Origin: Saccharothrix carnea | Lineage (GTDB): Bacteria; Actinomycetota; Actinomycetes; Mycobacteriales; Pseudonocardiaceae | Length of the DNA stretch: 64,000 bases | Assembly (NCBI RefSeq): GCF_003014735.1 | Contig: NZ_PYAX01000017.1 | Span: 1 to 64,000 of the forward strand | Reading direction: 5' to 3' | In this document: piece after piece, positions 1 to 64,000 of the stretch | How positions within the stretch are numbered: position 1 is the stretch's first letter | Layout of the letters: every line of letters begins with the position of its first letter | Notes under the pieces: model-generated | Told to the model about the DNA's origin: nothing | The model's input: only the letters and a program-made list of their open reading frames with translations | Database searches by the model: none | Translations under genes and position numbers: made by a program

Positions 1-2
1 GC

Positions 3-83
3 CGCGCCGACCTCTACACCGCCTTCCTCACCCTCGCCGCCACCCTCACCTGCCACAAACGACTCACCAAACACACCACGTAA
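3..83 (+). mobile_element. 3' end of a transposase gene (IS5-like), cut by window edge
   Basis: The reading frame is open from the window edge and encodes 26 residues ending LTKHTT before a TAA at 81-83. The tail has the form DLYTAFLTLAATLTCHKRL, which resembles the C-terminus of IS5-superfamily DDE transposases common in actinomycetes. The catalytic core lies outside the window, so intactness, family and the inverted repeats cannot be judged. It marks the left flank of the biosynthetic region and could be a cluster edge. Confidence 0.6.
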
Positions 84-268
84 GACACGCTCTAAACCAC
101 CCGAACCCCATGTGAAATCGGGCCTCTGCGGTGGGTTGCGGGTCCGATGTGGGCGGGTTTGTCGGCTGGTGGTGCGGTGTGGTGAATCGGTGAAAATATA
201 GATTTCGGTAAACCGACGTGGTGGTTGGGCGTGGTCTCGCGGCGTGGGGGTGGGCTGGGTACGGTTTG
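84..268. other. intergenic region upstream of the HadA-like gene
   Basis: About 185 bases between the transposase tail and the first dehydratase gene. It probably holds the right end of the IS element and the promoter of the plus-strand 269-1808 operon. A short A/T-rich patch near 190-205 stands out against the GC-rich background. No convincing -35/-10 pair or terminal inverted repeat could be fixed by eye. Confidence 0.4.
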
Positions 269-718
269 ATGATGATTGCTCCGGAATTCGTTGGGAAACG
301 GCTCGAGCCGGTGGTGCTGCGGGTGCCGAGGGAGCGGGTGGTGGCATTTGCGCGGGTGATCGGAGAGGTCGGCGCGGTGCACTGGGATGTCGAGGCGGCG
401 CGGGCGGCCGGGTATCCGGATGTCGTGTTGCCGCCGACGATGTTGTTCGGGTTGGAGCTTGAGGTTCGGGGCGAGGAATTGTTGGTCGAGATGGGGCTCG
501 ATCCGTTGCGCGTGCTGCACGCCGAGCAGTCGTTCACCTATCACCGCAGTGTGCACGCCGGTGAGGAGTTGCGGTTCGAGAGTGTGGTCGCCGATGTTTA
601 CCGGCGCATGGGTGGGCGGTTGGAGTTCGTCGTGCAGGAGACGGCCGTGTACCGGGGTGGTGAACACCTGGTGGATTTGCGACAGGTGCTCGTGATCGAG
701 GACGAGGAGACGGTGTGA
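269..718 (+). CDS. MaoC-like dehydratase N-domain protein (HadA/HadC type)
   Basis: A 149-residue hot-dog-fold protein of the FAS1-DH/MaoC N-terminal type, comparable in size and layout to mycobacterial HadA/HadC. In that family it is the non-catalytic, acyl-chain-holding partner of the 3-hydroxyacyl-ACP dehydratase heterodimer. The hydratase signature GDxNPxH is absent; the equivalent place reads IGEVGAVHWD, as expected for the accessory subunit. The ATG pair at 269 and 272 gives the family's usual start (MMIAPEFVGK); a longer frame from 218 adds a low-quality GC-rich leader. The stop overlaps the next gene by 4 bases (GTGA), so the pair is probably translated together. I infer it supplies the dehydration step for the acyl chain of the neighbouring lipopeptide pathway, though a general lipid role is possible. 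Confidence 0.8.
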   Translation: MMIAPEFVGKRLEPVVLRVPRERVVAFARVIGEVGAVHWDVEAARAAGYPDVVLPPTMLFGLELEVRGEELLVEMGLDPLRVLHAEQSFTYHRSVHAGEELRFESVVADVYRRMGGRLEFVVQETAVYRGGEHLVDLRQVLVIEDEETV

Positions 719-1110
719 GCGCGCCCGTGGTCGGTGACCGGTTGGCGGTGGTCGAGGTGGCGGCGATCAGTCGGGAGAAGCTTCGGGAGTTCGCAGTCGC
801 CTCGGGTGACGACAATCCCGTGCACCTGGACGACGAGGCGGCGCGGCGGGGTGGGCTGGACGGGGTGGTGACGCACGGGATGCTCGTGATGGCGCACCTG
901 GGGCGGCTGGTCACGTCGTGGCCGGCGGCCGGTGAGCTTCGGTCGTTCAAGGCGAGGTTCACGGCGCCGACGCCGGTCGGGTCGCGGGTGACGTGTGGCG
1001 GGAAGGTCGTGTCGGTGGAGGCGGGGACGGCGCGTCTGCAGGTGGCGGCGGTGCGGGAGGACGGTGTCACGGTGGCGCGCGGTGAGGCTGTGGTGGAGGT
1101 GCGGGTATGA
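715..1110 (+). CDS. MaoC-like (3R)-hydroxyacyl-ACP dehydratase (HadB type)
   Basis: A 131-residue single hot-dog protein with the catalytic hydratase motif SGDDNPVHLD at about residues 36-45, holding the Asp and His that catalyse dehydration in the MaoC/HadB family. It would convert 3-hydroxyacyl-ACP to trans-2-enoyl-ACP as a heterodimer with the preceding HadA-like protein. It starts with GTG inside the stop of that gene and ends inside the ATG of the reductase that follows. The three genes therefore form a tightly coupled hadA-hadB-fabG order. Within the window the complementary FAS-II steps are found as a FabF-like ketosynthase (35453) and an enoyl reductase (6845). Confidence 0.87.
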   Translation: MSAPVVGDRLAVVEVAAISREKLREFAVASGDDNPVHLDDEAARRGGLDGVVTHGMLVMAHLGRLVTSWPAAGELRSFKARFTAPTPVGSRVTCGGKVVSVEAGTARLQVAAVREDGVTVARGEAVVEVRV

Positions 1111-1808
1111 CGCGGTCGGTGTTGGTGGTCGGTGCCAACCGGGGTATCGGGGAGGCGGTGGCGCGGGAGTTCGTGCGGGCCGGTGACCGGGTGGCGGGGA
1201 CGCATCGGGGGTCGGGTGTGGCTGTGGACGGTGTGTTCGGGGTGAAGTTGGACCTGGTGGATGCCGGTCGGGTGGCTGACGCGGTCGCCGAGGTGACCGC
1301 GCACCAGGGTGCGCCGGAAGTGGTCGTGCTGAACGCGGGGCTGACGCGGGACGGGTTGCTCGCGCGGATGCCCGAGGAGCACTACCGGGAGATCATCGAG
1401 GTCACGCAGCTCGGCACGTTCCGGGTGGTGCAGCGGGTGCTGCCCGCGATGGCGAAGGCGCGGACGGGGTCGATCGTGTTGGTGTCGTCGGCGTCGGCGC
1501 GCGCGGGATCTCCCGGTCAGGCGAATTACGCGGCGGCCAAGGCGGCGTTGGAGGGGTTCGCACGGTCGGTGGCGCTGGAGTACGGGCGGCGCGGGGTGCG
1601 GATCAACGTCGTCGCGCCTGGGCCCGTGGACACCGACATGGTCGCCGTGCTGACGGACGAGCAGCGGCAGGCGTTGATCGACCAGGTGCCGCTGGGGCGG
1701 CTGGCCCGGCCGGAGGAGGTCGCCGAGGTGGTGCGCTGGGTCGCCGGGTCCACCTATGTGACCGGTGCGACGATCCCGGTCACCGGTGGCGGCGCGCTCG
1801 GTTGGTAG
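1107..1808 (+). CDS. fabG: SDR-family 3-oxoacyl-ACP reductase (FabG-like)
   Basis: A 233-residue classical short-chain dehydrogenase. It shows the glycine-rich cofactor motif GANRGIG near residue 8, the NAG motif (VVLNAGL), the catalytic Ser in VLVSSAS and the YxxxK motif in NYAAAKAALEG, followed by the usual PGPVDTDM segment. Length and order match FabG, which reduces 3-oxoacyl-ACP with NADPH. It overlaps the HadB-like gene by 4 bases and ends 3 bases short of the convergent response-regulator gene, with no obvious terminator between them. Placement beside HadA/HadB supports an acyl-chain role; the exact substrate length is not visible. It could also serve general fatty-acid metabolism. Confidence 0.85.
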   Translation: MTRSVLVVGANRGIGEAVAREFVRAGDRVAGTHRGSGVAVDGVFGVKLDLVDAGRVADAVAEVTAHQGAPEVVVLNAGLTRDGLLARMPEEHYREIIEVTQLGTFRVVQRVLPAMAKARTGSIVLVSSASARAGSPGQANYAAAKAALEGFARSVALEYGRRGVRINVVAPGPVDTDMVAVLTDEQRQALIDQVPLGRLARPEEVAEVVRWVAGSTYVTGATIPVTGGGALGW

Positions 1809-1811
1809 CCG

Positions 1812-2459
1812 TCACACCAGGTCGTTCTCCTGGGCGTAGATGGCGGCTTGGACGCGGGAGCGCAGTTCGAGCTTGGTCAGGATGCGGGAGACGTGGGTCT
1901 TGGCCGTGGCGCCGCTGATGAACAGCTCGTTGGCGATCTGGGCGTTGGACAGGCCGCGGCCCAGGCAGCGCAGCACGTCCAGTTCCCGCTCGGTCAGCTG
2001 GTCGAGGCGGCGGTCGGCGGCCGGCTGGGTCTTCACCGGCGCCTCGGCGTAGGCCTTGATCAGCTTGCGGGTGATCTCCGGGCCGAGCACGTTCTCGCCC
2101 GCCGCGACCAGCCGCACCGCCTCCACCAGGCGTGGCGCGTCCACCGACTTGAGCAGGAAGCCCGCGGCACCCGCGCGCAGCGCGGCGAACACGTACTCGT
2201 CCAGGTCGAACGTGGTCAGCACGAGCACCTGGGCCACGCTGTCACCGTGCAGCGCCTTGGTCGCGGCGATCCCGTCCAGGCCCGGCATGCGGATGTCCAT
2301 CAGCACCACGTCCGGCCGCAGCGCCCTGGCCTGGCGGATCGCGGCGGCGCCGTCACCGGCCTCGCCGACCACCTCGATGCCCTCGGCGTTGCCCAGGATC
2401 AGCACGAGTCCCGCCCGCACGGCCGCGTGGTCGTCGACCACCAGCACCCTGATGCTCAC
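1812..2459 (-). CDS. NarL/LuxR-family response regulator
   Basis: A 215-residue regulator with an N-terminal receiver (acidic DD pair in VLVVDDHAAV, phospho-acceptor Asp in VVLMDIRMPG, Lys in FLLKSVDAP) and a C-terminal LuxR-type helix-turn-helix (LTERELDVLRCLGRGLSNAQIA). The GTG at 2459 overlaps the stop of the upstream histidine kinase by 4 bases, so the two form a translationally coupled two-component pair. It lies next to the biosynthetic and export genes, which makes it a candidate regulator of them, but no target site was identified. Confidence 0.92.
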   Translation of the reverse strand: MSIRVLVVDDHAAVRAGLVLILGNAEGIEVVGEAGDGAAAIRQARALRPDVVLMDIRMPGLDGIAATKALHGDSVAQVLVLTTFDLDEYVFAALRAGAAGFLLKSVDAPRLVEAVRLVAAGENVLGPEITRKLIKAYAEAPVKTQPAADRRLDQLTERELDVLRCLGRGLSNAQIANELFISGATAKTHVSRILTKLELRSRVQAAIYAQENDLV

Positions 2460-3655
2460 CGCTCCACCTCGGGCAGCGGCAGGACCGCGCGGACCTTCCA
2501 CGAGCCGTCGGACGGCCCGGCGGTGAGCGAGCCGCCGACGGCCGCCGTGCGTTCACGCATGTTCAGCAGCCCCGTGCCCAGCCCTCCCCCGGTGCCGCCG
2601 TCGCGCAGCTCGTTGACGACCTCCAGCACCATCTCGGTGTCCGTGCGGCGCAGTTCGAGGACGACGCTCGTGCGCGGTGCGTGCTTCATGGCGTTGGTCA
2701 GCGCTTCCTGGGCGATGCGGTACGCGGTCAGGTCCACCGCGGCGGGCAACGCCTCCGTGTCGTCGTAGTCCACCCGCACGTCCAGCCGCATGCCGCCCGC
2801 CTGGGCCGACTCGATCAGCCGGGACAGCTGGGCCAGCCGGGCGGGCGCGGTCGGCTCGTCCGGGTCGGTGACGTCGGCGCGCAGGATGTTGATCATCGCA
2901 CGCATCTCCTCCAACGCGCTGACGCTGTTCTCGCGCACGGACTTGAGCACCACTCGCGTCATCGGGTCCTCGTCCTTCAACGACAGCGCGGCCTCGGCCT
3001 GGATGGCGATCGCGGACAGGTGCCCGGCGATCACGTCGTGCAGGTCACGGGCCATGTGCGCGCGTTCGGCGGCGACCGCGGCCGTCCGGTCCAGCTCGGC
3101 GATCTTGGCCAGCTGGCGGGCGTTCGCGCGCTCGACCTCGGCCATCCGCTGGTGCTGCCGCACGTTCGTCGCCCACCACACCGGGATCAGCAGGAACGGC
3201 AGCACGGCGAACGCGGCCAGCACCGTGGCCCGCCAGCCGGGCACCAGCAGCACGGTCGCGGTGATCGTGCTGATCGACGTCAGCACCGCGATCGGCACCA
3301 TGTCGCGGCTGAGCCGGCGCGGGCCGTAGAGGGTGGCCGCGTAGAGCAGGTCCGCGTACACCACGAGCGTGGGGGTGCCGACGCCGATGACGCAGTCCAC
3401 GAGCAGGAACGCCGTGCCGACCGCGAGGGCCGTGCCCGGCGCGATCCGGCGGAACGCCTCCACCACGCAGATGCCGCCGAACAACAGCACCCGCACCCAC
3501 AGCGGAATCGGGTCGTCGAGGTTGAACAACGGGTACAGGCCGGTGGCGAACAACACCGAGCCGACCAGCAACGAGCTGATCACGATGAGCGCGTCGTGCT
3601 GCCACTCCGGCAACTTCCGCAGCCCGGAGACGACCCGACTTATTCCGGCGTGCAC
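2456..3655 (-). CDS. membrane sensor histidine kinase (NarL-partner type, HisKA_3)
   Basis: About 399 residues: an N-terminal hydrophobic region with roughly five or six membrane segments (residues about 20-165), then a HisKA_3 dimerisation domain with the phospho-accepting His in ARDLHDVIAGHLS, and a HATPase_c domain with the N-box TAYRIAQEALTNAMKHA and GLGTGLLNMRERT. This is the short DesK/NarX-like class with no large extracellular sensor. The GTG at 3655 is the most likely start because it keeps the first helix and removes an unlikely upstream extension; the start is not certain. It overlaps the response regulator gene and is divergent from the small lipoprotein gene. Confidence 0.85.
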   Translation of the reverse strand: MHAGISRVVSGLRKLPEWQHDALIVISSLLVGSVLFATGLYPLFNLDDPIPLWVRVLLFGGICVVEAFRRIAPGTALAVGTAFLLVDCVIGVGTPTLVVYADLLYAATLYGPRRLSRDMVPIAVLTSISTITATVLLVPGWRATVLAAFAVLPFLLIPVWWATNVRQHQRMAEVERANARQLAKIAELDRTAAVAAERAHMARDLHDVIAGHLSAIAIQAEAALSLKDEDPMTRVVLKSVRENSVSALEEMRAMINILRADVTDPDEPTAPARLAQLSRLIESAQAGGMRLDVRVDYDDTEALPAAVDLTAYRIAQEALTNAMKHAPRTSVVLELRRTDTEMVLEVVNELRDGGTGGGLGTGLLNMRERTAAVGGSLTAGPSDGSWKVRAVLPLPEVER

Positions 3656-3812
3656 CGCGCGATCACAGCACACGCCCACCCGGCTCGCATCGGCCGAAGT
3701 GATGACGCCTGATCGCTCCGACCGCCGATGCCGCGCACCCGCCGCGCTCGCGATGATGGTGTCACGGCAGGCGCACCGCCCGCCGACCACACCGGGAGGA
3801 GCGGATGTCACC

Positions 3813-4136
3813 GTGAAAAGCGTGGCGGTAGCACTGGCGGTGGTGTCGGCTTTCGCGCTGAGCGGGTGCGAACCGTCCGCGAACCAATCGTCGCCGGACA
3901 ACACCGACGACGGTCGCACGACTTTGCTGTGCCACGTGGCGAACGGATGGGTGTCCGCCAGTCCGGACGGCAAGAGCGAAGCCGCGAAGACATTGGGTTC
4001 GGTAATCGACGACATCGCCGGGAACATGGACGAATCGTCGCGGGCTGCCAAGGTGTTGGCCGCGGCACGCCAGTTGTTGTCGGACAACTCCGACGACATC
4101 GCCCAGGGCGCCGCGAAAATCAAGGAACTGTGCTGA
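3813..4136 (+). CDS. small secreted lipoprotein, unknown function
   Basis: A 107-residue protein with a short signal peptide (residues 1-17) and lipobox LSGC, so the mature form is probably lipid-anchored outside the membrane. The rest is hydrophilic and rich in Asp, Ser and Ala; two further Cys (in LLCHVANGW and at the C-terminal KELC) could form a disulfide. The GTG at 3813 is chosen because it sits directly before the signal peptide; a GGGAGGA ribosome site lies about 12 bases upstream. It is divergent from the sensor kinase and 30 bases upstream of another small membrane gene. I do not recognise a named family. It may be an accessory to the two-component system or exporter. Confidence 0.65.
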   Translation: MKSVAVALAVVSAFALSGCEPSANQSSPDNTDDGRTTLLCHVANGWVSASPDGKSEAAKTLGSVIDDIAGNMDESSRAAKVLAAARQLLSDNSDDIAQGAAKIKELC

Positions 4137-4166
4137 GGGTGTGCCCGCGCCCGACTAGGAGGACAA

Positions 4167-4376
4167 GTGGCTGACGGCAAGGCGAACGACGGTCGGTGGG
4201 CCCCGTGGTGGGTGTACGTCGTCCTGATCGTCGGGTGCAACCTGATCAAGCAGTACTTCATCGGCGGCAAGGTGTCCGACGTGGCCAACGTCGCGATCAC
4301 GGTGGCGATGGTCGGCGCGCTGATCTTCGCCATCACGGCGGTGTACCGGTCGATGGTCGCCACCCGGCGGCGGTGA
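4167..4376 (+). CDS. small two-helix membrane protein, unknown function
   Basis: A 69-residue protein with two predicted transmembrane helices (about residues 13-28 and 39-59) and a basic C-terminus (TRRR), which suggests a cytoplasmic tail. The GTG start at 4167 is preceded by a strong AGGAGG ribosome site at the correct distance. It is the last plus-strand gene before the convergent biosynthetic operon and is followed directly by a double hairpin terminator. No family is recognised. Confidence 0.6.
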   Translation: MADGKANDGRWAPWWVYVVLIVGCNLIKQYFIGGKVSDVANVAITVAMVGALIFAITAVYRSMVATRRR

Positions 4377-4390
4377 CGTCGACCGGGACA

Positions 4391-4448
4391 GCGGCGGCCT
4401 CCCCTGGCCGCCGCCCGGTAGGTGGGACGGGCGCCCGTCCCACCTACC
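4391..4448. terminator. double hairpin, probable bidirectional terminator
   Basis: Two adjacent inverted repeats lie between convergent genes. The first has 9-bp arms GCGGCGGCC / GGCCGCCGC with a 6-base loop (4391-4414). The second is a perfect 32-bp palindrome with no loop (4417-4448), half-site GGTAGGTGGGACGGGC. They sit 14 bases after the plus-strand small membrane gene and 13 bases after the minus-strand exporter gene, as expected for a shared terminator. There is no U-tract, which is common for actinomycete terminators. Confidence 0.75.
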
Positions 4449-4461
4449 CCGGTAACCCAGG

Positions 4462-5262
4462 TCACCGGGCCGCGACCCGGCGGTAGGCCCTCATGCTCAA
4501 CGGCACGAACACCGCCACGATCACCAGCGACGCCAGCCACGCGTAGGCCAGCGCGTGGTCGTCCGGCCAGGAGCCGGACGCGACGTCCAGCCCCGGCACG
4601 GTGTTGCCGAACAGCTCCCGCACCGCGTTGATCACCGCCGTCAGCGGGTTCCACTCGGCGATCACCCGCAGCGGACCCGGCATCGACTCCTCCGGCACGA
4701 AACCGGACGACACGAACGTCAGCGGGGTCAGCCAGATCAGCCCGGCGCTCTGCGCGGCCTCCGGGCTCGGCGAGATCAGCCCGATGAGCGCCCCGATCCA
4801 CGACATGGCGAACGCGAACACCAGCAGCACCAGGAACGCCAGCACCGCGTCCAGGAAGCTGCCCCGCACCCGCCAGCCGATGAGCAGGCCGCACAGGCAC
4901 GTCACGAGCATCGCCACCACGCTCACCGCCAGGTCGGACAGCGTGCGGCCGACCATCACCGACACACCGGACATGGGCAGCGACCGCAGCCGGTCGATGA
5001 AACCCTTGCGCAGGTCGGTCGACAGGCCGATGACGGTGAACGCGGAGTTGAACGCCAGCGTCTGCACCAGGATCCCGGCGAGCAGGTACTCCCGGTAGGC
5101 GGCGCCGCCGAGCAGGCCGCCGAACACGAACCCGAACAGCAGCACGAACATCACCGGCTGCACCACCGCGGCGAACGCCCAGTCGACGCTGCGCCGCACG
5201 TGCAGCAGGTTGCGCCAGGCGATCATCCAGCCGTCGACGGCGACCTTGACCACCGCGGTCAC
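4462..5262 (-). CDS. ABC-2 type exporter permease (DrrB-like)
   Basis: A 266-residue integral membrane protein with about six hydrophobic segments and the conserved ABC-2 region (NPLTAVINAVRELF) typical of DrrB/daunorubicin-type permeases. It would form the membrane half of the exporter whose ATPase is encoded immediately upstream; the two genes overlap by 4 bases. As the last gene of the biosynthetic operon it most likely exports the peptide product and gives self-resistance. The substrate is inferred from position only. Transcription probably ends at the double hairpin just beyond. Confidence 0.9.
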   Translation of the reverse strand: MTAVVKVAVDGWMIAWRNLLHVRRSVDWAFAAVVQPVMFVLLFGFVFGGLLGGAAYREYLLAGILVQTLAFNSAFTVIGLSTDLRKGFIDRLRSLPMSGVSVMVGRTLSDLAVSVVAMLVTCLCGLLIGWRVRGSFLDAVLAFLVLLVFAFAMSWIGALIGLISPSPEAAQSAGLIWLTPLTFVSSGFVPEESMPGPLRVIAEWNPLTAVINAVRELFGNTVPGLDVASGSWPDDHALAYAWLASLVIVAVFVPLSMRAYRRVAAR

Positions 5263-6212
5263 GAGTCCTCCCCCTCGTCGGCGCGGTCGGTGAGCATCAG
5301 GAACACGTCGTCCAGCTTGGGCCGGTGCAGCGACACGTCCAGCACGCGCACGTCCCGCGCGTCCAACCGGTTCAACGCCTCCACCAGCGTCTTCGGGCCG
5401 ACGTGGACGAGCACGTGCGCCCGCCGCAGGTGGTCGTCCACCACGGGCTCGGCCGCGCCGACCTCGGTGAGCACGCGCACCAGCTCGGGCAGGTCGGCGC
5501 GGTCGGCGACCACGATCTCCAGCCGTTCGCTGCCGACGCGGGCCTTCAGCTCGTCGGACGTGCCCCGCTCCACCACCCGGCCCCGGTCGATCACCACGAT
5601 CGAGTCGGCCAGGACGTCGGCCTCCTCCAGGTACTGGGTGGTCAGCAGCACGGACGCGCCGTCGTCCACCAGCCGCCGCACCATCTCCCAGGTGTCCAGC
5701 CGGGACCGCGGGTCCAGGCCCGTGGTGGGCTCGTCCAGCACGACGACCGGTGGCCGGGCGACGAGCGCACCGGCCAGGTCCAGCCGCCGCCGCATGCCGC
5801 CCGAATAGGTGCGCAGCAGCCGGGACGCGGCCTGCTCCAGCCGGAACAGCGCCAGCAGCTCCCGGGCGCGATCGCGGGCCGCGGCGGCCTTGAAGCCGTA
5901 CAGTCTGCCGACCAGGTACAGGTTCTCGTACCCGGTCAGGCTCTCGTCCACGGCCGCGTACTGCCCGGACAGGCCGATGGACCGCCGCACGTCGGCGGAC
6001 TGCGTGACGACGTCGTACCCGGCCACGCGGACGTCGCCCGCGTCGGGCCGCAGCAACGTGGTCAGCACCCGCACCATCGTGGTCTTGCCCGCGCCGTTGG
6101 GGCCCAGCAGCCCCAGCACCGTCCCGGTGGGCACGGTCAGGTCCACGCCGTCGAGCGCGCGGTGCGCCTGGTACGACTTGACGACGCCTCGCGCCTCGAC
6201 GGCTGCGGTCAC
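5259..6212 (-). CDS. ABC exporter ATPase (DrrA-like)
   Basis: A 317-residue ATPase with Walker A GPNGAGKTT near residue 40, Q-loop in GLSGQYAAVDE, signature TYSGGMRRRLD, Walker B VVVLDEPTTGLDP and the extended C-terminal region (about residues 230-317) seen in DrrA-type drug exporters. GTG at 6212 is the start, overlapping the stop of the upstream membrane gene; the longer open frame upstream is noise. It couples to the permease at 4462 by a 4-base overlap. Location at the end of the NRPS operon argues for export of the final product. Confidence 0.92.
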   Translation of the reverse strand: MTAAVEARGVVKSYQAHRALDGVDLTVPTGTVLGLLGPNGAGKTTMVRVLTTLLRPDAGDVRVAGYDVVTQSADVRRSIGLSGQYAAVDESLTGYENLYLVGRLYGFKAAAARDRARELLALFRLEQAASRLLRTYSGGMRRRLDLAGALVARPPVVVLDEPTTGLDPRSRLDTWEMVRRLVDDGASVLLTTQYLEEADVLADSIVVIDRGRVVERGTSDELKARVGSERLEIVVADRADLPELVRVLTEVGAAEPVVDDHLRRAHVLVHVGPKTLVEALNRLDARDVRVLDVSLHRPKLDDVFLMLTDRADEGEDS

Positions 6213-6823
6213 CGCTCCTCCTCCGTGTGGTCGTCCGCCCCGACCGGTGCCCGGGGCGGGAACAACGTCAAGCGCAGCGGCAGGCCGACGAACCAGATCG
6301 CGGTCACCGCGGCGAGCTGGATCTCGAAGTTCCACAGCTCGACCGTGCTCGGCCCGCCGATCAGGAACATCACCAGCGTCAACACCGACGAGATGGCCAG
6401 CGCCGCGAGGCAGCGCAACCACATCACCCACTCGTGCCGCTGCCGCGCCCGGCCGTACCGGGGCGGGCGGGGCGGCTTCGGGCCGCCGGCGAAGCGGTGC
6501 GCGAACCAGGCGTCCGCCCGCTCCACCAGGTACGGACCGAATGCCACGCTGATGCCCAGGTAGGCCGCGGCCAGGCTGTGCGTCATGCCGGGCGTGCCGC
6601 CCGTGCGCAGGTCGACGGCGCACGCCACCACCAGCACCAGGTCGACCACCGGCACGCCCACCAGCAGCGCCCCGCCCAGGCGTGGCCTGCGCAGCGCGTA
6701 CCGGGCCAGCAGTCCCGAGGCCAGCACGACCCAGAACGCGATCTCGCACGCCACGATCAGGTACAGCACGAACGGGTCCTGCGCCGCCGCCTGCGCCTCT
6801 CGGGTCTGCACCAAGGAACCCAT
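6209..6823 (-). CDS. multi-span membrane protein, unknown function
   Basis: A 204-residue protein with about five hydrophobic segments (around residues 18-41, 50-68, 80-98, 136-156 and 163-184) and a charged loop between residues 100 and 130 containing PKPPRPPRYG. No catalytic motif was recognised. It overlaps the exporter ATPase gene by 4 bases and lies 21 bases after the enoyl reductase, so it belongs to the same transcript. It may assist export, immunity or lipid handling, but this is inference from position only. Confidence 0.7.
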   Translation of the reverse strand: MGSLVQTREAQAAAQDPFVLYLIVACEIAFWVVLASGLLARYALRRPRLGGALLVGVPVVDLVLVVACAVDLRTGGTPGMTHSLAAAYLGISVAFGPYLVERADAWFAHRFAGGPKPPRPPRYGRARQRHEWVMWLRCLAALAISSVLTLVMFLIGGPSTVELWNFEIQLAAVTAIWFVGLPLRLTLFPPRAPVGADDHTEEER

Positions 6824-6844
6824 CCCCTTCGCGGTGGGCCACGG

Positions 6845-7669
6845 TCACGACCCCGCCGATGGTGGCGTCGCCGTGACGGGGACACCGGGCCGGTCGCCGA
6901 TCACGTGCGCGCCGCCGTCGACGTGGACGATCTCGCCGGTCGTCGCGGGGAACCAGTCCGACAGCAGGGCGACGCACGCGCGGGCCACCGGGGTGAACTC
7001 CTGGTCGTCCCAGCCCAGCGGCGACTTGGCGTGCCACCGCTGCCCTTCCCGGCGGGCGGCCTCGTCACCGCCCGGCCCGATGGCGATGGCCGCGGTGGTG
7101 CGCAGCGGACCGGCCGCGACGAGGTTGACCCGGATGCCGTCGCGGCCCAGGTAGGAGGCCAGGTACCGGGCGCAGGACTCCAGCGCCGACTTGGCCACGC
7201 CCATCCAGTCGTACTCGGCGTAGGCCTGCGAGGCGTCGAAGTCCAGTCCCACCACGGAACCGCCCGGCGCCAGCATCGGCCGCACCGCCCGCACCAGCGC
7301 CTGCAACGAGTAGGCGGAGACGTGGAACGCGGGCGCCACGTCGTCCCAGCGGGCGGTGAGGAAGTTCCCGCCGAGCGCTTCGGGCGGTGCGTAGGCGACG
7401 GAGTGCAGCACGCCGTCGAGCCGGTCCGCGTGCGCGCCGATCCGCTCCGGCAGGGCCGCGAGGTGGTCGGCGTCGGTGACGTCCAGCTCGACCACCGGCG
7501 CGGGCGAGGGCAGGCGTTGCGCGAGCCGTTCCACCAGGCGCACGCGGCCGTAGGCGGTGAGGACGACGTTCGCGCCTTCCTCCTGCGCCAGCCGGGCCAC
7601 GTGGTAGGCGATGGAGTTCGGCGTGAGCACGCCGGTGACCAGCAGGGTCTTGCCCTTGAGCAGGTCCAC
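6845..7669 (-). CDS. enoyl-ACP reductase, FabI/InhA type
   Basis: A 274-residue SDR-superfamily enoyl reductase. The N-terminus (TGVLTPNSIAYHVARLAQEEGA) matches the FabI/InhA form of the NAD-binding motif rather than ordinary SDRs. The active site shows the Tyr and Lys of the YxxxxxxK motif in YDWMGVAKSALES, closely resembling InhA. It would reduce trans-2-enoyl-ACP to saturated acyl-ACP. The gene sits in the NRPS operon, 3 bases after the dioxygenase gene, so it is likely dedicated to making or trimming the lipid chain. Combined with HadA/HadB/FabG at 269-1808 and the ketosynthase at 35453, a near-complete FAS-II elongation set is present, but no dedicated ACP was found. Confidence 0.88.
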   Translation of the reverse strand: MDLLKGKTLLVTGVLTPNSIAYHVARLAQEEGANVVLTAYGRVRLVERLAQRLPSPAPVVELDVTDADHLAALPERIGAHADRLDGVLHSVAYAPPEALGGNFLTARWDDVAPAFHVSAYSLQALVRAVRPMLAPGGSVVGLDFDASQAYAEYDWMGVAKSALESCARYLASYLGRDGIRVNLVAAGPLRTTAAIAIGPGGDEAARREGQRWHAKSPLGWDDQEFTPVARACVALLSDWFPATTGEIVHVDGGAHVIGDRPGVPVTATPPSAGS

Positions 7670-7672
7670 GGC

Positions 7673-8653
7673 TCAGCTCTCCAGCACGTAGCCGTCGCCG
7701 GGGCGGTGGCCCCGGGACCGGCGCAGGTCGGCGAACACGAACGTGCGCTGCAGCCAGCGGTCCGCGCCGTCGTAGCGCGGGGTGAACGCCGACCGGCCGT
7801 GCACGGTGACGCGGTTGTCCACGATCGCCAGGTCGCCCGCGGTCAGCCGCAGCGCGTTGAACGAGTTGTCGAACAGCTCGCCCAGTTCCGCCATCGCCGC
7901 GACGGCCCGCTCGGTGACGGGCTGCGTGGCCGCCTGGTCGACGCAGAGGTCAGGGTCGTCGGCGTCGCCGTGCAGCACGGCACGCGGCGGCACTGCGGCG
8001 GACGTGGCGCCGAACGAGGGCGGCGGCGCGGTGACGAACTCGGCCGACGACAGCGCCGCGCGGGCCTGCTCGCCGAGCTTCGGCAGCACCTGGCGCGAGC
8101 ACACCAGCCGCAGCTCGGCCACCCGCTCGTGGTCCGGGCGCACGCACACCAGCAGCACGAAGTCGGGCCGGTGCTGGTGGAACGCGTTCTCGGTGTGGAA
8201 GGTCAGGTGCGCCGAACCGACGTTGCCCTGCACCTCCTCCTTGCCCGGCACCGGCACCACGTTCTGCACCAGCGCGCCGGACTTCTCGGCCCGGAACGCG
8301 CCGGGGTCGCCCAGCCCGTGCGCCACGAGCAGGAGGACGGCGGCGGACACCGTCGCCTCGCGCACCACGGAACCCTCGGCCTTCGGCGTCGGCGGCAGGT
8401 TCTCCTCGTCCACGGGCAGGTTGCGCAGCAGTAACGCGCCGCCGGTGCCCGAGTCGCGGCGGAACTCCTTGAGCGCGTGCCGCAGCGGCGCGGGCGCGTC
8501 CTCCCACATCCGGCGTGCGGCGGCGACCCACTCGGGGCTGTCGAGCCGCCCGCCCGCCACGTCCAGCAGGTCGCGGGCGATCCGGTCGAGCCACTCGTGC
8601 TCGTCGGCCTCCAGCGTGGCGGTGGTCAGCGTGTCTTGGTTAGCCAACAACAT
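7673..8653 (-). CDS. VioC/AsnO-type Fe(II)/2-oxoglutarate amino-acid beta-hydroxylase
   Basis: A 326-residue member of the clavaminate-synthase-like dioxygenase family. The iron ligands appear as HTE in FHTENAFHQHRPDF (the HxE form used by VioC and AsnO, in place of HxD) and a distal His in TVHGRSAFTPRYDG, followed by the 2-oxoglutarate-binding Arg region DRWLQRTFVF. Relatives hydroxylate the beta carbon of free Arg, Asn or Leu-type amino acids for NRPS pathways. The NRPS module-4 pocket reads as Asn, so 3-hydroxy-Asn is the favoured product (inference). The ATG at 8653 is preferred; a GTG at 8662 is possible. It lies directly downstream of the type II thioesterase. Confidence 0.88.
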   Translation of the reverse strand: MLLANQDTLTTATLEADEHEWLDRIARDLLDVAGGRLDSPEWVAAARRMWEDAPAPLRHALKEFRRDSGTGGALLLRNLPVDEENLPPTPKAEGSVVREATVSAAVLLLVAHGLGDPGAFRAEKSGALVQNVVPVPGKEEVQGNVGSAHLTFHTENAFHQHRPDFVLLVCVRPDHERVAELRLVCSRQVLPKLGEQARAALSSAEFVTAPPPSFGATSAAVPPRAVLHGDADDPDLCVDQAATQPVTERAVAAMAELGELFDNSFNALRLTAGDLAIVDNRVTVHGRSAFTPRYDGADRWLQRTFVFADLRRSRGHRPGDGYVLES

Positions 8654-8664
8654 TTCCCTCACCC

Positions 8665-9438
8665 TTAGTGAGTCGTCACCGGGCGGACCCGCCCGAGGTG
8701 TGCGGAGATCGCCCCGAGCAGGGCGGTCGGGTCGTGCCGGAAGTAGAAGTGCCCGCCGTCGAACGCGCGGTGCTCGCGCAGCCCGCCCGCCGCGGTGAGG
8801 TCGCGCCACGCCTCGCCGCCGTCCGCGTCCACGTCGGGGTCGGCGTCGCCGCGGTAGACCACGATCGGCGTGCTCACGGGCGGCGGAGCGGTCGGCGCGT
8901 ACCGCTCGATGAGCCGGTAGTCGGCCCGGATCATCGGCAGCAGCAGTTCGCGCAGGTCGGGGTCGGCCAGCGCGGCGGCGTCCGCACCGGACACGCGGGT
9001 GATCTCGGTGACGAGCACGTCGTCGCCCCGGGCGTGCAGGTCGCGTGGCGTGCGGCGGTGCGGTGCGGCGAACCCGGAGGCCACCAGCAGCGCGGGCGGG
9101 CGGCCGCGGTCCTCGCACCGCCGGGTCACCTCGTAGGCGATGGCCGCGCCCATGCTGTGCCCGAACAGCACCACGGGCCGGTCGAACAGCGGCGCGAGCA
9201 CGTCGGTGAGCACGTCGGCCATCGCCGCCATGTCGTCCACCGGCGCGTCGACCAGGCGTTCCTCCCGGCCGGGGTACTGCACGACGCGCACCTCGACCGA
9301 CGCCGGCAGCCGGGCGCCCCAGTCGCGGTAGTAGCTCGCCGAACCGCCCGCGTGCGGCAGGCACACCAGGGTCAGCGCGGCGGACGGCCGGGGCGTGCGC
9401 GTGCGCAGCCAGCGGTCGGCGGTGGTCGTGGCCGCCAT
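8665..9438 (-). CDS. type II thioesterase (NRPS editing)
   Basis: A 257-residue alpha/beta hydrolase of the GrsT/SrfAD family. It shows the N-terminal CLPHAGGSASYYRDW signature, the catalytic Ser in GHSMGAAIAYE, and the His in FDGGHFYFRHD. Such enzymes clear misprimed or stalled acyl groups from NRPS carrier domains. ATG at 9438 is chosen because an AAGGAGG ribosome site sits just upstream; a GTG six bases earlier is less likely. It is encoded between the MbtH gene and the dioxygenase, within the NRPS operon. Confidence 0.93.
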   Translation of the reverse strand: MAATTTADRWLRTRTPRPSAALTLVCLPHAGGSASYYRDWGARLPASVEVRVVQYPGREERLVDAPVDDMAAMADVLTDVLAPLFDRPVVLFGHSMGAAIAYEVTRRCEDRGRPPALLVASGFAAPHRRTPRDLHARGDDVLVTEITRVSGADAAALADPDLRELLLPMIRADYRLIERYAPTAPPPVSTPIVVYRGDADPDVDADGGEAWRDLTAAGGLREHRAFDGGHFYFRHDPTALLGAISAHLGRVRPVTTH

Positions 9439-9475
9439 GCGCACCTCCTTCTGTCGTGCTGTCGTGGACGGGTGC

Positions 9476-9684
9476 TCAGGCGCCCATGGCGTCGATGAGG
9501 CTCTTGGGGCGCATGTCGGTCCAGTTCGCCTCGACGTGGTCCAGGCACTCCTGGCGGCTCGCCTCGCCGAACACCACGCGCCAGCCGTCGGGCACGGCGA
9601 TGAAGTGCGGCCACAGGGAGTGCTGGTTCTCGTCGTTGACCAGCACGAAGTAGGTGCCGTTCTCGTCCTCGAACGGGTTGGTGC

Positions 9685-9688
<4 letters not shown>
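9476..9688 (-). CDS. MbtH-like protein (adenylation-domain chaperone)
   Basis: A 70-residue protein with the full MbtH signature: NPFEDENGTYFVLVNDENQ, SLWP, and the three conserved Trp in SLWP, DGWRVVF and ANWTDMRP. MbtH-like proteins bind NRPS adenylation domains and are often required for their folding or activity. Its ATG overlaps the stop of the last NRPS gene by 4 bases, which couples its synthesis to that of the synthetases. It is the only MbtH seen here, so it presumably serves all three NRPSs. Confidence 0.97.
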
Positions 9689-13571
<3,883 letters not shown>

Positions 13572-13575
<4 letters not shown>

Positions 13576-16500
13576 GATCGGCCTGCCTTCCTCATCATGG
13601 CCTCCAAGCGGTCGATGTTCTTCTGCGACAGGGGGACCAGCGCCACGTCGGAGGGCGTGAGGCCACCGGCCCGCGGGTCGCGGGCGTGGGCGGCGAGCGC
13701 GGCCAGGGCGTCGCGCCACAGCCGGCCGAGCCCGGCCACGTCCGGTTCGTCGAGCAGGGCGGCGGGCCAGGACAGGGCGGCGACGAGCCGCGGCCCGTCC
13801 GCGCCGTCCTCGGTGAACGCGTTGACCTCCAGCACGTGCGCGAACGGCAGGCCGTCGTCACCCACCGCGCCACCGGCGTCGGTCGACGGGGTCCAGTCGC
13901 GGCCGGTCGCGCCGACGCCCGTGCGGCCCAGGTAGTTGAACCCGATCTGGGGCGCGGGGCAGGCGGCGAGCTTGCCCGCGGTGTCCGGGTTGAGGTGGCG
14001 CAGCAGGCCGTAGCCGAGGCCGTGGTCGGGTACCGCGCGCAGCCCTTCCTTGACCTGCTTGAGCGCCGTGCCGACCGGTTCACCGGCGGCGAGCACGTCG
14101 TCCCACCGCAACGGCGGCACGTCCACCCGCACCGGGTAGAGGTTGGTGAACCAGCCGACCGTGCGGGACAGGTCCAGGCCCGGTGCGACGGCGTCCTCGT
14201 GCCTGCCGTGGCCCTCGCGGTCGACCAGCAGCGCGTCCGGCAGCCGTTCGCCCCGGCGGGCCAGCCACTCACGCACGGCCAGGCCGAAACCGGTGAGCAG
14301 CACGTCGTCCACGCTGACCCGGAACGCGGCGGGCGCGGTGGTCAGCAACGCCGTGGTGACGTCCGGGTCGACCTCGACCACGGTGGTGCGTGCCGTGGCG
14401 AGGGTGTCCCGGCGCGGGTCGAGCGGGCGTGCGGCGAGGGCGGGCTGGGCGGTGTCGGCGGTGGCGAGCCAGTGCGGCAGCTGCTCGGCCCACCGCGGTT
14501 CGGTCGCCGCGTCGGCCAGCCGGGTGGCCCAGCGCCGCCACGACGTGCGCACCGGCGGCAGCTCGGGCGCGACACCGGCCCGGGCGGCGGAGGCGGCGGA
14601 CGCCAGGTCGGGCAGCAGGATCCGCCACGACACGCCGTCCACGACGAGGTGGTGCGCCATCACGAGCAGCCGACCGGGCGCGTCCGGCCCGGCGTCGAAC
14701 CACACCAGGCGCACCATCACCGCGTCGTCGGGCCGCAGCGCGCGGCGGGCGGTCTCGGTGTGCTCGTCGACCACCGCCGCCAGCGCCTCGTCGGTGAGCC
14801 CGGCGACGTCCACGCGGGCCACGTGCTCCTCGGCCCGCACCGCACCGTGCGGCAGGACTTCCAGCGCCCACCCGTCGTCGTCACGGCGCAGTCGGGTGCG
14901 CAGGGCGTCGTGGTGCTCCAGCACGGCCGCCCAGGCGTCCACCAGGTGCCCGGTGGTGAGCCCGCCGGGCGTGGCGACCACGTGCGACTGGTTGAACCCG
15001 TCCACCGGACCGCCACCGGCCCGCAGCCACTCCACGATCGGCAGGAGGGGCACTTCGCCCACACCATCGGCCACCTCGTCCTCCAGCGCGGACGGCGGCA
15101 CGGCGATCCCGGCCAGGCGACGCACGGTCTTCAGCTCGAACACGTCACGCGGGGTGAACACCCACCCGGCCGTGCGGGCCCGGCTGACCAGCTGGATCGA
15201 CATGATGCTGTCGCCGCCCAGGTCGAAGAACCCGTCGTCCACGCCGACCCGGTCCACGCCGAGCACGTCGGCGAACACCGCCGCCAACGCCTCCTCCACC
15301 GCCGTGCGCGGCACGGCGACCGGCGCGGACTCCCGCTGTGGCGCGGGCAGGGCGCGGCGGTCCAGCTTGCCGTTCACGGTCAGCGGCAGCTCGGGCAGCA
15401 CCACGAACGCTGTCGGCACCGAGTAGTCCGGCAGCGCGGTGGCCGCCGCGGCACGCACCCGCGCGACGTCCACGTCGTCGCCGACGAGGTACGCGACGAG
15501 CCTGCGTTCGCCGGGACGGTCCTCGCGCACCACGACCGCGGCGCCCGTGACGCCCGCCCGGCCGGTCAGCGCGGCCTCGACCTCGCCCGGCTCGACGCGG
15601 TAGCCGCGCAGCTTCACCTGGTCGTCGGTGCGGCCGACGAACTCCAGCCTGCCGTCGCGCGACCAGCGGGCCAGGTCGCCCGTGCGGTACAGGCGATCAC
15701 CGGGCGCGCCGTGCGGGTCGGGCGGGAACCGCTCGGCGGTGAGCCCCGGGCGGCCCAGGTAGCCGCGCGCCAGCTTGCCGCCCGCGACGTACAGCTCGCC
15801 CGTCACGCCCGGCGGCACGGGCTGGAGCCGGCCGTCCAGGACGCGCAGCGCCGTACCGGCCATCGGGACGCCGATCGGCAGCGGACCCGTGGCGGCGTCG
15901 CCGGGCAGCACCGCGTGGCGCGAGGCGAACGTCGTGGTCTCGGTGGGGCCGTACCCGTTGACCACCACCAGTTCCGGGCACGCCCGGCGCACGGCGTCCA
16001 CCGCGTGCTCGGACACCACGTCACCGCCGGTCCACACCTCGCGCAGGGTCGCCAACGCCTCCGGCGCCTCCTCCGCGACGACCCGGAACAGCCCGGCGGT
16101 CAGCCACAGCGCGGTCACGCCGTGGCGGCGGATCGCGGCGGCCAGGCCCGCGAGGTCCACCTCGTCGGGCGAGTCGACGACCGAGACGCCGCCGTTGAGC
16201 AGCGGGACCCACATCTCGTAGGTGCTCGCGTCGAACGCGTAGGAGGAGTGGACGAGCACGCGGTGGTGCGCGCCGGTGGTGAAGATCGGATCGGTGGCCA
16301 GCTCCACCACGTCGGCGTGCGTGACGGCCGCGCCCTTCGGCACGCCCGTGGAGCCGGACGTGTGGATGACGTAGGCCAGCTGGTCCGGGTGGGGTGTCGG
16401 CAGCCCGGTGTCCGGCGCGGGCGGCAGCTCGGCCGCGAGGTCCACCACGTGCGCCGGGACGTCGAGGCCGGCGGGCAGGTCGGCGCGGTCGGTGAGCAGG

Positions 16501-19500
16501 ACGGCGGCGGAGGTGTCGGCGAGGATCAGGTTGTGCCGCTCGGCCGGGTTGCCGTCGTGCAGCGGCACGTACGCGCCGCCCGCGCAGAGCACGGCGAGGG
16601 TGGCGACGGTCCGTTCGGCGGACCGTCGCGCGAGCACGGCGACCCGGGTCTCCGGCCGCACGCCGACCGCGACCAGGTGGTGTGCCAGCGCGCGGGCGCG
16701 AGCGTCCACTTCGGCGTAGGTCAGCTCGCGGTCGCCGTCGACCAGCGCCACGGCCTGCGGCGCCTGCACGACCTGCGCGCGGAAGCGGTCCACGACGGTG
16801 CCGCGTTCGCGGTGCGAGGCGGCGCGGCCCCACACGTCCAGCACGATCCCGCGTTCGCCCTCGCCGACCACGGGCAGGGCGCTCACCGGCGTGGCCGGGT
16901 CGGCGGCCACCGCGTGCAGCACGCGGGTGAGACGGGCGCCGAGGGCTTCGACGGTGGCGCGGTCGAACAGGTCGGCGGCGAACTGGATGGTGCCCTCCAG
17001 GCCCGCCCCGGTCTCACCCAGGTCGAACGACAGGTCGAACTTCGCCGGTCCTTCGCCGAGGTCCACCAGGTCCAGGCGCAGGCCGGGCAGGTCCAGGTCG
17101 GGCTCGGGCGCGTTCTGCAGCACGAGCATCACCTGGAACAACGGGTGCCGCGCCACCGACCGCTCGGGGTTGAGCGCGTCCACGAGCCGGTCGAACGGCA
17201 GGTCCTGGTGCGCGAAGGCGGCCAGGTCGGTCTGCCGGACGCGGCCGAGCAGCTCCTCGAACGCCGGGTCGCCGGAGGTGTCCGTGCGCAGCACCAGCGT
17301 GTTGACGAAGAACCCGACCAGGTCCTCCAGCGCGGCGTCCGTGCGGCCCGCGACGGCCGTGCCGAGGACCACGTCCTCGCCCGCGCCCATCCGGGTCAGC
17401 AGCGCCGAGATCGCCGCCTGGAGCACCATGAACAGGCTCGTGCCGGACCGGCGGGCCAGGGCGAGCAGGTCGGCGTGCAGGGACGCGTCCACGCGCCACG
17501 GCACGAGGCCGCCCCGGTGCGAGGCGACGGCGGGTCGTCGGCGGTCGGCGGGCAGGTCCAGCGCGTCGGGGATGCCGTCGAGCTGACGCCGCCAGAACTC
17601 CAGCTGCGCCGTGCCCGCCGAGCCGGGGTCGCCGTCCTCGCCCAGCACGTCGGCCTGCCACAGCGCGTAGTCCGCGTACTGGACGGGCAGTTCCGGCAGC
17701 TCGGGGGCGCGTCCGGCGAGGCGGGCGCGGTAGGCCTCGCCGAGGTCGCGGGTCAGCGGCGTGAACGACCAGCCGTCGCCCGCGATGTGGTGCAGCACCA
17801 GCAGCAGCACGTGCTCCGATGGCGACAGCTCGAACAGCCACGCCTTGAGCGGCAGTTCGCGGGACAGGTCGAACTTGGTGGCCGCCGCGTCGTCCAGGCG
17901 CTCGCGCAGGACGCCCGCGTCGGTGGTGCGCACGCTGAACGCCCGGCCGAGCACCTCGTCGGCCTCGGCGGCGGGCACCACGTGCTGGCGCGGCGTGCCG
18001 TCGACGTCGGGGAAGACGGTGCGCAACGACTCGTGCCGGGCCAGCACGTCGCCCAGGGCGGCGCGCAGCGCGGTCACGTCCAGGTCGCCGGACAGGCGCA
18101 GCGCGATCGGGATGTTGTACATCCCGCCCGCGTCCTCCAGCCGGTCGAGGAACCACAGGCGGCGCTGGGCGAACGACAGCGGCACGACGTCGGGCCGTTC
18201 GGCGCGGTTGACGCCCCGGCGCGCGATGCCGGCGGTGGTGGCGCGGGCGGCGAGCAGCGCGGGCGTCGGCGCCTCGAACACCGCGCGCAGCGGCAGTTCC
18301 ACGCCCATCGCCGCCCGCACCTGGCTGACCAGGCGGGTGGCGAGCAGCGAGTGGCCGCCGAGGTCGAAGAACCCGTCGTCCACGCCGACCCGGTCCAGGC
18401 CGAGCACGTCGGCGAACACCGCGCACAGCACCTCTTCGGCCGGGGTGCGCGGCGCGGCGTCACCGACCACGGCGGCGTCCGGCGCGGGCAGGGCTCGGCG
18501 GTCGAGCTTGCCGTTGGCGTTCAACGGGAACGCGTCGAGCACGACGAGCGCGGCCGGGACCATGTACGCGGGCAGGACGGCGCGCACCGTGTCGAGCACG
18601 GCGGTCGGGTCGACCACCCGGCCGGTGACGTACCCGACGAGGCGCTTGTCCCCCGGCCGGTCCTCGCGCACCACGACGGCGGCGCGGTCCACGTCGGCGT
18701 GCCGGGTCAGGGCGGACTCGACCTCGCCCAGTTCGATCCGGAAACCGCGCAGCTTCACCTGGTCGTCGGAGCGGCCCAGGTACTCCAGCTGCCCGTCCGC
18801 GTTCCAGCGCACCAGGTCGCCGGTGCGGTAGAGCCGCCCGCCCCGGCCGAACGGGTCGGCGACGAACCGCTCGGCGGTCAGGGCCGCGCGGCCGACGTAG
18901 CCGCGGGCCAGGCTCTCACCCGCCAGGTACAGCTCGCCGGGCGTGCCGGGCGGGACCGGGCGCAGCGCACCGTCCAGCACGTAGGCGCGGGTGTTCCACA
19001 GTGGACGGCCGGTCGGCGCGGGCCCGTCCAGCGGCCCGGGTGCCGTGCTGCCCCACTGGAGGGTGTAGACGGTGGCCTCGGTGGGGCCGTAGATGTTGTC
19101 GATCCGGGCGGTGGGCAGGGCGGCGCGCACGCCGTTGTAGACGCTCGCGGGCAGGCCCTCGCCGGCCAGCACGACGGCACGCGCGTCCAGGTCCACCCCG
19201 GCCGCCAGCACCTGCGCGAACACCGACGGCACACCGCTGACCAACCCGCCGGACCAGCCGCCGCGTTCCACCAGCGCGGTCAGGTTCTCCACGACCTCCA
19301 CCCGGCCGCCCACGACGAGCGGCGTGAACAGCTCGAACACCGACACGTCGAAGTTCAGCGAGGTGGCGAGCAGCACCGAGGACAGCTCCTCGGGCGTGAA
19401 GTGGTCGGCGGCCCAGGCGACGAGGTTCGCCATGCCGCCCCGCGTCACGGCCACGCCCTTGGGCCGGCCGGTGGAACCGGAGGTGTGGATCACGTAAGCC

Positions 19501-22500
19501 AACGATCCGCTGTGGACGGTCGTGGTGGGTGGCGCGGCGGGCCAGGTGAGGCGTTCGACGACGGCCGGGTCGTCCAGCAGGACCAGGCGATCGGCGGCGG
19601 CGGTGAGGCGGTCGGCCGTGTCGGCGACGGCCAGCACGCACACCGGGCGGGTGTCGTCCAGCACGAACGCCACGCGCTCGGTCGGGTGGCCGGGGTCCAG
19701 CGGCACGTACGCGCCGCCCGCCCGCAGCACCGCGAGCAGCGCCACCACCGCGTCCGCCGTGCGGGGCAGCGACACCGCGACCAAGGTCTCCGGCCGCACG
19801 CCGCGTTCCACGAGCAGCGCCGCGAGCCGGTCGGCGCGGGCGTCCAGCTCCGCGTACGTGAGCACGCGGTCGGGACCGACCACGGCGAACGCGTCGGGCG
19901 TGCGGCGGGCCTGCCGCGCCACCAGGTGTTCCACGAACACCCCGGGCACGGGCCGCGCGGTGTCGTTCCACGTGTGCAGCACCCGTTCGCGTTCCGCCGG
20001 GTCGAGCACGTCCACGTCCCCGAGGCGGATCGCCGGGTCCGCGACCACGGTCTCCAGCAGCCGCACGAGACGGCGCGCGAGGGCGCGGGCGGTCGGCGCG
20101 TCGAACAGGTCGAGGGCGTGTTCGAGGTCGCCTTCCACGCCCGCCGGGCGGCCCGCGTGGTCGTGGGTCTCGCGCAGGTCGAGCAGCAGGTCGAACTTGG
20201 CCGCGCCACCGGGCACCTCTTCGAGGTCGATGGCGAGGTCGGGCAGGTCCAGGTCGGCCTCGGGGGTGTTCTGCAGCACGAGCATCACCTGGAACAGCGG
20301 GTGGTGTGCCAGCGAACGACGCGGGTTCAGCACCTCCACCAGCCGCTCGAACGGCACGTCCTGGTGCGCCAACGCGGCCAGGTCCGTCTGCCGCACCCTT
20401 TCCAGCAGCTCCTTGAACGTGGGGTCGCCCGAGGTGTCGGTGCGCAGCACCAGCGTGTTGACGAAGAACCCGACCAGGTCGTCCAACGCCTCGTCCGACC
20501 GACCGGCCACCGCCGTGCCCAGCGGGATGTCCGTCCCCGCGCCCAACCGCGTCAACAACGCCGCCACCGCGGCCTGCAACACCATGAACACGGTCGTGCG
20601 GGTCTGCCGGGCCAGGGCCACGAGCCGGGTGTGCGTGTCGGCGTCCAGGCGCAACGGCACCCGCCCGCCAAGGTACGACGCCACCGCCGGGCGCGGCCGG
20701 TCCGCCGGCAGCTCCAGCACCTCGGGCAGGCCGGCGAGCTGCGAGCGCCAGAACTCGACCTGCGCGGCGAGCGCGCTGCCCTCCTCCTCGTCCGAGCCGA
20801 GCACGCGCCGCTGCCACAACGTGTAGTCGGCGTACTGCAGCGGCAACGGCGGGAACTCCGGCGCGGCGCCCGCGCGCCGGGCGCGGTAGGCGGCCGCGAG
20901 GTCGCGCAGCATCGGCGTGAGCGACCAGCCGTCACCCGCGATGTGGTGCACCAGGAACAGCACCACGTGCTCGTCGGGCGCGAGCTCGAACAGCCACAGC
21001 CGGCACGGCGGCTCCGCCGCCAGGTCGAACCGGTGCGCCAGCGCGTCGGCGAGGGCGGCGGGCAGGTCGTCCTCTTCCACCTCCACGTGCACCACCGGCA
21101 AGCCGGGGGCGTCGAGCACGTGCTGGCGCGGTTCGCCGTCGACCTCCGGGAACGTCGTGCGCAGCGACTCGTGCCGCGCGACGACGTCGCCGAACGCCGC
21201 CGCGAGCGCGTCCCGGTCCAGCTGCCCGGTCAGGCGCAGCGGCAGCGGCACGTTGTACATCGCCGCTTCTTCCAGCCGGTCGAGGAACCACAGCCGCCGC
21301 TGGGCGTACGACAGGGGCAGCACGTCCGGGCGGGGCAGCACCTCGACGTCGTGGCGGGTGCCGCGGGCGCGTTCGGCGAGAGCGGCCAGCGCGGCGGGCG
21401 TGGGCGCCTCGAACACCGACCGGATGGACAGCTCCACGTCCAGCACGGACCGGACGCGGCTGACCAGCCGGGTGGCCAGCAGGGAGTGGCCGCCGAGGTC
21501 GAAGAAGCTGTCCTCCACGCCCACCGAGGGCAGGTTGAGGACCGTGGCGAACACGCCGACCAGCACTTCCTCGGTGAAGTTGCGCGGCGCGCGGCCGGTC
21601 GCCGCGGTGCCGCCGACCACGTCCGGCGCGGGCAGGCCGCGGCGGTCCAGCTTGCCGTTGGTGGTCAGCGGCAACGCGTCCAGCCGCACGAACGCCGAGG
21701 GCACCATGTAGTCCGGCACGGCGGCGGTGACGTGCGCGTGCAGGGCGATCGGGTCGAAGTCGCGGCCCTCGGCGGGCACGACGTAGGCGACGAGCCGCTG
21801 GTCGCCGGGCTGGTCCTCGCGCACGACCACGCCGACCGGCCCGACCGACGGGTGCCGGGACAGCACGGACTCGATCTCGCCCAGCTCGACCCGGTAGCCG
21901 CGGATCTTCACCTGGTCGTCGGCGCGGCCCGCGAACAGCAGGTCGCCGTGCTCGCCCCACCGGGCCAGGTCGCCGGTGCGGTACATGCGTGAACTGGCCG
22001 GACCGTACGGGTTGGCCACGAACCGGCCGGAGGTCAAGCCGGGCCGGGCGACGTACCCGCGGGCCAGGTTCCCGCCCGCGATGTACAGCTCGCCGACGAC
22101 ACCGGGCGGTACCGGGCGCAGCGCGTCGTCCAGCACGTACGCCTGCGTGTTCCACAGTGGACGGCCCAGCGACAGCACCTCGGCGGGGATCTCGTCGCCC
22201 GGCTCGACGACCAGCGTCGTGCAGCCGACCGTGGTCTCGGTGGGGCCGTACTCGTTCACGACCCGCGCGCCGGGGTGGCGCTTGCGCCACACGTCGAGCT
22301 GCGCGCCGGGCAGCGGCTCACCGCCGAGCACGAGTTCGGCGGTCGGCGAGTAGGTGTCGGGCAGCACGTCCAGCACGGACAGGTGGCTGGGCGTGCCCTT
22401 GAGGAACGCGAAACCGGCCGCGGTGGGGCTCGCGGGGTCGATGCCGTCGTCGGCGAGGTCGCCCAGGTGCACCGCGCCACCGGAGATCAGCGGCGCGTAC

Positions 22501-24479
22501 AGGCCGGTGACGGTGAGGTCGAACGTGACGGGCGAGTGCAGGAACGCGCCGGACCGCACGGACGGGTAGGCGTCCACCGACCACTGGAGGTAGTTCACCG
22601 CCGCGCGGTGCTCGACCAGCGTGCCCTTGGGGCGGCCGGTCGAACCGGACGTGTAGATGACGTAGGCGGCGTGTTCCAGCCGCAACGGCGAGCGCCGGTC
22701 GGCGTCGGTCAGCGGGTCGGCGGAGAACGCGTGGTCATCGAGGTCGTCCAGGACCAGCTGGGCCACGTCGAGCGAGGCGAGGCCGGGCGCGAGGACCGCG
22801 TCGGTGACCAGCCGCACGGGCCGGGTCTCGCCGAGCATGTCGGCGAGCCGCTCGGTGGGCTGGTCGGGGTCGAGCGGCAGGTAGCCGGCGCCGGTCTTGA
22901 GCACCGCGAGCAGCGTCGTGACCAGGCGGGTGCCGCGCGGGAGCGCCACCGCGACCAGGGTCTCCGGCCCGGCGCCGTGCCCGACCAGCAGACGGGCCAG
23001 GCGGTTGGCGTCGGCGTGCAGCTCGGCGTAGGTGCGCTGCACGGTCCCGTGCACGACGGCGATCGCGTCCGGGGTGGCGTCCGCCTGCCGGTCGAGCAAC
23101 GCGGTCAGGTGCAGCGGCTCCACGGCGTGGTCGGTGGCGTTCCAGTCGACCAGGATGCGCTCGCGCTCGTCGGCGTCGAGCAGGTCGACGGCGTTGACGG
23201 CGCGGTCCGGGTCGGCGGCGATGGCGCGCAGCACCAGCCGCAGCCACTCCCCCATCCGCGCCACGGTGGCCGGGCCCAGCACGTCGGGCCGGTAGTCCAG
23301 CCGGAACGCCAACCGCTCGCCGGGCAGGCCGACCAGGCTGATCGTGTAGTGCGTGGCGTCACGGGCCTGGAAGTCGGTGATCCGCACGCCGCCGCCCAGC
23401 ACGGGCGCGGTGTCGACGTCGACCGGGTAGTTCTCGAACACCATCGTGGTGTCGAACAGCTCGCCGTGGCCGGTGCGCCGCTGCACGTCGGCCAGCCCGA
23501 CGTGCTGGTGCGCGATCAGCCCGGCCTGCCGGTCCTGCACGGCGGTCAGCAGCTCGCCCAGCGACTGCCCGGCGGCCCACGACACGCGCACCGGCAGCGT
23601 GTTGATGAACAGGCCCAGCATGGTCTCCACGCCCGGCAGCTCGGCGGGCCGACCGGACACCGTGCCGCCGAACACCACGTCGCGGCGGCCGAGGTAGCGG
23701 CCGAGCACCACGCCCCACGCGCCCTGGGCGAGGGTGTTCATCGTCCAGCCGCGGGCACGGGCGGTGCGGGTGAGCGCATCGGTCAGCTCGTCGTCCAGCT
23801 CGACCAGCACGCCCTCGGGCACCACGGAGGCGTTGTCGGCGGCCGACCCGACCAGCGTGGGCCCGTCCAGGCCCGCCAGCACCGAGTCGTAGGCGGTCAG
23901 CGCGGCGTCGGCGTCCTGCTTGGTCAGCCAGCCCAGGTAGTCGCGGTAGGGCGTGACGCGGGGCATCGCCGAGTCGTCGCCCGCGTGCTCGTAGAGGGTG
24001 AACAGCTCGTCCAGGAACACCGGCGTGGACCAGCCGTCCATCAGGATGTGGTGCATGGTCAGCAGCAGCCGGTGCACCTGGCCGGGCAGCACGACGAGCA
24101 CGAACCGCAGCAGCGGCGCGCGGGCCATGTCGAAGCGGCGGGCCCGTTCCTCGTCGACCAGCCCGGCGTAGTCCGCCTCCGGGTCGGCGGCACCGGTCAG
24201 GTCGAGTTCACGCCACGGCGCGCGCACCTCGCGGCGCACCACCTGCACGGGCCGGTCGAGGCCCTTGTGCCGGAAGCCGACGCGCAGGTTGGCGTGCCTG
24301 CGCAGCAACGCGTCGGCCGCCGCGCGCAGCGCGGGCACGTCCACCGGGCCGGTCAGCTCGGTGGCCATCTGCACGGTGTAGACGTCCAGGCCGTCCCGGT
24401 CGTACAGGGCGTGGAAGAGGAACCCCTCCTGCAACGACGACAGCGGCAGGACGTCCTCGACTGCGGACTTCTTGCTCAT
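13572..24479 (-). CDS. NRPS 2: C-A(Asn)-T-C-A-T-C-A(Val-like)-T-E
   Basis: A 3635-residue trimodular synthetase (modules 4-6). Approximate landmarks: C4 HHILMDG 143 (DCL type), A4 YTSGSTG 610, T4 LGGHSLL 995; C5 HHIAGDG 1180, A5 1666, T5 2040; C6 HHIAGDG 2230, A6 2706, T6 LGGDSIM 3085; E HHLVVDG 3278 with EGHGRH, RTVGWFT and FNYLGR motifs. Hand-read pockets: A4 D-L-T-K-V-G-E-V-G-K (Asn-like; Asp is the nearest alternative), A5 D-V-F-S-V-A-I-V-Y-K (unassigned; resembles some codes for cyclic residues), A6 D-A-Y-W-W-G-G-T-F-K (Val-like). T6 carries the LGGDS form that normally precedes an E domain, so residue 6 should be D. ATG at 24479 overlaps the NRPS 1 stop; the longer upstream frame is antisense noise. 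Confidence 0.95.
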
Positions 24480-27400
24480 CGGTCCAAGTCCTCGCTCTCG
24501 TCGTCTTCGTCGTCTTCCAGCAGGTCCAGCTCGTCCTGGCTGAGAGGGACCAGGTCCACGTCGGACGGGGTGAGGCCGCCCGCCGCGGTGCCCCGGACGT
24601 GCTCGACCAGCCCGTGCAGCGCCTGCCGCCACGCGGTGCCCAGGTCGGCGGCCTCGGCGTCGGCGAGCAGGTCGGCGGGCCAGGCGAGGGTGGCGGCCAG
24701 GCGCGGGCCGTCCGGTGTGTCCTCGGTGACGGCCGTGACCTCGATCGCGTGCACGAACGGCAGGTCGTCGTGCCCGACCGGGGCGGTGAAGCCCGGTGCG
24801 GGCAGCCAGAGCCGCTCGCCGCCGGGCGCGGCGGTGTCGACGCGGCCCAGGTAGTTGAACGCGATCTGCGGCGCGCCCAGGCCCGCGAGCTTGCCCGCCG
24901 TGTCGGCGTTGAGGTGGCGCAGCAGGCCGTAGCCGACGCCCTTCTCCGGCAGCTCGCGCAGCTGCTCCTTGACCCGCTTCAGCGCCGTGCCCGCGGCGGG
25001 TCCACCGGCCAGCAGCTCGGGCCAGCCGACCCGGCCGGGGTCCAGCCGCACCGGGTGCACGCTGGTGAACCAGCCGACCGTGCGGGACAGCTCCACGTCC
25101 GGTACGACGTCCTCCCGGCCGTGGCCCTCGACCTGCACCAGCACGGACGTCTCCGCGCCCCGGCCGCGACGTTCCCGCCACCGGCCCACGGCCAGCGCGA
25201 GCGCGGTCAGCAGCACGTCGTCCACGCCCGCGTGGAACGCGGCGGGCACCTCCGTGAGCAGCGGCGCGGTCTCCTCGACCGTGAGCGCGACCTCGGCGGT
25301 GCGCGCGGTGCCGACCGTGTCGCGGGCCGGGTCGAGCGGGCGTGCGCCGAGCAGCGGGTCGGGGCCGTCGAGGACGGCGGTCCAGTACGGCAGCTGGTCG
25401 GCGCGGGCCGGGTCGTGCGCGGCGTCGTGCAGCAGGTGCGACCAGCGGCGCCACGACGTCCACACCGGTTCCAGCGAGGGTTCGCGGCCGGCGGCGAGGG
25501 CGTGCCACGCCTGGGCGAGGTCGGGCAGCAGGATCCGCCACGACACGCCGTCCACGGCCAGGTGGTGCACGACCAGCAGCAGGTCGCCGGGGTGCACTGG
25601 GCCCGCGTCGAACCACACCGCCTGCACGAGCCGCCCGCGGGCCGGATCGAGGCGTCGCCACGCGGTGTCGGCCTCGGCGCGGACGGCGGCGGCACGCGCG
25701 GTGTCGTCCAGCCCGGTCACGTCCACGCGGCGGGTCACGTCTTCCGCCTGCACCGTGCCGGGGTCGGCGATCTCGTAGTACCACTCGCCTTCGTCGTCAC
25801 GGGCGAGGCGGGCGCGCAGGGCGTCGTGGTGGCGCAGCACCGCGTCCAGCGCGCCCAGCAGCCGGTCCCGGCCCAGTCCGGCCGGCACCGCGACGAGCTG
25901 CGCCTGGTTGAAGCCGTCGAGCGTGCCGCCGCTGTCGAGGAACCAGCGCACGACCGGCGTGAGCACGGCCGGGCCGCTGCCCGTGGTGTCGGGCACGAGC
26001 CGGGCGTCGGCCGGTTCCACCGCCACCAGGGCGAGTTCGGCCGCGGTCTTGCGCTCGAACACGTCACGCGGGGTGAACACCAGGCCCGCCCGGCGGGCGC
26101 GGCTGACGAGCTGGATCGAGCCGATGCTGTCGCCGCCGAGGTCGAAGAAGCTGTCGTCCACGCCCACGTCGGGCAGGCCGAGCACGTCCGCGAACACCCC
26201 GCACAGCACCTCTTCGCGTGCGGTGCGCGTGCCCGCGGCGTGCGGCGTCGGCTCGGGAGCGGCGGGTGCGGGCAGCACGGCGTGGTCGAGCTTGCCGTTG
26301 CGGCTCAACGGCAACTCGTCCAGCAGCACCACCGCGGCCGGCACCAGGTAGTCGGGCAGCTCGGCGCGCAGCGCGGACCTCAGGGCCGCGGTGTCCAGCT
26401 CGGCACCGGCCGTCGCGGTGACGTAGGCGACGAGCCGGGGCGTGCCGCCGTGGTCGGGCCGCAGCAGCACGGCGCAGGTGTCCACGCCGTCGTGGCGGCG
26501 CAGCGCCGCTTCGACCTCGCCGGGCTCGACCCGGAAGCCGCGCACCTTGACCTGGCCGTCGACCCGGCCCAGGAACTCCACGTGCCCGTCCGGCCGGCGG
26601 CGCGCGAGGTCACCCGTCCGGTACATCCGGGCTCCCCCGCCGGCGAACGGGTCGGCGACGAAGCGGTGCGAGGTGAGCGCGGGCCGGTCGAGGTAGCCGC
26701 GGGCGACGTTCGGGCCGGACAGGTACAGCTCGCCGGGCACGCCCACCGGCACGGGCCGCAGCCACGCGTCCAGCACGTGCGCCCGGGTGTTGAGCACCGG
26801 CGTGCCGATGACCGGCGCCGGGTGGTCGGCCAGGTCGGCGATCATCGAGTCCACGGTGGCCTCGGTCGGGCCGTAGAGGTTGAGCGCCACCAGCCCCGGC
26901 GTGCCGCGCAACGCCCCCCACAGGTGGGCGGGCACGGCCTCGCCGCCGAGCAGCACGACGGACGGGAACCGCTCGTCACCGTCCAGCAGCCCGTGCGCCA
27001 CCAAGTGGTCCGCATAGGACGGTGTGGTCTCGATGACGTCGATCCGCTCCCGGCGCAGGTGTGCCACCAGGGCCTCCGGGTCGCGGCGGACGTCGTCACC
27101 GATCACGTGCAGCTCGTGGCCCGCGAGCAGCCACAGCACCGGGTCCCAGGACGCGTCGAACGCCACCGGCGCGGTCAGCGCGGACCTGAGCCGGTCACGG
27201 CCCAGGCGGCGCGCGACCGGCGTGAAGACGTGCTCTTGATGGTGGCGCAGGAGGTTCGCGAGGGAACCGTGCTCCACCACGACGCCCTTGGGACGGCCGG
27301 TCGAGCCGGAGGTGTAGATGACGTACGCGGCGTCGCGCGCGGTCAGCGGTCGGGTGCGGTCGGCGTCGGTGGGTGCCGTGTCCGGGGCGTCCGGTGCGGT

Positions 27401-30400
27401 GTGGGCGTCGACCGAGCCCTCGATGACCAGGGCCGGGCGGGCGTCGGCGAGGGTGGCGCGGCGCCGTTCCGCCGGGTGGTCGGGGTCCAGCGGCAGGTAG
27501 ACCGCGCCCGCCTTGAGCACCGCGAGCAGCGCCACGACCGTGTCGACCGACCGGGGCAGGACCACCGCCACCACGTCACCGACCGCCGTGCCGCGGCGCA
27601 GCAGCGAGTGCGCGAGCCGGTTGGCGCGCCGCTCCACCTCGGCCGCGGTGAGCCGGACGTCCCCGCAGACGAGGGCCTGCCGGTCGCCACCCGCGCCCCG
27701 CTCGAACGTGGACAGCACGGTCTGGTCCGGTACCGGGCCGAGCGGTCCGACCGCGCCACGGGCCAGGTGTCCGGCCTCGCCGGGGGCGAGCAGGTCCAGG
27801 TCGCCGAGGCGCCGCGTCGGCTCGGCCGTGACCTGGTCCAGCACCCGGGCGAACCAGGACGCCACGCGGTGGGCGGTGTCGGCGTCGAACAGGTCCCGGC
27901 TGTACTCCAGCTCGCCGTGCAGGCCTGCGGGCTCGCCGTGCTCGTGCCGTTCGGCGAGCGTGAACGACAGGTCGAACTTGGCCGGACCGGCGGGCAGGTC
28001 GACCACCTCGGGCGTGACGCCCGGCAGGTCCAGGTCCGGGTCGGCGTTGTTCTGCACCGTCAACAGCACCTGGAACAGCGGGTGCCTGGCCAGCGAGCGC
28101 TGGGGCGCCAGCTGCTCGACCAGCCGGTCGAACGGCACGTCCTGGTGCGCGAACGCGGCCAGGTCGACCTCGCGGACCCGGTCGAGCAGGTCGGCGAACG
28201 CGGGCTCCCCCGAGGTGTCCACCCGCAGCACGAGCGTGTTGACGAAGAACCCGACCAGGTCGTCCAGCGCCTCGTCCCGCCGACCGGCCACCGGCGTGCC
28301 GATCGGGATGTCGGTGCCCGCGCCCAACCGCGTCAGCAGCGCGGACAGCGCGGCGTGCAGCACCATGAACGGGCTGGCGCCGTGCGCGGCGGCCAGGTGT
28401 GCCACCCGGGCGTGCACGTCGGCGTCCAGGTGCAGCGGCACGGAACCGCCGTCGTTGCGCGGCCGACTCGGACGTGCCCGGTCGGTGGGCAGGTCGAGCG
28501 TCTCGGGCAGGTCGGCCAGCAGCGCCCGCCAGTGGTCGAGCTGGGCGCGCAGCGGGCTGTGCTCGTCCTCCTCGGAGCCGAGCACGTCGTGCTGCCACAG
28601 CGTGTAGTCCGCGTACTGCACGGGCAGCGGCGTGAACTCCGGTGCCACGCCCGCGTGCCGGGCGCGGTAGGCGACGCCGAGGTCGCGCAGCAGCGGTGCC
28701 AGGGACCATCCGTCCGCGGCCACGTGGTGCAGCAGCAGGAGCAGCACGTGGTGGTCGTCCGCGAGCCGGTACAGCCGGACCGCCACGGGCAGGTCGTCGG
28801 CCAGCGCGAACTTGTGCCGCACCGCGTCGGCCAGGTCGGTGGTCAGCGCGTCCTCGGTGGTGTCGATCCGCCTCGTCGCGGCGCTGAGCAGCGCGGCGGC
28901 CGCGGCCGGGTCCAGCACCGATTGCCGCGGCGAGCCGTCGACCTCGGGGAACACCGTCCGCAGCACCTCGTGCCGGGCGACCACGTCGGCCACGGCCGCG
29001 AGCAGCGCCGCGCCGTCCAACGCACCCGTGAGCCGCACGGCCAGCGGCACCGAGTACAGGCCACCGGCCTCGTCCAGCCGGTCGAGGAACCACAGGCGTT
29101 GCTGCGCGGCGGACAACGGCACCACGTCGGGCCGGGCGCGCGGGGTGACGCGGGCGCGGGCGGGCGCGGCGTCGTGCAGGACGCGGGCCAGCCCGGCGGG
29201 CGTCGGGTGCTCGAACACCGCGCGGATCGGCGCCTCCACCGCCAGCACGGCCCGGACCCGGCTGATCAGCCGCATGGCGAGCAGCGAGTGACCGCCCAGG
29301 TCGAAGAACCCGTCGTCCACCCCGACCTCGGTCACGCCGAGCACGTCGGCGAACAACCCGCACAGCGTCTCCTCCACGCCGTGCGCCGCGCGGGACGCGG
29401 ACGTGACGGCCGCGGCGGGCGCGGGCAGGGCCTGCCGGTCGACCTTGCCGTTGCCGTTGAGCGGCAACGCCGCCAGCTCCACCACGACCGACGGCACCAT
29501 GTACGCGGGCAACGCCCCGCCGACGTGCGCGCGCAACGCCGCCTGGTCCGCGGTCGCGCCTTCGTCGGGCACGACGTAGGCCACCAGACGACGTTCTCCG
29601 TGGTGGTCGGCGCGGACCGCGACGACGGCGTGCGCCACGTCGGGGTGCCGCGCCAGCACGGCTTCGACCTCGCCGGGCTCGATCCGGAACCCGCGCAGCT
29701 TCACCTGGTCGTCGGCGCGCCCGTGGAACGCCAGCAGCCCGTCCGGCAGGCGGCGCACCAGGTCGCCGGTGCGGTACATGCGGTCACCGGGCGGCCCGTA
29801 CGGGTTGGGCACGAACCGCTCCGCGGTCAGCCCGGCCCGCCCGAGGTAGCCGCGCGCGAGACCGGTGCCCGCCACGTACAGCTCGCCGACCGCGCCGGGC
29901 GGGGTGAGCCCGAGGTCGGTGTCGAGGACGTGCACGCGCGTGTTGTCCATCGGCAGGCCGATCGGCACGGCCCGCGGGTCGGTCTCGCCGGGCCGCAGCA
30001 CGAACCGCGTGGCGAACGTCGTGGTCTCGGTGGGGCCGTAGCCGTCGACCACGGTCAGGTCCGGGCAGTGCGCGCGGACCCGGGCCACCGCGGCGGCGGG
30101 CACGACGTCACCGCCGGTCCACACCTCCCGCACGCCCGCCAGGCTGGTCGGCGCTTCCTCGGCGACCAGCCGGAACAGCCCGGCGGTGAGCCACAGGGCG
30201 GTGACGCGGTGCTCGGCGACGACCCGGCCGAGGGTGGCGATGTCCAGCACGCCGGGCGGTGCGACGACGACCGTGCCGCCGGACAGCAGCGGCGCCCACA
30301 GCTCGTAGGTGGCGGCGTCGAAGGCGTGCGAGGAGTGCAGCAGCACGCGGGCGTGCGCGGGCGTGGTGAACAGCCGGTCGGTGGCCAGCTCCACGACGTT

Positions 30401-33400
30401 CGCGTGCGTGACGGCGACGCCCTTGGGCACGCCCGTCGAGCCGGACGTGTGCATGACGTAGGCGAGCTGGTCGGGGTGCGAACGCCGGTTCAGCGCGCCC
30501 GCGGCCGGCGGTCGTTCGCCGGTGTGCACGACGTGCACCGGCGCGGTCAGGCCTTCGGGCGGCGTCGGCCGGTCGGTGACCAGGACGGGCGCGCCGAGGT
30601 CGGCGAGCACGAAGTCCACGCGCTCCACCGGGTACGACTCGTGCAGCGGCACGTAGTAGCCGCCCGCCTTGAGCACCGCGAGGATCATCACCACCAGCGA
30701 CGGCGACCGGTCCACCAGCAGCGCGACGGGCGTCTCGGCGTCCACCCCGAGGTCGGCGAGCCGGTTCGCCCACCGGTCGGCCTCGGCGTCGAGCTGCCCG
30801 TAGGTGAAGGTGCCCGCGTCGGACACCACGGCGAGCGCGCCGGGCGTGGCCGCGGCCTGTGCCTCGAACCGGGCGGCCAGGGACGTGGCGCCGACGCGGC
30901 GGGCGGTGTCGTTCCAGGTGACGAGCTCGGCGTGCCGCTCCTCGGCGGTGAGCAGGTCGAGCCGGGCCAGGGACGTCGCGGGATCGGCGGCGACGGCGGC
31001 GAGCAGCGTGCCCAGCCGGGTCACCAGGTGCCGCGCGGTCGCCTCGTCGAACAGGTCCAGCGCGTACTCCAGCGCACCGGCGACACCCGTCACCGCGCCG
31101 CTGTCGTCACGGGTCTCGTACAGGTCGAACCACAGGTCGAACTTGGCGACCGCGGTGCGCAGGTCGGCCACGGCGACGTCCAGGCCGGGCAGTTCGACGT
31201 CCGGGTCCGGGGTGTTCTGCAGCACCAGCATCACCTGGAACAGCGGGTGCCGGGCCAGCGAACGACGCGGGTTGAGCACCTCCACCAGCCGCTCGAACGG
31301 CACGTCCTGGTGCGCCAGCGCCGCCAGGTCCGTCTGCCGCACCCGCTCCAGCAGCTCCGTGAACGACGGATTGCCTGACGTGTCCGTGCGCAGCACCAGC
31401 GTATTGACGAAGAACCCGACCAGGTCGTCCAACGCCTCGTCGGAGCGCCCCGCCACCGCCGTGCCCAACGGGATGTCCGTCCCGGCGCCCAACCGCGTCA
31501 ACAACGCCGCCACTGCCGCGTGCAGCACCATGAACACGCTGGTGCGCGTCTCCCGCGCGATGTCGGCCAGCCGCGCGTACAGCTCGCCGTCCACGGTCAG
31601 CGGCACCCGTGCGCCCCGGTGCGACGGCACGGCCGGGCGCGGGCGGTCGGTCGGCAGCTCCAGCACCTCGGGCAGGTCGGCGAGCCGGTCGCGCCAGAAC
31701 CGGACCTGGCGGCTGGGCGCGCCGTCCGGGTCGTCCTCGTCGCCGAGCGCTTCCCGTTGCCACAGCGCGTAATCCGCGTACTGGAGCGGCAACGGCGTGA
31801 ACTCCGGTGCTCCTCCCGCGTGCCGGGCGCGGTAGGCGGCGCCGAGGTCGCGCAGCAGCGGTGCCAGCGACCAGCCGTCGGCGGCGATGTGGTGCACGAC
31901 CAGCAGCAGCACGTGTTCGTCGGCGCCGGTCTCGAACAGCCACAGCCGCCACGGCAGGCCGTTGGCGAGGTCGAAGCGGTGGCCGGTGGCGGCGGTCATC
32001 TCCTCCGCCGGGTCCGCGACGGCCGCCGTCTCCACGTGGTCGGGCAGCAGGCGCAGCGCGTCGGCCACGTCGAGGACCTCCTGCACGGGCTCGCCGCCGA
32101 CCTCGGGGTAACGGGTGCGCAGCGGCTCGTGGCGGGTGACGACGTCACCGAGGGCGGCCAGCAGCGCCGTGCGGTCGAGCGGGCCGGTCAGGCTCAGCGG
32201 CAGCGGCACGTTGTAGGTGCCGCCGGTCTCGTCCAGGCCGTGCAGGAACCACAGCCGGCGCTGGGCGGACGACAGCGGCACGAGGTCGGGGCGCGGCCGT
32301 GCGGTGGGCCGGGACCGGGCGACGGCGGCGCCGTCCACGACCAGCGCGAGCCCGGCGGGCGTCGGGTGGTCGAACACCTCCCGCAGCGTCAGCTCCACGC
32401 CGAGCGCGGCCCGCACCTTGCTGATGAGCCGGGTGGCCATCAGCGAGTGCCCGCCGAGGTCGAAGAACCCCTCGTCCACCCCGACCCGCTCGACGCCGAG
32501 CACGTCGGCGAACACCGCGACCATCAGCTCTTCCAGCGGGGTGCGCGGCGCCCGGCCGGCGGCGCCCGAGTCGGGTGCGGGCAGCGCGTGCCGGTCGAGC
32601 TTGCCGTTGGGCGTCAACGGCAGCGCGTCCAGCGCGACGAACGCCGAGGGCACCATGTACCCGGGCAACCGGGCCTCGGCCGACGCCCGCAGCGCGGTGA
32701 GGTCGACGTCGGCCGGCGTCACGTACGCGACGAGCCGCTTGTCACCGGGCCGGTCCTCGCGCACGACGACCGCGAGCGCGCCGACACCGCCGTGCCCGCC
32801 GAGCACCGCCTCGACCTCGCCCAGCTCGATGCGGTGGCCGCGCACCTTCACCTGGTGGTCGCGTCGTTCCAGGAACACCAGCGACCCGTCGGCGCGGCGC
32901 ACCACGTAGTCACCGGTGCGGTACATGCGACGGCCGGGACGCGGCGTGAACGGGTCGGCCACGAACACCACGCCCGTGCGGCCCGGGTCGCCGAGGTACC
33001 CGCGCCCCACACCTTCACCGCCCACGTACAGCTCACCGGGCGTGCCGACCGGGACCGGGCGCAGGCGGTCGTCCAGCACGTACAGGCGGGTGTTGCGCAG
33101 CGCGCTGCCGATCGGGACGCCGTCGATGACGTCGTCGGGCGTGGTGATGAACGCGTGGGTGACGTCGTCGGCGCACTCGGTGGGGCCGTAGGCGTTCATC
33201 AGCGGGATGCCGGGGAACGCGTCGAGCCAGCGGGTGCACAGGTCGGCGGGCAGCGCCTCACCCGTGGCGACGAGCAGCCGCAACGAGGCCAACCCGGGCC
33301 GCCCACCGTCCGCGTCCCACAGGTCCAGGGCCGCGCGGAGCAACGACGGCACGACCTCCAACACGGCCACTCGTTCCGCGTCGGTCCGGTCGAACAGGCC

Positions 33401-35425
33401 ACGCGGGTCGGCGGCGAGTTCCCGTGCGACGACGCGTGCCGTGCCGCCCACCATGAGCGGCGCGAGCATCTGCCAGATGGAGATGTCGAACGTCAGCGGC
33501 GCGTTCTGCACCACCGTGTCCACTTCGGACAGTCGACAGTCCTCCACCTTGGTCAACAGGTGGTTCACCATGCCGCGGTGGGTGACCATGGCGCCCTTGG
33601 GCTTCCCGGTCGACCCGGAGGTGAACAGCACGTACGCGAGGTCGTCGCCCGCACCGACCGGCTCGGGCCACTCGTCGGAGGTCTCGTCCCCGACCAGCAG
33701 CAGGTCCGTGCCCGCGGCCAAGTCGGTGGCGAAGGTGGCGACGGCGGGCGAGGCGAGGACGAGCCGTGCCCCGCTGTCGGCCAGCAGCGCCCGGCCGCGG
33801 GCGACCGGCGAGGCGGAGTCCACCGGGACGTAGGCCGCGCCCGCGCCGAACACCGCCAGCACCGACACCACGAAGTCGCGGCCCGGTGCGGTCGGCAGGG
33901 CGACCACGTCACCGCGCTCGACACCCGCGGCCCACAACCGGCGGGTCAGCGCGGCGGCACGCCCGGCCAGTCCGGCATAGGTGGTCGGTCCCTCGTCGTC
34001 CACCAACGCCACCGCGTCCGGCGTGCGCCGGGCGTGCGACTGGACCCGTAGCACCACCCCGTCCGCGTCGTCCAACGGCGCATCGGTGCGGTTCCACCCG
34101 ACCAGCGCCTGGTCCCGCTCGGCCGCGTCGAGCAAGTCGAACGACGCCAGCGGCGCCTCCGGGTCGGCCAGCAACCGTTCGAGCAGCTTCAGCAGCCGGT
34201 CCAGGTGACCGGCCACCTCGGCCTCGCCGTACAGGAACTCGTTGCCGTCCAGGTCGATCCGCACGGGCTTGCCGTCGGACCGGTCGTAGGCGGTGATCTC
34301 CACGTCGTCGATCACGCCGTTGGACAGGTTGTGCGCCGTCACCGGGTGCCCGCCGAAGGTGACGTTGTAGTCGAACGGCATGATGTTGACCACGACGTTG
34401 GCCAACTGGCCCGCACCCCGCACCAACCCCAGGTCCCGCAGCACGTCCTCCTGCCGGTACCGCTGGTGCTTGAGCGTGTTCCGGGCCTCCACGGTCGTGC
34501 GCCGCAGCACGTCGACGAACGTCGCCGCCGGGTCGAGGTCCACGAACAGCGCGAGGATGTTGCTGACCATCCCCGGCGTGTCGCGCAGCAGCTTGCTCTT
34601 GCGCGCCATCACCGGGAACCCGACCGGCGTGGTGCGCGCACCCGTCACCAGGTGCAGGTACACGGCGGTGGCGGCGGTCAGCGCCATCGGCCAGGTGGAC
34701 GCGTGCGCCCGGGTCAGCTCCTTCATCCGCTCCATCAGCGCCGGGTCGACCAGCGAGGTGGCGCGGGCCGGGCGGGCGCTGGCGGGCGCGGTGCCCGACG
34801 TGAGGCCGACCGGCGCGGGCCGGTCGGCCAGGCGGGTCCGCCAGTGCTCCTGGTCGCGGCGGTAGGCGTCGGAGGCGCGGTAGGCCGCGTCGTCGTCCAG
34901 GTACTGCTGGAGGGTGGCGAACGCGCCGGCGGGCACCTCCTCACCCGCCACCAGGGCCGAGTACACGGTGGCGAGGCGGTCGGTGAAGATGCGCCCGCTC
35001 ACGCCATCGGCGATGACGTGGTGGTTGCGCTGGTAGTACAGGAACCGGTCGGGCGCGACCTCGAACAGCGCGTCCACCGACAGCGGACCGTTCTCCAGGT
35101 CCATCGGCCGGTACAGGTCGTCGTCCATCCACGCCACCGCGTCACCCACCGGGTCGGCGCGGTCGCTGTGGTCGAAGAAGTGCAGGTGCGGGTCGGGAGC
35201 GAGGAACTGCCACACGCCGTCGGCGTCCTCGGTGAACCGGACCTGGACGGTCTCGGCCTCCAGCACGGTGCGGCGCAGCGCCTCCTCGAACAGCGCCACG
35301 TCCACCGCGCCGTGGATCTCCAGGTACTCCGACATGACGAACACGTTGTCGGGGTTCAACCGCTGGCCGTACCAGATCCCCAGCTGTCCCGGGGAGAGCG
35401 GCCACCGCCGCCTGTCCTCGCTCAT
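24476..35425 (-). CDS. NRPS 1: starter C-A-T-C-A(Val-like)-T-C-A(basic)-T-E
   Basis: A 3649-residue trimodular synthetase (modules 1-3). It opens with a condensation domain ([20 protein letters not shown] near 138) although no peptidyl donor precedes it, so it is a starter C expected to acylate residue 1. Landmarks: A1 FTSGSTG 602, T1 988; C2 HHIAADG 1178, A2 1662, T2 2042; C3 HHVAADG 2235, A3 2705, T3 LGGDSIG 3095; E HHLAVDG 3288 with VEGHGRE and RTVGWFT. Hand-read pockets: A1 D-I-W-E-V-T-A-D-D-K (unassigned), A2 D-A-Y-W-W-G-G-T-F-K (Val-like), A3 D-A-D-E-L-G-L-V-D-K (acidic pocket, probably Orn/Lys/Arg-like). C2 and C3 have LCL-type starts (SAQRRLWFL). The acidic C-terminal tail ([15 protein letters not shown]) may be a docking segment to NRPS 2. 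It lies 27 bases after the ketosynthase. Confidence 0.95.
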
Positions 35426-35452
35426 GTCCCTGTTCTCCCTAACCCGCGAGAC

Positions 35453-36703
35453 CTAGCCCTGCCACCGGCGCAGCACGACCACGGCGTTGTGGCCGCCGAA
35501 GCCGAACGAGTTGCTCATGACCACGTCCACGTCGTGCGCCTGCGCCTCGTGGGCGACGAAGTTGACGGCGGGGTCGATCGGCTTGTGGCAGTTGACGGTC
35601 GGCGGCACGAGCCCGCGGTTGATCACCATCGCGCCGACGATCGCCTCCACCGCACCGGCCGCGCCGATCATGTGGCCGGTCATGGACTTGGTGGAGCTGA
35701 CCGGGATCCGCTCGGCGTGCGCACCGAACACCGCGCGGATCGAGTCCAGTTCGGACTGGTCGTTGAACACGGTGCTGGTGCCGTGGGCGTTGACGTAGCC
35801 GACGTCCTCGGGCGCGAGGCAGGCGTCCTCCAGCGCGCCGCGCATGGCGGCCCGCGCGCCCCGGCCCTCGGGGTGCGGCGCGGTCCAGTGGTGCGCGTCG
35901 GAGGTGGCCGCGTAGCCGGCGACCTCGGCGAGGATCGTCGCACCCCGCGCCAACGCGTGCTCCGCGGACTCCAGCACCACGATCCCGGACCCGGACGCCA
36001 TCACGAACCCGTCGCGGTCCTCGTCGAACGGACGGCACGCCTCGGTCGGCGCGTCGGTCCGGGTGGACAGCGCCTTGGCGTTGCCGCTGCCCGCCATGTC
36101 CACCCGGGTCAGGATGTTCTCCGCGCCGCCCGCGACCACCGCGTCGACCACGCCGTAGCGCACCCAGCGGGCCGCCTCGCCGATCGCGTCGGTGCCGGAC
36201 GCGCACGCGCTGCTCAACGCCCGCGTCGGCCCGGTGACGCCGAACGCCAGGCTGATCTCGCCCGCCGCGCTGTCGATGGCACCGGTCACGGGCGCGAACG
36301 GGCTGACCGCGCGCGGCCCCTTGGCGCCCAGCGTCACCACGTGCTCGCCGAGGGACTGCATCGGCCCGTAGCCGCTGCCGATGAGCGCGCCCACCCGGTG
36401 CGCGTTGTCCTCGGTGATCTCCAGCTTCGCCGTGCCGACCGCCTCGGACGCGGCGGCGAACGCGTACTGCGCGTACGGGTCCATGCGCCGGACCTGCTTG
36501 TGGTTCAGGTACTTCTTCGGCTCGAACCCCTTGACCTCGCCCGCCAGGTCGGTGGGCAGGTCGGAGGCGTCGATGACGGTCACGTTGCCGATCCCGCTGC
36601 GCCCCGCGACCAGCGCGTCCCACGTCTCGTCGGCGGTGAGGCCGACCGGGGACACCACGCCCCAGCCGGTGATGACGACTCGCCTGCCGTGTCGTTCAGC
36701 CAT
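35453..36703 (-). CDS. beta-ketoacyl-ACP synthase II (FabF-like)
   Basis: A 416-residue condensing enzyme with the complete KS catalytic triad: nucleophile Cys in SSACASGTDAIG, His in NAHGTSTVFND and His in KSMTGHMIGA, plus the terminal SFGFGGHNA motif. Length and N-terminus (RRVVITGWGVVSPVG) are those of a discrete FabF, not a polyketide-synthase chain-length factor or modular KS. It would elongate an acyl-ACP with malonyl-ACP. It is followed by NRPS 1, whose starter C domain needs an acyl donor, so it most likely builds that acyl chain. No acyltransferase, FabH or ACP is encoded nearby; these would have to come from primary metabolism. Confidence 0.92.
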   Translation of the reverse strand: MAERHGRRVVITGWGVVSPVGLTADETWDALVAGRSGIGNVTVIDASDLPTDLAGEVKGFEPKKYLNHKQVRRMDPYAQYAFAAASEAVGTAKLEITEDNAHRVGALIGSGYGPMQSLGEHVVTLGAKGPRAVSPFAPVTGAIDSAAGEISLAFGVTGPTRALSSACASGTDAIGEAARWVRYGVVDAVVAGGAENILTRVDMAGSGNAKALSTRTDAPTEACRPFDEDRDGFVMASGSGIVVLESAEHALARGATILAEVAGYAATSDAHHWTAPHPEGRGARAAMRGALEDACLAPEDVGYVNAHGTSTVFNDQSELDSIRAVFGAHAERIPVSSTKSMTGHMIGAAGAVEAIVGAMVINRGLVPPTVNCHKPIDPAVNFVAHEAQAHDVDVVMSNSFGFGGHNAVVVLRRWQG

Positions 36704-36729
36704 GTGCCGTTCCTCGCTTCGATCGTGGG

Positions 36730-38457
36730 TCAGTCGGCGACCGGGAAGCTGCCGCCGAGTTCGTGGTCGGCGAACAGCGCGTCTTCCAGGCGGGTGGGAA
36801 CGTTGAGGACGACCACCTGGCCGTCCCGCGAGCGCTGCCAGGCGTCGGCGACGTCCGCGCGCAGCGACTCCTTGGTCACGGTCACCTGGTGCACGCCGCG
36901 CCACCGCGGCGCCTGGGCCGTGACGGCGTCCGGGTCCACGAACGCCGTGCCCGCCAGGTCCTTGTTGTGCGGGCCGAGCTGGGAGTGCAACCAGCCGTAG
37001 CCGCCGTTGCGCAGCACCACGTAGACCAGCCCGCCGCCGAGCGCGGCGGCCGTGGGCAGGTCGGCGTCGAACAGGCCGAACGCGCCGTCGCCGACGAACG
37101 CCACCACCGGCCGGTCGCCCGCCGCGGCCTTCACGCCGACCGCCGCCGCCGCGCCGAAACCGAGGCTGGTCTGCTCGGACGGCACCACCGAGCCCGCGCC
37201 GTGCGCGCACTCGAACCGGGGGAAGCTGTAGGACCACATGTCCTGCAACCCGTTCTCCTGCACCAGGACGCGGTCGCCCGGCAGCTCGGCGTCGAGCGCG
37301 GCCAGCACCTCCACGACGTGCAGCTCGGGCTTGGCCGCGAGGGCGGCCAGCTCGCGGCGGTGGTCGGCGCGCAACCCGTGGTGCACCTCGTCCACGCGCT
37401 TGGACCACTCCACCGGCGCGCTGTCCACGGCCTGCTCCAGCCACACCGCGCACACGTCCGCGCCGTCGCCGAGCACGACCGGTCCGGTGTACTGGGTGGC
37501 CACGCCCGCCGCGTCCACGTTGACCTGCAGCACGGGCACGGTCGTGCCGAGCGCGTCGGGCCAGCCGTAGGTGGCGGTCTCCTCCAGCCTGCTGCCGAGC
37601 ACCACCACGCAGTCGGTGTCGGCCCACAACGCCTTGGCCCGCTCCGGCGCGTACAGCCCGGCGAGCCCGATGAACCGCACCGACGACTCGTCCACCGCAC
37701 CGCGTCCGCTGGCCGTGCAGGACAGGGCCGCGCCGACGCGTTCGGCGAACCGCTCCACGACGCCGTCCGCGTTGCGGTGCCGCATCCCGCCGCCGACCAG
37801 CACGATCGGCCGCTGGGCGTTGCGCAGCACCTGCGACGCCGCCGAGTCGCCCGCCACCGGGACCGTCGTCGGGCGTTCGACGGGTGGCGCGGGCGGCGGC
37901 ACGGGCACGTCCACCTTCAGCAGGTGGTCGGGCACCTCCACGTACACCGGACCGGTCGCGCCGGACGTGGCCACGAGGACGGCCCGGCGCACGGCGGGAG
38001 CCAGCCGGTCGGGGTGCTCGACCCGGGTCGAGGACTTCACCAGCGGCGCGAGGACGGCCTGCTGGTCCAGTTCCTGGAACGCGCCGCTGCCCCGCCGTTC
38101 CGCCGCCGTGCCGCCGGACAGCAGCAGCACGGGGGCACCGGACGACGCCGCCTCCAGCAGGCCGGTCGCGGTGTTGGTCACCGCCGGGCCCTTGCCGACC
38201 AGCGCGACGCCGAGCGCGCCGGAGCGCAGCGCGTAACCGGTGGCCATGAACACGGCGTTGCGCTGGTCGCGGCACACGACCAGCCGGACACCGGCGGCGT
38301 GCAGCGCGCCGAGCGCGTCCAGGTCGTCGTCGGGCAGGCCGAACACGACTTCCACGCCCGCCTCGGCGAGCAGCCGGGCCACGGCGTGCCAGGCACCCCG
38401 GACGTGGTGGCCCGGGGAACGCGGCACGGACAGCGGTTCCAGGTCGATCACACCCAT
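36730..38457 (-). CDS. thiamine-diphosphate-dependent enzyme, acetolactate-synthase-like, atypical active site
   Basis: A 575-residue protein with the three-domain layout of the acetolactate synthase/benzoylformate decarboxylase family: N-terminal PYR domain, central domain (ending near residue 330), and C-terminal PP domain with the ThDP/Mg motif GDGAFGLFDADL...LRNGGYGW. The place where relatives carry the ThDP-activating Glu (usual form RHEQNAAFMA) reads RDQRNAVFMA, so Glu seems replaced by Gln. That suggests unusual chemistry or loss of ordinary ThDP activation. It could decarboxylate a 2-oxo acid or join an aldehyde with a 2-oxo acid (acyloin-type reaction); no function can be fixed. ATG at 38457 has GAGGGGGAG just upstream. 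It lies 14 bases after the ligase-ALDH fusion gene. Confidence 0.85.
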   Translation of the reverse strand: MGVIDLEPLSVPRSPGHHVRGAWHAVARLLAEAGVEVVFGLPDDDLDALGALHAAGVRLVVCRDQRNAVFMATGYALRSGALGVALVGKGPAVTNTATGLLEAASSGAPVLLLSGGTAAERRGSGAFQELDQQAVLAPLVKSSTRVEHPDRLAPAVRRAVLVATSGATGPVYVEVPDHLLKVDVPVPPPAPPVERPTTVPVAGDSAASQVLRNAQRPIVLVGGGMRHRNADGVVERFAERVGAALSCTASGRGAVDESSVRFIGLAGLYAPERAKALWADTDCVVVLGSRLEETATYGWPDALGTTVPVLQVNVDAAGVATQYTGPVVLGDGADVCAVWLEQAVDSAPVEWSKRVDEVHHGLRADHRRELAALAAKPELHVVEVLAALDAELPGDRVLVQENGLQDMWSYSFPRFECAHGAGSVVPSEQTSLGFGAAAAVGVKAAAGDRPVVAFVGDGAFGLFDADLPTAAALGGGLVYVVLRNGGYGWLHSQLGPHNKDLAGTAFVDPDAVTAQAPRWRGVHQVTVTKESLRADVADAWQRSRDGQVVVLNVPTRLEDALFADHELGGSFPVAD

Positions 38458-38471
38458 CTCCCCCTCGCCCG

Positions 38472-41162
38472 TCAGGCCGTGCGGCCGGTGGCGTCGGACG
38501 CGGTCAGGCGGTCGGGCCCGAGGTGGTCCGCGACGGCCTTCGAGATCAGCAGCGGCTCGGCGCGGCGCGTGCGGCCCAGCGCGGCGTAGTTGGCGCGGAT
38601 GCCCGTGCCGCCGAACGGCGCGTTGCCGTCCTCGATGTCGATCACGGTCTCGTTGATGCTGACCGTGTGCCGGTGGCGCAGCAGCTCGACGGTGTCGGGC
38701 AGGTCGCCGTAGACCGTGGCGGCCATGGCCCGTTCCTGGAAGTACTGGTGGTCCAGCATCGGGTGCAGCCAGTCGGTCGAGGTGAACGGCACCACGTTGA
38801 AGATCGGCGCGAACAGCTCGGGCGGGGTGATCTTGGTGTCGGCGGGCCGGATCAGCACGGTGGGGCTGAGGTGGTCGTCCACGAAGTTGACCTCGCCGCC
38901 CGCGGCCAGGTGCTCGCGGCCGGAGCGCAGGTAGTCCAGCGACGCGTCGAACGCGTCGAGGTAGAACATGTGGCTGTAGTCGGCGTTCGGGTCGTCGAAG
39001 CGGCCGTAGCGCAGGTTGTCCACGCGGCGGCACAGCAGGTTGCAGAACTGGGCGCTGATCGATGTGTGGACGAACACCACGTCCGGGCCGAAGCAGTCCT
39101 GCCCGGAGTTGAGCATCCGCACCCGCAGCAAGCCGTCCACGGCCTTCGGGATGTCGGCGTCCGCGCCGACCACGAACGGGTTCACGCCCTGGCCGAAGTA
39201 GAGGAACAGCTGGTCGCGGCGCAGCCCGGCGCGGATCTTCTCGGCGTTCTTGAACGTGCCGGTGAACACCAGCACGTCCGAGCGCGCGCCCTCGCCCTCC
39301 ATGAACTCCCGCTGGCCGCTGTCGTCCATGACGATCGGCAGGTGGTGCACGCCGGACAGCAGCTCGTGCAGCTTGAGCAGCTGGTCGGAGATGCGCCGCG
39401 ACGGCCGGAACACGACCCGTTCGCTGTAGAGGCTGGGGATCGCCAGGTACAGCACGTAGCTGTAGAGCGGGATGTTCGACGGCATCAGCACGCCGATCTG
39501 ACCGATCGCGGGCGGCCGGTACCGGGCGATCTCGGCGGCGGCACCCTCCAGCGCGGCGATCGACGCGTCGATCTCGCCGTACGCGGTCTTGTAGTTCGTC
39601 ACCTGCGTGAGCAGGGACATCACCTCGGCGCGGCGTTCGCGCAGCAGTTGGGCGAGGTCGGTGAGCCGGGCCAGCCGGTCCGGGAACGGGATGGCCGACG
39701 GGTCCGCGTCACCGTGCGCCCTGGGGAAAACGCCCTTGACGCCTTCGAGCGCCACGGTCGAGGCGGCGATGTCGCGCAGCGCCCGGAGGTCGACCTTGCC
39801 GTTGCCGTTGAGGGGCAGTTCCTTGAGCACGACCACGCGGTTGGGCTGCTCGTGCGCGGCGACGAACCGCGACACCGTGCGCTTCCAGTGCGCCACGGGC
39901 TGCTCGGTCGGGTCGGTGATCACGAACACGAGCTGGGTGCCGCGCTGCTCGTCCTCGACCGGGATCACGCGCACCGGCGCGCCGCACGCACCGGCCTTCT
40001 CCGCGATGGCGTCCGGGTAGAGCGTGTGGCCGAAGCGGTGCACGGCGGACTTGCGGCCGAGCACGCGCAGCTGCCCGGCGGGCGTCAGGAAACCGATGTC
40101 GCGGGTGTGGAACTCCTGCCGCTCGACCTCGCGGACCCGTCCGCCCGGTTCGAGCAGGCCCACCATGATGTCGGGGGTGCGGACCACGACCTCGCCGACC
40201 TCGCCCGGCGGCACCGGGTTGCCCACCGGGTCGCGCACCTCCACGACGACGCCGTCCAACGGCGTGCCGCAGTAGGTCGGGTCCTCGATCGAGGACAGGG
40301 CGATGTTGCCCGCCTCGCTGCTGCCGTAGCCGTCCAGGAGCGTGGCGCCGAAGCGCTTCTCGAAGCGGGTGCGCAGCTCGTCGCGCAACGGTTCGCCGCC
40401 GACGCACCACATGCGCACCGAACCCAGGTCGCGGGTGTCGCGGCGGGCGATGACGCGCAGCATCGTGTCGTAGGTGGCGGGCACGGCGTCCACGACCGTC
40501 ACGCGCTGCCGGGCGATCACGTCCAACGCCTGGTCCACGCGCCTGCTGGGTGCGATGACGAGCGTGGCGCGGGCGTCCCACCAGAGCATCAGCATGGACA
40601 GGCCGTACTGGTGGGTGAACGGCAGCAGCGGCAGCAGCACGTCGGACCCGACGTAGCCCATGCGCCGCTGGGTGCGCTCGACGTTGCGCCGCACCGACGC
40701 GCCGGAGCGCACGATGCCCTTGGGCTTGCCGGAGCTGCCCGAACTCCACACCACGAGCGCGTCACGCCGCTGCGCCCACTGGGCGAAGGTCAGCTCGGGG
40801 ACGTCGGCCACGGGCACGTCGTGCGCGGTCTTCACCAGGGCGTGCAGGTCGAGCAGGCCGGCCGCGACCCGGTCGAACGCGGGATCGGCCTGGTCGGCGT
40901 CGGTGACGAACCAGCGGGCGCCGGAGTCCACGACGTGCTCGGCGGCCTGCGCCGGCGGCAGCCCGGGATCGACCAGGCCGACCGAGACGCCCAGCTCCAT
41001 CAGCGCGAACAGCACCACCACGAAGTCGTCGGAATTGCGCGCCGACAGCACGACGCGATCGCCGTCGTCGACCCCGCGTTCACGCAGCACGCCGATCAGC
41101 GCGTGGCAGCGTTCGGCGACGTGTGCCAGGGGTGTTTCCCCGCCGTGTTCGTTGACAAGCAT
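38472..41162 (-). CDS. fusion: AMP-forming acyl ligase + aldehyde dehydrogenase-like reductase
   Basis: An 896-residue two-domain protein and first gene of the NRPS operon. Residues 1 to about 510 form an ANL-family ligase (SSGSSGKPKGI, DGYGSSEAGN, TRDIGFLTPAG, GRKSAVHRFG and the catalytic Lys in NGNGKVD). Residues about 525-896 form an ALDH-fold domain with the nucleophilic Cys in NSGQDCFGPD, the second conserved Glu region PELFAPIFNV and the terminal NAPFGGTG motif. The usual ELGG general-base Glu is replaced by LYFGQG, a change seen in enzymes that work on acyl thioesters rather than oxidise aldehydes. I infer it activates a fatty acid and may reduce it to an aldehyde, or load the starter C domain. 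ATG at 41162 has a GAGGG ribosome site upstream. No close relative of this exact fusion comes to mind. Confidence 0.8.
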   Translation of the reverse strand: MLVNEHGGETPLAHVAERCHALIGVLRERGVDDGDRVVLSARNSDDFVVVLFALMELGVSVGLVDPGLPPAQAAEHVVDSGARWFVTDADQADPAFDRVAAGLLDLHALVKTAHDVPVADVPELTFAQWAQRRDALVVWSSGSSGKPKGIVRSGASVRRNVERTQRRMGYVGSDVLLPLLPFTHQYGLSMLMLWWDARATLVIAPSRRVDQALDVIARQRVTVVDAVPATYDTMLRVIARRDTRDLGSVRMWCVGGEPLRDELRTRFEKRFGATLLDGYGSSEAGNIALSSIEDPTYCGTPLDGVVVEVRDPVGNPVPPGEVGEVVVRTPDIMVGLLEPGGRVREVERQEFHTRDIGFLTPAGQLRVLGRKSAVHRFGHTLYPDAIAEKAGACGAPVRVIPVEDEQRGTQLVFVITDPTEQPVAHWKRTVSRFVAAHEQPNRVVVLKELPLNGNGKVDLRALRDIAASTVALEGVKGVFPRAHGDADPSAIPFPDRLARLTDLAQLLRERRAEVMSLLTQVTNYKTAYGEIDASIAALEGAAAEIARYRPPAIGQIGVLMPSNIPLYSYVLYLAIPSLYSERVVFRPSRRISDQLLKLHELLSGVHHLPIVMDDSGQREFMEGEGARSDVLVFTGTFKNAEKIRAGLRRDQLFLYFGQGVNPFVVGADADIPKAVDGLLRVRMLNSGQDCFGPDVVFVHTSISAQFCNLLCRRVDNLRYGRFDDPNADYSHMFYLDAFDASLDYLRSGREHLAAGGEVNFVDDHLSPTVLIRPADTKITPPELFAPIFNVVPFTSTDWLHPMLDHQYFQERAMAATVYGDLPDTVELLRHRHTVSINETVIDIEDGNAPFGGTGIRANYAALGRTRRAEPLLISKAVADHLGPDRLTASDATGRTA

Positions 41163-41293
41163 GGCTCTGCCCTCGTTCCTCGTTCTTCGCCACACCCACC
41201 GGGGCGTTGACGCGGAATGGACCCGGTCCGGCGGCACGCTGGAGAAACCCCAGGTGGGTCGCGTCGACCAATACCGCCCGGACAGGCGTGGGC

Positions 41294-41317
41294 GGCTCAC
41301 GTCCGGTTTCGTGAGCC
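41294..41317. other. small inverted repeat in NRPS operon leader
   Basis: Perfect 8-bp arms GGCTCACG / CGTGAGCC separated by 8 bases, about 130 bases upstream of the first biosynthetic start codon. It could be a leader RNA hairpin or a regulator site. Confidence 0.4.
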
Positions 41318-41468
41318 GAGGCTTTCGGACACATTTCACCCGCGATCGCGCGGGATGCCGGAAATGGCGCGGGAGCGCTAGGTGGAGGGCCGCGCCTCAC
41401 GTGGCGCACGCGTCGGACGCGGTGCGTGCCACGGGCGCGACCTCTGCCCACGACTCGGCGGAACACCC

Positions 41469-41494
41469 GGTGGCGCGGTTTCGACCGCGCCACC
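41469..41494. other. strong hairpin with TTCG loop, possible terminator or attenuator
   Basis: Perfect 11-bp arms GGTGGCGCGGT / ACCGCGCCACC around a TTCG tetraloop, about 310 bases upstream of the NRPS operon start codon. No gene ends nearby, so a simple end-of-gene terminator role is not obvious. It could shield or attenuate operon transcription. Confidence 0.5.
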
Positions 41495-41655
41495 CGAGTC
41501 ACCGCCGGTAGTGCCCGCCTCACGTTTGCCCGCCCCGCGCACCGCGTTCCCGAATGGTCCGGGAACGGCGGTGAACGGGCCCCTGGGACAGGAGATCGTG
41601 TTCACTGCCGTCGTCCTCGTTGGAAGTTCGCGCACGGCCGGCGGACCGCGCGTCA

Positions 41656-41683
41656 CAGTACTGCGGACGCCGCCCCAGTACTG
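41656..41683. promoter_or_regulatory. paired CAGTACTG palindromes, 20 bp apart
   Basis: Two identical 8-bp palindromes CAGTACTG at 41656-41663 and 41676-41683, spaced 20 bp centre to centre, that is about two helical turns on the same DNA face. This arrangement suits cooperative binding of a dimeric regulator. They lie about 500 bases upstream of the biosynthetic operon. The cognate regulator is not known. Confidence 0.45.
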
Positions 41684-42247
41684 GCGGGCGTGCCGCCACC
41701 ACCCTGATCTGCGCAGACAAGGGGGTGACTGATCGACGACCGGGCTCGTCAACTTCTAACAGGCAACGAGTGCTTCCCGTTCATCAGCACCGATCACCTT
41801 GGCCTCGAGGGCGGGCGATCACAATCAGCCGATCGGCGCAGCAGGCCGGGAAAAATGTTTCATAACACCGAACAAGAACGCTGTTCACATTGTCCGGCGC
41901 GGCAAACTAGCGACCCCTGGAAGGGGTGTCAAATCGAGTGGAACGGCGCTGACGGCCATCTTCGGAGATCCGAAACACCAGAGTACCGCCGTAACATGGC
42001 GATATAGAAGTCATATAGAGGACCCTGTCGCGGGCAGCCGGACGATCTTCACGTTAACTTGATCGACAGGTTCCCCTCAGAGTGCCGTGCGCCACCTCGC
42101 GCACCGATCGAGACGCACCGCCCCATCGGCGCGATCATCGCCTGCGCACCTCCGAAGCAACACCCCCGAAAAGGGCGGAAACCCCGCCACGCGGGCGTCC
42201 CTTGTGGACCGCAGGACGCGCGGTCGTGTTCGGTGACGGGCACGGAA

Positions 42248-42287
42248 CCACGAAGCCACCGCCCTAATGCGGGCGGTGGCTTCGTGG
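42248..42287 (-). terminator. perfect 17-bp hairpin terminator after the DUF4342 gene
   Basis: Arms CCACGAAGCCACCGCCC and GGGCGGTGGCTTCGTGG pair perfectly around a 6-base loop. It begins about 20 bases past the stop of the minus-strand DUF4342 gene and is well placed as its terminator. It also isolates the NRPS promoter region from upstream transcription. Confidence 0.8.
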
Positions 42288-42307
42288 TGGTGGTGCGGGC
42301 CGCGCGC

Positions 42308-42694
42308 TCAGCTTCCCTTGCCGTGCACGGTGTCGGCGTCGGTCGATGGATCCTCGGGTTGCGCGGTGTCGGCCGGTGGGGCGTCGGCGGCTGTGGCATC
42401 AACGTCGGCATCGGCGGGTGCGGTGTCGGCGGTGGTCTCCGCCGGTGGCGTTTCCTCCTGGCGTTCCACGCCCAGCGACCACGGGCCCGCGAGAGCGGCC
42501 AACGCCGCCACCGCCGTCACCACCGGCGCGGCGACCGCGGCCACCACCCCGGCCGTCACCGGGATGTCCAGCACCGGCTCGCCCTCGCCGTTGCGCACGA
42601 CCACCCGGCGCGTGTTGCCCTCGTGCACGAGCTGCCTGATCTTCTCCGTCAACGCCTCGATCCCCGGCGCCTGACGATCACCCTGCTCCGTCAT
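42308..42694 (-). CDS. DUF4342-domain protein
   Basis: A 128-residue protein. Residues 13-70 (IRQLVHEGNTRRVVVRN, LDIPVTAGVVAAVAAPVV) match the DUF4342 pattern, a basic strand region followed by a hydrophobic helix that may insert in the membrane. The C-terminal half is low-complexity, rich in Ala, Asp, Thr and Pro, and likely disordered. Function of the family is unknown. It is monocistronic, followed by a strong hairpin, and probably not part of the NRPS operon. Confidence 0.75.
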   Translation of the reverse strand: MTEQGDRQAPGIEALTEKIRQLVHEGNTRRVVVRNGEGEPVLDIPVTAGVVAAVAAPVVTAVAALAALAGPWSLGVERQEETPPAETTADTAPADADVDATAADAPPADTAQPEDPSTDADTVHGKGS

Positions 42695-42757
42695 GTCCTA
42701 CCCCCTTAACCTCCCATCCTGCCGCGTCCGGGCGGTTCGGAGCCAGTCGCGCGGGCG

Positions 42758-43153
42758 TCAGCCGACCGTGCCGGGTTGGACGGACAGCGCCACCTCGCTC
42801 CAGCCCTGCGCGTCCACGGCGTCCGAGCCACTCAGGTCCGCGCCGCTGCCGTCGAACGGGTTCGCGTCGGTGTAGCGCAGCAACCCACCCTCGGCGTTGT
42901 GCCCGAAGTAGACACCGCCACCGGCCGACAGGAGCCGCCCCGAGGACCTGCCACGTGCTCGACCGCTGGCCGTGCCGAGCAGCCAGTCCGGCCCGGTCGT
43001 GGTCAACGTCTTCAGCGCGAAACCGGTGCCGATCAGCCCATCACCGGTGATGTCACCCGCGCCCGGTTTGGTGACCGGGACGGTGTAGCGGCGCAGCGTG
43101 CCGGCGGCGATGCCGTAGAGACTGCACCGGCAGGCGACCGAACGTGGAGCCAT
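42758..43153 (-). pseudogene. lectin-like (tachylectin-type) C-terminal fragment, probable remnant
   Basis: A 131-residue frame with a repeat style resembling tachylectin/beta-propeller secreted proteins (LYGIAAGTLRRYTV, GDGLIGTGFALKTL, LLRYTDANPFDG, SEVALSVQPG). There is no signal peptide and the N-terminus begins abruptly with an unlikely MAPRSVACRC leader, so it looks like the 3' part of a longer secreted protein whose front was lost. It is divergent from the LacI gene with only 42 bases between start codons. It could also be a small intact protein. Confidence 0.45.
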
Positions 43154-43195
43154 CCCGATGAACTCGTGGAGCTATGAGTCCGCTAGGCTGGCTCC

Positions 43196-44467
43196 ATGGG
43201 CACCCCCGGTGGACGGCGGCAGGCGCGTGGTGAGGTCGAACGACTGCCGAGCGGGTCGTTGCGGGTCAGGGTGTACGCGGGTGTCGAGCCCGGCTCCGGC
43301 AAGCGGCGGTACCTGACCGAGACGGTGCCGGCCGGGCCCGGGGCGGACCGGGAGGCCGAGGCGGTGCGCACCCGACTGCTGGCCGAGGTGGACGCGCTGC
43401 GCCACCCGCGGGCCGAGGAGCGCTCGGCCGAGATCCCGGGCACGCGGCAGCGCGGGCGGCGGCGCGGCGAGTTGACCGTCGCGGCGGTCGCGCGGCTGGC
43501 CGGTGTCTCCGCGCCCACGGTGTCGAAGGTGCTCAACGGGCGGCCGGGGGTGGCGCCGCCGACCCGGCGGCGGGTGGAGGCGGCGCTGCGCGAGCACGGC
43601 TACCGGCGGCCGGAGGCGGTCGTGCGGGCGCCCAACGTGGAGGTCGTGTTCTTCGGCATGCAGAGCTACCTGGCCGTCGAGGTCATGCACGGCGTGGAGC
43701 GGGTCGCGGGCGGGCACCGGCTGGCGGTCGGGTTCACCGACGCCGCGCGCCAGGCGTCGACCGGCCGGTCCTGGGCGCGCGACCTGCTGGCCCGCCAGCC
43801 GTACGGCGTGGTCGCCGTGCACCTGGGCTTCGCCGCCACCGAGCAGCTGGGTCTGCTGGCCACCAGCGGCATCCCGCTGGTCGCGCTGGACCCCACGGGC
43901 GAGCCGGAGCACGCGGTGCCCTCGGTCGGCGCGGCCAACTGGAGCGGCGGGATCGCCGCCGCGCGGCACGTGCTCTCCCTCGGCCACCAGCGCGTGGCCG
44001 TGATCTCGGGCCCGCCGGAGCGGATGTGCGCGCGGGCCCGGCTGGGCGGTATCCGGGCGGCGATGGACGAGCACGGCGTGCCGCTGGACGAGCGGCTGGT
44101 GCGCATCGGGCAGTGGTTCGCCTTCGAGGAGGGCTTCAACCACGCCCGCGAGCTGCTGCGGCTGCCCGACCCGCCCACCGCCGTGCTGTGCGGCAACGAC
44201 CTGCAGGCGCTGGGCGTCTACGAGGCCGCGCGGCAGGCAGGCCTGCGCGTCCCGGAGGACCTCAGCGTGGTCGGCTTCGACGACATACCGGCCGTCCGCT
44301 GGTGCGGCCCGCCGATGACGACCGTGCGGCAGCCGATGGTGGAGATGGGCGCCGCCGCCGCCGAGCTGGTCCTGTCGCTGGCCGCGGGCCGCACGCCCGA
44401 CCAGCCGCGCGTGGAACTGCCGACCACCCTGATCGTCCGGGACAGCACTGCGCCGCCGCCGAGGTGA
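43196..44467 (+). CDS. LacI-family regulator with N-terminal integrase-like extension
   Basis: A 423-residue regulator. Residues about 93-150 hold the LacI helix-turn-helix (LTVAAVARLAGVSAPTVSKVLNGRPGVAPPTRRRV) and the rest is the periplasmic-binding-like sensor (LGHQRVAVISGP, LSVVGFDDIPAVRW). Unusually, residues 1-90 form an extra segment (RLPSGSLRVRVYAGVEPGSGKRRYLTETVPAGPG) that resembles the N-terminal arm-binding domain of actinobacterial tyrosine recombinases. Standard LacI proteins begin at the helix-turn-helix. It is immediately upstream of a GH115 gene whose promoter carries a LacI-type palindrome, so it probably controls that glucuronidase in response to a sugar. Confidence 0.88.
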   Translation: MGTPGGRRQARGEVERLPSGSLRVRVYAGVEPGSGKRRYLTETVPAGPGADREAEAVRTRLLAEVDALRHPRAEERSAEIPGTRQRGRRRGELTVAAVARLAGVSAPTVSKVLNGRPGVAPPTRRRVEAALREHGYRRPEAVVRAPNVEVVFFGMQSYLAVEVMHGVERVAGGHRLAVGFTDAARQASTGRSWARDLLARQPYGVVAVHLGFAATEQLGLLATSGIPLVALDPTGEPEHAVPSVGAANWSGGIAAARHVLSLGHQRVAVISGPPERMCARARLGGIRAAMDEHGVPLDERLVRIGQWFAFEEGFNHARELLRLPDPPTAVLCGNDLQALGVYEAARQAGLRVPEDLSVVGFDDIPAVRWCGPPMTTVRQPMVEMGAAAAELVLSLAAGRTPDQPRVELPTTLIVRDSTAPPPR

Positions 44468-44531
44468 GGTTCACATACCGAAATCACCGCTGGGCCGAAC
44501 GAGTGAACTAGCGAAGCGTTTCCAAGCCCGA

Positions 44532-44545
44532 TCGAAAGCTTTCGA
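44532..44545. promoter_or_regulatory. LacI-type operator palindrome upstream of GH115
   Basis: Perfect 14-bp palindrome TCGAAAGCTTTCGA, about 130 bases before the GH115 start and 65 bases after the LacI-family gene. A related GAAGCGTTTC element lies just upstream near 44514. Shape and position fit the binding site of the adjacent regulator. Confidence 0.6.
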
Positions 44546-44677
44546 CCTGCGGAATCGGTCCCCGAGCCCGCGCCTGCGGGCTTTGCGCAACCGTTGCCCT
44601 CCCCCGCTCCGCGCTCCTAGCTTCGGTTCACCGCCACCGTCCCCCGCCCGCTCCCTCATCACCTTCGAGGTCCGCTG

Positions 44678-47600
44678 ATGAGCACGAGATCGCCCGTCCT
44701 CTCCGTCTTCCTGGCCTTGGTGGTCCTCGCCGCCCTGGTGCCGGTGATCGTGCTGACGGCCCGCGCACCGGACGCCTCGGCCGCCGCCGACCGGGACTAC
44801 GTCTCGTTCAGCCCCGTCCGTGGCGGGTTCACGCTCGCCGCGCACGGGAAGGCGGCTCCGCTGTTCGTCAGCGGCGACGACTTCCCGGGTGTGGTGCGAG
44901 TGGTGGACGACCTCCGCGACGACGTGGAACGGGTCACCGGCGTGCGCCCGACCGTCTCCACCGGCACGCCGTCGTCCGGTGAGGTCGTGCTGGTCGGCAC
45001 GGTGGGCCGCAGCACGCTGGTCGACGGGCTGGTCGCGGCCGGGAAGCTGGACGTCGACCGGATCCGCGGCAAGTGGGAGACCTCGCTGCAGCAGGTGGTC
45101 GAGAATCCGGTACCCGGTGTGCGCCGGGCGCTGGTGATCGCGGGCAGCGACCAGCGGGGCACGATCTTCGGCGTCTACGACGTCTCGCGGCGGATCGGCG
45201 TGTCGCCGTGGCACTACTTCGACGACGTGCCGGCACGCAAGCACAGCGCGCTCTACGTTCGGCCGGGCAGCCACACCCAGGGCACCCCGGCGGTGAAGTA
45301 CCGCGGTGTGTTCATCAACGACGAGAACCCCTCCACCGGCCAGTGGGCGCGGGCGACGTTCGGGCCGGGGTTGGCACCGGGCCAGGAGGGCGGGTTGAAC
45401 CACCGGTACTACGAGAAGGTCTTCGAGGTCATGCTGCGGCTCAAGGCCAACTACCTGTGGCCCGCGGTGTGGGGTCGGGCGTTCGCCGAGGACGACCCGC
45501 TCAACCACGCCACCGCGACCCGCTACGGCGTGGTGATGGGCACCTCGCACGAGGCGCCGATGATGCGCGGCATCGAGGAGTGGAAGCGCAACCCCACCCG
45601 GTACGGCGGCACGGGCGAGTGGAGCTTCCTGCGCAACGCCACCGCCGTGCGGGACTACTGGGCAGACGGCATCAAGCGGATGGAGCGGGAGAAGGTTGAG
45701 GGCGTCGTCACGCTGGGCATGCGCGGTGAAGGCGACACCAGCCTGCCTGACGGCGACGGTGTCGAGCTGATGCGGGACATCATCGCGAGCCAGCGCCAGA
45801 TCCTCGACCGCGAGAGCGGCACGCCGTTGGCCGAGATCCCGCAGGTCTTCACGCTCTACAAGGAGGTCCAGCGCTACTGGGACCGGGGCCTGCGCCCGCC
45901 GGACGACGTCACGGTGGTGTTCGCCGACGACAACTGGGGCAACATGCGCAAGGTCCCCGATCCCTCGCTGCCCGCCCGCGCGGGTGGCTACGGCCTGTAC
46001 TACCACTTCGACTACGTCGGCGGCGGCCGCAACTACAAGTGGGTCGACACGATCAACCTGGCCAACACCCGCGAACAGCTCGACCTGTCCTACGAGTCCG
46101 GCATCGACCGGCTGTGGGTCGTCAACGTCGGCGACCTGAAGAACGAGGAGGCACCCACCCAGTTCTTCCTCGACTACGCCTGGAACCCCGACGCCATCCC
46201 CGCCGAGGGCATCGAGGACTGGACCCGGAAGTACGCCGCGCAGAACTTCGGCGACCGGGCCGCACCGGCGATCGCCGAGGTGCTGCACACCTACGGGCAG
46301 CTCCAGGCCCGCCGCAAGCCCGAGGCGACCAACCGGCGTTACACCCGCGGTGCGACGGGTGCGATCACCACCGACGACGCGATGACCCCGTACAGCATCG
46401 AGAACTACGGCGAGCTGGACCGCGTCACGGCCGAGTGGGAGGAGTTGGCGGCCAAGGCCGAGGCGGTGGGCCGGACGTTGCCCGCGGCCGACCGGGACGC
46501 CTACTACCAGCTCGTGCTGTACGCGACCAAGGCGACCGCGAACCTGTACGCGTTGCGCAAGGCGCAGTTCCTCAACCGCTGGTACGCCTCCCAGGGACGG
46601 GCCGCCACCAACGACCTCGCCGCCACGGCCGAGGCACGCCTGGCCGACGACGTGGCCATGTCGAACCACTACAACACCACCCTCGCCGGCGGGAAGTGGA
46701 CGGGCTGGCAGACCCAGACCAAGATCGGCTACGGCGACAAGGCCCGCTACGGCAACAACGCGAGCTGGCAGGAACCACCGGCGCCCGACCGGATCTACCC
46801 CGCCCTGCACCGCATCACCGTCCCGGCTACGGCGGAGATGGGCGTCGCGATCGACGGCTCGCTCGACTGGTGGCCCCACGCCACCGAGCAGCCCGTGCTG
46901 CCGGAGTTCAGCCCCTACCAGACCTCGCCCGCCCAGTACATCGAGGTGTTCAACCGGGGCACCACCCCGTTCGACTACCGGGTCGCGCCGTCCGTGCCGT
47001 GGCTGAACGGCGCCAGTGGCACCGTGACCAAGCAGGCCCGGGTCACGCTCGAGGTCGACTGGGCCGAGGCGCCCGCAGGGAGGACCACGGTGCCGATCAC
47101 CGTGACCGGCGCCGGTCGCACCGTCACCGTGCAGGCGGTGGTGGACAAGCCGACCACGCCGAAGACCGGGTTCGTGGAAGCCGGGGGTTACGTCTCCATC
47201 GAAGCCGACCACCACACCCGCGCGGTCGCCGGCAACGGCGTCTCGTGGTCGCACCTGCCGGACATCGGCCGCACCGGTTCCGGCATGCGCCCCAGCCCCG
47301 TCACGGCCGCCGACCAGACCCCGGGAGGTAACGGCGCACGCCTGGAGTACCAGGTCGATCTGCACACCACCGGCCCGGTCACGGTGTGGGCGTACCTGTC
47401 GCCGCGCAACAACGTGCGGCCGGGCGCGGGCGTCGAGTACGCGGTATCGCTGGACGACCAGGCACCGCAGACGGTGAACACCACGACGGCGACCGGCTCC
47501 GACGACACAGCCATGAACAAGGGCTGGGAGATGAACACCCTCGAAGCCGTCAACCGCACGTCGACCACGTTCACGGTCTCCTCGCCCGGCGTGCACACGC

Positions 47601-47725
47601 TGAAGTTCTGGGCCGTGGACCCCACCGCGGTGCTGCAGAAGCTCGTGATCGACACCGGCGGGTTGGAGTACAGCTATCTGGGCCCGCCGGAGAGCCACCG
47701 GGTCACGCCGCGCGCCGCCGGCTGA
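44678..47725 (+). CDS. secreted glycoside hydrolase family 115 (alpha-glucuronidase type)
   Basis: A 1015-residue secreted enzyme. Residues 1-37 are a signal peptide ending in a DASAAA cleavage region. The body shows GH115 hallmarks: GTIFGVYDVSRRIGVSPWHYFDDVP, KYRGVFINDENPS, ANYLWPAVWGRAF, MGTSHEAPMMR, VTLGMRGEGD, VFADDNWGNMRKVP and YYHFDYVGGGRNYKWVDT. The C-terminus holds an Ig-like segment (about 765-830) and the GH115 C-terminal carbohydrate-binding-like domain (EADHHTRAVAGNGVSWSHLPDIGRTGSGM). GH115 enzymes remove (4-O-methyl)glucuronic acid from xylan or related polymers outside the cell. Expression is probably controlled by the LacI-type protein upstream. A 13-bp hairpin terminator follows. 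Confidence 0.95.
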   Translation: MSTRSPVLSVFLALVVLAALVPVIVLTARAPDASAAADRDYVSFSPVRGGFTLAAHGKAAPLFVSGDDFPGVVRVVDDLRDDVERVTGVRPTVSTGTPSSGEVVLVGTVGRSTLVDGLVAAGKLDVDRIRGKWETSLQQVVENPVPGVRRALVIAGSDQRGTIFGVYDVSRRIGVSPWHYFDDVPARKHSALYVRPGSHTQGTPAVKYRGVFINDENPSTGQWARATFGPGLAPGQEGGLNHRYYEKVFEVMLRLKANYLWPAVWGRAFAEDDPLNHATATRYGVVMGTSHEAPMMRGIEEWKRNPTRYGGTGEWSFLRNATAVRDYWADGIKRMEREKVEGVVTLGMRGEGDTSLPDGDGVELMRDIIASQRQILDRESGTPLAEIPQVFTLYKEVQRYWDRGLRPPDDVTVVFADDNWGNMRKVPDPSLPARAGGYGLYYHFDYVGGGRNYKWVDTINLANTREQLDLSYESGIDRLWVVNVGDLKNEEAPTQFFLDYAWNPDAIPAEGIEDWTRKYAAQNFGDRAAPAIAEVLHTYGQLQARRKPEATNRRYTRGATGAITTDDAMTPYSIENYGELDRVTAEWEELAAKAEAVGRTLPAADRDAYYQLVLYATKATANLYALRKAQFLNRWYASQGRAATNDLAATAEARLADDVAMSNHYNTTLAGGKWTGWQTQTKIGYGDKARYGNNASWQEPPAPDRIYPALHRITVPATAEMGVAIDGSLDWWPHATEQPVLPEFSPYQTSPAQYIEVFNRGTTPFDYRVAPSVPWLNGASGTVTKQARVTLEVDWAEAPAGRTTVPITVTGAGRTVTVQAVVDKPTTPKTGFVEAGGYVSIEADHHTRAVAGNGVSWSHLPDIGRTGSGMRPSPVTAADQTPGGNGARLEYQVDLHTTGPVTVWAYLSPRNNVRPGAGVEYAVSLDDQAPQTVNTTTATGSDDTAMNKGWEMNTLEAVNRTSTTFTVSSPGVHTLKFWAVDPTAVLQKLVIDTGGLEYSYLGPPESHRVTPRAAG

Positions 47726-47735
47726 GCTGAGCCCA

Positions 47736-47766
47736 CCCGGTCGGCGGGAACCTCCCGCCGACCGGG
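47736..47766 (+). terminator. hairpin terminator after GH115 gene
   Basis: Perfect 13-bp arms CCCGGTCGGCGGG / CCCGCCGACCGGG with a 5-base loop, 10 bases past the GH115 stop. Confidence 0.8.
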
Positions 47767-47825
47767 CACGGTTCCGGGTGTTCCCGGTGAGTGCGCGGGG
47801 CGGTGCACGACCGGGAGCGCCGGCT

Positions 47826-47858
47826 TCCCAGGGTTCTCCCAGGAACTCCCCGGGAACG
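47826..47858. promoter_or_regulatory. three 11-bp direct repeats upstream of the ABC/two-component operon
   Basis: TCCCAGGGTTC, TCCCAGGAACT and CCCCGGGAACG run head to tail at exact 11-bp spacing and end 28 bases before the ATPase start. OmpR-type regulators usually bind direct repeats spaced about one helical turn, and such a regulator is encoded in this operon, so an autoregulatory site is plausible. The third copy is degenerate. Confidence 0.45.
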
Positions 47859-47886
47859 GTCAGGACGGCTCGGCACGCTCGGTCCC

Positions 47887-48801
47887 ATGACCATGATCGA
47901 CGTCACGGGGCTGACCAAGCGGTACGGTCCCGACACCGTGGTGGACGACCTGTCGTTCACCGTCGAAGCCGGGCAGGTGACCGGGTTCCTCGGCCCGAAC
48001 GGCGCGGGCAAGTCCACGACCATGAAGGTGATCCTCGGGCTGGCCGCGCCCACCCGCGGCTCGGTCACCATCGACGGGCGCCGCTACCGCGACCTGCCCG
48101 TGCCGCTGACCGAGGTGGGCGCGCTGCTCGACGCCGGCGCCGTGCACGGCGGCCGGAAGGCGTACGACCACCTGCTGGCGCTCGCCGTGGCCAACGGCCT
48201 GCCGCGGCGCCGGGTCGGCGAGGTGCTCGCCCGGACCGGGTTGGAGGGCGTGGCGGGCAAGCGGGCGGGCGGGTTCTCGCTCGGCATGCGGCAGCGGCTC
48301 GGCATCGCCGCCGCGCTGCTCGGCGACCCGCGGGTGCTGATCTTCGACGAGCCGGTGAACGGGCTCGACCCCGAGGGCATCCGCTGGATCCGCGACTTCA
48401 TGCGCTCCCTGGCCCGGGAGGGCCGCGCGGTGCTGGTCTCCAGCCACCTCATGAGCGAGATGGCGCAGACCGCCGACCACCTGGTGGTGATCGGCCGCGG
48501 CCGGCTCATCGCCGACACGAGCACGAGTGAGTTCCTGCGCCGCAGCGGCGAGGGCACGGTGCTCGTCCGCACGTCCGAACCGGCCGGGTTCGCGCTCCGG
48601 CTGACCGCGTCCGGCGCCACCGTGCGGGAGGGCACCGAGTCGTCGCTGGTGGTCTCCGGCCTGACCGGTGCGGAGATCGGCGAGCTCGCCGCCTACCACG
48701 GCATCGTGCTCAGCGAGCTCACGCCGCAGCGGCCCTCGCTCGAGGACGCCTTCATGGAGCTGACCAAGGACAGCGTCGAGTACCAGGGGGTGACCGCGTG
48801 A
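47887..48801 (+). CDS. ABC transporter ATPase (BcrA-like)
   Basis: A 304-residue ATPase with Walker A GPNGAGKST, signature FSLGMRQRLG, Walker B VLIFDEPVNGLDPEG and the LVSSHLMSEM switch region, as in BcrA/bacitracin-type exporters. ATG at 47887 is favoured over an upstream GTG because it starts exactly at the conserved IDVTGLTKRYG region. The stop overlaps the permease start by 4 bases. It heads a five-gene operon with permease, small membrane protein, response regulator and kinase, a layout typical of peptide-antibiotic sensing and detoxification. Confidence 0.93.
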   Translation: MTMIDVTGLTKRYGPDTVVDDLSFTVEAGQVTGFLGPNGAGKSTTMKVILGLAAPTRGSVTIDGRRYRDLPVPLTEVGALLDAGAVHGGRKAYDHLLALAVANGLPRRRVGEVLARTGLEGVAGKRAGGFSLGMRQRLGIAAALLGDPRVLIFDEPVNGLDPEGIRWIRDFMRSLAREGRAVLVSSHLMSEMAQTADHLVVIGRGRLIADTSTSEFLRRSGEGTVLVRTSEPAGFALRLTASGATVREGTESSLVVSGLTGAEIGELAAYHGIVLSELTPQRPSLEDAFMELTKDSVEYQGVTA

Positions 48802-49592
48802 GCCCGCACGCCTCCCGGGTGGCGTTCCGCCACACCCTGCACGCGGAGTGGGTCAAGCTCCGCAGCCTGCGTTCCACCTGGTGCACGCTCGCCTGCCTGT
48901 TCGCGGTCGGGCTCGGCATCACGTCGCTGGCGACGAGTTCCGCGGGCGCGGAGCACGAGAGCGCGTCGGCCGCCGAACGGGCGGCGTGGGACCCGACGAA
49001 CCTCAGCCTGACCACGTACGTCGTCGCGCAGCTGATCATCGGGGTGCTCGGCATCCTGGTCGTCACCTCCGAGTACGCGACCGGCCTGGTGCGCACCTCG
49101 CTGGCCGCCACGCCGCGCCGGCACCGGCTGCTGGCGGCCAAGGTGGTGGTGGCCACCGCGGTCGCCCTGGTGGTGGGCCAGGCGTTGATGTTCGCCGCCT
49201 TCCTCCTCGGCCAGTCGCTCCTCGCTGCGCGCGACGTGCCGCACGCGGCACTGGGTGATCCCGGCGTGCTGTCCGCCGTGGCCGGTGGTGGGCTCTACCT
49301 CGCGGCGATCGCGCTGCTCGCGATCGGGCTCGGCACGATCATGCGCGCCACGGCGGGAGCGCTCGCGACGCTGGTGGGAATCGTGTTCCTGGTGCCCGCG
49401 CTGGCGGGCCTGTTCCCCTCGTGGCTCCGGGGCCTGCTCGACTTCTGGCCGACCCGGGGTGCCGCGGCCGTGTTCGCCACCGTCCCGGACCCCGCCTACC
49501 CGCACCCCTGGCTGAACCTGGGCGGGATGTGCCTCGGGGTCGTCGCCGTGCTGGCCGCCGCGTTCGTCGTCTTCCGCCGCCGGGACGTGTGA
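48798..49592 (+). CDS. ABC-2 family permease subunit
   Basis: A 264-residue membrane protein with six hydrophobic segments (first at about residues 28-50, last at 240-258) and a long extracytoplasmic loop between the first two. It begins with a HAEWVKLRSLRSTW amphipathic helix, typical of BcrB-like permeases. GTG at 48798 overlaps the ATPase stop, and the stop overlaps the next ATG by one base (TGATG). It forms the transporter with the preceding ATPase. Confidence 0.88.
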   Translation: MSPHASRVAFRHTLHAEWVKLRSLRSTWCTLACLFAVGLGITSLATSSAGAEHESASAAERAAWDPTNLSLTTYVVAQLIIGVLGILVVTSEYATGLVRTSLAATPRRHRLLAAKVVVATAVALVVGQALMFAAFLLGQSLLAARDVPHAALGDPGVLSAVAGGGLYLAAIALLAIGLGTIMRATAGALATLVGIVFLVPALAGLFPSWLRGLLDFWPTRGAAAVFATVPDPAYPHPWLNLGGMCLGVVAVLAAAFVVFRRRDV

Positions 49593-49759
49593 TGGCGGCG
49601 ACACGGGACGTGGGCCGGGGTGTGGCGGCGTCGGTGGCGGCCGTCGTCGCCATGGCGGGCACCGCCGTGGCCGGGTTCGCGGGTGGCCTGCTCGTCGACG
49701 GGGTCCTCAGGTTCGCGTCCGTATCGTGGCCGGCGTGGCAGGACCGGGTCGGGCGATGA
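49592..49759 (+). CDS. small one- or two-helix membrane protein between transporter and regulator genes
   Basis: A 55-residue protein with a long hydrophobic stretch (residues about 10-35, VAASVAAVVAMAGTAVAGFAGGLLV) and a Trp-rich C-terminus (SWPAWQDRV). Its start overlaps the permease stop and its stop overlaps the response-regulator start, so it sits exactly in the translational chain and is likely real despite its size. Position suggests a link between transporter and sensor, but no family is recognised. Confidence 0.55.
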   Translation: MAATRDVGRGVAASVAAVVAMAGTAVAGFAGGLLVDGVLRFASVSWPAWQDRVGR

Positions 49760-50445
49760 CGCTGCTCGTGGTGGACGACGAGGACACCGTGCGTGAACTG
49801 CTGTCCGCGACGCTGAGGTTCGCCGGTTTCCGGGTGACGTCCGCGGCGACCGGCGCCGAAGCCGTCGCAGCGGCCACCGCGGAGCCGCCGGATCTCGTGC
49901 TGCTCGACGTGATGCTGCCGGACGTGGACGGGTTCGAGGTGGTGCGGCGGCTGCGCGAGCACCGCGCGGAAGGCCACCGCGGGCCGGTGCCCGTCCTGTT
50001 CCTCACCGCCCGCGACCGCCAGGCCGACAAGGTCACCGGGCTGTCGCTCGGCGCCGACGACTACGTGACCAAGCCGTTCGACCTGGAGGAGCTGATCGCC
50101 CGGATCCGCGCGATCCTGCGCCGCACCGCGGGCCACCACGTGGGCGTGCTGACCGTGGGCGCGCTCGCGCTCGACCCGGAAGGGCACCAGGTGACGCGGG
50201 CGGGCACGGCCGTCCGCGTCTCCCCCACCGAGTTCCGGCTGCTGCACTACCTGATGGAGAACGCCGGGCGCGTGGTGTCCAAGGCGCAGATCCTCGACCG
50301 GGTGTGGCGCTACGACTTCGGCGGCGACGCGAGCATCGTCGACACCTACATCTCGTACCTGCGGCGCAAGGTCGACGTCGGGGAACCCAAGCTGATCCAC
50401 ACCGTGCACGGCGTCGGGTACGTGGTGCGGGAACCGTCGCGGTGA
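49756..50445 (+). CDS. OmpR/PhoB-family response regulator
   Basis: A 229-residue regulator with receiver domain (VVDDEDTVRELL, phospho-acceptor Asp in LVLLDVMLPDVDG, Lys in DYVTKPFDLEEL) and C-terminal winged helix (SPTEFRLLHYLMENAGRVVSKAQILDRVW, SYLRRKVD). ATG at 49756 overlaps the stop of the small membrane gene; the stop overlaps the kinase GTG. It probably controls its own operon through the 11-bp direct repeats at 47826-47858. Confidence 0.95.
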   Translation: MTLLVVDDEDTVRELLSATLRFAGFRVTSAATGAEAVAAATAEPPDLVLLDVMLPDVDGFEVVRRLREHRAEGHRGPVPVLFLTARDRQADKVTGLSLGADDYVTKPFDLEELIARIRAILRRTAGHHVGVLTVGALALDPEGHQVTRAGTAVRVSPTEFRLLHYLMENAGRVVSKAQILDRVWRYDFGGDASIVDTYISYLRRKVDVGEPKLIHTVHGVGYVVREPSR

Positions 50446-51902
50446 GGCGGGTGCTGAGCCGGCTCTCGCTGCGGTCCAGGTTGCTGCTGCTCACGGCGGG
50501 CCTTCTGCTGGCCGGGTTGGGCCTGGTCGGCGCGGTCGTCTCGGACCAGCTGGAGCGCTACCAGCTCGGCCGGGTCAACGCCCAGCTGCGCTCGTTCAGC
50601 GAGATCGTCTCCCGGGTGCCGATCACCGCGCCGCCCGACGCCGACGACACCGCGCGCCGCCCCGAGGTCCTCGACCCGGCGCTCGACCTGGTCGGCGCGC
50701 CGTACCTGGTGTACCTGGACGAGGACGGCGCGGTGGCGCGCGACCTGCACTCCAGCAGGGTGGCCGGCGCGTCGCTGCCCCCGGCCGACGAGCTGCGCAC
50801 CGTCCCGACCGGCGGTGACGCGGTGGACCTGCGTGCCGCGGACGGCTCGGGGCGGTGGCGCGCGGTGGCGCGGCCGGTCGCCGGGTCGGCGGGCACGGTG
50901 ATCGCCGCCGCACCGCTCGCCGAGGTCGACGCGACCATCGCCCGGCTCCGGACCACGAGCCTGGTCAGCGGCGCCGTGCTGCTCCTGCTGCTGACGGCGG
51001 TCGGCTGGTTCGCGCTGGGCCGCGGCCTGCGGCCACTGCGCCGGATCGAGCACACCGCCGCCGCGATCGCCGACGGCGACCTCACCCGGCGGGTACCCGG
51101 CCTGGCCGCGCCCACCACGGAGATCGGGCACCTGGCGACGTCGCTGAACACCATGCTCGGCCAGCTCGAACAGGCCTTCGCCGACCGGGCGGCGGCCGAG
51201 GCCAGGATGCGCACGTTCCTGGCGGACGTCAGCCACGAGCTGCGCACACCGCTGTTCGGCATCAAAGGCTCGACCGAGCTGTACCGCATGGGCGCGCTGC
51301 CCGGACGCGCCGACGTGGACGAGGCGATGCGCCGCATCGACGGCGAGGCCACCCGGCTCACCGCGCTCACCGAGGACCTGTTGCTGCTCGCCCGGCTGGA
51401 CGAGGCGCCCGAGGGCCGGCTCGATCGTGCCCCGATGGACCTGCGCACCCTGGCCATCGACGCCCGGCACGACCTGCGCGCGCTGGACCCGTCCCGCCCG
51501 GTCGAGCTCACCGGCCCCGGCGGCGGACCACCCGGCCCGGCCCCGGTCCACGCCGACGAGGACCAACTGCGCCAGGTCGTCGCGAACCTCGTCGGCAACG
51601 CCGCCACCTACACCCCACCGGGCACGACCGTCCGCATCGGCGTGGGCACCGTGAACGGCCGGGCCGTGCTGGAGGTGGCGGACGAAGGCCCGGGCCTGAC
51701 CGCCGACCAGGCCGCCCGCGTCTTCGACCGCTTCTACCGGGCCGACCGCTCCCGCAACCGCACGGGCAGCGCCAACGCGGGGCTCGGCCTGGCCATCGCC
51801 CGTTCCCTGGCCCGTGCCCACGACGGCGACGTCGAACTCGACACGGCCCTCGGCCGGGGCGCCCGCTTCCGCCTCACCCTGCCCTTGCTCGACCACACCT
51901 GA
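50442..51902 (+). CDS. sensor histidine kinase (OmpR partner)
   Basis: A 486-residue kinase: a first membrane helix (about 12-34), an extracytoplasmic sensor of about 135 residues, a second helix (about 172-193), a HAMP domain, a HisKA domain with His in FLADVSHELRTPLFGI, and a HATPase_c domain (NLVGNAATYTPPG, DEGPGLTAD, GLGLAIARSLARAHDG). It is translationally coupled to the response regulator. The extracytoplasmic domain probably senses envelope stress or an antibiotic exported or encountered by the cell. Confidence 0.94.
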   Translation: MRRVLSRLSLRSRLLLLTAGLLLAGLGLVGAVVSDQLERYQLGRVNAQLRSFSEIVSRVPITAPPDADDTARRPEVLDPALDLVGAPYLVYLDEDGAVARDLHSSRVAGASLPPADELRTVPTGGDAVDLRAADGSGRWRAVARPVAGSAGTVIAAAPLAEVDATIARLRTTSLVSGAVLLLLLTAVGWFALGRGLRPLRRIEHTAAAIADGDLTRRVPGLAAPTTEIGHLATSLNTMLGQLEQAFADRAAAEARMRTFLADVSHELRTPLFGIKGSTELYRMGALPGRADVDEAMRRIDGEATRLTALTEDLLLLARLDEAPEGRLDRAPMDLRTLAIDARHDLRALDPSRPVELTGPGGGPPGPAPVHADEDQLRQVVANLVGNAATYTPPGTTVRIGVGTVNGRAVLEVADEGPGLTADQAARVFDRFYRADRSRNRTGSANAGLGLAIARSLARAHDGDVELDTALGRGARFRLTLPLLDHT

Positions 51903-52003
51903 CGCCAAACGCGCCCAGGGGATCCACGCAAGGTGCGGAGGCGGGAACGGCGGCCCGGTCTACCGTCCTCTGAACGGCCCGAGCACGTCATGAGGAGACC
52001 CCG

Positions 52004-53194
52004 ATGCACCCCACCGCACCCGACGGCCACGGCTTACCGGCGGACGACGGCACGTCGGCCGCGTTGGACGACCTCTTCGCCGAACTCAGCGGCACCGCGC
52101 CGGTCGAGTCGTCGGAGGAGATCGGCAGGCGCATCGAGGCGCTGCGCCACGCCATCGACGCCGGTGCGGGAACGGACCGGGGCAGCGCACCTCAGGGGGA
52201 CGCGCCGCCGCCGATCGTCGAGCACGACGTCGACGACAGCCTGTTCGACCGGTTCGGCCCGGCCCACGTGCGCGCGGTGATCGAGGACAGCCTCGACGGC
52301 GCGATCGTCCAGCACATCGTCCGCCGCGGCGGGCTCGGCCTCGACGCCGCCGGGCTGGCCGAACCCGTGCGCGCGATCAGGAAGCGCTACCTCGACGCCA
52401 TCGCGGACGGGCACGTCGTCCCGGTCGGCGAACCCCTCGACTCGATCGTCCGGGACCTGCTCGTGGACCGGCCGCACCTGGTCCGCCTCCGCGAGCTGGT
52501 GGACCAACCGGACCTCGACCTGCCGTTGCCGCAAGCGGGCGCGGTCATGCGCTTCTTCGGCGCCTACCCGAAGTTCTGGGCCGCGCTCGTCCCGAGGATG
52601 ACCGGGATCCGGTTCGACTCCCGCACGGCGGACGCCCGCGGCGGCGGGCTGTTCCACGACGACGGCGTGATCTACCTGTCCAAGCTGCACGCCACCCCGC
52701 CGGGCGCGTTCGTCCGCCTGCTGGTCCACGAGACGGGTCACGCCACGTTCGAGCGGATCCTGCTGGCCGGCGGGTCGATGCCCCACGCGCTGGGCGTGGC
52801 CGAGGCGCTGCCGGAGCAGAACACCGCGGAGAACGGCCGCGAGGTGAAGGTGCTGCAGACCTACTGGGACGGGATGTCCGACCCGGCCAAGACCTTCTAC
52901 CACGCCTGGTTGACGTTGCGCGCGGACAACGGGCGGCACCTGCTCGGCCTCGACCTGTGGCAGGACCCGCGCGGCCACCGCCTGTCCCCCGCCCAACGCC
53001 GCGGGTACCAGGCGACGACCTTCGGCGAGTTCTGCGCCGAGATGTTCATGCTGTACGCGATGGGCGACCTGCGGCCCCACGTGGAAGCGGCCCTGGCCGA
53101 CCACACCGTCGCCGGCGAGGTGCGGACCGCGTGGCGCAACGCCTGGGAGGTCATGGTCACCGTGGCGGCGACGGTCCTCGGCGACCGGGTCTAG
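52004..53194 (+). CDS. putative zinc metallopeptidase-like protein (HExxH), cytosolic
   Basis: A 396-residue protein without a signal peptide. Residues 1-75 are low-complexity and acidic; the C-terminal half holds LLVHETGHATFER, a perfect HExxH zinc site, with a downstream EFCAEMFMLYAMGDL segment whose Glu could be the third ligand (gluzincin-like, spacing about 100 residues). A central segment resembles NADase/toxin-style substrate-binding helices but no family is recognised. ATG at 52004 has GAGGAG upstream. It may be a peptidase or a toxin-type effector; neither is proven. Confidence 0.6.
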   Translation: MHPTAPDGHGLPADDGTSAALDDLFAELSGTAPVESSEEIGRRIEALRHAIDAGAGTDRGSAPQGDAPPPIVEHDVDDSLFDRFGPAHVRAVIEDSLDGAIVQHIVRRGGLGLDAAGLAEPVRAIRKRYLDAIADGHVVPVGEPLDSIVRDLLVDRPHLVRLRELVDQPDLDLPLPQAGAVMRFFGAYPKFWAALVPRMTGIRFDSRTADARGGGLFHDDGVIYLSKLHATPPGAFVRLLVHETGHATFERILLAGGSMPHALGVAEALPEQNTAENGREVKVLQTYWDGMSDPAKTFYHAWLTLRADNGRHLLGLDLWQDPRGHRLSPAQRRGYQATTFGEFCAEMFMLYAMGDLRPHVEAALADHTVAGEVRTAWRNAWEVMVTVAATVLGDRV

Positions 53195-53238
53195 GGTGTC
53201 CGGGGACGGGACGGCACTCGGAAGGGGACCCGGCGAGG

Positions 53239-54093
53239 ATGCGGGCGTCGGAGTTCCAGCGCGCGGTGGCCGCCGCCGAGTCGATCGCGGCATCGGCAGG
53301 GCTGACGGTGGAGGATGCCGTCGTCCTCCAGGACTCGAACAAGCTCACCCTGCGGCTCCTGCCCGGTGACGTCCTGGCCCGGGTGGCACCCGCGGCCGAG
53401 CAGGTCGCGGCCACCGAGATCGAGCTCGCCCGGCGGCTCACCGAAGCCGGGAGCCCGGTCGCCGCCCTCGATCCCCGGGTGGAGCCCAGGGTGTACGAGC
53501 GTGACGCGTTCGTGGTCACGCTGTGGACCTACTACGAACCCGCGACACGTGACGAGATCCCACCGGCCGACTACGCCGATGCCCTGGTGCGGCTGCACGC
53601 CGGGATGCGGACGCTCGACCTCCCCGCCCCGCACTTCACCGACCGGGTCGAGCAGGCCCAGCGGCTCGTGGCCGGCCGTGACCTCACCCCGGCCCTCGCC
53701 GACTCCGACCGGGAACTGCTCAGCAGCACGTTGCGCGGGCTGCGCGAGGTGGTGGCCGGGCACGGTGGGGCCGAACAGCTGCTGCACGGCGAACCGCACC
53801 CCGGCAACGTGCTCACCACGGAGCACGGGCCGCTGTTCATCGACCTCGAGACGTACTGCCGCGGTCCGGTCGAGTTCGATCTCGCCCACGCGCCCGACGA
53901 GGTCGGCGACCACTACCCGGGCGTCGACCGAGACCTGTTGCGCGCGTGCCGGATCCTCGTGCTCGCGATGGTCACGACGTGGCGCTGGGACCGGGACGAC
54001 CGGTTCCCGGACGGGCACCGGGTCGGCACCGAGTGGCTCGGCCGGGTTCGGGCCGCGCTCGATGGCGACGGCCGGCCGGGGACCATGCGCTAG
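53239..54093 (+). CDS. aminoglycoside/choline kinase-fold phosphotransferase (APH family)
   Basis: A 284-residue protein of the APH fold. The Brenner motif is present as LLHGEPHPGNVL, where the usual catalytic Asp is a Glu, and the metal-binding motif follows as LFIDLETYCRGPVEFDLAH. The N-lobe (NKLTLRLLPGDVLARVA) is short. Such proteins phosphorylate antibiotics, sugars or other small molecules; substrate is unknown. ATG at 53239 has a GGCGAGG ribosome site. It lies 44 bases after the zincin gene and may be cotranscribed with it. The Asp-to-Glu change occurs in some APH-family branches and may still be active. Confidence 0.82.
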   Translation: MRASEFQRAVAAAESIAASAGLTVEDAVVLQDSNKLTLRLLPGDVLARVAPAAEQVAATEIELARRLTEAGSPVAALDPRVEPRVYERDAFVVTLWTYYEPATRDEIPPADYADALVRLHAGMRTLDLPAPHFTDRVEQAQRLVAGRDLTPALADSDRELLSSTLRGLREVVAGHGGAEQLLHGEPHPGNVLTTEHGPLFIDLETYCRGPVEFDLAHAPDEVGDHYPGVDRDLLRACRILVLAMVTTWRWDRDDRFPDGHRVGTEWLGRVRAALDGDGRPGTMR

Positions 54094-54245
54094 CAGGCGT
54101 CCGACTCCTCGATGTTCGCCACCTGTTCGTTTCCGGGCGACCATCGGCGGGTTGACGACGTCACGCCCCGGCCGGGAACCTCTCCTCCGCGGCCGATGAT
54201 CTCCGCGACACCGGCCGAATCCGCCGCCGTGCCACTCGACACCGG

Positions 54246-55040
54246 ATGGAGGGCATGGTCGTCGTGACCGCCCGCAAGACGTTCCCGCGCACCGCAACGA
54301 GACTGCTGAGCACGCTGTTCGGCGCGACCCTGATCGCCGTGCTCCTGCCCGCCGTCGCCTGGGCCGACCCGCCGCAGGCCCTGCCCGCCGACCACGCCGC
54401 CGCCGACGCCAAGTGGCAACCGGCGTTCGACTACGACACCGACGGCTGCTACCCGACCCCCGCGATCGGGCCGACCGGCGTCCTGGCCACCGGCCTGAAG
54501 AACTCCGGCGCCCTCAACGGCCAGTGCCGCGACCAGTGGGACCTGGACAACACCAACTCGTACTCGCGCTCCAAGTGCAACAACAACTGGTGCGCCTACC
54601 TCTACGACCTGTACTTCGAGAAGGACCAGGCCGTGCCCGGCTGGGACTGCTGCGGGCACCGGCACGACATCGAGCACGTGATCGTGTGGGTCAGCGGTGA
54701 TCAGGCGCACTACGTCTCCACGTCGGCGCACGGCAAGTACTCGACGTACCCGCGTTCCCAGGTCGCGTGGGAGGGCACGCACCCGAAGATCGTTTACCAC
54801 AAGGACGGGGTGAGCACGCACTGCTTCCGGCTCGCTGGTGCGAGTGAGCAGCCGGAGAACCACTATGGAGCGTGGCAGTACCCGGACCTGGTCAGCTGGG
54901 ACCACTTCCCGGCTGGGATCCGGGATGTTCTGGTGAGGGCTGACTTCGGGAGTGCGAGTTTGGCGATCAAGGACGGTGCGTTCAACTACAACTTGGCGCA
55001 GGCTAAGCCGAGCGGTATTCCGTTCGATCCGAACGCCTGA
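54246..55040 (+). CDS. secreted NPP1-family protein (necrosis- and ethylene-inducing peptide-like, NLP)
   Basis: A 264-residue secreted protein. Residues 1-40 form a signal peptide (LSTLFGATLIAVLLPAVAWA). The mature part has the NLP heptapeptide region GHRHDIEHVIVWV, the ALNGQCRDQ segment, and two Cys pairs (KCNNNWC and WDCCGH). NLPs bind plant sphingolipids and permeabilise membranes, and bacterial members occur in plant-associated species. The heptapeptide reads GHRHDIE rather than the canonical GHRHDWE, a single Trp-to-Ile change. A second ATG at 54255 is an alternative start. It has its own terminator downstream. Confidence 0.88.
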   Translation: MEGMVVVTARKTFPRTATRLLSTLFGATLIAVLLPAVAWADPPQALPADHAAADAKWQPAFDYDTDGCYPTPAIGPTGVLATGLKNSGALNGQCRDQWDLDNTNSYSRSKCNNNWCAYLYDLYFEKDQAVPGWDCCGHRHDIEHVIVWVSGDQAHYVSTSAHGKYSTYPRSQVAWEGTHPKIVYHKDGVSTHCFRLAGASEQPENHYGAWQYPDLVSWDHFPAGIRDVLVRADFGSASLAIKDGAFNYNLAQAKPSGIPFDPNA

Positions 55041-55075
55041 CGGAGGTCGGGTCGGGTCGGTGGGGCTGTTGTTGG

Positions 55076-55111
55076 GTCCGGCTCGATTTGACAGTCCGGC
55101 TCGATTTGACA
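55076..55111 (+). repeat. two perfect tandem 18-bp repeats containing TTGACA
   Basis: The 18-mer GTCCGGCTCGATTTGACA occurs twice in direct succession (55076-55093 and 55094-55111). Each copy ends in TTGACA, a consensus -35 hexamer. This could be a duplicated promoter element or operator, or slippage. Confidence 0.7.
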
Positions 55112-55144
55112 TGGGCCCCTGACGAGTACTCCAGGCAGACCGAA

Positions 55145-55189
55145 GCCGGGCAGGCCTGGCGGGAAAAGCGTCCGCCAAGCCTGCCCGGC
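55145..55189 (+). terminator. 18-bp hairpin terminator after NLP gene
   Basis: Arms of 18 bases (GCCGGGCAGGCCTGGCGG and CCGCCAAGCCTGCCCGGC) pair with one mismatch around a 9-base loop, about 105 bases past the NLP stop. Confidence 0.7.
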
Positions 55190-55455
55190 CGTTCCACGAC
55201 CTGATCACGGCGGCCGTGCGCGCGTCGGGCCGGGTGCCGCCGGCCGGACCGCCGTTCACCACGCTCCGCCGGACGTTGGCGGACATCGCGTCGGGACCGC
55301 CGTCGTGGACGGTCGTCTACCGGGTGACGGACCTGCCGCCGGCGCCCGGCATCGTGTTCCGGCGGCTCGCCGACCCGGTCCTCACCACCTCGCTCGTCCT
55401 GCCCGCCGCGCCGACCCCGGTGCGGCGGCACCTCCTCGCCGCGTTCGCGGACTGA
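55190..55455 (+). pseudogene. C-terminal remnant of a LysR-family regulator
   Basis: The frame from about 55190 encodes FHDLITAAVRASGRVP and continues through VYRVTDLPPAPGIVFRRLADPVLTTSLVLPAAPTPVRRHLLAAFAD, the pattern of the last part of a LysR effector-binding domain. The helix-turn-helix and most of the sensor are missing, and a hairpin stands where they should be. It ends 3 bases before the convergent TetR gene. Probably a deletion remnant; a GTG at 55216 could start a short peptide, but expression is doubtful. Confidence 0.5.
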
Positions 55456-55458
55456 CGC

Positions 55459-56040
55459 TCACGGCGTCCCGGCGATCCGGGTGACGATGAGGTCCAGCCG
55501 CTCCGCCTGACCGCCCGGGGGGATGCGGCCGCTCTTCGCCAGGGCGGCGATGCCGTGCAGCGCGCTCCAGGTGACCTCGGCCAACAGCTCGCGGCGCGGG
55601 TCGTCCGGGTCGAAGCAGCTCACGAACTCGTCGAAACCGGCGCGCAGCGAGGCCGGTGTCTCGGCGTGCGCGAACTTCACGTCGGTCGGCAGCTCGAACA
55701 TGGCCTGGTAGAGGGCGGGCTGCTCGGCCGCGAAGTCGAGGTACGCGCGGCCGACAGCGTGCAGGGCGCGCGACGGCTCGGTGCTCGCCAGCCGGACACG
55801 GCGCAGGCGGTCGGCGAGTTCGGCGAAGCCTTCGAGGGCGACGGCACGCATGATGGCGTCCTTGCCGTCGAAGTGGCTGTAGAGCACGGGCTGGCTGTAC
55901 TCGACGCGCTCGGCCAGCCTGCGCGTCGTCACGGCCTCCCAGCCCTCGGCCTCGGCCAGCTCACGGGCCGCCGTGATGATCAGCTGGTGACGTTGGGCGC
56001 GTTCGCGTTCGCGGCGTTCGGAGATGGCGGACATGACCAC
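55459..56040 (-). CDS. TetR-family transcriptional regulator
   Basis: A 193-residue repressor with an N-terminal TetR helix-turn-helix (ITAARELAEAEGWEAVTTRRLAERVEYSQPVLYSHFDGKDAI) and a TetR_C-type ligand domain containing ALYQAMFELPTDVKFA. The start is MVMSAISERR; a second ATG lies 6 bases downstream. It is divergent from the DUF4267 gene, with TAGC-N3-GCTA dyads between them, and probably represses that gene and itself. Confidence 0.93.
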   Translation of the reverse strand: MVMSAISERRERERAQRHQLIITAARELAEAEGWEAVTTRRLAERVEYSQPVLYSHFDGKDAIMRAVALEGFAELADRLRRVRLASTEPSRALHAVGRAYLDFAAEQPALYQAMFELPTDVKFAHAETPASLRAGFDEFVSCFDPDDPRRELLAEVTWSALHGIAALAKSGRIPPGGQAERLDLIVTRIAGTP

Positions 56041-56044
56041 ATCG

Positions 56045-56106
56045 TAGCAACGCTAGACATCCTGCCGGAGATAGACATATCATCGCTACAACAACTAGCG
56101 CCGCTA
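56045..56106. promoter_or_regulatory. TetR operator candidates (two TAGC-N3-GCTA dyads)
   Basis: TAGCAACGCTA (56045-56055) and TAGCGCCGCTA (56096-56106, extended to CTAGCGCCGCTAG) share the same 4-3-4 inverted form. A third, offset dyad CGCTA-N7-TAGCG (56084-56100) overlaps the second. All lie between the divergent TetR and DUF4267 starts. Confidence 0.7.
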
Positions 56107-56137
56107 GATCCGGCGCGCACCGAGGGGGAACAGGACC

Positions 56138-56515
56138 ATGCTCGTCACCGTCACCACCGTGCTCGCCGGACTGATCGGCCTGGGCGTCGTCATCATGGGC
56201 GCCCGCGCCTTCTGGGCGCCGCACGCCGCGGTCGGCTTCGGCATCCCCGACACGCCGACCGGGGACCCCTCCTTCCAGGCCTGGCTGAACGTCAAGTCCG
56301 TGCGCGACATCGCGGCGGGGCTCTTCATCATCATCGTGCTGATCGCCGGGACCACCCAGCTGCTGGGCTGGTTGATGCTGGCCGCCACGGCGATCCCCAC
56401 CGGTGACGCGCTGATCGTGCGGCGCAGCGGCGGCCCCAAGTCGGCCGTGTACGGCGTGCACGGCGGCACCGCGGCGGTGATGCTGGTGATCAGCGTGCTC
56501 CTGCTGGTCGGGTGA
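56138..56515 (+). CDS. DUF4267-family membrane protein
   Basis: A 125-residue protein with four hydrophobic segments (about residues 3-23, 56-74, 76-88 and 104-124) and the DUF4267 pattern ARAFWAPHAAVGFGIP and NVKSVRDIAAGLFI. Function is unknown; the family often sits beside TetR regulators, as here. ATG at 56138 follows a GAGGGGGAACAGGACC ribosome region. The gene ends 8 bases before the convergent M23 gene. Confidence 0.85.
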   Translation: MLVTVTTVLAGLIGLGVVIMGARAFWAPHAAVGFGIPDTPTGDPSFQAWLNVKSVRDIAAGLFIIIVLIAGTTQLLGWLMLAATAIPTGDALIVRRSGGPKSAVYGVHGGTAAVMLVISVLLLVG

Positions 56516-56523
56516 CCGAGCCG

Positions 56524-57345
56524 CTAGTCGTACTTGTCCTGGTTGAGGAAACGGGCGAAGCCGCGCCACGAGTTCGGGCCCATCACGCCGTCGATGGGCC
56601 CGGTGTAGCCCCAGCGCGCGGCCAGCCGCTGCACGGCCGCCCACGTGTTCGCGCCGGGCACGCCGTCGATCGGGCCCGTGTACCCGTAGGCACGCATGGC
56701 CCGCTGCAACGCCGCGTACGTGTTCGCGCCCGGCGCGCCGTCGATCGGACCCGTGTACCCGTGCTCGATGCGCAGCCAGTTCTGCGCCCGCTTCCACATG
56801 ATCGGCCCGGGGACGCCGTCCTGCTCGGTCGACGTCTTCGGCAGGCCGGTGGAGCCGCCCAGGTAGGTCAACGGGTTGATCCGCGTGCCGCTCGGGTTGA
56901 TCATGTGCCAGTGCAGGTGCGGGCCGGTGGACGAGCCCGAGCCCGGTGCGCCGACCGCGCCGCCGGACAGGCCCACCACGGCGCCCATCCCGACGCGCGT
57001 GCCGTTGGCCACCAGGAACTGGGACAGGTGCAGGTACTGCGTCCGGTACCCGTTGTCGTGCTGGATGGTCACGGTGTGGCCGCCGGTGCCGTTGTACGGG
57101 ATGTTGGTGACGACACCGCCGCCCGCCGCGGGCAGTCGCGTGCCGACGCCCATGCCGTAGTCGATGCCGCCGAGCGAACCGTTGGCCAGGTGGTCCTGCC
57201 ACGTGCCGGTGATCCGGTAGCCGCTGAACGGGTTGTAGAACCCCGGGACGGCGGCGTGCGCCGCACCCGCGCCGACCGCCGTGACGACACCGGCCACCAC
57301 CGTGCCGTGCAACAACGTCCGCCTGCTGATCCCGCCGTTGGTCAT
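56524..57345 (-). CDS. Tat-exported M23-type peptidase with three peptidoglycan-binding repeats
   Basis: A 273-residue protein. The N-terminus has a twin-arginine signal (ISRRTLLHG, then VVAGVVTAVGAGAAHA). Residues about 30-165 are an M23/LytM-like domain ending in the zinc motif GPHLHWHM. Residues about 185-273 carry three near-identical peptidoglycan-binding repeats, each with GYTGPIDG followed by GANTY, GANTW or GPNSW. The usual first zinc motif HxGxD reads LGGID here, so the first His ligand is not evident; catalysis may be altered. The protein probably binds and may cut cell-wall peptides. ATG at 57345 is chosen because it starts the Tat signal. Confidence 0.85.
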   Translation of the reverse strand: MTNGGISRRTLLHGTVVAGVVTAVGAGAAHAAVPGFYNPFSGYRITGTWQDHLANGSLGGIDYGMGVGTRLPAAGGGVVTNIPYNGTGGHTVTIQHDNGYRTQYLHLSQFLVANGTRVGMGAVVGLSGGAVGAPGSGSSTGPHLHWHMINPSGTRINPLTYLGGSTGLPKTSTEQDGVPGPIMWKRAQNWLRIEHGYTGPIDGAPGANTYAALQRAMRAYGYTGPIDGVPGANTWAAVQRLAARWGYTGPIDGVMGPNSWRGFARFLNQDKYD

Positions 57346-57439
57346 CACCCGAACGTAGGGACGGCACGGCACGCGGACATGGTGCGTTCGACCGACTGCC
57401 ATTCGGGTGAACCGACCCGGGCCGTCGCGGCCGCAGGGG

Positions 57440-58474
57440 TCAGCCCGCGCCGAGCTGCCGCCCGCGGACCACCGATCCGGGTGCGAGGTTCATCGACTCC
57501 AGTCGCGTCCACCCGGCCGACAGGGTGAACCGGCTGAAACACCCGGTGTCCCAGCGAAGCCGGGGCACCGCCGCCGGTTCCGCGCCGACCGCCCGTGCCA
57601 CCAGCCACGAGTGCGGTGCTCCGTGCCCCACCACCAGCACCCGCTTGCCGCCGTGCCGCGCGGGCAGCGCGTCGAAGAACGCCTCGACCTCACCCGCCGC
57701 ACCATCCCGGAGCGCCGCCGAACGCTCGACCTCCACGTCGAGTCCCGCCGTGGCGATCCGGGCGGTTTCCCACGCACAAGCGAAATCCGAGCTGCACACG
57801 ACCTCCGGCGCGAACCTGCGTACCGCCTCCCGTGCCGCCAGCGCCTCCGCCCGCCCCTGCGCGGAAAGCCCCGTCTCCGGCGAATACCCCTCGTGATCGG
57901 GCGTGCCGTGGCGGAGGAAGAGCAGGTCGACCTCGCCGTCCTCCACCTCCGCCGGCGGCGCTTCCTCGCGTTCGGTCCCGATGATGTCGAGCACGTCGTC
58001 GCAGACTTCCTCGGGCAGCTTCCCGCTGATTCCCAGGGACACGCCGACCGGCCGGAACGCCGAGTGCAGCCGGTGCAGCCGGACCTCGTCCATCCGCTGG
58101 AGCGGGTCGCGGGCCAGGTTGCGGTGCAGCAGTTCGGGCACGTCGGCGACCAGCGAGACCGTGACGAGCCGGCGACCCCGCCGGGCGAAGCGCAGCGCCT
58201 GGCTCGCCAGGAAGTCGACGTCCTCGAACACGCCGTCCACGATCGGCACGAATCCGCTGTCGCAGTAGGACAGCGCGAGGTCCATGCACGCGAGTTCGGA
58301 CGCTTCGAGGGTGAACGCGGTGAAATCGCGGGGGTGCGCCAGGTACCTGACGGCGTCGTTCGACACCCGGACCGACGGCTCCAACGCGTCCCTCAGCAAC
58401 GCGGCGGTCGTGGTCTTCCCGGTGCTCGGGAGGCCTCGGATCAGCACCGCGAACGGCCGGGCCACACACCTCAC
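57440..58474 (-). CDS. fusion: P-loop kinase + histidine phosphatase
   Basis: A 344-residue two-domain protein. Residues about 8-175 form a P-loop kinase (Walker A GLPSTGKTTTAALL, a Walker B-like VPIVDGVFED, and an Arg-rich lid region HRNLARDPLQRM). Residues about 185-330 form a histidine phosphatase (catalytic LRHGTPDHEG, second His in VVGHGAPHSW). The order kinase-phosphatase recalls 6-phosphofructo-2-kinase/fructose-2,6-bisphosphatase, but sequence detail differs and the substrate is unknown. The GTG at 58474 gives the longest form; GTG at 58468 or 58465 is possible, since AGGTGAGG precedes them. Confidence 0.8.
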   Translation of the reverse strand: MRCVARPFAVLIRGLPSTGKTTTAALLRDALEPSVRVSNDAVRYLAHPRDFTAFTLEASELACMDLALSYCDSGFVPIVDGVFEDVDFLASQALRFARRGRRLVTVSLVADVPELLHRNLARDPLQRMDEVRLHRLHSAFRPVGVSLGISGKLPEEVCDDVLDIIGTEREEAPPAEVEDGEVDLLFLRHGTPDHEGYSPETGLSAQGRAEALAAREAVRRFAPEVVCSSDFACAWETARIATAGLDVEVERSAALRDGAAGEVEAFFDALPARHGGKRVLVVGHGAPHSWLVARAVGAEPAAVPRLRWDTGCFSRFTLSAGWTRLESMNLAPGSVVRGRQLGAG

Positions 58475-58545
58475 CTGTCTTCACGTCGACTCGGGAATAC
58501 CGAGCGACCGTAACGCAGGGCCGGCCGACCGGGCGACGGAATTGA

Positions 58546-58707
58546 TCACCGACCGGTGCGCCGGTCACCGTCCGCGAGGGAGGTCGGTGGGATGACACGA
58601 AGCCCGGGACCACGCCGGGTCAGGAGCTTCCAGGCGTAGTCGGGGTCATCCTGCTGATCTGCCCGTCCGGCGAGGACGCTCTTCATCATTCCAAGCTTCT
58701 CAAGCAC
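58546..58707 (-). CDS. small ORF, unknown function
   Basis: A 53-residue frame (GTG at 58707; ATG choices at 58689 and 58686) reading LEKLGMMKSVLAGRADQQ then DDPDYAWKLLTRRGPGLRV. It follows the oxidoreductase gene by 18 bases on the same strand with GGGCGAG just upstream. Third codon positions are about 80% G/C over the 47 codons I checked, as in real genes here. No family is recognised; it could be a fragment of a larger lost gene. Confidence 0.35.
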   Translation of the reverse strand: MLEKLGMMKSVLAGRADQQDDPDYAWKLLTRRGPGLRVIPPTSLADGDRRTGR

Positions 58708-58725
58708 CTCGCCCGGCCAACTCCC

Positions 58726-59652
58726 TCACCCGGCCAGGTCCCGCACCCGGCAGCAGAGTTCCTGCGTGCGCAACGCGTCCGCGTAGTCGCACACCACCTG
58801 GCCCGGGTCGCCGTCACGCACCGCCGCCAGGAACCGTTCATCGGCGACGACGAGCGGATCGCGGCCGATCGGGATCTCGTGGCTGCCCTCGGCGTCTTCC
58901 CGCCGCAGGACCTTGGTCGTCAGCGTCAGCTTCCGGCCCTCGCAGTGGAACTCGATCCCGGCGTCCACCGTCGCGTGCAGGACGCAGGTCGCGGTGAACA
59001 CGCCCAGCGGTCCCGAGCCGAACGCCAGGGTGGCGGCGCTGACCGCGGCCACGTCCAGGTCGGGGTGGGAAGCCAGCGACGGCCGCCGCGTCACGGCGTG
59101 GACGACCTCGGCCTCACCGAGCAGGAACCGCGCCAGGTCGAACAGGTGCGTGGCCTGCTCCACCACCTGTCCCCCGCTCTCGGCCTCCAGCCGCCACCAC
59201 GGCACGGGCGGCACGAGGCCGTGCCAGGCGGCACGCACCAGGTGCGGCGGTGTCTCGGCGAGCATCCGGCGCAGCTCGGGGATGACCTCCATGCCCCGCC
59301 AGTAGTAGCCGACGCACGCCAACGGACCACCGTCGCGGAGCACGGCCTCCACCCGGCGCGGCACGTCGAGACCGGTGCCGATCGGTTTCTCCACGTAGAA
59401 CGGGACACCGTGCTCGATGAGCGCGAGCTCGACCTCGCCGTGGGCGCCGGGCGGCACGCAGATCCAGGCCGCGTCCACGTCCTCCTCGGCCAGCAGGGCG
59501 GCCGTGTCCCGGTACGCCCGGCCACCCCACCGGGCAGCGGCCTGCTCGACCCCGGACCGACCGACGTGCCCGACCACCTCCGCCCCCAGCCCGGTCAACG
59601 CCGCCGCGTGCCGTCCGGCGATGTACCCGGTACCTATCAACGCCACCTTCAC
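58726..59652 (-). CDS. Gfo/Idh/MocA-family NAD(P)-dependent oxidoreductase
   Basis: A 308-residue sugar-type dehydrogenase with N-terminal Rossmann motif VALIGTGYIAGRHAAAL, the EKPIGTG motif with catalytic Lys near residue 92, and the QATHLFDLARFLLG helix with an active-site His. Family members oxidise or epimerise sugars and cyclitols. GTG at 59652 overlaps the stop of the alpha-galactosidase by 4 bases, so the two act together, probably on the galactoside released. The longer upstream open frame is noise. Confidence 0.9.
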   Translation of the reverse strand: MKVALIGTGYIAGRHAAALTGLGAEVVGHVGRSGVEQAAARWGGRAYRDTAALLAEEDVDAAWICVPPGAHGEVELALIEHGVPFYVEKPIGTGLDVPRRVEAVLRDGGPLACVGYYWRGMEVIPELRRMLAETPPHLVRAAWHGLVPPVPWWRLEAESGGQVVEQATHLFDLARFLLGEAEVVHAVTRRPSLASHPDLDVAAVSAATLAFGSGPLGVFTATCVLHATVDAGIEFHCEGRKLTLTTKVLRREDAEGSHEIPIGRDPLVVADERFLAAVRDGDPGQVVCDYADALRTQELCCRVRDLAG

Positions 59653-61811
59653 GACATCGCCTCCTCGTCCACGGCTTCCCACAGCTCGACCCGGCTCCGC
59701 CAGTCCTCGGTGTGCCGCGGCGCGGGCGGCTGCGGGAACGCCGACGACAGACCCGCGGCCATCAACGCGGCCCCGGTCGTGACGAGACCGTCGTCCGCCC
59801 GCCGGTAGTGCCGCTCCGCGTCCAGGCCGCGCAACCTGATCCGCCGCGGCCCCTCCCCCGCCACCCCACGCACCTGGTAGACGAACACCACCACCTCCCG
59901 CCGGTCGCGGGACACGTACTGCACCGCGCACGGCCCGCTCTCCGCCGGCGGCACGAGCCAGTACTGGTCGCCGTCCTGGACCACGGCCCGCAGCCGCTTG
60001 TACCCGGCGATCAGCCCGGCCGCCCGCGTCCGCTCCTCCCCGCTCCACCCGAGGATGTCACCGGAGATCCCCAGCACGCCCTGCATGGCCACGTGGAAGC
60101 GGAACTCCAGCGGGCTGGTGCGGCCGGTGGTCGGTTCCGGCACGTCCGCCACCCACCCCACCATCGCCCTCGGCGCGTAGGCGCGGCTGAACCCGTACTG
60201 GGCCCGCAGCCGGTCCGACGGGTCGGTGTTGTCGCTGACCTGCGCGAAATCCGCCAGCCCCAACACACCCAAGTCCACCCGCCCACCACCGCCGGCGCAC
60301 GTCTCGATCATCAGGTCGGGGAACTCCGCGCGCAGCCGCCCCATCACCTCGTACACGCCCCGCACGTGCCGCACCCACACCTCACGCCGCCGTTCGACCG
60401 GCGCCTGCGGCCACCCGACCTCGGTGTAGGGGCGGTTGTGGTCCCACTTGACGAAGTCGATCGGGTGGTCGGCCAGCAGCGCGCGCACCCGCGCCAGCAC
60501 GGCTTCCCGCACGTCGTGGCGCGCGAAGTTGAGCACGAGCTGGTGGCGGGACAGGGTGGTCTCGCGGTCCGGCAGGTGCAGCACCCAGTCCGGGTGTGCC
60601 CGGTAGAGGTCGCTGTCCGGGTTGACCATCTCGGGTTCCAGCCAGATCCCGAACCGCATCCCCAACCGGTGGACCTCGTCGACGAGCTCACCCAGCCCGT
60701 TCGGGAACTTCACCGGGTCGACCACCCAGTCGCCGAGCCCGGCGTGGTCGCTGGTCCGCGCGCCGAACCAGCCGTCGTCCACGACGAACAGCTCGACGCC
60801 GAGCTCGGCGGCCCGGGTGGCCAGCTCGACCTGGTGGCCGACTTCCACGTCGAACGACGTCGCCAGCCAGGTGTTGTAGTGCACGGGCGGAGGCGTGTCG
60901 CGGTGCCGGGCGGGCAGCACGTGGTCGCGCTGGTAGCGGTGCAGCAGCCGCGCCGCGCCGTCCACGCCGTCCTCGGCGTAGCCGCAGACCAGCGACGGCG
61001 TGCGGAAGGTCCCGCCCGGCTCCAGGTGCCACGCCGAGTCGAACGGGTTGACGCCCGCCACCACGTGCAGGGCGTCGTTGCGCTCGGTCTCGAACACGAT
61101 CGACCAGTTGCCGCTCCACGCCAACGCGCCGAACCAGACGGGCCCGGCCTCACCCACCCGGCTCAGGGCGAACCACGGGTTGGCCTCGTGGCTGGTGAAC
61201 CCGCGCCTGCTCTCGACCACCACCTTGCCCGCCGCCAGGTCACGCCGGGTCAGCTGGTACTCGTCGCCCCACCGGCCGTGCAGCGTCCACGACTCGTAAC
61301 GCGCCGGCGGCAACCCGAGCACGGCGCTGGCGATCCGTTCCACCCGCAACGCCTCCGCGCCCCGGTTCTCCACCAGCACGTCGCGCTCCACGACGCCGTG
61401 CTCGGCGAACACCGCGAACCGGTGCTCCACCACGAGACCCGACCCGACGTCCTCGAACACGAGCCGCAGCACGTCGTCCTCGACGTGGTCCTCACGCCAG
61501 GCCGGCCGTGACACCGCCGAGCCGTCCGCGCGTGCCACGACCAGGCCCGGTTCCTTGAACGCGCGGTCACCGTACACGGAGTACCCGAGCGGCACGCCGT
61601 CCAGGAACTGGGCCTGGGACGGCCGGTTCCACGGCGTGTGCGGCAGGTAGGAGTCACCGCCGAGCCCACCGCCGTCGCCGCCCCAGTGGTCGAGCATCAA
61701 CACCCCGCCGTCCCCCAGGGACAGCAGCATCGCGTTCCACCGGGTCCGCAGCAGCCACGCGGGCCGTCCGGCGCACGTGGTCCGCGTGATGGCAGAGGTC
61801 ACCTCGGGCAT
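59649..61811 (-). CDS. glycoside hydrolase family 36 alpha-galactosidase
   Basis: A 720-residue intracellular enzyme (no signal peptide). It has the GH36 N-terminal beta-sandwich and TIM barrel with YNTWLATSFDV, VDDGWFGAR, GIWLEPEMVNPDSDL, the nucleophile Asp in DFVKWDHNRPYTE, the CAGGGGRVDLG segment and the acid/base Asp in VSDNTDPSDRLRAQYG. It would hydrolyse alpha-galactosides such as raffinose- or melibiose-type sugars imported by the adjacent ABC transporter. It is coupled to the oxidoreductase gene downstream and lies 40 bases after the ROK regulator, so all belong to one sugar-use operon. Confidence 0.95.
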   Translation of the reverse strand: MPEVTSAITRTTCAGRPAWLLRTRWNAMLLSLGDGGVLMLDHWGGDGGGLGGDSYLPHTPWNRPSQAQFLDGVPLGYSVYGDRAFKEPGLVVARADGSAVSRPAWREDHVEDDVLRLVFEDVGSGLVVEHRFAVFAEHGVVERDVLVENRGAEALRVERIASAVLGLPPARYESWTLHGRWGDEYQLTRRDLAAGKVVVESRRGFTSHEANPWFALSRVGEAGPVWFGALAWSGNWSIVFETERNDALHVVAGVNPFDSAWHLEPGGTFRTPSLVCGYAEDGVDGAARLLHRYQRDHVLPARHRDTPPPVHYNTWLATSFDVEVGHQVELATRAAELGVELFVVDDGWFGARTSDHAGLGDWVVDPVKFPNGLGELVDEVHRLGMRFGIWLEPEMVNPDSDLYRAHPDWVLHLPDRETTLSRHQLVLNFARHDVREAVLARVRALLADHPIDFVKWDHNRPYTEVGWPQAPVERRREVWVRHVRGVYEVMGRLRAEFPDLMIETCAGGGGRVDLGVLGLADFAQVSDNTDPSDRLRAQYGFSRAYAPRAMVGWVADVPEPTTGRTSPLEFRFHVAMQGVLGISGDILGWSGEERTRAAGLIAGYKRLRAVVQDGDQYWLVPPAESGPCAVQYVSRDRREVVVFVYQVRGVAGEGPRRIRLRGLDAERHYRRADDGLVTTGAALMAAGLSSAFPQPPAPRHTEDWRSRVELWEAVDEEAMS

Positions 61812-61851
61812 CGCTCTCCTTCCGGGATCCGCCCGGAGTCCGCCGGACCGG

Positions 61852-63087
61852 TCAGACTTCGGGTGCGAGCCGGGCGTCGACCGCCTCGGCCGAGAAGACC
61901 TGGTCGATCACCAGGTGCCGGGCGCCGTGCACACCGGCCCGGTCGCCGAGCTGGCTCTCCACCACGGCCAGGCTGCTGGTCAACGCCGACACGGTCCGCT
62001 CGTAGAGCCGCTCGCGCACACCGACGAGGAGGTGTTCGCGGGTGAGCGCGAGGTCGCCGCCGATCACCACCACGGTCGGGTTGAGCAACGCCACCGCGGT
62101 CGCCAGCACCTCGCCCAGCAGCCGACCGGCGTCCCGCACCAGCGTGATCGCGGCCGAGTCGCCCTCGGCGACCAGTCGCACCACGTCACGGCTGGTCCGC
62201 GCCTCGATACCGCGTTCGGTGAGCTGCCGGGCCAGCGCCGCGCCGCTCGCGTGCGCGGCCAGGCACCCGGTCGCGCCGCACCGGCACCGCGCGCCGTCCA
62301 CCGGCCGGGCGATCCGGATGTGCCCGATGTCCCCGCCCTGGCCGGTGGTGCCCCGTTCCGGCCTGCCGCCGAGGATGACCCCGGCCCCGATACCGGTTCC
62401 CACCTTCACGAACAGCAGGTTGTCCACACCGGGGTACCGCTCGCGCACCTCGCCGAGCCCGAGCAGGTTCGCGTCGTTGTCCACGAACGCCGGGCACCCC
62501 AGCGCGTCGGACAGCGTCCGCGCCACCTCGACCCCGTGCCAGCCGGGCATGATCGGCGGCTGCACGGGCCGCCCGGTCCGGAAGTCGACGGGCGCGGGCA
62601 GCCCCACGCCCACCCCCGCGAGCCGGGCCCGGTCGCGTCCGGCGCTCTTGAGCAGGTCCCGCAACCGCCGGATCACGATCTTCAGCACCACGTCGGGGTC
62701 CTGCCCGATCAGCAGGTCCTCGGTGCGCTCGCCGAGCATCCGCCCGCCCGCGTCGGTCAGCGCGAACCGCGCGTGCGTCGCGCCGAGGTCGGCCGCCAGC
62801 ACCAGCTTGTCGCTCTCCTCGAACGACAGCACCTCGGCCGGGCGGCCCGCGGTACCCCGCCGCTGCTCGACCGCGCGGATGTAGCCCGCCGAGATCAGCT
62901 GGCTCAGCCGCAGCGCCACCGTGGACCGGGACAGCCCGGTGAGTTCCTGCAGATCACGCCGGGTCTTCACGCGCCCGGACCGGACCAGCGCGAGGATCTC
63001 GCCCGGCGACGCCGGGAAACCGCTGCGCGCCACCGGGGATCCCCTCCTCGCCAAGGGCGTCGTGCCCGCCGCCACCGCCGCGTTCAC
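61852..63087 (-). CDS. ROK-family transcriptional regulator
   Basis: A 411-residue regulator with an N-terminal winged helix (RVKTRRDLQELTGLSRSTVALRLSQLISAGYI) and a C-terminal ROK sugar-kinase-like domain: ATP-site LAADLGATHARFAL, GIGAGVILGG, zinc motif CRCGATGCLAAHASG with preceding GDIGHIRI. GTG at 63087 overlaps the permease stop by 4 bases. It probably senses the sugar carried by the ABC transporter and controls this operon. Whether the kinase site is active is not clear. Confidence 0.92.
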   Translation of the reverse strand: MNAAVAAGTTPLARRGSPVARSGFPASPGEILALVRSGRVKTRRDLQELTGLSRSTVALRLSQLISAGYIRAVEQRRGTAGRPAEVLSFEESDKLVLAADLGATHARFALTDAGGRMLGERTEDLLIGQDPDVVLKIVIRRLRDLLKSAGRDRARLAGVGVGLPAPVDFRTGRPVQPPIMPGWHGVEVARTLSDALGCPAFVDNDANLLGLGEVRERYPGVDNLLFVKVGTGIGAGVILGGRPERGTTGQGGDIGHIRIARPVDGARCRCGATGCLAAHASGAALARQLTERGIEARTSRDVVRLVAEGDSAAITLVRDAGRLLGEVLATAVALLNPTVVVIGGDLALTREHLLVGVRERLYERTVSALTSSLAVVESQLGDRAGVHGARHLVIDQVFSAEAVDARLAPEV

Positions 63088-63950
63088 CCCTTCTCCGCGC
63101 CGCTGGTCAGGCCCTGTGAGAGTAGCCGTTCGGTCAGGAAGAACAGCACCACCACCGGCACCGTGATGACGACGGACCCGGCCATGAGCACGGTCGTGGG
63201 CACTTCGATGCTGCCGGACAGCTGCGCCAGCCCGAGCGACACGGTCCAGCTGTCCCGCCGCTCGACCAGGAACAGCAGGGCGAACAGGAACTCGTTCCAG
63301 GCGATCATGAACACGAAGATGCCGGTCGCCACCACCGAGGGCATCGCCAGCGGCAGGCTGATCCGCCGGATCACGCCGACCCGGCTCAGGCCGTCGACCA
63401 GCCCGGCTTCCTCGACGCTCACCGGGATCGTCTCGAAGTAGTTCTTGAGCATGTAGATCGCCACGGGCACGGTCTGCGCGAGGTAGACCAGCACCAGGCC
63501 GACCAGCGAGCCGCGCAGCTGCATCTTGGTGAGCAGGACGAACAGCGGGATCGCCAGCACGATGCCCGGGAACAGGTACACCGCCAGGAACAGCGCGCTG
63601 ACGTGCCGCCTGCCGAAGAACTCCAGCCTGCTCACCGCATACGCGCCCGGAACGGCGATCACCAGCGCCACCAGCACCGACGCGGTCGCCACCAGGGCGC
63701 TGTTGCCCAGCAGGCCGAGGAAACCCTGGCCGCCGTCCGCCACCGGCCGCAGCACGTCGGCGTACGTGGTCAACGTCAACCGGCTTAGATCGACCAGCAA
63801 CGAGTCCGGCCGCCGCAGCAGGTCCTCGATCGGCCGCAGCGACAGCATCAGCATCGCGTAGAACGGCAGCAGCGTCGCGATCAGGAAGCACCCGACCACC
63901 ACCGGCCGCAGCACGGCGAACACGGCCCGCTCGACCCGGTCCCGGCTCAT
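63084..63950 (-). CDS. ABC sugar transporter permease (MalG-like)
   Basis: A 288-residue permease with six membrane segments and the EAA loop in EEAGLVDGLSRVGVIRRISLPLAMP that contacts the ATPase. It belongs to the CUT1 carbohydrate uptake family (MalG type). The ATG at 63950 overlaps the stop of the upstream permease by 4 bases. The ATPase is not in the window; CUT1 systems often share a distant MsiK-type ATPase. Confidence 0.93.
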   Translation of the reverse strand: MSRDRVERAVFAVLRPVVVGCFLIATLLPFYAMLMLSLRPIEDLLRRPDSLLVDLSRLTLTTYADVLRPVADGGQGFLGLLGNSALVATASVLVALVIAVPGAYAVSRLEFFGRRHVSALFLAVYLFPGIVLAIPLFVLLTKMQLRGSLVGLVLVYLAQTVPVAIYMLKNYFETIPVSVEEAGLVDGLSRVGVIRRISLPLAMPSVVATGIFVFMIAWNEFLFALLFLVERRDSWTVSLGLAQLSGSIEVPTTVLMAGSVVITVPVVVLFFLTERLLSQGLTSGAEKG

Positions 63951-64000
63951 GACCCCGCACCCTCCCGCCGCCGCAGCAACCACAGGTAGGCGCCCAGCAG
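63947..64000 (-). CDS. C-terminal end of partner sugar permease (MalF-like), cut by window edge
   Basis: The last 17 codons (reading LLGAYLWLLRRREGAGS, then TGA) of a gene that runs off the right edge. A hydrophobic end followed by a basic tail and 4-base overlap with the MalG-like gene fits the paired MalF-type permease. The rest cannot be judged. Confidence 0.6.
   Translation of the reverse strand: MLGAYLWLLRRREGAGS

Follow-up and report, generated by a model that had tools for sequence, protein, structure and literature searches.

A fused ANL–aldehyde dehydrogenase protein resembling FusF and FusE of the fusaricidin operon in an NRPS gene cluster of Saccharothrix carnea

A 64,000-nucleotide stretch of Saccharothrix carnea DNA (the window) encodes a protein in which an ANL acyl-activating domain is fused to an aldehyde dehydrogenase (ALDH)-like domain, and this fusion very probably serves as the tail primer for a lipopeptide. 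Sequence comparisons identify it as the fused, actinobacterial form of FusF and FusE from the fusaricidin lipid-tail operon; the full proposal set out below, chemistry included, is about as likely as not. The sequence-only reading had suggested that the fusion could define a new lipoinitiation step. As a genetic unit, however, the cassette is already known: fusF and fusE are separate genes in the fusaricidin operon, each is essential, and the product is lost when either is deleted (PMC6829208). What is new is the fusion, the spread of the cassette, the near-constant thiamine diphosphate (ThDP)-dependent partner, the acylating-type motif of the ALDH and a Gln in place of the canonical Glu of the ThDP enzyme in 79 of 79 rows. 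The features of the window are as follows.

38472..41162, minus strand: ANL-ALDH fusion protein, FusF-FusE-like, 896 aa (Pfam and alignments)
36730..38457, minus strand: ThDP-dependent enzyme, FusD-like, with Gln65 at the expected place of the catalytic Glu in the pyrimidine domain (alignments)
35453..36703, minus strand: FabF-type ketosynthase (KS), FusC-like, with Cys167, His307, Lys339 and His344 (domain models and alignments)
24476..35425, minus strand: NRPS 1, starter C-A-T-C-A-T-C-A-T plus a last condensation-fold domain, epimerase-like (motif and tree)
13572..24479, minus strand: NRPS 2, three C-A-T modules plus a last epimerase-like domain
9685..13575, minus strand: NRPS 3, C-A-T-thioesterase, likely start overlapping the NRPS 2 stop
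8665..9444, minus strand: free-standing thioesterase
6845..7669, minus strand: FabI-type enoyl-ACP reductase, FusG-like, 37% identical to the product of the P. ottowii gene (locus L101, below)
1107..1808, plus strand: FabG-like short-chain reductase
715..1110, plus strand: MaoC-type dehydratase, at the contig edge where the window starts

The fusion gene is the first in a tight minus-strand run, with 14, 26 and 27 bases ahead of the ThDP, KS and NRPS 1 genes, respectively. The likely start of NRPS 2 overlaps the stop of NRPS 1 (ATGA), and the three NRPS genes together encode seven A domains. The last domain of NRPS 1, which is epimerase-like by motif, pairs in the tree with its counterpart at the end of NRPS 2. 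In a complete genome with a near-identical cluster (G290), the cluster continues past the window edge with a second dehydratase gene of the FAS1_DH type. The window cluster contains a full gene set for fatty-chain building.

The fusion is real. Its gene is a single open frame that runs from an ATG at 41162, preceded by a purine-rich stretch resembling a ribosome site, to a stop ending at 38472. The ANL domain occupies approximately residues 1-480 (AMP-binding, PF00501, at 14-335, E 8.3e-58) and the ALDH-like domain residues 481-896 (Aldedh, PF00171, at 490-853, E 5.3e-26), so that both domains lie in one 896-residue polypeptide, as had been claimed. AMP-binding_C at 397-456 scores 20.7 bits, below its cut-off of 24.5. 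The key residues are K456 and D225 in the ANL domain and N563, C690 and E782 in the ALDH domain. A protein 95% identical to the fusion is found in another genome of the same genus. The possibility that two separate genes had been joined by sequencing or assembly is ruled out: in 49 of the 80 named loci, which are the best 80 of 156 relatives, ANL and ALDH share one stop-free frame, and fused forms turn up in numerous assemblies.

These relatives come from a scan of 84,980 species' genomes with two ALDH peptide patterns, NSGQDC[FL][GC] and [ED][DN]GNxPFGG, which gave 400 pattern matches, of which 156 are relatives of the ALDH part; the best 80 were kept (L049-L128). Apart from the 49 fused loci, 24 have the two adjacent but outside a single open frame and seven have no adjoining ANL, giving an ANL fused to or adjoining the ALDH in 73 of these best 80 of 156. 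Over all loci examined the two are fused in one frame in 57 of 98, a count that includes a few duplicate retrievals of a single place (L034 and L060, for instance) and several copies from some genomes, such as those of Crossiella. All 22 Bacillota loci, from Paenibacillus, Brevibacillus, Fictibacillus, Hazenella, Paludifilum and Bacillus, carry ANL and ALDH as separate genes, and the remaining two of the 24 (L056 and L057) are apparent fusions interrupted by a stop or a break in the frame. In S. rimosus, one of the seven loci lacking an adjoining ANL, a close ANL lies about 15 kb away. Within the order, 19 of 397 genomes match the fusion at E 1e-60 or better, and nine places, the window counted, cover both domains, with L015 listed with a TGA inside the match. 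The cassette is present in actinobacterial and Bacillota clusters of several types. Plasmid clusters of Streptomyces goshikiensis and Streptomyces zaomyceticus carry a divergent, split cassette; no product name was found for the Streptomyces clusters with the split form.

The ThDP enzyme is an almost constant partner of the ALDH. The stretches fetched around the best 80 of 156 relatives, about 10 kb per side and shorter at contig ends, hold a ThDP gene in 71 loci, a KS gene above 200 bits in 67 and all four of ANL, ALDH, ThDP and KS in 55. The nine loci with no ThDP gene in the stretch belong to seven genomes, each of which nevertheless has a cassette-type ThDP gene (50-53% identical). Judged by coordinates, four of these genes fall no more than about 1 kb from where the fetched stretch ends and that of L056 lies far off; in two Crossiella genomes the ThDP gene is beside a third ALDH copy. 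This near-constant pairing suggests that the ALDH does not act alone. The fusion had been described as a self-contained catalyst, which it probably is not, given a ThDP gene in the stretch or elsewhere in the genome and, usually, a dedicated KS. Many loci have the ANL-ALDH pair but show no NRPS match within the stretch fetched.

The cassette of the window resembles the fus cluster of Paenibacillus polymyxa and relatives. The published fus operon consists of fusG (enoyl-ACP reductase), fusF (acyl-CoA ligase), fusE (aldehyde dehydrogenase), fusD (acetolactate-synthase-like), fusC (3-oxoacyl-ACP synthase), fusB (dehydratase) and fusA (NRPS, 23,730 bp) (PMC6829208). The same study reports that deleting any one of fusB to fusG abolishes antifungal activity and the fusaricidin HPLC peaks, that fusTE is dispensable for fusaricidin and that the tail is 15-guanidino-3-hydroxypentadecanoic acid (PMC6829208). 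The Paenibacillus loci of the sample have the gene order FabI-ANL-ALDH-ThDP-KS-FabA-NRPS, with neighbouring genes labelled from one scanned member per group. In P. ottowii MS2379 (L101), genes of 1461, 1224 and 1701 bases equal the lengths given there for fusF, fusE and fusD, and the C and G frames are 9 bases longer because of other start codons (PMC6829208). The L101 contig also has a 7911-residue NRPS frame, to be compared with the 23,730 bp of fusA. Another P. ottowii strain is reported to produce fusaricidins (PMC11381237). Against the F, E, D and C proteins of L101, those of the window show 36, 41, 45 and 50% identity, respectively.

In both clusters these four enzymes are encoded in one shared order and precede an NRPS that opens with a starter C domain; both have a FabI-type reductase, and their ALDH parts fall in one clade. 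The differences are that fusF and fusE are two genes whereas the window has one fused gene, and that the FabA-type FusB is replaced in the window by a MaoC-type dehydratase and a FabG-like gene; only the 27-base gap separates the window KS from NRPS 1, with no FabA-type dehydratase between them. The fus NRPS is described as having six modules, and the window NRPSs have seven A domains. In a quick tree that carries a long-branch warning, the first C domains of the window and of FusA fall together with an SH-aLRT support of 99. This grouping agrees with the link to lipoinitiation that had been suggested, and the window starter C domain is a predicted lipid acceptor. Together with the fus match and the reductase and dehydratase genes, the grouping indicates that the cassette most probably initiates the dedicated fatty chain of a seven-module lipopeptide.

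The ALDH domain has kept the nucleophile and lost the general base, as the sequence-only reading had noted. Cys690, within NSGQDCFGPD, is present in 91 of 91 aligned ALDH rows, as are N563 (Asn169-like), E782 (Glu399-like) and F784; L031 is not among these rows, and the own-genome reference own_L008 was used in the tree and discounted in the alignment. Since the relatives were found by peptide patterns containing C690, the conservation of this residue and its neighbours is partly built in, whereas the columns of the general-base Glu lie outside both patterns. In the fusion L-Y-F-GQGVN aligns with F-E-L-GGKN of ordinary ALDHs, whose Glu maps to F656 in pairwise alignments or Y655 in the multiple alignment. 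Neither column contains Glu in any of the 91 rows; F, Y, L, G, S or A is found at 655 and F, Y or L at 656. The catalytic Glu in ELGG that marks ordinary ALDHs is thus absent from the alignments of the fusion.

The motif FGQGVNP aligns instead with those of the acylating E. coli enzymes EutE (AGAGNPP) and AdhE (VGAGNTP), in line with the suggestion of a thioester-type ALDH. EutE and AdhE share with the fusion the missing general-base Glu, a G-x-G-containing motif at that place and the catalytic Cys, but the Asn169-like residue, F784 and Gln688 of the fusion are as in ordinary ALDHs and differ from those of EutE and AdhE. In a tree that took in 37 of the 91 fetched ALDHs, the ALDH parts, including those of the window and L101, form one 38-row clade with a support of 100/100. 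This clade is separate from the five E. coli and eight own-genome ALDHs tested, except PaaZ, which alone is placed beside it, weakly (80/66) and with a long-branch warning. Because EutE and AdhE fall outside it, convergence may account for the acylating-type motif. The ALDH part also stands apart from the ordinary dehydrogenases in the tree; a grouping with them had been named as the result that would count against the original claim.

The preference of the ALDH for NADP(H) is weakly indicated. A Glu at Lys192+3 is a mark of NAD-preferring ALDHs; FeaB, AldA and five of six own-genome ALDHs have it, and it is absent from 91 of 91 rows. E. coli GabD (annotated as NADP-dependent) and PaaZ, whose cofactor is NADP, have no Glu at this position. 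The indication is weak because AdhE and EutE have none either and a basic residue at +3 to +5 occurs in just 48 of the 91 rows.

The other active sites of the cassette are also well conserved. Of 94 ANL rows, 91 have the adenylation Lys K456 and all 94 have D225; these ANL rows, like the 80 KS rows, include some neighbourhood or stand-alone relatives outside any cassette. D225, by eye, is level with specificity position 278 of NRPS A domains and would suit a cationic ANL substrate, which is only a hint. In the KS, C167 is found in 80 of 80 rows and H307, K339 and H344 in 78 of 80. The ThDP enzyme has Asp64-Gln65 in 79 of 79 rows, counted after one short row was dropped, and the aligned BbmA, its closest solved structure, has His-Glu. 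The replaced Glu is the residue that activates the cofactor, and glyoxylate carboligase is a known exception to it.

It is proposed that the fusion primes a dedicated type II fatty-acid synthase, formed by the FabF-type KS, FabG, MaoC and FabI of the window, whose product would probably be a 3-hydroxy fatty acyl chain bearing a polar or cationic group at its far end; the starter C domain would then join this chain to the seven-module peptide. In the favoured scheme the ANL domain would adenylate a small carboxylic acid and the acyl group would move from acyl-AMP to Cys690. An acyl-Cys690 intermediate is likely to form, and it would escape hydrolysis because the general-base Glu is gone. NADPH would then reduce acyl-Cys690 to an aldehyde, which the ThDP partner would take as acceptor before the KS. 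That the ALDH works reductively and feeds the ThDP enzyme can be put forward only tentatively, and the whole sequence from acid to acyl-AMP, acyl-Cys690, aldehyde and ThDP partner is a similarly tentative preference, placed ahead of the oxidation of an aldehyde made by the ThDP enzyme; it is the scheme that fits the whole set of parts best. Plain acyloin formation is disfavoured because simple ThDP joining of two pieces would leave an oxygen function and the saturated fusaricidin tail has none. No measured activity for any of these enzymes, and no paper on the starter mechanism of the fusaricidin tail or of spergualin, was found in the literature searched; nor was an account of FusD, FusE or FusF chemistry or of the fused protein found in a literature lying mostly outside subscription journals. 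A search for papers on BbmA/CsmA gave no lead either.

The proposed logic of acyl-AMP, acyl-Cys, NADPH and aldehyde is shared with the LuxE/LuxC acid-to-aldehyde system, in which the partner is luciferase rather than a ThDP enzyme and KS. Neither a LuxC nor a LuxE model is among the three Pfam families listed for the fusion (E 0.001). Carboxylic acid reductases share adenylation and the proposed reduction in one chain. Their carrier and thioester-reductase domains were not found in the fusion by Pfam, which has an ALDH-type domain in that place.

A possible but doubtful alternative reverses the direction of the redox step. The ThDP enzyme would form an aldehyde by decarboxylating a 2-oxo acid derived from an amino acid, the Glu-less ALDH would oxidise this aldehyde to acyl-Cys690 for transfer to a carrier protein or the KS, as in CoA-acylating ALDHs, and the ANL would re-activate free acid that is lost. 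The acylating-type motif and the near-constant ALDH-ThDP pairing fit such a route. The ThDP protein also matches the 5-guanidino-2-oxopentanoate decarboxylase model PRK07524, though with 186 bits against a cut-off of 500 and with several other models scoring better, and in some bacteria a ThDP decarboxylase and an ALDH turn arginine into 4-guanidinobutyrate. However, the fused ANL would be reduced to a side role despite its catalytic Lys in 91 of 94 rows, and the canonical ThDP Glu is Gln in every row. The carbon count is a further difficulty. For a C15 tail assembled from C2 units the primer must be odd-numbered and arginine minus CO2 gives C4, so that by arithmetic and inference a C5 (lysine-type) or C3 primer, or C4 plus one carbon, is needed.

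It is improbable that the fusion is a non-redox acyl relay in which the ANL acyl-AMP passes through Cys690 to the KS or ACP and the nucleotide site is vestigial. This is the logic of LuxE, and the physical fusion of ANL and ALDH, with the Cys kept and the general base lost in all 91 rows, would suit it. N563, E782 and F784 are kept in the same 91 rows, however, and residues of this type serve thiohemiacetal and nicotinamide binding in ALDHs; a working nucleotide site is therefore likely. The relay also leaves the ThDP partner unexplained. It is very unlikely that the ANL merely loads a finished fatty acid onto the NRPS, like the fatty-acyl-AMP ligases of other lipopeptides, with the ALDH doing an unrelated job. 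The fusion gene does head an NRPS operon with a starter C domain, but many loci with the ANL-ALDH pair show no NRPS match in the fetched stretch, the ThDP partner is in the genome of all 80 named loci (the best 80 of 156) and fusE and fusD are each essential for fusaricidin (PMC6829208). A CoA ligase joined to an ordinary NAD-dependent aldehyde dehydrogenase can be dismissed, as can an assembly artefact: the ALDH part finds its top PDB matches among ordinary dehydrogenases, but its own 100/100 clade, the Glu found in none of 91 rows and the in-frame fusion in 49 of 80 named loci rule this out.

A GntA-type gene adjoins the cassette in seven loci (L052, L053, L054, L074, L075, L076 and L112), with matches of 213-248 bits against a cut-off of 145; the GntA model represents the haem-dependent N-hydroxylase of guanitoxin biosynthesis. 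The L068 genome has a 219-bit match outside the fetched stretch, the L051 genome one of 192 bits that is, by position, off the contig of the cassette, and the L050 genome one of 63 bits, below the cut-off. No GntA-type gene was found in the window genome (G000), G290 or the L049 and L055 genomes. The seven adjoining genes make guanidino tails plausible for some actinobacterial relatives and no more than possible for the window strain. A cluster-borne PF02274 amidinotransferase was rejected as the guanidine source: nine of 12 cassette genomes match PF02274, the one amidinotransferase family searched, and none of the matches, placed by contig number and position, is beside the cassette. The PF02274 matches of G000 and G290 are likewise not near the cluster.

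More speculatively, the cassette could be a widespread, unrecognised primer route for type II fatty-acid and polyketide synthases. The ANL and the Glu-less ALDH would convert a small acid, often bearing an amino or guanidino group, to an enzyme-bound acyl group or aldehyde, the Gln-for-Glu ThDP enzyme would alter the carbon count and the FabF-type KS would extend the product, with the fusion as the substrate-channelling form. For example, the ThDP enzyme might conceivably add one carbon to a C4 arginine-derived acid, giving a C5 primer for the C15 fusaricidin tail.

The analysis ties an actinomycete cluster to an antifungal lipopeptide with essential tail genes. An ALDH with no general base that is paired with a ThDP enzyme lacking the canonical Glu is a testable question of enzymology, and the fusion is a convenient single protein for assay. 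Once solved, the chemistry of the cassette would predict the tail primers in many orphan clusters.

The ThDP enzyme encoded next to the ANL-ALDH fusion (36730-38457, - strand) belongs to a family in which Asp-Gln stands at the position expected for the canonical catalytic Glu in all 79 of the 79 aligned rows. This replacement is as odd as the change in the fusion's ALDH domain, where the general-base Glu is gone and Cys690 is kept.

A gene for an R2-like di-iron protein lies close to the cassette (ANL, Glu-less ALDH, ThDP enzyme and FabF-type KS) in 16 of the 80 named loci, which are the best 80 of 156 ALDH relatives, and also in L033, whose protein has the R2-like ligand-binding oxidase as its top NCBIfam model at 75.8 bits, below the model cut-off. 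Relatives of the GntA-type gene of L075 likewise adjoin the cassette in L052, L053, L054, L074, L076 and L112. Two Streptomyces linear plasmids, from S. goshikiensis (L029) and S. zaomyceticus (L030), carry a split, divergent cassette with tyrosine aminomutase, ATP-grasp and NikS-like genes as neighbours.

Genes in the window, the sister genome G290 and the cassette loci:
43196-47725, + strand, window: LacI-type regulator, then glycoside hydrolase family 115 gene, adjoining the lipopeptide cluster
54246-55040, + strand, window: gene for a necrosis-inducing-like protein of the NPP1 type (matches Pfam PF05630 at E = 1.2e-58)
L140-L141 (G290:C1:1268000-1289200): YcaO, lantibiotic-dehydratase-like and nitroreductase-like genes, close to the G290 lipopeptide cluster
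L033:6917-7927; also L058-L066, L099, L110, L117, L118, L124, L125, L127: R2-like di-iron protein gene near the cassette
L075:14535-15356: GntA-type guanidine N-hydroxylase gene adjoining the cassette

The LacI-type regulator and hydrolase pair is probably unrelated to the lipopeptide cluster, and the G290 set is likely a RiPP cluster.

Several of the loci from L079 to L116 (such as L079-L084, L087-L089, L092, L094, L097, L102, L105, L109, L111 and L116) encode, after the cassette, a C-domain-like protein together with ACPs and an enzyme that resembles BioF/serine palmitoyltransferase. These loci represent an orphan cluster type whose products may be amino-ketone lipids.
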